A stretch of 22,529 nt of DNA from NCBI GenBank assembly GCA_016193065.1, contig JACPSX010000172.1:1-22529 (forward strand), written 5' to 3'. The notes under the pieces were generated by a model. That model was not told the DNA's origin and did not search any database. It saw nothing but the letters and a program-made list of their open reading frames with translations. Origin of the DNA: Candidatus Tectimicrobiota bacterium. GTDB lineage: Bacteria; JACPSX01. Below, piece by piece: positions 1 through 22,529 of this stretch. Positions within the stretch are counted from its first letter, which is position 1; every line of letters begins with the position of its first letter. The position numbers and the translations under genes are program-made.

Positions 1-486
1 ACGGAGGGGATCCGGCCGGGAGTCATCGCCTGTTCCCATCACCTGGGACGCTGGCGTCTGTCGGATGAAGGGGGGACCGATCGCTGGGCTTCGGCCCTGG
101 TCTCCATTACACGAGAGGAGAGTTCCTGGTTCCTGCGCCAGATCAAAGGGGCGGGGCCCTTCCCGAGCGAGGATCCGGATTCGCAGCGGATCTGGTGGGA
201 AGAGGCCGGCGTGCACCAGAATCTCACCTTCGCCGTGCAGCCCGACCCGGTAAGCGGCCAGCACTGCTGGCACCAGAAGGTGCGTGTGGAGCGAGCTCGA
301 TCGGAAGACCGCTACGGCGATGTGCGCGTCGACACGAAGCGGGCTTTTGAAGTCTACAAACGCTGGCTCGCGATGACCCGGCCCGCCCCCGGACCCGGGA
401 ACCTGCGCCGTCCCCTTTGGCTGTTGCGCCCCCTGAAGCCCACGCCGGAGGCTTACTGTTGCAAAACAGCCCGGACGGGAGACTAA
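1..486 (+). CDS. C-terminal part of a molybdopterin-dependent oxidoreductase (DMSO reductase family)
   Basis: The reading frame is open from the first base to a TAA at 484-486, giving 161 residues with no start, so the gene begins outside the window. The fragment opens with a PGVIACSHHLGRWRL stretch and continues with IWWEEAGVHQNLTFAVQPDP and a HCWHQKVRV segment. These resemble the C-terminal molybdopterin-dinucleotide-binding domain of the DMSO reductase superfamily, where such loops hold the pterin cofactor and the last strand packs against the active site. The substrate cannot be named from this piece; arsenate, thiosulfate/polysulfide, formate or aldehyde-type members are all possible. 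The last residues (CCKTARTGD) look less conserved and may be a lineage-specific tail. The next gene follows after about 105 nt on the same strand. Family membership is fairly sure, substrate unknown. Confidence 0.78.
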   Translation, partial: TEGIRPGVIACSHHLGRWRLSDEGGTDRWASALVSITREESSWFLRQIKGAGPFPSEDPDSQRIWWEEAGVHQNLTFAVQPDPVSGQHCWHQKVRVERARSEDRYGDVRVDTKRAFEVYKRWLAMTRPAPGPGNLRRPLWLLRPLKPTPEAYCCKTARTGD

Positions 487-591
487 TTAGCGCACTTCGC
501 CCGCCGCAAGGGCGGCGGTTGGTTGGGCGCGGGGGCCGCACGCCTGACAGGACGCCAGTGGGCCGGATCCAAATCTGATAGCGAGGCTGAT

Positions 592-1800
592 ATGAGAACC
601 GACTACGCCTTCGAGATGTCCGCGGCCAACCTGCGGTTCGGCGCGGGCGCCACCCGTGAGGTCGGGATGGACCTGGCCGAGCTGGGCGTCCGCCGAGTCA
701 TGGTCCTCACCGACCCGAATCTGAAGGACCTTCCCCCGGTGCACACGGTGCGCGAGTCGCTCCGACGGGAGAAGATCGATCAGGCCCTGTTCGACGGCGT
801 CCGTGTCGAGCCCACCGACGTGTCGTTCAAGCAGGCGGTCGACTTCGCCGTTGAGGGCGGGTTCGATGCCTTCGTGGCCGTGGGCGGCGGCTCCACGATC
901 GATACAGCGAAGGCCGCGAACCTCTACAGCACCTATCCCGACGACTTCCTGGTCTATGTGAACGCCCCCATCGGTGCGGCGAGGCCGGTGCCGGGGCCGC
1001 TCAAGCCCCTGATCGCGGTCCCTACCACGGCCGGCACGGGCAGCGAGACTACGGGCGTGGCCATCTTCGATCTCTCGGATCAGCACGTCAAGACCGGCAT
1101 CGCGCATCGGCGGCTGAAACCGACCCTCGGCATCGTCGACCCGGAGAACACCCGCATCATGCCCCCGATCGTGGCGACCTGCACGGGGCTGGACGTCCTC
1201 TGCCACGCGCTTGAGTCCTACACGGCCATCCCCTATGTCCGGCGGCCACTTCCGGAGCGTCCGATCCTTCGGCCCGCCTACCAGGGCTCGAATCCGATCA
1301 GCGACATCTGGGCGCTGAAGGCCGTCGAACTGGCGTCGAAACACCTCATTCGCGCCGTTGCGGATCCCGGCGACGACGAGGCCCGAAGCGCCATGCTGCT
1401 CGCCTCGAGTATGGCCGGAATGGGCTTCGGCAGCGCCGGCGTGCATCTCTGCCATGGAATGTCCTATCCGGTTTCGGGCATGGTTCGCGACTTCAAACCG
1501 AAGGGCTTTGTCTCCGACCACCCGATCGTGCCGCACGGACTGTCGGTCTTTCTTACCGCGCCCGCCAAGGTTCGCGATCCCGAGACACAGGCAGGACCCC
1601 TGCTGGCGGACCGTCTCGTGGCACTGATGAAGCAGCTTGAGCTGCCCAACGGCCTCAACGCGATCGGCTACACGGAAGATGACATCCCGGCCCTGGTCAC
1701 GGGCACGCTGCCGCAGCAGCGGATCACCAAGCTGTCGCCGCGGCCGGCAGGAAGGGATGAACTGGCCGCGCTGTTCAGGCATTCGATGCGCGCCTGGTGA
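592..1800 (+). CDS. Iron-containing alcohol dehydrogenase, hydroxyacid-oxoacid transhydrogenase (HOT/ADHFE1) type
   Basis: This 402-residue protein is a group III Fe-dependent dehydrogenase. It shows the NAD-binding GGGSTIDTAK (residues 98-107), the PTTAGTGSETT loop (144-154), and likely metal ligands Asp201, His205 (in CHALESYT), His288 (CHGMSYPVSG) and His315 (VPHGLSV). The MSYPVSGMVRDFKP and C-terminal PALVTGTLPQQRITKLSPRP segments are characteristic of hydroxyacid-oxoacid transhydrogenase, which transfers hydride between 4-hydroxybutyrate-like hydroxyacids and 2-oxoglutarate. The reading frame is open upstream to 523, but ATG 592 fits the family N-terminus; a weak GCGAGG lies ahead of it. 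From memory of the family, about 20-25 residues (the PERHLEAA region) seem missing just after LTAPAKVR near residue 328, within the helical C-terminal domain. It could equally act as a simple short-chain alcohol dehydrogenase. It converges on the minus-strand operon 61 nt downstream. Confidence 0.84.
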   Translation: MRTDYAFEMSAANLRFGAGATREVGMDLAELGVRRVMVLTDPNLKDLPPVHTVRESLRREKIDQALFDGVRVEPTDVSFKQAVDFAVEGGFDAFVAVGGGSTIDTAKAANLYSTYPDDFLVYVNAPIGAARPVPGPLKPLIAVPTTAGTGSETTGVAIFDLSDQHVKTGIAHRRLKPTLGIVDPENTRIMPPIVATCTGLDVLCHALESYTAIPYVRRPLPERPILRPAYQGSNPISDIWALKAVELASKHLIRAVADPGDDEARSAMLLASSMAGMGFGSAGVHLCHGMSYPVSGMVRDFKPKGFVSDHPIVPHGLSVFLTAPAKVRDPETQAGPLLADRLVALMKQLELPNGLNAIGYTEDDIPALVTGTLPQQRITKLSPRPAGRDELAALFRHSMRAW

Positions 1801-1861
1801 CCTTTCGCGGCTTCGGACTATGAACTTTTCTGTGGGGTGCGGCGCAACCTGGCTGTGTTGC

Positions 1862-2386
1862 TCAAGGCCCAGTGTCTGGTGGGGGCTTGGAAATGTTCTT
1901 GAGATAAGGAATCAGCCCATCCGAAGAAATGATATCGAGAAGGAATTCCGGTATCGGTATTCCTTGATGTGCTTTTCCGGAATTCAAATTCTCAATTTTG
2001 CCATTGACAAGATCTATTTCTAGCTCATCTCCTTCATTCACCCCAGCGCTTATTCCCCGGCACTCTATGAGAGGAAGGCCGACATTGATCGCGTTCCGAT
2101 AAAATATTCTCGCGAAGAATTCCGCGAGTATCACGTTCACATTTGCTGCCTTTAAAGCCACCGGCGCCCACTCTCTCGCTGAACCTCCCCCGAAATTCTT
2201 TCCTGCCACAATACAACCGCCGCCTGACAGCTTTTGCAGAAAAGCGGGGTCATAATCTCTTAAGGCGATTTTTGCCAACTCCTCAGGCTTCGTTGAAGTC
2301 ACGTATTTGCTTGAAGTAATCGAATCCGTGGTCACATTATCTCCGTATTTCGCCCTTACCACGCTCCTTATGGCTAAGAGACCCAT
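1862..2386 (-). CDS. LeuD-like small subunit of an aconitase-family hydro-lyase (possible DmdB-type)
   Basis: The 174-residue product matches the swivelling small subunit of isopropylmalate isomerase-type hydro-lyases: an N-terminal YGDNVTTDSITSSKYV strand, then GGCIVAGKNFGGGSAREWAP (residues 56-75) and FFARIFYRNAINVGLPLIEC (90-109). It should pair with the LeuC-like large subunit encoded at the head of the same operon. The diagnostic loop is unusual: LeuD and homoaconitase small subunits normally read NFGCGSSREHAP, whereas here Cys is Gly, Ser is Ala and the His before Ala-Pro is Trp (residues 64-75). This loop contacts substrate in the family, so the change points to a different substrate from isopropylmalate. 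The start is supported by AGAAGGGAG just upstream. The gene lies 137 nt after the lyase gene, the widest gap in the operon, and its last residues (about KPPPDTGP) run to the edge of the lower-GC block, so the native C-terminus may have been altered. Confidence 0.82.
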   Translation of the reverse strand: MGLLAIRSVVRAKYGDNVTTDSITSSKYVTSTKPEELAKIALRDYDPAFLQKLSGGGCIVAGKNFGGGSAREWAPVALKAANVNVILAEFFARIFYRNAINVGLPLIECRGISAGVNEGDELEIDLVNGKIENLNSGKAHQGIPIPEFLLDIISSDGLIPYLKNISKPPPDTGP

Positions 2387-2523
2387 GTTTCTCCCTTCTG
2401 CGATTGTGCAAGGCTCTGCCGGAACTATCGCTGATGATCTTTGCCCGCCTCGAGCCTCGGCCGCCGCCGGCCTTTCTCTATAAAGATGGCTTCATCCTAA
2501 TTTCTCTACTATGTGCAAATACT

Positions 2524-3411
2524 CTATGTGCTGCTGACTTGAAGATTGAACTTTTTTTCCAATTCGTTTATCTTTTCAATCCCCATGAGCCCGGATATCT
2601 CGCTAAGGGAAACCATCTTTGAGAGAGACTCCTCTATTGAGCCATTCTCTTTAAATTCTCTCAGCACACTCCTGAAAGCGACAGGGGCAACCTTAAACAG
2701 CACCTGTACAATCGCCATGTTAATTCCCAATTCCTCCAGGCCAGGTCTTGTAAACATCCCCATCTTGGCCGACGGCGGCAGTATGGCTGATGACACCCAT
2801 CCATCAATGCTCCGCCTTATCTCTTTCAATTCATCTATATTTTTCGGAGTTTCAACTGTAATTATATCGGCCCCCGCTTCCCTGTAGATCTTGGCCCGGC
2901 GGATCGCCTCCTCCAAACCGTAAACCGAATTCACATCCGTCCTGGCCTTTATTACCAGCCCTGATTCGGATGCTTCCCGGATAGCCTTAATCTTATAGGC
3001 CATTTCTTCCGCGCTTATGAATTCCTTCCCCCCAAAGTGTCCGCATTTCTTCGGGAATACCTGATCCTCCAGATGGATCCCTGCCGCCCCTGCAATTTCC
3101 AGTTCTTTTACCGTCCTCCAGACATTCAGGGGGTTGCCATAGCCGGTATCTGCGTCGACCATTACGGGAATATCCACACAATTCGCCATATATTTGGTCA
3201 TCATCACCATTTCACTCATCGTGACCAGTCCAACATCAGGCTGCCCTAGTAAGCTCGCCGCAACTCCAAAACCCGTCAACCAGATAGCCTCAAAACCCTC
3301 CTTTTCAACCACCTTCGCGGAAATACCATCATAAGCAGCGACCATAATTAGCATCTGTTTTCTGCTCAATAATTCTCTCAACCTTCTTGCCATTTCGGCC
3401 GATTTTCCCAT
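2524..3411 (-). CDS. Isocitrate lyase/PEP mutase superfamily carbon-carbon lyase (2-methylisocitrate lyase or 2,3-dimethylmalate lyase-like)
   Basis: This 295-residue enzyme has the family's TIM-barrel signatures: VAAYDGISAKVVEKEGFEAI (residues 24-43), the Mg-binding VDADTGYGN (85-93), HLEDQ (113-117), and the catalytic loop FPKKCGHF (119-126) whose KKCGH places it with the true lyases (methylisocitrate, dimethylmalate and isocitrate lyases) rather than PEP mutases. It should cleave a substituted malate or methylisocitrate-type acid into pyruvate or glyoxylate plus a carboxylic acid. An ATG exists at 3417, but AGGAGG sits only one base before it and seven bases before the ATG at 3411, so 3411 is the likelier start. 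It is 31 nt downstream of the binding-protein gene and shares the operon with the LeuC/LeuD-like pair. That pairing favours a 2,3-dimethylmalate-lyase-like role over the methylcitrate cycle, as no citrate synthase or MmgE/PrpD is present. Oxaloacetate decarboxylase is an alternative. Confidence 0.86.
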   Translation of the reverse strand: MGKSAEMARRLRELLSRKQMLIMVAAYDGISAKVVEKEGFEAIWLTGFGVAASLLGQPDVGLVTMSEMVMMTKYMANCVDIPVMVDADTGYGNPLNVWRTVKELEIAGAAGIHLEDQVFPKKCGHFGGKEFISAEEMAYKIKAIREASESGLVIKARTDVNSVYGLEEAIRRAKIYREAGADIITVETPKNIDELKEIRRSIDGWVSSAILPPSAKMGMFTRPGLEELGINMAIVQVLFKVAPVAFRSVLREFKENGSIEESLSKMVSLSEISGLMGIEKINELEKKFNLQVSST

Positions 3412-3442
3412 TTTCATTCCTCCTGTTGGTAGAGGGCGCCGG

Positions 3443-4441
3443 CTAGTTTCTAAGACCCAACTCTTTCTGGGCCATTTCCAGGTACTTCAGATTAATAAAT
3501 TTCCGATAATCCGGAAATGGCGAGGAGATCAAGCCTGCCATTTCCATGAGCACCATCACCTGTTTCATCCCTTCTGGACTTATTTCTCCATCTTGAGAGA
3601 GTGAGCCTAATTTATTCAGATAATCCAATATACGGCCTCCGATTTCCCGCTCCATCGATTCTCTTTTGACTAGGATGTCGATGGCCTTCTCTCTATTCGC
3701 ATTTCCTACCAACCATCGATTGGCTCTTATCATTGCCTTCACATATCCGGTTACAGCATTGGGATTTGCAGCCGCATAATCCGTATTCACGCCAACAACC
3801 AACTGATAGACATCTTTTCCATACTCCCCGATGCCAGCGAGTTTCAAAAAGCCCTCGTCCATTGCCTTAAATCCAGCCGTTGGCGATAGAATGGCCGCAT
3901 CAATCCTACCGGCCTTTAATCCCAGGTATCGTTCTCTTGTGGATCCGACCGTAAGCATAGTGTAATCAGTCTTCGCCAAGCCTTCTTCTTTTAAAATCGC
4001 TTCTGCGATTGTCGTGCTACCCCCGGGGCCTCCCGTGCCGATCATAGCCCCTTTTAGGTCCTTAACGGACCGATACTTTGGTAGCGCGACTAGACTTGAA
4101 GCGTCGTTCTTGATTACGACGGATACGATCGCGATCTTTGCTCCTTGCTTAGCTGCCAATATGGCGGCATCAGGAGCGGGGATGGCAATCGGTGTGGAAT
4201 TTGCGACCACGGATTGGACTGTCACGGAACTTCTCCTGAGTTCTGTAAATTCGACGGCTAGCCCCGCTTCGGAAAAATAACCGTTTTCCAGGGCAACCAA
4301 AATTGGCCAGGAGAGCGTGCCGAGAATTTGTGTACTGCTGGCGAGCCTTGTCGCGGCGAGTGATTTGGAACTACTCAGGAGAAACAAAGAAACGAGAGTA
4401 AGTAGGACCGTTAGTACCTTCTTAAGCGTACCGGGTTTCAT
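3443..4441 (-). CDS. ABC transporter periplasmic substrate-binding protein, NitT/TauT (NMT1/SsuA-like) family
   Basis: The 332-residue product begins with a basic N-terminus and a long hydrophobic core (about residues 6-29, ending SKSLAA), a Sec signal peptide. The mature part has the periplasmic-binding type 2 layout: LSWPILVALENGYFSEAGLAVEFTEL near the start, an APDAAILAAKQGAKIAIVSVV strand, the hinge segment YRSVKDLKGAMIGTGGPGGSTT, and a C-terminal NREKAIDILVKRESMEREIG helix region. It should capture a small organic anion in the periplasm. The start is well supported by GGGGAGGG about 6 nt before ATG 4441. It sits between the LeuC-like and lyase genes with gaps of 16 and 31 nt, so it is probably co-transcribed and delivers the substrate or a precursor of this pathway. 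No permease or ATPase accompanies it, so it must share a transporter encoded elsewhere. The ligand cannot be read from sequence. Confidence 0.85.
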   Translation of the reverse strand: MKPGTLKKVLTVLLTLVSLFLLSSSKSLAATRLASSTQILGTLSWPILVALENGYFSEAGLAVEFTELRRSSVTVQSVVANSTPIAIPAPDAAILAAKQGAKIAIVSVVIKNDASSLVALPKYRSVKDLKGAMIGTGGPGGSTTIAEAILKEEGLAKTDYTMLTVGSTRERYLGLKAGRIDAAILSPTAGFKAMDEGFLKLAGIGEYGKDVYQLVVGVNTDYAAANPNAVTGYVKAMIRANRWLVGNANREKAIDILVKRESMEREIGGRILDYLNKLGSLSQDGEISPEGMKQVMVLMEMAGLISSPFPDYRKFINLKYLEMAQKELGLRN

Positions 4442-4457
4442 TCGGATCCCTCCCCTT

Positions 4458-5717
4458 TCACTCCCCGAGGAATTTTCTCGGATCTGTCATCTCCCCGCTC
4501 GCCGCGGACGCCGCAACCGTAGCCGCCGAGCCGAGATAAATCTGTGCCGATGGACTCCCCATCCTTCCCCGAAAATTTCTCGATCCACTACTGATGCAGA
4601 CTTCCCCATCCCCCAATACACCCATATGTCCTCCACCACAGGGTCCACAACTGGAGTTGCATAGGATCGCCCCAGCTTCTAAGAACGTATCAATAATCCC
4701 TTCCTTTATCGCGTTCTGGTAAATTTCTACAGAGCCGGGGAAAATTAGAAACCGCGTATCCTTTGGGATGGTTCTCCCTTTCAATATCTTCGCCGCGATT
4801 CGTAGGTCTTCCATTCTCCCATTCGTGCACGTGCCTAGAAACGCCTGATCAACGTGTATCCCTTCTACCTCTGATATCGGCTTTACATTGTCCGGGCTAT
4901 GAGGACAGGCAACCAGAGGAGTCAATTGCGAGGCGTCAATGTGGAGTGTTTGACTGTACTTGGCATCATCATCACTGCGCACAACGGTGAAGGGCATTCT
5001 TGATTTCTCCCGCACATAATCGGTCATTTTGTCATCGGGCTCGATAATCCCGTTTTTGGCTCCAGCTTCCACGGACATATTGGCTAGCGTTATACGACCA
5101 TCAATGGTTAATTCCCCGATCGCCGTACCCGCAAATTCCAAGGCTTTATAGGTAGCGCCGTCAACCCCCAGCTCCTTGAGTATCGATAACATGATATCCT
5201 TGCCAAAGATTGAAGAGTTGAATTTGCCATCAATTCTCACAAGAATTGTCTCCGGGACTCTGAACCAAAGGGTCCCTTTTGCCAATACATAAACCATTTC
5301 CGTCGCGCCAATTCCGATTGCAACCGCACCAAAAGCGCCATGGGTTACAGTGTGGGATTCCACCCCCACGATTAATTCTCCTGGTCTTATATGGCCAGTC
5401 TCGGGCAGAACCACGTGCATGATTCCTCTATGAGGATAGAAATACTTAATCCCACAGTCCTTGACAAATTGATTTGTCTCTTTGACATTATCAGCTTTCC
5501 ATGTTGCGCTTGGCGGCGAGAAATGGTCTATGACGACAACAACGCGCTCCACATCCCATATCCCGGCGCCGACTTCTTTCAGCCCCCTATAGATTGAGGG
5601 CGTGGTAATTTCCTGCATTAAGGCCAGATCAATATTTGCATCTATGATGTCGCCGGCCCTAACAGACTCTCTCCCCGATGCCCTGGCAAAAATCTTTTCT
5701 GTGATGGTCATTCCCAT
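4458..5717 (-). CDS. LeuC-like large subunit of an aconitase-family hydro-lyase (possible DmdA-type)
   Basis: This 419-residue protein is the catalytic, [4Fe-4S]-binding large subunit of an isopropylmalate isomerase/homoaconitase-type dehydratase. Three cluster cysteines are in place: Cys297 in LGTCTNGR and Cys357 and Cys360 in NSSCGPCGG. Other family marks are VVVIDHFSPPS (60-70), GVESHTVTHGAFGAVAIGIGATE (118-140) and RNFRGRMGSPSAQIYLGS near the C-terminus. Length matches the roughly 420-residue archaeal/clostridial LeuC2 and DmdA class rather than the longer proteobacterial LeuC. AAGGAAG six bases before ATG 5717 supports the start; an internal ATG two codons later would give MTITEKIFA. It is the first gene of the minus-strand operon with a LeuD-like partner as the last gene. 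No leuA or leuB lies nearby, so leucine synthesis is unlikely. 2,3-Dimethylmalate dehydratase, citramalate/mesaconate or homoaconitate hydratase activity are the reasonable candidates. Confidence 0.88.
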   Translation of the reverse strand: MGMTITEKIFARASGRESVRAGDIIDANIDLALMQEITTPSIYRGLKEVGAGIWDVERVVVVIDHFSPPSATWKADNVKETNQFVKDCGIKYFYPHRGIMHVVLPETGHIRPGELIVGVESHTVTHGAFGAVAIGIGATEMVYVLAKGTLWFRVPETILVRIDGKFNSSIFGKDIMLSILKELGVDGATYKALEFAGTAIGELTIDGRITLANMSVEAGAKNGIIEPDDKMTDYVREKSRMPFTVVRSDDDAKYSQTLHIDASQLTPLVACPHSPDNVKPISEVEGIHVDQAFLGTCTNGRMEDLRIAAKILKGRTIPKDTRFLIFPGSVEIYQNAIKEGIIDTFLEAGAILCNSSCGPCGGGHMGVLGDGEVCISSGSRNFRGRMGSPSAQIYLGSAATVAASAASGEMTDPRKFLGE

Positions 5718-5758
5718 TTCATTCTTCCTTCATGTGGATCTCAGACCGCTTCATAATG

Positions 5759-5817
5759 CTGCTAGCCCGCTTACTGTCCCTTATGGTACTGGGAGAATTC
5801 CCCGTGGAGGCTAGCAG
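5759..5817 (-). promoter_or_regulatory. Inverted repeat in the leader of the LeuC-like operon
   Basis: CTGCTAGCC at 5759-5767 pairs perfectly with GGCTAGCAG at 5809-5817, a 9-bp inverted repeat around a 41-nt loop, 42 bases upstream of the LeuC-like start. It is too widely spaced for a plain terminator and has no T run. It could be a two-half-site operator or the closing stem of a structured leader RNA. Function is inferred only from position and symmetry. Confidence 0.35.
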
Positions 5818-5966
5818 TTGACTCTCCAAACCTCTCCGCTTTGGATGCCGCCGCCGGACTAAGAAATGCCAAATCCACTCTAGGAAGACCTCCGCAGAGT
5901 GTCTTTACTGGATCGGAATTTCTAGACCTGGATGTTCTGGGAAAATCGCCTTCAATTGTTGAGGTT

Positions 5967-5985
5967 TTTATAGGATTGTCACAAT
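5967..5985 (-). promoter_or_regulatory. Operator-like palindrome next to a TATAAA box, upstream of the LeuC-like operon
   Basis: On the minus strand the sequence reads ATTGTGACAAT (5985-5975), a palindrome of two 5-bp arms, followed three bases later by TATAAA (5972-5967). A short palindrome abutting a -10-like hexamer about 250 nt ahead of the first gene is consistent with a repressor site over a promoter. The TNGTNNNACNA shape is the kind bound by FadR/GntR-family regulators. No regulator gene is in the window, and no convincing -35 element is visible, so confidence is low. Confidence 0.3.
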
Positions 5986-6126
5986 AATTCGTTTGGGCCA
6001 TTTTACTGGTTAAATTGCACTACCGTTTTTCCTCTCATGCTTCTCTAATAGGGTGTTTTGCTTGCTGACGCGATAACCCTTTTCCGGCTATCTCCTCAGT
6101 ATCACGCACTGAACGCATATAGGCGC

Positions 6127-6156
6127 TTGTCAACGCCCCTCTGTCTCGCTTAAAAT
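6127..6156 (+). promoter_or_regulatory. Sigma-70-like promoter candidate
   Basis: TTGTCA (6127-6132) and TAAAAT (6151-6156) are separated by 18 bases, five of six matches to each consensus hexamer. It points towards the M23-family gene at 6522, which would give a leader of about 360 nt, longer than usual. Prediction from sequence only. Confidence 0.35.
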
Positions 6157-6521
6157 CTTCGCGCAGCGGCTTTTGGGAAGAATGACAACTCCAATGAGTG
6201 ACAAGACCCTGCAAGCGCACGGCCTAGAGCCGCGCCGGTCGCCAGAGCCGTCGCGAATCTTTGTGTGGAGCGTGCAGAGGGGATGCCAAGAGACAACAAA
6301 GCGAAACCTCGCCCGGAGGACCGCAGAAGCCATGGACCGAAAGGGCACTGCGACGGTATGGCATGGCCGGAGGACGACAACTGCGGTGTGAGGAGCAGTG
6401 ACGATGGGTGAAATTCCGGCTCATTCCCACTTCGAAGCAATCAGGGCAGTGCGTCCCGTTCGGGTGCTCCCCGACTTGTTCAGGAGCCTATCAGGAAACA
6501 GCGGTTGAGGGAGGAAACTCC

Positions 6522-7409
6522 ATGAGGAGGTTCTTGATTCTCTTTTGCTTGTTGAGCGCGCTGGCACTGACGGCCCCTCCGGTGGAAACGCAAATGCGCG
6601 GGGGGAAGGGGTTCAAGGGCGAGGGTATGGGTGGCGGAACGATGGGTGGTGGCCCGTCCGAGAGCACGGGATCGGGACTCCGCCTGCCGCCCGAGATCGT
6701 CGGCGCCTTCGCTCCGAGAGGGGCCACGATGGAGCACATGAAGGCAAAGGGGTTTTTTGCCACCGGGCTGGAACCCGTCTACCCCAAGGAGGCAAAGTGC
6801 CTCGAGGTTGAGTCAACCTTCGGATCCTGGACTCGGAGCGACGGCAGCTATCGCTCGCGCCAGTTCTATTTCGGTTATCACGGCGGCATGGACATTCCGG
6901 CCCCTGAAGGCACTCCGATCCTGGCCGTCGCCGCTGGCACGGTCGTCCACAAGTTCGTGGGTACAGGAATCGGAGGGATCGGAGTGGTCCTGCAGCATGC
7001 GCCCCAAGATACCGGCCTGCCGTCCTGGACCTATACGGAATACAAACATCTCCGCGAGATGGCGGACGTGAAAATCGGCCAGCGGGTGGAGATGGGCGAG
7101 GTCATCGCCCACGCCGGCGACACCGGTACTAGGGGAGGGCACTACGGCGAGGCGGGATTCTCGCATTTGCATCTGTCGGCGTACTTCAGCTTACAGAAAG
7201 ACTTCATAACCGCGCTGTTCTTCGCGCCCGTCGATGGCCAGTGGCTGGATCCCCTGGCCCTGTTCCGGGGACCGCCCTTGAGCTCCGCGGAGATCCACGA
7301 TCTCCCCGGTGACCGGAAGAGAGTCCGGTTCGCCTACAAGACCAGCGACGGAAAGGTGGTGCCGGAAGGAGCCAAGCTCATTTGGCCTTTTGCCTGCAAA
7401 CCCCGCTGA
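6522..7409 (+). CDS. Secreted M23-family (LytM-type) metallopeptidase domain protein
   Basis: The 295-residue protein starts with a signal peptide (MRRFLILFCLLSALALTAPP), then a short Gly/Met-rich linker with three GGG runs (residues 25-45), then a conserved leader region and a peptidase M23 domain. Zinc-ligand motifs are present: His120 and Asp124 in GYHGGMD, and HLH at 215-217 in FSHLHLS, with the typical GTPILAVAAGTVV strand (130-142) and GQRVEMGEVIAHAGDTG (186-202). All four canonical positions are kept, so it may be an active endopeptidase acting on peptidoglycan cross-links in the periplasm; some M23 relatives instead act as regulators. The frame is open upstream to 6408, but ATG 6522 has GGGAGGAAA seven bases ahead and begins the signal peptide, so it is preferred. 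It stands alone; the MFS gene follows after 117 nt. Confidence 0.82.
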   Translation: MRRFLILFCLLSALALTAPPVETQMRGGKGFKGEGMGGGTMGGGPSESTGSGLRLPPEIVGAFAPRGATMEHMKAKGFFATGLEPVYPKEAKCLEVESTFGSWTRSDGSYRSRQFYFGYHGGMDIPAPEGTPILAVAAGTVVHKFVGTGIGGIGVVLQHAPQDTGLPSWTYTEYKHLREMADVKIGQRVEMGEVIAHAGDTGTRGGHYGEAGFSHLHLSAYFSLQKDFITALFFAPVDGQWLDPLALFRGPPLSSAEIHDLPGDRKRVRFAYKTSDGKVVPEGAKLIWPFACKPR

Positions 7410-7439
7410 CCCCGACCGTCGAATGGCAAAGCGGGGGTT
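7399..7439 (+). terminator. Possible stem-loop at the end of the M23 gene
   Basis: AACCCCGCT (7399-7407) can pair with AGCGGGGGTT (7430-7439) with one bulged base around a 22-nt loop. The stem starts within the last codons of the peptidase gene and there is no following T run, so it would be at best a weak or Rho-assisted terminator. Confidence 0.22.
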
Positions 7440-7526
7440 CGGTTCCGAAATTTCCGGCGGGAGCTGCCCATCGACTGGTTTGTGGAATCCGTCAACCCCT
7501 GAGATTTTTTGCAGAGGTGAGCCCTG

Positions 7527-8723
7527 GTGAAATGGCGCGCCCTGGTCCTGTGCAGTCTCGCCTTTTCCGTCTGTCACGCCTACCGCGTGATCCTGTCCGT
7601 CCTCCTGCCTTCTCTCCAGGAGGAGTTCGGGATGAGCTACGCCTCTCTGTCGGTGTTGGCCTCCGCCTACGATTTCGGATTCTTTCTGACCCTCATCGCC
7701 GGAGGATATGCGGCGGGCCGCCTGGGCCGAAAGCGCGCCGTATGCAGCGGGCTTGCTTTGATCGGCCTGAGCAGTCTTGCTTCGGCGCTGGCGGCGCCCG
7801 GCCCTTTCTGGCTCATGGTTTATCGGGTGATCGGCGGCCTGGGGTTCAGTCTCTATTTCCCCGCGGGGTGGTCTCTTCTGGCGGGCGTCTTCCCTCAGCA
7901 GGAGCGGGGCAGAGCCTTCGGGATCCACACTTCCGGCTCGGCCGTCGGTCGGGTCTACGGCCCCCTGCTCGTGGGAGCCCTCATCGGCTGGGGGAGCTGG
8001 AGGCTACCCTTCGGGAGTTTCGGCTTTTTCAGCCTGGCGGCGGCCTTGCTGCTCCTCTGGGGACTGCGGGGATTCGAGGACTCCCGGGAGAGATCCGCTG
8101 TCCCATTCGGCAACGTGTTCAATTTGCTTTCCCGGAAGGCTTTCCTTGTGCCCTGTATTCTCAATGGCCTGGCGATGATCTACTTCATGGGCACGGTGAA
8201 TTTCTATCCTCTGTTTCTCTCCCGGCAAATGGCGTTGTCCGGATCAGCCGTTTCCTGGCTCGTCTCCCTCATCTCAGTGGTGAGCCTGTTCACCAACCCG
8301 CTGGTCGGGCACCTCTCCGACAAGGTGGGGCGCCGTCGTTTGATCCCGCCGGCTCTGTTCTTCGGCGGTCTCGTCGCCCTGTCCCTGCCATGGTACGGGA
8401 AGCAAGTTTCCCCGCTGGTTTATTCGGGTCTCATCGGGCTCTCGCTCTCCGCCAATTTTTCTCTGGTGATCACCTACTTGACCGAAGTGGACCCCCAATT
8501 TGGTCATCCGCTGGCCATCGGAGTGTATAACACGATTGCGATCGGCAGCGGGTTGATCATCAACGTGATCTTCGGGGTCGTGGCCGATTTCTTCGGTCTC
8601 AACGCCGTCTTCCTCGTGATGGCTCACCTGCTGCTGGCGGGAAGCGGGGCGGCCGCCCTTCTCTTGAAGGCCCCCGCGCTTCCTCAACCGGCGGCCGATT
8701 CTCTCGGAAACGCCGGAGGTTAA
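7527..8723 (+). CDS. Major facilitator superfamily (MFS) transporter
   Basis: The 398-residue protein is a hydrophobic 12-helix MFS carrier. The loop motif A between helices 2 and 3 is GGYAAGRLGRKRA (residues 59-71), and its repeat in the second half is GHLSDKVGRRRLI (about 260-272), the hallmark of the duplicated six-helix fold. It should move a small solute by proton symport or antiport across the inner membrane; the substrate is not readable. The start is GTG at 7527, supported by GAGGTG seven bases upstream; there is no ATG near the N-terminus in frame. The closest neighbours are an M23 peptidase upstream (117 nt) and non-coding repeat DNA downstream, so context gives no hint about the substrate. 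A second, only distantly similar MFS gene lies at 20890. Confidence 0.88.
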   Translation: MKWRALVLCSLAFSVCHAYRVILSVLLPSLQEEFGMSYASLSVLASAYDFGFFLTLIAGGYAAGRLGRKRAVCSGLALIGLSSLASALAAPGPFWLMVYRVIGGLGFSLYFPAGWSLLAGVFPQQERGRAFGIHTSGSAVGRVYGPLLVGALIGWGSWRLPFGSFGFFSLAAALLLLWGLRGFEDSRERSAVPFGNVFNLLSRKAFLVPCILNGLAMIYFMGTVNFYPLFLSRQMALSGSAVSWLVSLISVVSLFTNPLVGHLSDKVGRRRLIPPALFFGGLVALSLPWYGKQVSPLVYSGLIGLSLSANFSLVITYLTEVDPQFGHPLAIGVYNTIAIGSGLIINVIFGVVADFFGLNAVFLVMAHLLLAGSGAAALLLKAPALPQPAADSLGNAGG

Positions 8724-8768
8724 ATTCCCCCGGCGTCTTCTGCGGTTCCTTTCGTCGTAACGCAAGAG

Positions 8769-8774
8769 TATAAT
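8769..8774 (+). promoter_or_regulatory. Perfect TATAAT box
   Basis: TATAAT is present, but the bases 17 upstream (TTCCTT) are a poor -35 match. It would read into the repeat-bearing leader of the 9117-11228 unit about 340 nt downstream. Candidate only. Confidence 0.28.
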
Positions 8775-8879
8775 GGCGCCAAATCATCCTCAGATGAGAT
8801 GGTATGGGGACCTGTTAGTCTTTCTCCACCAGGAGAATTCCATTTCTCCCTCGCCCCTGGGAGACTGTGTCGCAATCCA

Positions 8880-8942
8880 CCGTTCGCCCTTCGACCGCGG
8901 GTACCCGCGAAGCGGGTACGGTTTCCAGGTGAGGACGAACGG
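8880..8942. repeat. REP-like element with nested perfect hairpin
   Basis: Outer arms CCGTTCGCC (8880-8888) and GGACGAACGG (8933-8942) are near-complementary. Inside is a perfect 8-bp hairpin, GTACCCGC / GCGGGTAC (8901-8908 and 8912-8919), with a GAA loop. The left half also forms an overlapping palindrome CGCGGGTACCCGCG (about 8896-8909), giving two alternative folds. Confidence 0.55.
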
Positions 8943-8972
8943 GTGAGTGGTTGGATTTCCGTGTGTCGTCGT

Positions 8973-9005
8973 CCGTTCGTGGTGAGCCTGTCGAACCATG
9001 AACGG
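8973..9005. repeat. REP-like palindrome, GTGAGCCTGTCGAACC core
   Basis: CCGTTCGTGGT (8973-8983) pairs with ACCATGAACGG (8995-9005) with one mismatch. Its central 27 bases (8976-9002) match the reverse complement of 13132-13158 at 25 of 27 positions, so the two are inverted copies of one element about 4.1 kb apart. Confidence 0.7.
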
Positions 9006-9116
9006 ACTTATGACACAGTCTCTGGGGGGAGAGGGCAAGGGTGAGAGGGGGGTCCTATGAGCCGCGGAAAGGGGCGCTAGGGACCGTGGCACTCCTCCGT
9101 GGTGGGAGAGGAATCG

Positions 9117-9278
9117 ATGCATGATTACGGTGAGTGCCACACCTGCGGTGAGTGGATGAAGGAGAGACGCATCAAGCAGGACTTCTGGATCAAAGGCAAA
9201 CTCATTGTCATTGAGGGCTCGAAATGCGGAGAAGAAAGCTGGTCACTCAGCGACCGATGGTTCAGCGGAACGATCTGA
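9117..9278 (+). CDS. Small zinc-finger-like protein (YgiT-type zinc ribbon candidate)
   Basis: A 53-codon frame starts at ATG 9117 with a strong GGGAGAGG ribosome site seven bases ahead and stops at TGA 9276-9278. The product has CHTCG (Cys7, Cys10), then DFWIKGKLIVIEG (22-34) and a KCGEE segment. The CxxC followed by an aromatic-KGK-hydrophobic strand-EG and a later Cys resembles YgiT-type zinc-finger domains, found in MqsA antitoxins and many small standalone proteins. Here only one cysteine of the second pair is present, so metal binding may be incomplete or the end may be altered. It overlaps the start of the next gene by 55 nt in another frame, implying translational coupling or a frameshift in an originally longer protein. 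It is too short to assign by eye with certainty. Confidence 0.5.
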   Translation: MHDYGECHTCGEWMKERRIKQDFWIKGKLIVIEGSKCGEESWSLSDRWFSGTI

Positions 9279-10822
9279 TCGGCCTCGGCAAGGAGAAGCT
9301 TGCCGAGCTTCTGGCCGAGCAGATATCGAGCCTGCCGTATCACCGGCAGAAGCAGTGGGTCCGGAGCCATCTGCCTGACAGGGCCAAAGACACGTCCGCT
9401 TCGGAGTCCCGGCGGGCCTCCCTGTTCGATGAAATCGAGGAGTTCTGCGCCCAATCCCGTTCCGGATCGTTCGTCTCCTGGGAGGACGATTATGGATGGG
9501 ACGACAGATATGGCGAGAGCGGCGATCATGAGAAATTCGAAGAGTGGATCGAGCTCTTTACCGATCTCATGAAAGGGGCGTTGGAACTCACCCGGTCGGG
9601 CCGGCACACGGAGGCGGCCGAAGCCTATCGGAAGCTCCTTGGGCTTCTCAAGGAGGCCGGGCAGACCACGGACATTCTTGGCAACCACGGCGCCCCCCAG
9701 GATTCGATCGATCTGGACTTCAGCAAGGTCATTGAAGCCTACGCCCGAAGCCTTCTGGCATCGCCCTCCGGCCAAAGCGTGGACGAGGTCATCACGGAGG
9801 TCCTCCCGGTGGCAAAGAAGTACCGGTACGTCGAGGGCTTCACGGGACTGGCCGGGGCGCTGGACGTGCAAGGAAGAGAGCGGCTCAAGGAGCGGTTGTC
9901 AAGGGCAGTGGAGGAGGGGCTGAAGGCAGACCGGCCGTACTGTCCCGATGAGGTGGAGGGCCTGATCGCTCTGGCCAGGGTCGGGAAGAATCAGACCGAG
10001 GTCCTCGCTCTCAAGGAACGGTTTGCATCCCGGAACGCCGTCTATCTGCGAGAGGTTCTCTCCCATTATGAACGAAAGAAGGACTGGAACGGCGTGGCCC
10101 GGCTGGCTCAGATGGGGGTCAAGCACTTCGGCCACCATGGGGAGTTTGCCAAGGCCCTCATCAAGGCCCGCGAGGCTCTCGGGGATCCGTCGGCCGCCCA
10201 GGAGGCCCAGATTGCGCACTTCCTGCAAGAACCCGGCGCCGCCGAGTTCGCGGCGCTGAGGCGGCGGTCGGAGGCTCTTTCCAACTGGGACGCGGTGTTC
10301 GAGAAACTCCTGCGGGCCTCAGCGTCGTGGCTGAAAACCCAACTCCTCCTGGCCGAGGGCAAAGAGCGTGAGGTTTTGGAAGGAGCCGTAGGACGGCAGA
10401 GTCGGATGGATCTTGACGGGATCAAACTTGTGGCTAAATATGCCGTCGCCAGACTGTCGGAGGGAGTGGACCTCGCCGGGTTCAAAAAGCTCGAGGAGCT
10501 TCAGAAGAGGCTCACGCGGGACAAAGATGAATCGTACGACTGGCTCCGTCTGATCTTCCAGAAACCCGGAACCTTGACTCGGGGCGAGTATGCGAGCTTG
10601 GCCGGTGGCATGTACCGCCGGCTCGTTGATGTCCACCTCAACTCCGGTAAGTCCTCACGGGCTGCACCGGCCGCTCATTACTGCGCCATTGTGGCCGAGC
10701 TCTCCCGGTTACTGGACGAGCCGGGATTGTGGGCGGATCTTCTGGGGCACCTCAAGCAACTCCACGGGAAGAAACGGCTCATCTGGGAAAAACTCAAGGC
10801 TGAGGGGTGTCCACTTGCGTGA
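9224..10822 (+). CDS. Large alpha-helical protein of unknown function (possible relative of the helical region of SWIM-associated proteins)
   Basis: The 532-residue product has no signal peptide or membrane segment. It is rich in Leu, Ala, Glu, Lys and Arg and looks all-helical with TPR-like repeats: HTEAAEAYRKLLGLLKEAG (about residues 127-145), KKDWNGVARLAQMGVKHFG (about 286-304), and VHLNSGKSSRAAPAAHYCAIV near the C-terminus. An acidic, Asp/Trp/Tyr-rich insert (SWEDDYGWDDRYGESGDHEK) lies near 86-105. The opening LGKEKLAELLAEQISSLPYHR recalls the region after SWIM zinc fingers in DUF6880-like proteins, but no SWIM motif is present. GAGGG six bases before ATG 9224 supports this start; an alternative is Met12 at 9257. 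It overlaps the zinc-finger-like gene and precedes the CcbP-like gene, suggesting one functional unit. A cytoplasmic protein-protein scaffold is a guess; function is unknown. Confidence 0.75.
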   Translation: MRRRKLVTQRPMVQRNDLIGLGKEKLAELLAEQISSLPYHRQKQWVRSHLPDRAKDTSASESRRASLFDEIEEFCAQSRSGSFVSWEDDYGWDDRYGESGDHEKFEEWIELFTDLMKGALELTRSGRHTEAAEAYRKLLGLLKEAGQTTDILGNHGAPQDSIDLDFSKVIEAYARSLLASPSGQSVDEVITEVLPVAKKYRYVEGFTGLAGALDVQGRERLKERLSRAVEEGLKADRPYCPDEVEGLIALARVGKNQTEVLALKERFASRNAVYLREVLSHYERKKDWNGVARLAQMGVKHFGHHGEFAKALIKAREALGDPSAAQEAQIAHFLQEPGAAEFAALRRRSEALSNWDAVFEKLLRASASWLKTQLLLAEGKEREVLEGAVGRQSRMDLDGIKLVAKYAVARLSEGVDLAGFKKLEELQKRLTRDKDESYDWLRLIFQKPGTLTRGEYASLAGGMYRRLVDVHLNSGKSSRAAPAAHYCAIVAELSRLLDEPGLWADLLGHLKQLHGKKRLIWEKLKAEGCPLA

Positions 10823-10889
10823 CCGGTTTCGGCGGTCATCATTCGCTGACGTTCCTGGTGACACCTACCGGCTCGGGCAGGAGTAAAAC

Positions 10890-11228
10890 ATGGCCAGACC
10901 CAGGAAAACCAAGAGGGCCAGTCGCCGCCTCCGGGAACTGATCGAAGAAGCCATTGTAGACTGCTATACGGAGGACGAGGAGCACGGGGGGTTTTTGGTG
11001 ATGTTTCAGGAGCACATTGCCTGCCCGTTCAAGGCGCTCGTGGTCGGGGAGGAAGTGGAGGTCCGGGACCTCGACTGGGATGGGTCCCCACAGGGGATCG
11101 TGGCCATCTGCCGGCGGAAGGGGCGTACCTACCGGGTCAACGCGACCGCCCTCGATTGGTCCGCCCGCCCACCGGTCGGCGCAGAATGGTTCGATGCCTA
11201 CCGGGCCTGGCTGAAGGGCAATTGGTAG
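10890..11228 (+). CDS. CcbP-like small acidic protein (putative calcium-binding family)
   Basis: The 112-residue protein contains RELIEEAIVDCYTEDEE (residues 15-31), GGFLVMFQEHIACPFKA (33-49), VGEEVEVRDLDW (52-63) and GRTYRVNATALDW (78-90). This order, an acidic helix, a FxxxxxHIxxPFxA core, a GxEVEV strand and a final LDW strand, is what I recall for the CcbP family, first described as a cyanobacterial calcium-binding protein. Assignment is by remembered pattern, not search. The start has CAGGAG about seven bases ahead. It follows the helical-protein gene after 67 nt on the same strand and probably belongs to the same transcript. If the family call is right it may sense or buffer a divalent metal for its larger partner; that link is inference. 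Confidence 0.6.
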   Translation: MARPRKTKRASRRLRELIEEAIVDCYTEDEEHGGFLVMFQEHIACPFKALVVGEEVEVRDLDWDGSPQGIVAICRRKGRTYRVNATALDWSARPPVGAEWFDAYRAWLKGNW

Positions 11229-11320
11229 TGGAGGCATTCGAGATGAGTCGGCTGCGTTCGAAACTCCAGCTTCGACCGGCTCTTGCTTCAGGCGCAGTTC
11301 TTTTCTGCTTTGCGGAACGG

Positions 11321-11326
11321 TATAAT
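11321..11326 (+). promoter_or_regulatory. TATAAT promoter candidate for the binding-protein/aldolase operon
   Basis: A perfect TATAAT lies about 77 bases before the SBP start; the -35 region 17 bases upstream (TTCTTT) is weak. A start site near 11333 would give a leader of about 70 nt with AAAGGAG nine bases before ATG 11403. Confidence 0.42.
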
Positions 11327-11402
11327 AGTTGGGAGTTCCGATTGCCCAGAGATAGCTTTCGCCTGCGAGTGTGATTGACCTCTGACCAAAGGAGTCTTCA
11401 CC

Positions 11403-12425
11403 ATGTTCACCTTTTGCCGAACTCTGTCCCACCGGGCGCTGCTGCAGCTTGCGGTGCTCGGTTTCTGCTCTCTGTCCCTTGTTTCCGGCGCTTCGGCGGC
11501 GGACAAGCTGACGGTGGCATGGACTGCCGTGGCCGGCTCCCAGGCCCCCCTGTGGGTTACGAAGGACGCCGGTCTTTTCGAGAAGAACGGGATCGACGCT
11601 TTCCTGATTTACATCGATGGGGGATCCAAGGCCGCCCAGGCCATGCTGGCCGGGGATGTTCCGTTAGCCGAAGTCGGCGGGAACGCTACCGTGGTTGCCC
11701 GTCTCAAGGGGGCTGACATCCTGTTGATCATGGGCCTCACGAACAAACTCGCTTACTCCCTGATCGTCAGCCCCCAGATTAAACGCCCGGAGGATCTGCG
11801 GGGGAAAAAGCTCACTGTGAGCCGCTTCGGCTCCAATTCGGATTACGCGACCAGGAAGATTCTTCTGAAGTGGGGGTTGCAGCCGGATAAGGACGTGGCC
11901 ATCATCCAGATCCCCGGCGGACAGCCGACCCGGCTGGGAGCACTTCAGGCAGGGCAGGTCGCGGGGCTTGTGGCCCAGCCTCCCGTTACGGCCATCGCCC
12001 GGAAAACGGGCTATCCGATTCTGGCGGGTCCGGAAGACTTCGGGACGGATTATCCCACCACCCCCGTGGCCGCCCTGGGTTCCTTCACGAAGGAGAAGCC
12101 CGACGTGGTCCGGCGCTTTGTGAAGGCCATGGTGGAAGGGATCCACACGTACAAGACGAAAAAGGAGTTCAGCATCCAGGTCATCAGCAAATACATGCGG
12201 GTCAAAGACCAGGAAGCCCTGGAGGACAGCTACGCGTTTTTCGCTCCTCTGGTTCCCGAGAAGCCTTACCCAACGGTGAAAGGCGTGGCGGAAGCTCTGG
12301 AGGAACTGGGTGCCAAGGACCCCAAGGCGCGCAGCGCCAGGCCCGAGGACTTCGTCGATATGCGTTTCGTCAAGGAGCTCGATGAAAGCGGCTTCGTTGA
12401 CCAGCTCTACCGAGGGAGGAGGTGA
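11403..12425 (+). CDS. ABC transporter periplasmic substrate-binding protein, NitT/TauT (NMT1/SsuA-like) family
   Basis: The 340-residue product has a signal peptide ending in GASAA (about residue 34). The mature protein starts DKLTVAWTAVAGSQAPLWVTK, then DAGLFEKNGIDAFLIYIDGG, the classic layout of NMT1/SsuA-like binding proteins. Other marks are the hinge KRPEDLRGKKLTVSRFGSNSD, the ligand-face QPPVTAIARKTGYPILAG, and the conserved late helix KEKPDVVRRFVKAMVEGIHTY. It should bind a small organic anion in the periplasm. AAAGGAG upstream of ATG 11403 supports the start. The class II aldolase gene begins one base after its stop, with its ribosome site inside the end of this gene, so the two are co-expressed. 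No permease or ATPase is nearby. It is clearly a relative of the 15429 protein (shared KGADI/QGADV, LRGKK/LKGKK and ATAKRF/DVVRRF positions) but not a recent copy. Confidence 0.88.
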   Translation: MFTFCRTLSHRALLQLAVLGFCSLSLVSGASAADKLTVAWTAVAGSQAPLWVTKDAGLFEKNGIDAFLIYIDGGSKAAQAMLAGDVPLAEVGGNATVVARLKGADILLIMGLTNKLAYSLIVSPQIKRPEDLRGKKLTVSRFGSNSDYATRKILLKWGLQPDKDVAIIQIPGGQPTRLGALQAGQVAGLVAQPPVTAIARKTGYPILAGPEDFGTDYPTTPVAALGSFTKEKPDVVRRFVKAMVEGIHTYKTKKEFSIQVISKYMRVKDQEALEDSYAFFAPLVPEKPYPTVKGVAEALEELGAKDPKARSARPEDFVDMRFVKELDESGFVDQLYRGRR

Positions 12426-12426
12426 G

Positions 12427-13110
12427 ATGACGACGAGCGACTGGAAAGAGCTGCGCGGCAAGCTTGCCTCCGCCTCCCGGATTCTGTACCGGGAGGGCGT
12501 GGTGGAGGGGTTCGGGCACATCAGCGCCCGCGTTCCCGGCACGGACACGTTTCTCATCCCCCGGCGGATGAGTCCCGCCCTGGTGACCGAGGCCGACCTG
12601 TTGCTGATGAACGTCCGGGGAGAAATTCTGGAAGGAGACGGTCTTCCCAATTCGGAGTCTCACATCCACTCCTCGGTGTACAAAAGGCGTCCCGACGTGG
12701 GGAGCGTGGCTCACACCCACGCTCCCATGGCGACGGTCCTGAGCAACTTCGGCAAGCCGCTGCGGTTTCTGAACAACCACGCCTGCGTTTTCGCCGAAGG
12801 GGTTCCCCTCTTCCACGGGGTCGGTCATATCGATACGGTGCAGATCGGAGACGAGATGGCCGCGGTCATGGGAAATTGCGGCGGCTTGTTTCTGAGGGCT
12901 CACGGCACCGTGACGGCGGGCAAAACCGTCGAGGAGGCGACGATTCTGGCCCTGTACCTGGAGGAAGCCAGCCGCCTGCAATACCAGTGCCTGCTGATCG
13001 GCGAGGATTTCACCTCCATCAGCCCCGAGGAGGCCAGAGCCATCAAGCCGAAGGTCCTGAACCCGACCACGATGGCCCGGGGGTGGGACTACTATCTGTC
13101 CAGGCTCTAG
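12427..13110 (+). CDS. Class II aldolase/adducin family protein (decarboxylase or aldolase)
   Basis: The 227-residue protein shows GHISARVP (30-37), PRRMSPALVTEADLL (45-59), a catalytic-acid segment NSESHIHSSVY with Glu77, the zinc-binding AHTHAP with His96 and His98, and a third ligand His159 in LRAHGTV. These are the metal site and active-site acid of class II aldolases such as fuculose-phosphate aldolase. The SPALVTEADL segment and the C-terminal MARGWDYYL ending resemble the subgroup annotated as HCOMODA/2-hydroxy-3-carboxymuconic semialdehyde decarboxylases used in aromatic acid breakdown, so decarboxylation may be likelier than sugar-phosphate cleavage. The frame is open upstream to 12310 inside the SBP gene, but ATG 12427 has GGGAGGAGG just ahead and matches the family start. 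Tight coupling to the binding-protein gene suggests it acts on the imported compound. Confidence 0.85.
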   Translation: MTTSDWKELRGKLASASRILYREGVVEGFGHISARVPGTDTFLIPRRMSPALVTEADLLLMNVRGEILEGDGLPNSESHIHSSVYKRRPDVGSVAHTHAPMATVLSNFGKPLRFLNNHACVFAEGVPLFHGVGHIDTVQIGDEMAAVMGNCGGLFLRAHGTVTAGKTVEEATILALYLEEASRLQYQCLLIGEDFTSISPEEARAIKPKVLNPTTMARGWDYYLSRL

Positions 13111-13131
13111 GAACATGCTGAAAGAGCCTTT

Positions 13132-13158
13132 TTCGTGGTTCGACAAGCTCACCACGAA
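13132..13158. repeat. REP-like palindrome (inverted copy of 8976-9002)
   Basis: TTCGTGGT (13132-13139) and ACCACGAA (13151-13158) form a perfect 8-bp stem with an 11-nt loop. Flanking CTTTTT and AAAAAG extend the symmetry with a small bulge. The element lies 21 bases past the aldolase stop and might also act as a terminator or mRNA stabiliser. Confidence 0.7.
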
Positions 13159-13189
13159 CGGAAAAAGATCAATAATTTCAAGCTCCTTT

Positions 13190-13223
13190 CCGTTCGCCCT
13201 GAGCATAGTCGAAGGGCGAACGG
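13190..13223. repeat. REP-like palindrome, second type
   Basis: CCGTTCGCCCT (13190-13200) and AGGGCGAACGG (13213-13223) are an exact 11-bp inverted repeat with the loop GAGCATAGTCGA. The arm CCGTTCGCCCT also occurs at 8880-8890. With the preceding palindrome 31 nt away this forms a paired REP arrangement, as in BIME-like elements. Confidence 0.7.
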
Positions 13224-13289
13224 AGGGTTTTTCAGTACCCTCCCCGGAAAAGAGATGAGCGATCAGCCTTCAGCCAGACCCCCGCCCAA

Positions 13290-13320
13290 CCCTCCCCGAG
13301 GGGGAGGGGGGGGGTGGGGG
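13290..13320 (+). repeat. C-run/G-run hairpin with G-rich tail upstream of ftsH
   Basis: CCCTCCCC (13290-13297) and GGGGAGGG (13301-13308) form a perfect 8-bp stem with a GAG loop, followed by further G runs to 13320. It may stop transcription weakly or form a G-quadruplex, and is also the type of low-complexity block often associated with dispersed repeats. The ftsH start is 66 bases further on. Confidence 0.4.
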
Positions 13321-13386
13321 TGACTTTCTGGTGAGTGCTGACGTAGGAAGGTTGCCGGTTATTCCGGGCATGGGAGTTTTAAGTTC

Positions 13387-15237
13387 ATGGAAAAGAAACA
13401 GCAGAGTTTTTCCCTCTGGTATTTTCTCATCGCCTTCTTTTTTGTCCTCTTGCTCCAGAACTATCTTTTTACCCCCCGCGTGGCCAATCTAACCTACAGC
13501 GAGTTTAAGGAATTGGTTCGCCGGGGCCTGGTGAAAGAGGTGGTCATCGAACAGGAGGTGATCCGGGGCGAGCTCAAGATGGAAAACCTGGAAGGAGTCC
13601 TCCCTCCGAAAAAGGTCGAGGAGTTCGGAAAGATGGGGGAAGGGGACCGGAGGTTCTTCTCAGTGCGGGTTGAGGACCCGGGCCTGATCGGCGACCTGGA
13701 GGAGGCGGAGGTAAAGTTTACGGGGGTCAGGATAAACACCTGGTTTCGCACGATCCTTTCCTGGGTGCTTCCGGCTCTTATCTTCGTGGGGATCTGGGTC
13801 CTGCTCATGCGCCGGTTCTCTGCCGGCAGCGGGCTGATGGCCATCGGCAAGAGCAAGGCCAAGGTCTATGTGGAGAAAGAAACCGGAGTCACCTTTGCGG
13901 ATGTGGCGGGGGTGGACGAGGCCAAGGAGGAGGTCCAGGAGATTGTCGAGTTATTGAAGAACCCGCAGCGCTACGGCCGGCTGGGGGGGAAAAATCCCAA
14001 AGGGGTTCTCCTGGTGGGGGTGCCGGGAACGGGAAAAACTCTGCTGGCCCGAGCCATCGCCGGAGAGGCCGGTGTCCCTTTCTTCAGCATGAGCGGATCG
14101 AGCTTCGTGGAGATGTTCGTGGGGGTGGGCGCGGCGCGGGTGCGGGATCTGTTTGCCCAGGCCCAGGCCTCGGCCCCCTGCATCATCTTCATTGACGAGC
14201 TGGACGCCCTCGGCAAGGCCCGCTCGGCGGGACCCACTCTCGGGGGACACGACGAAAGGGAACAGACCCTGAACCAGCTCCTGACCGAGATGGACGGCTT
14301 TGACCCCCGCAAAGGGGTCATTATCCTGGCGGCGACGAACCGCCCGGAAATCCTGGATCCGGCCCTGCTCCGGGCCGGCCGGTTTGATCGACACGTCCTG
14401 GTGGACCGCCCTGATATCAACGGCCGGGAGGCTATTTTAAAGGTGCATGCAAAAGGAGCGAAGCTGGCGTCGGAGGTCAACCTGCGCGAGATTGCCGCCA
14501 AGACCGTAGGGTTTGTGGGGGCCGACCTGGCCAACCTGGTGAACGAGGCGGCCCTGCTGGCGGCCCGCAGGGACAAGGAAGCCATCGACATGAAGGACTT
14601 CAGTGAGGCGATCGACCGGATCGTTGCCGGCCTGGAGAAGAAGAATCGCCTGCTGAACCCCCGCGAACGGGAGGTGGTGGCCTACCATGAAGCGGGCCAC
14701 GCCCTCATCGCGACCGCGCTGCCGGGGGCCGATCCGGTCAGCAAGATCTCGATCATCCCGCGGGGGATTGCGGCCCTGGGTTATACGCAGCAGCTCCCCA
14801 CGGAAGACCGCTACCTGATGCTGCAGTCCGAGCTGGAGACCCGGATCTCCGTTTTGCTCGGCGGGCGGGTGGCCGAGGAGATTATTTTCGAGGACGTCTC
14901 GACCGGTGCCCAGAACGATCTGCAGCGGGTCAGCGACATTGCCCGCCGGATGGTCACCGATTACGGCATGAGCAAGGAACTGGGGCTCATCTCGTATGAC
15001 AACCGGAGTCAGCACTCGTTCCTGCCCATGGTCTCTCCTGGGGTTCGGGAGTACAGCGAGGATACGGCCCAGCGGATCGATCAAGCCGTGGCGAGAATCG
15101 TCGCCGAAGCTCACGACCGGGTCAAACAACTCTTGCAGGAGCGTCGGGGCAAGCTGGAAACGCTGGCCAAGACTCTGCTGGACCGCGAAGTCCTGGAGGG
15201 CAAGGATCTGGAAGAGATCCTCCGTATGAGTGCTTAA
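13387..15237 (+). CDS. ftsH: ATP-dependent zinc metalloprotease FtsH
   Basis: The 616-residue protein has the full FtsH architecture: membrane segment 1 (about residues 10-28), a periplasmic domain (about 30-118), membrane segment 2 (about 120-141), and an AAA+ module with Walker A GVPGTGKT (211-218), pore loop FVEMFVGVG (240-248), Walker [11 protein letters not shown] (266-275) and second region of homology [20 protein letters not shown] (316-335). The protease domain has HEAGH (434-438) and the third zinc ligand Asp511 in [10 protein letters not shown]. It degrades misfolded membrane proteins and short-lived regulators at the inner membrane. ATG 13387 has GGGAG ten bases ahead and begins directly before the first membrane helix. 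Its [21 protein letters not shown] linker suggests it may be an extra paralogue rather than the housekeeping copy. Codons 519-534 (14941-14989) are duplicated exactly at 19586-19634. Confidence 0.97.
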
Positions 15238-15349
15238 AGAACTGGCTTGCTTTGGAGTTTCATGCTCCCCGCGCAGGTGTGTCTGGGAAAAAGAGGGTGA
15301 GGTGTGCGCGTCGCAAGGGTTCCGCCTGAAACAAGCCTAGAATACCCTC

Positions 15350-15383
15350 TTGACTTTCTCTGCCCCCAACTTTAATCTATAAT
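15350..15383 (+). promoter_or_regulatory. Promoter candidate for the third binding-protein operon
   Basis: TTGACT (15350-15355) is followed by an AT-rich tract with overlapping -10-like hexamers: TTTAAT (15371-15376, spacer 15) and TATAAT (15378-15383, spacer 22). No single pair has the ideal 17-base spacing. The position, 46-80 bases before a gene with a strong ribosome site and at the start of a lower-GC block, supports a promoter here. Confidence 0.42.
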
Positions 15384-15428
15384 CTATCCACAAGTAAATT
15401 CTTGTCACTCACTAGGGAGGGTTCTGAC

Positions 15429-16418
15429 ATGTTAAGGCGTATTCTAACTGCGCTTATAATTTCGGCTCTGATCATCGTCCCATTCTTCGGTCACGCACAG
15501 CCGATTCGAATTAGTTATGGCGGAACATCAGGATTTGGCACGCCCTTGCTGCTTACCCTTCAGATGGGCCTTTTTAAAAAGCACGGGATAGATTTAGAGC
15601 ATATACTCATGCCGGGAATGGGTGTACAAGCGCTATTAGCCCGTGAGGTTCAATTTGCTCACCCCGGAGCGGCCCCCGCAATCTATGCAGCGCTTCAAGG
15701 GGCTGACGTTGTCATGGTGGCCTCGTATTATAACGTCCTACCTTACAGCCTTGTAGTTCATGAGAATATTGTCAATCCCCTAGATCTGAAGGGAAAAAAG
15801 GTTGCGATTTCTCGTGTAGGAGGTATCGACGACTTCTCCGTTCAGCTTGCATTTAAGAAACTTGGCTTGGCTCCCAAGGATACCGCACTTATTCAAGTAG
15901 GCGCAGATGCGGAAAGAATTGCGGCAGTTCGGTCCGGCGCTGCGGCGGCCACGGTCAACGCTCCGCCAGCAGTTTTCACTGCTCAAAAGCTGGGCCTGAA
16001 GGTGCTGGTAGACCTTGGTGAACTGGACATTCCTTATCCTATAGGAGTGGTGGTCACGACGCGTTCCTATTTGTCCGAGAACCGCGCTACCGCCAAGCGT
16101 TTCCTCATGGCGCTTGTTGAAGGGCTAGATATCTACGTCTATGAGAAGGACGTTGCGCTGAGCGTTATGGCGAAGCTTACAAGAATGAGAGACCAAGACC
16201 TATTGTCTAAGTCCTATGACTATTTCGCCAAGGGTATGTCCCTAGTTCCTTTATTGAACCCCACTGCCGTGGAAAATGCCCTATTGGGCGCTGGTGCGAG
16301 CGGCCGTGATGTTGGGAAATTCTATGACAATTCGGTGCTGCAAGAGTTGGTGAAAGAGGGATTTATAGATCGGATTGCCAAAAATCGGATTGCCAAAAAA
16401 CGGAGCGGTGGGTCGTGA
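15429..16418 (+). CDS. ABC transporter periplasmic substrate-binding protein, NitT/TauT (NMT1/SsuA-like) family
   Basis: The 329-residue product opens with a signal peptide ending FFGHA (about residue 23). The mature protein runs RISYGGTSGFGTPLLLTLQM, GLFKKHGIDLEHILMPG, a QGADVVMVASYYN strand, the hinge NPLDLKGKKVAISRVGGIDD and the helix NRATAKRFLMALVEGLDIYV, matching NMT1/SsuA-like binding proteins. AGGGAGGG seven bases before ATG 15429 decides the start over a TTG at 15402. GC content is clearly lower than in ftsH upstream, suggesting separate acquisition. The C-terminus carries an imperfect duplicated RIAKN/RIAKK peptide from a 15-bp tandem repeat. The next small frame overlaps its stop, then a cupin gene follows. 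No permease or ATPase is present; the ligand is unknown. Confidence 0.87.
   Translation: MLRRILTALIISALIIVPFFGHAQPIRISYGGTSGFGTPLLLTLQMGLFKKHGIDLEHILMPGMGVQALLAREVQFAHPGAAPAIYAALQGADVVMVASYYNVLPYSLVVHENIVNPLDLKGKKVAISRVGGIDDFSVQLAFKKLGLAPKDTALIQVGADAERIAAVRSGAAAATVNAPPAVFTAQKLGLKVLVDLGELDIPYPIGVVVTTRSYLSENRATAKRFLMALVEGLDIYVYEKDVALSVMAKLTRMRDQDLLSKSYDYFAKGMSLVPLLNPTAVENALLGAGASGRDVGKFYDNSVLQELVKEGFIDRIAKNRIAKKRSGGS
16371..16400 (+). repeat. 15-bp tandem duplication inside the SBP C-terminus
   Basis: CGGATTGCCAAAAAT (16371-16385) is followed by CGGATTGCCAAAAAA (16386-16400), 14 of 15 identical and in frame. It adds one RIAKK-type pentapeptide to the tail of the binding protein and looks like replication slippage. 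Confidence 0.85.
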
Positions 16419-16675
16419 CAATGAATCTTGAGCCTGAAGTGACAAGTTTAGTAAAGAACACACAGATGTGCTCCACGATTTGGGGCGACTCCCACGATAT
16501 TATAAATCGTATGATGGTTTTGAGAAGGATTGAATTGGTCCTTTGCTTTCCAATCGAAGAGAACCTGCAGATTGCTAACCCTAAATCCGAGCAGCCCGCG
16601 GATATGAGGTTACCCTGCGGCAACGAGTTCTTAGAGTTTGTTAATAACCTGCACATTGTAAGAGATGAGCTTTGA
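16415..16675 (+). CDS. Small hypothetical protein (ORFan)
   Basis: The frame starts at GTG 16415, overlapping the TGA of the binding-protein gene (16416-16418), with an in-frame ATG two codons later at 16421; GGAGCGG lies 8-14 bases upstream. The 86-residue product has no signal peptide, no recognisable motif and three scattered cysteines. Its middle (MMVLRRIELVLCFPIEENLQ) could form a strand-helix unit. The overlap with the upstream stop and the 30-nt gap to the cupin gene fit an operon position, but its composition does not exclude a chance frame in AT-richer DNA or a decayed gene. No function is proposed. Confidence 0.4.
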   Translation: MTMNLEPEVTSLVKNTQMCSTIWGDSHDIINRMMVLRRIELVLCFPIEENLQIANPKSEQPADMRLPCGNEFLEFVNNLHIVRDEL

Positions 16676-16705
16676 CTTATAAATTTATGGAAGGGAGGAT
16701 GTTCC

Positions 16706-17143
16706 ATGCAGCAAGCTGGTAAGATGTTTGTTTCGAAGTTCAAGGAAATACGTCCGCATTGGTCACAGCCGGGTGGGCCGGGCACCCAGATGGCGACGAA
16801 CACACTCGTCGGTGGCCCTCCACCTTACCTTCACTGGGATCGTGATAGGGGGATCGTTTGTGATTCCTGCGCGGCTGGGACCTTTCTTCTTCCTCGTGAC
16901 TGCATTCAAGTCCTCCACCGCCATCCAGTCGATGAGGTGTATGTACTAGTCCGAGGAAGAGCTACATTCAGGAGCGATGAAGGACCGGAGATTGAGGCGG
17001 AGCCGTTTGACTGCATGTACGCACCAGCAGGGGTCTACCACGCAGCAAGGAACATAGGACTGGAAGATGCGTGGATCATTTGGTTCTGGGTAGGGTTGTG
17101 TAGACCCGAAGACTTTGAAATATACCCCGACGCGTCCAAGTAG
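16706..17143 (+). CDS. Cupin domain-containing protein
   Basis: The 145-residue protein carries a single cupin domain. Motif 1 is HRHPVDEVYVLVRG, giving metal ligands His71, His73 and Glu77. Motif 2 is APAGVYHAARN with His112. All four usual ligands are present, so it probably binds Fe, Mn or Zn. Single-domain cupins of this size act as small dioxygenases, decarboxylases, isomerases or sensors; the sequence does not discriminate. AAGGGAGG seven bases before ATG 16706 is a strong ribosome site. It lies on the same strand as the binding protein and ORFan and shares their lower GC, so these three may form one acquired unit; the very GC-rich E1 genes start 81 nt later and may not belong to it. 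Confidence 0.8.
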   Translation: MQQAGKMFVSKFKEIRPHWSQPGGPGTQMATNTLVGGPPPYLHWDRDRGIVCDSCAAGTFLLPRDCIQVLHRHPVDEVYVLVRGRATFRSDEGPEIEAEPFDCMYAPAGVYHAARNIGLEDAWIIWFWVGLCRPEDFEIYPDASK

Positions 17144-17224
17144 CGGTCATACATTTATAGCATCCTTTTGACAAGAGCCGCGGAGCGGGCGATGTTGAGG
17201 CCTGTCGCCAAAGGAGTCAAAGCC

Positions 17225-18220
17225 ATGGAGAAGGCCACCCTCCTCTCCCTCTATCGTACCATGCGGCTGATCCGCCGGTTCGAGGAGCGGATCGTCGAGC
17301 TGATCAACCGCAACGAGATCCCGGGCGTGACGCACGAGTATGTCGGGGAGGAAGCGGTCGCCACCGGCGTGTGCTCGGTGCTTCGGCCGGACGACGTGAT
17401 CACGTCGACCCACCGCGGGCACGGCCACATCCTGGCGAAGGGCGGCCAGCCGCGCCGGATGATTGCCGAGCTGATGGGGCGCGAGAGCGGCTACAACCGT
17501 GGCCGCGGCGGCTCGATGCACATCGCCGACCTCTCGCTCGGCATCTACGGCGCCAACGGCATCGTGGGCGCCGGCGCCCCGATCGCCTGCGGCGCGGCAT
17601 TCGCCGCGAAGCTGAACGGCAAGGATCGCGTGGCCGTGGCGTTCTTCGGTGATGGCGCCACGAACCAGGGCGTCGTCCACGAGGCCATGAACCTCGCCGC
17701 GATCTGGTCTCTGCCGGTGATCTTCGTCTGCGAGAACAACGGCTACGCCATCAGCGCGTCCATCAAGGAGATGGCGACCATCGAGCGGCTCTCGGATCGC
17801 GCGCGCGGCTACGGCATGCCGGGCGAGTGGGTGGACGGCATGGATGTGCTGGCCGTCCGCGGCGCGGCCGAGAAGGCGGTGGCGCACGCGCGACGCGGCG
17901 AGGGGCCGACGTTCCTCGAGTGCCGCACCTATCGCTTCGTCGGCCACTTCACCGCCGAGCGGGCGCTCAACATCCGCTACCGGGGCGACGAGGAGATCGC
18001 AGAGTGGCGCAAGCGCGACCCGGTCGAGACCTTCCCGGCCTGGCTCGAGCGCGAGGGCATCGCGACGGCGGCAGAGACCGAAGGGGTGCGTCGCGAGGTG
18101 GAGGGCGCGTTGGAAGATGCCATCGCCTTCGCGCGCGCGAGCCCGTTCCCCCAGGGCGAGGAAGCGCTCGACGGGATGTACGCGACGTCCTATCCCAACC
18201 TGCCGGCGAGAGGGGTCTAG
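17225..18220 (+). CDS. Thiamine-diphosphate-dependent 2-oxoacid dehydrogenase E1 component, alpha subunit (pyruvate/acetoin type)
   Basis: The 331-residue protein has the E1-alpha signatures: STHRGHGHILAKG (61-73), RGRGGSMHI (92-100), and the ThDP/Mg motif GDGATNQG...ENN (142-172, with Gly142-Asp143-Gly144 and Asn171-Asn172). With the beta subunit it decarboxylates a 2-oxoacid or cleaves acetoin, passing the acyl group to a lipoyl carrier. The frame is open to 17168, but ATG 17225 has AAAGGAG nine bases ahead and fits the family start. The beta-subunit gene follows after 2 nt. GC is about 70% in a sampled stretch, far above the cupin gene just upstream, so the compositional boundary falls near 17170-17220. 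Pyruvate, acetoin or a branched-chain 2-oxoacid are all possible; the short three-gene set is closer to acetoin-dehydrogenase-like clusters. Confidence 0.92.
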   Translation: MEKATLLSLYRTMRLIRRFEERIVELINRNEIPGVTHEYVGEEAVATGVCSVLRPDDVITSTHRGHGHILAKGGQPRRMIAELMGRESGYNRGRGGSMHIADLSLGIYGANGIVGAGAPIACGAAFAAKLNGKDRVAVAFFGDGATNQGVVHEAMNLAAIWSLPVIFVCENNGYAISASIKEMATIERLSDRARGYGMPGEWVDGMDVLAVRGAAEKAVAHARRGEGPTFLECRTYRFVGHFTAERALNIRYRGDEEIAEWRKRDPVETFPAWLEREGIATAAETEGVRREVEGALEDAIAFARASPFPQGEEALDGMYATSYPNLPARGV

Positions 18221-18222
18221 CC

Positions 18223-19194
18223 ATGCGAGAGATCCGTTACCTCGAGGCCCTGAGCGAGGCGCTGCGGGAGGAGATGCGGCGCGACCCGCGGGTCGTCGTG
18301 ATCGGCGAGGACATCCGCCACAGCCTGCGTGGGATGACGAAGGGCATCCTCCAGGAGTTCGGTCCAAATCGGATCTTCGACACGCCGATCTCGGAGGCCG
18401 GGTTCACCGGACTCGCCACCGGCGCCGCCATGGCCGGGATGCGGCCCGTCGTCGAGTTCCAGATCAACGCGTTGCTCTTCCTGGCGTTCGACCAGCTCGT
18501 CGACCAGGCGCTCAAGCTCCGCTACATGATGGGCGGACAGGGGAAGGTCCCGGTGACTTACATTCTTCCAGCATCCGGCGCGCGCCCCGGCCTGGCCGGA
18601 CAGCACGCGGATCATCCGTACCCGCTCCTGCTCCACATGGGGATGAAGGCTGCCATGCCCTCGACGCCGCGTGATGCGAAGGGCCTGTTCACGGCGGCCC
18701 TGCGCGACGACGATCCGGTGATGATATTCGCGCCAGCCGCGCTCGGCGGGACGCGGGGGCCGGTGCCGGAGGGCGACTTCGTGATTCAGCTCGGGCAGGC
18801 GGAGGTGAAGCGGAAGGGCAACGACATGACGATCGTCGCAGTCGGGCCGCTCGTCCCCGCCGCGCTCAAGGTCGCCGAGGAGCTGGCGGGCGACGGAATC
18901 TCGGCGGAGGTTGTCGATCCGCGGAGCCTGTTGCCGATCGACCACGAGACGATCGTCGGCTCCGTGAGGAAGACGGGCCGCGTGGTGATCTTCGACGACT
19001 CGAACCGCACGTGCGGCTTCGCCGCCGAGCTGGCGGCGATCATCGCCGACGAGGCCTTCGAGTCACTGCGCGCTCCGGTGAAGCGCGTCACTCGCGCCGA
19101 CGTGCCGGTGCCGTTCAGCCCGCCGCTCGAGAACTATGTGTTGCCGACGCGCGACAAGCTCCTCGCCAAGTGCCGCGCGCTCGCGAAAGCCTAG
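18223..19194 (+). CDS. 2-Oxoacid dehydrogenase E1 component, beta subunit (pyruvate/acetoin type)
   Basis: The 323-residue protein is the E1-beta partner. It shows VVVIGEDIR (24-32), the FDTPISEAGFTGLATGAAMAG segment with the ThDP-activating Glu58, an FDQLVDQALKLRYMMGGQ helix pair, and the C-terminal transketolase domain with DPRSLLPIDHETI and KTGRVVIFDDSNRTCGFAAELAA. The frame is open far upstream (to 17827) through the alpha gene, but ATG 18223 lies 2 nt after the alpha stop with GAGAGGGG ahead, and matches the family N-terminus. The alpha and beta subunits should form an alpha2beta2 heterotetramer. A free lipoyl-domain gene follows after 51 nt; no E2 catalytic domain or E3 dihydrolipoyl dehydrogenase is present. 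Confidence 0.93.
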   Translation: MREIRYLEALSEALREEMRRDPRVVVIGEDIRHSLRGMTKGILQEFGPNRIFDTPISEAGFTGLATGAAMAGMRPVVEFQINALLFLAFDQLVDQALKLRYMMGGQGKVPVTYILPASGARPGLAGQHADHPYPLLLHMGMKAAMPSTPRDAKGLFTAALRDDDPVMIFAPAALGGTRGPVPEGDFVIQLGQAEVKRKGNDMTIVAVGPLVPAALKVAEELAGDGISAEVVDPRSLLPIDHETIVGSVRKTGRVVIFDDSNRTCGFAAELAAIIADEAFESLRAPVKRVTRADVPVPFSPPLENYVLPTRDKLLAKCRALAKA

Positions 19195-19212
19195 GAGCCA
19201 GGAGCCAAATTG

Positions 19213-19242
19213 ATGAACACCGAGCCAACACTGGCGCTGTAG
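19213..19242 (+). promoter_or_regulatory. Leader mini-ORF ahead of the lipoyl-domain gene
   Basis: ATG 19213 to TAG 19240-19242 encodes 9 residues. The second copy of a GGAGCCA direct repeat supplies AGGAG (19200-19204) at the right 8-nt distance from this ATG, whereas the lipoyl-domain ATG at 19246 has no ribosome site of its own and lies 3 nt after the TAG. Translation of the carrier may depend on re-initiation from the mini-ORF. Inferred from spacing only. Confidence 0.3.
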
Positions 19243-19245
19243 AAC

Positions 19246-19485
19246 ATGCACGAGATCAGGATTCCGAAGCTGGGCATGGACACAACGGAGGCCGAGGTCA
19301 AGACCTGGCTGGTGAACGTCGGCGACCGGGTCGACGTGGGCGCGCCGCTGCTCGAGGTGGAGACAGAGAAGGCCGAGGTCGTCATCGAGGCCGAGGTGGC
19401 CGGGATGGTCCGCGAGATCCGCGCGCCGGCCGGCCAGGTCGTTCCCATCGGCGACATCGTCGGTCTCATCGACGACCAGGCCTGA
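19246..19485 (+). CDS. Standalone lipoyl (biotinyl/lipoyl) carrier domain protein
   Basis: The 79-residue product is one complete lipoyl domain: HEIRIPKLGMDTTEAEVKTWLVNVGD (2-27), the modification hairpin EVETEKAEVVIEAE with Lys42 as the lipoylation site, and IRAPAGQVVPIGDIVGLI (58-75). It should carry the acyl group formed by the adjacent E1. In classical complexes this domain is fused to an E2 acyltransferase; here the gene stops directly after the domain, so the transferase and E3 must come from elsewhere, or the original E2 was lost. Small free lipoyl-domain proteins next to E1-alpha/beta genes do occur, so this may be the natural form. A chimeric scrap of SDR and ftsH begins 8 nt downstream, showing that DNA beyond this gene was rearranged. 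Confidence 0.85.
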   Translation: MHEIRIPKLGMDTTEAEVKTWLVNVGDRVDVGAPLLEVETEKAEVVIEAEVAGMVREIRAPAGQVVPIGDIVGLIDDQA

Positions 19486-19492
19486 GGTCTCC

Positions 19493-19654
19493 GTGAAGCT
19501 CGCCGAGGGCGACTGGTACCGCGTGCTCGCCATCAACCTCACCGGCGTCTTTCTGGCGTGCCGAGTCGCGGGACGGCGAAAGGTGGCCCGCCGGATGGTC
19601 ACCGATTACGGCATGAGCAAGGAACTGGGGCTCAGTGTGCCCGGGAACGAATAA
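19493..19654 (+). pseudogene. Chimeric gene scrap: SDR middle fragment fused in frame to an FtsH fragment
   Basis: From GTG 19493 a 53-codon frame runs to TAA 19652-19654. Its first half reads EGDWYRVLAINLTGVFLACR, the helix-strand centre of a short-chain dehydrogenase (around position 100-130 of a normal 250-residue SDR). After a short RVAGRRKV junction it reads [16 protein letters not shown], identical to FtsH residues 519-534, encoded by an exact 49-bp copy, and then ends SVPGNE. Neither the SDR nucleotide-binding start nor its catalytic YxxxK end is present. It looks like the scar of a deletion/recombination that removed most of an SDR gene once following the lipoyl-domain gene and left an ftsH-derived piece. 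It is unlikely to encode a working enzyme. Confidence 0.8.
19586..19634 (+). repeat. Exact 49-bp copy of ftsH 14941-14989
   Basis: Bases 19586-19634 equal 14941-14989 at every position, while the next base on each side differs (T/G before, T/G after). Same orientation, 4645 bp apart. It marks a recombination or duplication endpoint inside the chimeric frame. Confidence 0.95.
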
Positions 19655-19679
19655 AACCGTGCTTGCAAGGGGGTAGCTC

Positions 19680-20426
19680 ATGAGGCTGAAAGATCAGGTG
19701 GCCATCATTACCGGGGCCGCCCAGGGGATTGGAGCGGCCTACGCCCGGGGATTGGCCAAGGAAGGGGCCGAGGTCGTGGTAGTCGATATTCTGGATCCGA
19801 AGCCGGTGGTGCGGGAAATCAACGCAGCCGGTGGAAACGCCCACGGTCTGGTGGTCGATGTCTCCTCGGAAAGCCGGGCCCGGGAAATGGCCAAGCAGGT
19901 GGCCGAAACCTGCGGCCGCATCGACATTCTCATCAACAACGCCGCCGTGTACGCGGCCATCGCCCGCAAGGGGTTTGAAGAAATCACCGAGGAAGAGTGG
20001 GACAAGGTCATGGCCGTCAACGTGAAAGGGGTCTTCTTCTGCGTGAAGGCGGTCGCTCCGTACATGAAGGCCCACAAAAAGGGGAAGATCATCAACGTGG
20101 CCTCCAGCACGTTCTTCAAGGGGACCGATCATTTCTTGCACTACGTGAGCTCCAAAGGGGCCGTGGTGGCCATGACCCGGGCTCTGGCCCGTGAGCTCGG
20201 GGATTACAACATCAACGTGAATACCCTGGCCCCCGGCCAGACCATGAGCGAGGCGAACCTGAAGCGGGGGGAGGAGACGGATAAAGGCCAGATGGCCAGG
20301 CGGGTTCTCAAGCGCCGCCTGTATCCGGAAGACATGGTGGGAACGGCGATCTATCTGAGTTCCTCGGACAGCGACATGGTCACCGGGGGAATCTTCCTGG
20401 TGGACGGCGGCACCGTGTTCTACTAA
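19680..20426 (+). CDS. Short-chain dehydrogenase/reductase (SDR), classical type
   Basis: The 248-residue protein has the classical SDR layout: cofactor motif TGAAQGIG (11-18), Asp36 at the end of the second strand suggesting NAD(H) over NADP(H), INNAA (85-89), catalytic Ser142 or Ser143, and YVSSK (Tyr155, Lys159), ending with VTGGIFLVDGGTVF, the conserved C-terminal strand. It oxidises or reduces an alcohol/carbonyl in the cytoplasm; 3-oxoacyl-ACP reductase or sugar-alcohol and hydroxyacid dehydrogenases are the usual relatives. CAAGGGGG seven bases before ATG 19680 supports the start. It is intact and unrelated to the SDR scrap upstream. The next gene, an MFS transporter, begins about 460 nt later, so joint transcription is uncertain. 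Confidence 0.92.
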   Translation: MRLKDQVAIITGAAQGIGAAYARGLAKEGAEVVVVDILDPKPVVREINAAGGNAHGLVVDVSSESRAREMAKQVAETCGRIDILINNAAVYAAIARKGFEEITEEEWDKVMAVNVKGVFFCVKAVAPYMKAHKKGKIINVASSTFFKGTDHFLHYVSSKGAVVAMTRALARELGDYNINVNTLAPGQTMSEANLKRGEETDKGQMARRVLKRRLYPEDMVGTAIYLSSSDSDMVTGGIFLVDGGTVFY

Positions 20427-20889
20427 CGGCGCGCGGGGTCTCGTGCCCCCTCCAGTTCTTACAGCTCCATAGGAAGGGGCCCCCTCGGCGTTCTCCTTCC
20501 GAGGGAGTAGCCCCCGGACCTCAGCGGTTGTAGAAAGGGACCGGGTGTGCCCCGTAGGGCGACTTAAAGTTTTGCAGGCGCCGCCCTCCCGAATGGTGAA
20601 ACCTCCCTGCAGTCCAAACACCTCCGAACTCAAATCGCCCTCCCGCGCAAAAGTTTACTGGAGCCTCAAGGGGCACCCCGGTCCCTCCCCTTGCTCTTGT
20701 CGCAAGCGCTTCGGGAGCCCAAGAGGGCACCCCCGAGGATCTGCAGAGGCTGGCAATTCCTCAGTATGAACCCGAGGTGGGCAGGCGCGGGTTCTGGCTT
20801 GACCCGAGCAGGCCCCATGAGTAGTATAGCGTGCGGTGTTTGTTGAACCATTCGTCCCGGGTTTCCCATAGGACAACTGCGGAGGTGGA
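20427..20889. other. Intergenic stretch between the SDR and MFS genes
   Basis: About 460 bases without a supportable gene. It starts with a GC-rich stem-loop (listed separately). The centre has purine/pyrimidine-biased runs. Near the right end the minus strand (20885 down to about 20777) reads EWFNKHRTLYYSWGLL and stops at a TGA, which faintly recalls the end of a DDE transposase but is too short to call. A 114-codon minus-strand frame at 20655-20999 runs into the MFS gene and is treated as a shadow. Confidence 0.45.
20476..20515 (+). terminator. GC-rich stem-loop after the SDR gene
   Basis: CCCTCGG (20482-20488) pairs with CCGAGGG (20499-20505) around a 10-nt loop, and an outer GGGG (20476-20479) can pair with CCCC at 20511-20515 across small bulges. 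It lies 50 bases past the SDR stop. There is no T run, so intrinsic termination is uncertain. Confidence 0.35.
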
Positions 20890-22155
20890 GTGGACGATCC
20901 GGCTAAGGCGGAGTCAAAGGCGGGAGTTTTGCAGTGGGGACTTATCAAGATCATTCTTACCTTGCTTCTGCTCACCGCCGCTTTTGGCACCACCTCCATC
21001 CTTTTCCCGCCTTTTCTTGACGGCCTGGGATATCACATATCGGCCATCGGGGTTCTCGTCTCTCTGCTCAATGTTGCGGCCCTTCTCTCCCGCCTCCCTT
21101 CCGGTTTGCTCTACAACGCCGGCCGCGCCGGCCGCCTGATCCGCCTTTCCCTGATCCTCTTTGGCGTCACGACGGCCCTTTACCCCTTTGCCAAGGATCC
21201 TCTGTTTTTGTGGTCCTTGCGTTTCGTAAACGGGCTCTTTTATGGCGTGGCCACTACGGTCAACTTCGCCATGTACATGGATGCAATTCCCCCTCAGGTG
21301 GCCCGGCACCGGGCCCTGGCTCTCTATGCCGGCGGGCTGGCGGCCGGACACATGGTTGGCAATACAATCGGAGGCTACACGCACGACATTTTCGGCATGG
21401 ATAATGCCTTCTTCATCACCGCGTTTTTCTCTTCCGCGGCGCTGCTCTTTACCTTCCGGATCCAGCTCTACCCCCAGCCTCCGGCCAAACGGCCGGTGGG
21501 TCATGGAGAAGCGGGGGAGGATGCGCAGGCCGCAAAGACCGCGGGACCCTCCTGGCTTTCCCGGATCCGCCGCTTCGTTCCCGCGTTTCTCGATCCCCTG
21601 GTCGTCGATATGTTCATGGTGGCCTTTTTCCTGAACCTCTTCTTTTCCCTGGCGGGCACCTACGTGACCCTTTACGCGCTGGCTGTCGGGCTCACATTGG
21701 GACACGTGGGGGTGATCAAGGGCGCCCTGTCGCTCACGAACGCTGTCACCCGCCCGTTCAGCGGTGACCTGGCCAGCCGCTTTGGTGAGGATCGCATCTC
21801 GAACATCGGTCTCACCGTAACCACCTGCCTGTTGATGGTAATCCCCTTCCTGTCCACGCTGGTACCCTTGGTGATTCTCTTCGTCCTCATGGGGTTCATG
21901 CGGGCGGGGGTGCTGGTTTCCAATACGGTGAAAGCGGCCCGGGTGGGGGAAAAGCGCATGAGCCGGGGGATGGCCTCGGGGCTTTATAATGCGGCTACAG
22001 ACCTGGGAACCGTTGCCGGGCCCATTTACGGCGGGCTCGTTGCCTCCCAGGTTGGAATCAAGCCCATGTTCTGGGTCTCACCCGTCATCGGGCTGGGGGC
22101 CTATTTCCTGGTGCAGTGGGTCGCCCGCCGCCGCGCCCCGCTGATGTCCGCGTAA
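20890..22155 (+). CDS. Major facilitator superfamily (MFS) transporter
   Basis: The 421-residue protein is an MFS carrier with about twelve hydrophobic helices: helix 1 near residues 17-39 (GLIKIILTLLLLTAAFGTTS), RFVNGLFYGVATTVNFAMYM in the first half, a hydrophilic central loop (about 195-230) with AKRPVGHGEAGEDAQAAKTA, then six more helices ending in LGAYFLVQWVARRRAP. The start is GTG 20890; GGAGGT sits only three bases before it, closer than usual, yet no better start lies downstream before helix 1. The substrate is unknown; the loop motif-A residues are degenerate (GLLYNAGRAGRL), unlike the 7527 protein. It may work with the SDR upstream, but the 460-nt gap makes that weak. Confidence 0.87.
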   Translation: MDDPAKAESKAGVLQWGLIKIILTLLLLTAAFGTTSILFPPFLDGLGYHISAIGVLVSLLNVAALLSRLPSGLLYNAGRAGRLIRLSLILFGVTTALYPFAKDPLFLWSLRFVNGLFYGVATTVNFAMYMDAIPPQVARHRALALYAGGLAAGHMVGNTIGGYTHDIFGMDNAFFITAFFSSAALLFTFRIQLYPQPPAKRPVGHGEAGEDAQAAKTAGPSWLSRIRRFVPAFLDPLVVDMFMVAFFLNLFFSLAGTYVTLYALAVGLTLGHVGVIKGALSLTNAVTRPFSGDLASRFGEDRISNIGLTVTTCLLMVIPFLSTLVPLVILFVLMGFMRAGVLVSNTVKAARVGEKRMSRGMASGLYNAATDLGTVAGPIYGGLVASQVGIKPMFWVSPVIGLGAYFLVQWVARRRAPLMSA

Positions 22156-22216
22156 GAGGCACTTGCCGGCCTTCCGTCCATGATCCCAAGGAGATCGGGC
22201 GTTTCGGTGTAACCGC

Positions 22217-22246
22217 TTGACAAGCAAAGAAGATCCGGCCTAAGAT
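22217..22246 (+). promoter_or_regulatory. Promoter of the TrkA-like gene
   Basis: A perfect TTGACA (22217-22222) and TAAGAT (22241-22246) are 18 bases apart. A start near 22253 would leave a 70-nt leader with GGAGG seven bases before ATG 22323. This is the best promoter match in the window. Confidence 0.6.
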
Positions 22247-22322
22247 TCCCCACTGTGGAGGCTGGTCCGGCTCAGAGGGACTTGCCATCGACCCGCCGCC
22301 GTTTCCTTTTGGAGGTTCCACC

Positions 22323-22529
22323 ATGCGAGTCGTCATTGTGGGGTGCGGGAGAGTTGGATCAGAGTTGGCCAACGCCCTGTCGGTCGAAAGGCACGAGGTC
22401 GTGGTCATTGATCGCAACCCGCTCTCCTTCGGGCGGCTGTCGCGGGACTTCAGCGGCCGCATGCTCACGGGGATCGGGTTTGATCGCGACGTCCTCCAAA
22501 AAGCCGAGATCGAGGGTGCCGAGGCTTTG
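22323..22529 (+). CDS. TrkA-like NAD-binding (RCK_N) protein, N-terminal part
   Basis: Sixty-nine codons are visible before the window ends. The product begins MRVVIVGCGRVGSELANAL, a Rossmann nucleotide-binding GCGRVG (7-12), with HEVVVIDRNP where Asp30 should bind the NAD ribose, and continues FSGRMLTGIGFDRDVLQKAE, as in TrkA and RCK domains that gate potassium uptake systems. Whether it is a two-domain regulator or fused to a channel cannot be told from this part. TTGGAGG before ATG 22323 and the strong promoter upstream indicate an independent transcription unit separate from the MFS gene, which ended 167 nt earlier. Confidence 0.85.
   Translation, partial: MRVVIVGCGRVGSELANALSVERHEVVVIDRNPLSFGRLSRDFSGRMLTGIGFDRDVLQKAEIEGAEAL

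Follow-up and report, generated by a model that had tools for sequence, protein, structure and literature searches.

An operon predicted to take up and hydrate a small branched unsaturated dicarboxylate and to split the product in a retro-aldol reaction, from a Candidatus Tectimicrobiota bacterium

Does a gene cluster that combines LeuC- and LeuD-like subunits with a C-C lyase and a periplasmic binding protein serve leucine synthesis, the methylcitrate cycle or a different pathway? The question is raised by four genes of the window, i.e., the whole stretch of 22,529 nucleotides that was analysed, which is one contig (C139) of the 2.9 Mb, 294-contig genome (G000, 86% complete) of a Candidatus Tectimicrobiota bacterium. 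In the nicotinate fermentation of Eubacterium barkeri, a LeuCD-type dimethylmaleate hydratase (DmdAB) acts with a 2,3-dimethylmalate lyase of the ICL/PEP-mutase family, and an earlier sequence-only reading of the window had proposed the same chemistry here. The present analyses indicate that the locus is fairly likely to be a catabolic operon whose products are predicted to take up a small branched unsaturated C4 dicarboxylate of the citraconate/dimethylmaleate class, to hydrate it and to cleave the hydrated compound by a retro-aldol reaction.

The open reading frames and their family matches bore out four genes on the minus strand which, read from position 5717 to 1862, encode a LeuC-like protein, an NMT1-type binding protein, a lyase with a KKCGH motif and a LeuD-like protein:

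4458..5717, minus strand: large subunit (LeuC/HacA type) of a hydro-lyase with a [4Fe-4S] cluster, 419 aa, ATG start
3443..4441, minus strand: NMT1/SsuA-type periplasmic substrate-binding protein, 332 aa, ATG start, N-terminal signal sequence judged by eye
2524..3417, minus strand: C-C lyase of the isocitrate lyase/PEP mutase superfamily, 297 aa, ATG start, alternative start at 3411
2387..2523, minus strand: spacer between the lyase and LeuD genes, 137 nt, without a called gene
1862..2386, minus strand: LeuD/DmdB-type small subunit, 174 aa, ATG start

The intergenic gaps of this operon are 16, 25 and 137 nt; the first and the last agree with those given previously, while the previous value of 31 nt for the middle gap holds when the lyase gene is taken to start at its second in-frame ATG instead of at its first. 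Pfam assigned the LeuC-like protein to the Aconitase family (PF00330, 1.3e-99), the binding protein to NMT1 (PF09084, 2e-25), the lyase to PEP_mutase (PF13714, 5e-52) as well as ICL (PF00463), and the LeuD-like protein to Aconitase_C (PF00694, 1e-14). The LeuC-like and LeuD-like proteins also exceeded the cut-offs of the NCBIfam models IPMI_arch and LEUD_arch ("LeuD/DmdB family"), respectively. As the sequence-only reading had stated, leuA, leuB, citrate synthase and PrpD were all absent from the scanned proteins of the 22.5-kb contig, on which the operon lies 1.9 kb from the left end.

Composition analysis revealed that all four genes, the binding protein gene included, have a GC content of 0.48-0.50 and a GC3 of 0.48-0.55, as against a GC3 of 0.75-0.89 in most remaining genes of the window and about 60% GC in the genome's other contigs. 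This shared foreign composition suggests that the four genes probably arrived together, as a unit, by horizontal transfer. Given one composition across four genes and the recurrence of LeuC, LeuD and lyase in many genomes, described below, the arrangement is no product of chance. A second low-GC patch of the window (15402-17143; GC3 0.51-0.56) carries another NMT1 binding protein and a cupin gene. On the operon's other side, an iron-containing alcohol dehydrogenase gene (592-1800) is convergent with the operon and has a host-like GC3 of 0.84; nothing ties it to the operon.

The recurrence of the pairing was investigated with a search profile built from four LeuCD-linked lyases, the window lyase among them, which was run against 386 genomes at E<=1e-98. 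The profile matched 12 of these, and LeuC and LeuD adjoin the lyase in all eight of the newly found genomes, i.e., once the four seed genomes, that of the window included, are set aside. The 80 named loci that rank nearest to the lyase include 15 with LeuC within about 2.8 kb and four more with LeuC within about 5 kb. LeuCD genes beside a lyase occur in at least seven phyla, comprising records from Bacillota, Thermodesulfobacteriota, Pseudomonadota, Abyssobacteria, Poribacteria and Thermoplasmatota and records labelled Myxococcota; a contig search with the window lyase alone as the query found no close relative. In both the LeuC and the lyase tree, the pairing must have been gained or lost several times; it was therefore probably assembled more than once, and relatives need not have a common substrate, as the pairing appears to have arisen repeatedly. 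A description of operons with LeuCD and an ICL-family lyase was not found in the literature searched, an absence that is no proof of novelty. In four loci (L028, L056, L057 and L058), LeuC, LeuD and the lyase lie near an isopropylmalate/homoisocitrate-type dehydrogenase, resembling the branch point of aconitase, isocitrate dehydrogenase and isocitrate lyase. In three others (L079, L088 and L115), they accompany amidohydrolase/hydantoinase-like and isochorismatase-family genes (Pfam-confirmed in L115 only), which suggests that ring or amide hydrolysis may feed the hydratase-lyase pair there.

A dedicated role in substrate capture had been attributed to the binding protein. By analogy, the best support for a link with uptake is an array of a distant relative, Deltaproteobacteria Ww165 (L099), in which a dehydrogenase, LeuC, LeuD, the lyase, an NMT1 binding protein, an ATPase and two permeases follow one another, the key members being Pfam-confirmed. 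This array and the window both unite LeuC, LeuD, lyase and NMT1 binding protein in a single gene array, but L099 differs in gene order, in its complete importer and in its extra isopropylmalate/isocitrate-type dehydrogenase, and the two binding proteins are only about 26% identical. In L115, an NMT1 protein is encoded two genes past LeuD, with an amidohydrolase between them and an isochorismatase-family gene farther on. Other transport genes flanking relatives, identified by eye, are of the TRAP type in L139 and L090 and of the branched-chain-type ABC class in L079.

Compared with an NMT1-type ABC importer, the window provides the binding protein without a neighbouring partner, the Pfam and protein scan of the window proteins having detected neither permease nor ATPase. 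The 2.9 Mb genome moreover holds about 50 NMT1 matches, of which about 35 lack any PF00528 permease up to about 3 kb away, and with both facts in view an uptake role is likely rather than secured. The enzymes and their chemistry would be unchanged if the binding protein were incidental, one of many NMT1 proteins that happened to land in the operon. These genomic counts, the three NMT1 genes within the window and the absence of an NMT1 gene from most LeuCD-lyase relatives all favor such an accident, which we nevertheless consider rather unlikely, since the gene has the operon-like GC3 (0.51) and not the value of most other genes, is tightly spaced from its neighbors on both sides, and has NMT1 counterparts joined to LeuCD and lyase in L115 and, with a whole ABC importer, in L099. 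A place of the binding protein in the pathway is thus plausible: a capture role is favored by the composition that it shares with the enzymes and by the L099 array, and the number of NMT1 matches, most of them without a permease gene nearby, weakens the word "dedicated".

Analysis of the hydratase subunits showed that the three cluster cysteines of LeuC (Cys297, Cys357 and Cys360) are present and that the active-site residues H101, N213, R380 and R385 are kept. Two substitutions stand out among the compared LeuC sequences, D120E being unique in the 44 compared and N379S rare, and LeuD reads GSARE where GSSRE is expected. A five-residue loop of the small subunit determines substrate preference (PMC7308503). 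In the window LeuD this recognition region is YVTST, nearer to the YLVYT of an isopropylmalate/citramalate isomerase (3vba) than to the YLRTT of a homoaconitase small subunit (2pkp). The missing arginine argues against a substrate bearing an extra distal carboxylate, and aconitase-, homoaconitase- or methylcitrate-type use would thereby be disfavoured. Homoaconitase was ranked low as an identity on the same loop difference and on a HacA equivalog score of 488.6, below 550.

For both subunits the best solved match is the isopropylmalate/citramalate isomerase of Methanocaldococcus jannaschii (large subunit 4nqy/4kp1, 2e-135 with LeuC; small subunit 3vba, 1e-53 with LeuD). The window proteins depart from it in the two LeuC substitutions and in the GSARE and YVTST motifs of LeuD, and, unlike the M. 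jannaschii isomerase, they are associated with a lyase, LeuB being absent from the association. A genome-wide search revealed that the window set is not the only LeuCD of the genome: further LeuC genes with an adjoining LeuD are located on contigs C5, C214 and C229, and a partial LeuC on C293. Contig C166 encodes LeuA, and contig C15 a CimA-like citramalate synthase, both named from their own sequences, so that leucine synthesis need not rely on the window genes. In the LeuC tree, the C5 copy clusters with LeuC genes adjoining ilvB/ilvH or leuB. The window LeuC lies outside this clade in the best tree, and its inclusion gave AU p values of 0.37 (wide clade) and 0.07 (core). Scores against the leucine equivalogs were below cut-off for both LeuC (487 against 610.65, LEU2) and LeuD (172.9 against 245.85, leud), cut-offs that discriminate weakly because the genome's other LeuCD sets also fall below them. 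In C229 (672-4887; L010), an isopropylmalate/isocitrate-type dehydrogenase, LeuC, LeuD and two RraA-type proteins (judged by eye) lie in a row, an array that represents another possible LeuCD-based pathway of the same genome.

These data bear on the possibility that the window LeuCD is an isopropylmalate/citramalate isomerase of leucine/isoleucine synthesis, with the lyase and the binding protein as bystanders in an acquired segment. The closest solved structure, the presence of LeuA and a CimA-like synthase and the AU values are in its favor, but we judge it decidedly unlikely in view of the three other LeuC-LeuD pairs, one of them in the ilvB/ilvH/leuB-linked clade, of the sub-threshold LEU2 and leud scores, which the genome's other sets share, and of the repeated occurrence of related lyases next to LeuCD. 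The previous claim that leucine synthesis fits less well thus keeps its footing in the other LeuCD sets and in the lack of adjoining leuA or leuB; as regards a LeuC placed apart from the isopropylmalate isomerases, a leucine-type ancestry is not rejected at either clade definition.

The lyase, which is the sole PEP_mutase-family match in the genome, contains the KKCGH motif reported before (residues 123-127), and its residues D61, D88, D90, E117, K123, C125, G126, H127, R159 and E189 are identical across 27 relatives. Its AlphaFold model has the expected fold (mean pLDDT 90), and Foldseek comparison with family members gave a TM of about 0.9. The best solved match by phmmer was the petal death protein PSR132 (1zlp; 7e-61, 209 bits), an alkylmalate/oxaloacetate lyase with the same fold (TM 0.88) and the same KKCGH motif; 3b8i, a PA4872-type oxaloacetate decarboxylase that was left out of the lyase tree, scored 95 bits. 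In this tree the window lyase is not placed in one clade with the petal death protein; it falls in a group of 13 rows, 10 of them LeuCD-linked, and the support for this position is modest (84/88).

The main peculiarity of the window lyase is a loop that is near-invariant in the 27 relatives (N..E.GG.TP; NMIEGGKTP in the petal death protein) and reads AILPPSAKMG (residues 211-220) in the window protein, with A for N211, M for T219 and G for P220. The solved 2,3-dimethylmalate lyase also differs from the window lyase at this pocket loop. Such an unusual loop suggests that the substrate may differ from that of any tested enzyme. It could further be supposed that with a lost carboxylate-binding loop the lyase has changed its reaction and is no longer a simple lyase; the three replacements and the low model confidence at residues 211-220 (mean pLDDT 63, lower than anywhere else in the model) point that way, but this is improbable, as all other compared catalytic residues are kept, the KKCGH cysteine included, and the loop also varies in other LeuCD-linked lyases (NMAP-RTP, NLMDAVSGVKTEL and NMAGPASKTP). 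Loss of the loop glutamate appeared to be tied to LeuCD-adjacent lyases, an association set aside as evidence because the set was partly gathered with a profile of such lyases. Methylcitrate- or aconitase-like use, with LeuCD acting on 2-methylaconitate or aconitate and the lyase being a 2-methylisocitrate or isocitrate lyase, has the same superfamily logic of dehydratase plus ICL-family lyase and the genome's only PEP_mutase-family match to its credit but is highly improbable, given that a PrpB/MICL grouping was rejected (AU p=0.0012), that the prpB score of 239.8 is below the cut-off of 354.4, that the LeuD loop lacks the homoaconitase arginine and that a separate aconitase on C236 adjoins an isocitrate dehydrogenase-like gene; the earlier view that the methylcitrate cycle fits less well is upheld.

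With respect to the preferred reading, a catabolic hydratase-lyase operon, the combination of hydratase and C-C lyase chemistry that had been proposed before is well supported by the intact Fe-S cysteines and lyase catalytic residues and by the LeuCD-lyase linkage across phyla and in every newly found genome. The substrate class, the reaction direction and the transport role are what we infer from sequence, and a branched unsaturated dicarboxylate, as initially suggested, holds up as the likely class. In the predicted pathway, the dicarboxylate or its precursor would first be captured outside the cell by the binding protein, from which a permease encoded elsewhere would take it over. The LeuC-LeuD pair would act as a [4Fe-4S] hydratase/isomerase: its substrate, a cis-unsaturated C4 dicarboxylate bearing small uncharged alkyl groups, would be hydrated at the double bond to give an alkylmalate. 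The KKCGH lyase would then split the C2-C3 bond by retro-aldol/Claisen chemistry, releasing glyoxylate or pyruvate as the 2-oxoacid together with a short carboxylate, for instance propionate. As a single best guess, which is itself unlikely to be exactly right, citraconate would be converted via 3-methylmalate to glyoxylate and propionate; dimethylmaleate, the next candidate, is more doubtful still.

The operon would thus work like DmdAB and Dml, a likeness of functional logic: both systems place a two-subunit LeuCD-type hydratase (here with three cluster cysteines) beside an ICL/PEP-mutase-family lyase (here with KKCGH), and the window differs in the NMT1 binding protein placed between LeuC and the lyase. 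A mutase, a Mii/PrpF-type isomerase and other nicotinate-fermentation genes were absent from the scanned proteins of the contig, whose end is 1.9 kb from the operon. Mii converts methylitaconate to dimethylmaleate, as cited in PMC4720413.

In a wider perspective, the window may tentatively be seen as one branch of a widespread, mostly uncharacterised group of uptake-linked modules of LeuCD and ICL-family lyase in bacteria and archaea, which would have been assembled repeatedly for different unsaturated dicarboxylates and would in some cases be fed by hydantoinase/isochorismatase-type hydrolases of rings and amides; this branch, because of its rewritten lyase pocket loop, would act on a substrate outside the range of the tested members. 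If so, the hydratase-lyase logic documented in the nicotinate pathway of one fermenter would recur as a catabolic module in phyla far apart from one another, where its genes are annotated one by one as belonging to leucine or methylcitrate metabolism, and the associated binding proteins would offer a direct experimental handle on its substrates.

Follow-up and report, generated by a model that had tools for sequence, protein, structure and literature searches.

How did a piece of an SDR and a piece of FtsH come to share one reading frame of 53 codons, at the edge of a block of metabolic genes? The window analyzed here is an entire contig of 22,529 bp. It belongs to a metagenome-assembled genome (MAG) of 2.90 Mb in 294 contigs, 86% complete, which is the sole representative of its phylum in the genome set compared. 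We favor, with moderate confidence, the view that the fusion has no function and is a scar left by illegitimate recombination where a horizontally acquired metabolic block ends on its right side. The locus is not a new gene or system; the observation is real and its cause is ordinary. The features are listed in Table 1.

Table 1. Features of the fusion locus and its surroundings (positions in the window)
Feature	Positions	Strand	Basis or content
Donor copy of the 49-bp repeat, inside intact ftsH (13387-15237)	14941-14989	+	ORF list, repeat search, codon choice
Block of foreign composition	15238-19585	+	NMT1-like binding protein, cupin (~50% GC), then E1 alpha, E1 beta, lipoyl (~69% GC)
Gap between intact lipoyl-domain ORF and intact SDR gene (whole candidate scar)	19486-19679	+	ORF list; RNA searches
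Fusion frame (SDR piece and FtsH piece)	19493-19654	+	ORF list, domain search
SDR core fragment (VKLAEGDWYRVLAINLTGVFLACRVAGRRKV), both enzyme ends missing	19493-19585	+	Pfam/PDB matches
Second, displaced copy of the 49-bp ftsH segment	19586-19634	+	Repeat search, genome search, flank identity
Intact SDR gene, native side of the scar	19680-20426	+	ORF list, annotation, composition

The first-pass annotation had described an in-frame chimera of an SDR core and an FtsH segment, and its description of the frame holds. The ORF is present in the window with a GTG start. Its first part, a coding piece of about 93 bp in frame with the ftsH piece that follows, matched Pfam adh_short over 25 aa (E = 0.014), which is short and weak on its own. 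A phmmer search of the PDB gave a best E-value of 2.9e-4, and nearly all of the matches were SDRs, aligned at enzyme residues ~100-140. Individually weak, these matches are nonetheless consistent with an SDR origin. They cover ~25-33 central residues, and neither the cofactor motif nor the catalytic residues of the enzyme were found in the fragment. The second part matched positions 96-113 of Peptidase_M41 (Pfam), that is, 17-18 residues of an incomplete domain.

Since the ORF is in frame and a GAGG-like ribosome site precedes its GTG, it could be read as a functional small gene, for example one for a regulator or decoy peptide built from SDR and FtsH segments. We regard this as extremely improbable: its 53 codons consist of fragments with no complete domain, they show no RNA structure, and the full unit had no match in 58 other genomes, all of them distant. 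Searches of the gap that holds the frame found no RNA family, and its RNA structure was not unusual; an RNA element was rejected on these grounds. We judge that the frame is not a gene and should not be annotated as one.

The repeat itself is exact. All 49 nucleotides of the two copies are identical and in direct orientation, and this pair is the sole direct repeat of at least 22 nt within the window. Identity ends abruptly, as had been noted from the letters alone; ungapped identity over 60 nt on each side is 27-28%, which is chance level. By chance, the whole genome should contain ~2e-16 exact 49-bp pairs, and a chance origin of the copy is excluded. An exact copy from a non-homologous locus, with abrupt edges on both sides, is what a recombination scar should contain, and it is present here. 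The 49-mer has just two copies genome-wide (genome 86% complete), one in ftsH and one in the fusion. A viral origin was rejected, since IMG/VR contained no exact match to the first 36 bases of the repeat.

The first-pass annotation attributed the chimera to recombination, possibly with a second ftsH paralogue, or to an assembly join. This was the right class of explanation, and the paralogue is the part that lost support. Apart from the fusion, the 49-mer occurs in the intact ftsH alone, and the next AAA matches in the genome (86% complete) are ~40% identical or less; a second ftsH as source was rejected. The same genome was searched for the rest of the truncated SDR, the source of the fragment, and it was not found. 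A conserved E1-lipoyl-SDR operon was also considered as a source and rejected: a related E1 beta was present at 49 loci, and the SDRs found there are distant and do not directly follow the lipoyl gene.

The resident ftsH is complete, and the codon choice is native to its 3′ end. The donor segment lies 248 bp before the ftsH stop, and so adjoins the left edge of the same foreign block; from the donor segment to the first gene of that block the distance is 413 bp. Donor and copy have the same orientation and are less than 5 kb apart, an arrangement with a probability of ~0.0017 (about 0.2%) for a random donor. The template indicated by this nearness and shared orientation is the resident ftsH itself. 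This locality bears on a related mechanism, short-patch illegitimate substitution, in which a single-stranded piece of ftsH would have annealed at microhomologies and replaced part of an existing intergenic stretch. Such substitution has reportedly been seen in Acinetobacter baylyi. The size of the patch, its abrupt edges and its intragenomic origin would fit, and a ComEC homologue was found in the genome, but the mechanism does not predict a same-orientation donor 4.6 kb away, nor a patch placed exactly at the border between foreign and native DNA. We hold it to be quite improbable.

Because the two copies bracket the foreign block, they could also be attachment-site repeats left by site-specific integration into ftsH, around an element at 14990-19585. 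This is hardly credible. No integrase, recombinase or other mobility gene was found within the bracketed DNA, and no remnant of the ftsH 3′ end follows the right copy. The ftsH 3′ end past the left copy has native codon choice; a foreign 3′ end was rejected from the in-frame codons of 14990-15234.

The block is foreign by composition. We compared the window with 120 of the 294 contigs (1.17 Mb). The genome has ~60% GC, with 54-64% in 90% of the 1-kb bins. This contig was the most mixed in composition of the 120 sampled, and its GC range of 21 points was the widest. Positions 1-6,000 and 15,250-19,585 of the window are off-composition, whereas 6,250-15,250 and 19,600 onward are typical of the genome. 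The GC transition reported earlier at the frame is real: the E1/lipoyl part has ~69% GC against ~61% downstream, and GC3 falls from 0.90-0.93 to 0.82. In tetranucleotide distance, the E1/lipoyl part lies beyond every other segment tested in the 1.17-Mb sample. The native parts carry repeat families common to other contigs of the genome (8,854-9,025; 13,130-13,235; 20,539-20,684). The fusion stands where the foreign block (15.25-19.58 kb) meets native DNA.

Several other features of the genome and of these blocks were recorded. The dispersed repeats at the three positions just given include TTCGTGGTTCGACAAGCTCACCACGAACGG-type units and are found on many other contigs. The two off-composition blocks, at 48-50% and 67-69% GC, carry catabolic genes with intact ends: an Fe-alcohol dehydrogenase, an aconitase-like pair, a PEP mutase-like protein, NMT1-like binding proteins, a cupin, and E1 alpha and beta. 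A CRISPR-like array with 37-bp repeats at ~75-bp spacing occupies positions 1-323, at the contig start, in L071 (G000:C1).

The boundaries of the blocks, at 1.8, 6.2, 15.25, 17.15 and 19.5-19.65 kb, fall between intact genes. Acquired gene blocks account for this pattern better than random misjoins, most of which would cut genes. Gene scraps were seen nowhere but in the 194-bp gap of Table 1.

Composition of this kind also raises the question of an artefact: the assembler, gap filling or chimeric molecules could have linked the 49-bp piece to the foreign block on one side and to the downstream genes on the other, and no cell would then carry the junction. The contig comes from a metagenome, and both its GC range and the outlying tetranucleotide distance of the E1/lipoyl block agree with such a join. 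Runs of N in other contigs indicate that scaffolding or masking took place, and the join is carried by no independent genome among the 58 others, all distant. The contig ends speak on the other side. Exact 141-bp overlaps of contig ends were found twice (between L138 and L155, and within L169), which indicates a MEGAHIT-like de Bruijn assembly with a final k of 141; this is the final k of MEGAHIT by default. At that k, a 49-bp repeat by itself creates no branching in the final round of assembly, and reads of ~150 bases would have to span it, so the copy is probably covered from end to end by reads. With contig ends that overlap by 141, a de Bruijn node of length 49 was rejected as a cause. A false join would also require one ftsH segment to have been misjoined separately at each of its ends, and the other composition boundaries lie neatly between intact genes. 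Chimeras from whole-genome amplification are mostly inverted, whereas this copy is direct. Chimeric molecules, low-k joins and gap filling are possible routes to an artefact. Overall we judge an artefact unlikely, though it is the main rival reading and deserves serious weight.

The layout of the gap suggests how a recombination scar could have formed. From left to right it contains ~93 bp of SDR, 49 bp of ftsH and a 45-bp leader, followed by the intact SDR gene. DNA synthesis or recombination would have connected the truncated SDR, at position 19585, backward with position 14941 in ftsH. By one route, this connection would have created a tandem duplication of 4,645 bp, and in a later step the second copy would have been deleted from its base 50 onward, up to 19635 in the leader of the SDR gene. 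By the other, a single template-switch excursion would have copied 49 bp and then jumped forward, with the same product. We infer the joining and the duplication with deletion, or the template switch, from this layout. Non-homologous end joining with filler was not favored, as the search for Ku in the genome (86% complete) was negative.

Microhomology at the Ala-Arg codons GCC CGC would have aided the left join; these codons are expected in the lost continuation of the SDR. At the fusion point, SDR relatives have VAxG (2wdz GRAMVARG, 4cr6 ARAMVAAG) and the frame has KVAR-R. Judging from the SDR consensus, which stands in for the parental gene, GCC CGC was probably common to SDR and ftsH and would have served as the microhomology of the left join. 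On this reading, the parental SDR is predicted to carry GTGGCCCGC where the fusion lies. With the two reading frames meeting at these codons, the fusion would be in frame without selection.

The neighboring lipoyl ORF (19246-19485) encodes 79 aa. In three of the related loci (L036, L056 and L024), the lipoyl domain after E1 beta belongs to a full-length E2-like protein. From this comparison, the ORF may be what remains of an E2 that the scar-forming rearrangement truncated.

Elsewhere in the genome, L131 (G000:C27) has an exact 54-bp direct repeat at 14606-14659 and 15466-15519, also an abrupt local copy. There, a PF09720/ParE toxin-antitoxin pair is directly followed by a second copy of the end of a methyltransferase gene. 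That this lineage habitually leaves short exact copies of host genes at the edge of acquired DNA seems very improbable to us; if true, such recurrence would suggest that DNA is acquired by a process that copies local templates. The scar, if real, is a small fossil of how an acquired metabolic block was fitted beside ftsH. It shows that local copying can yield in-frame gene fusions without selection, and it warns against annotating a fusion ORF as a gene.

Three known kinds of locus can be compared with this one. Chimeric contigs of metagenomes likewise have mixed composition within a contig and gene fragments at the join; here, the repeat is much shorter than the apparent final k of 141, and the remaining boundaries leave the genes beside them intact. 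Short-patch double illegitimate recombination (Harms et al., 2016) likewise places dozens of intragenomic bases at a non-homologous site, but here the donor is local and the patch is at the border of an acquired block. The footprints of illegitimate recombination include collapsed tandem duplications, templated insertions and template switching. Our case differs from them in being read from one assembly, and it shares with them a short exact direct copy of nearby DNA, abrupt edges and a truncated gene at the join; microhomology would be a further, likely point in common.
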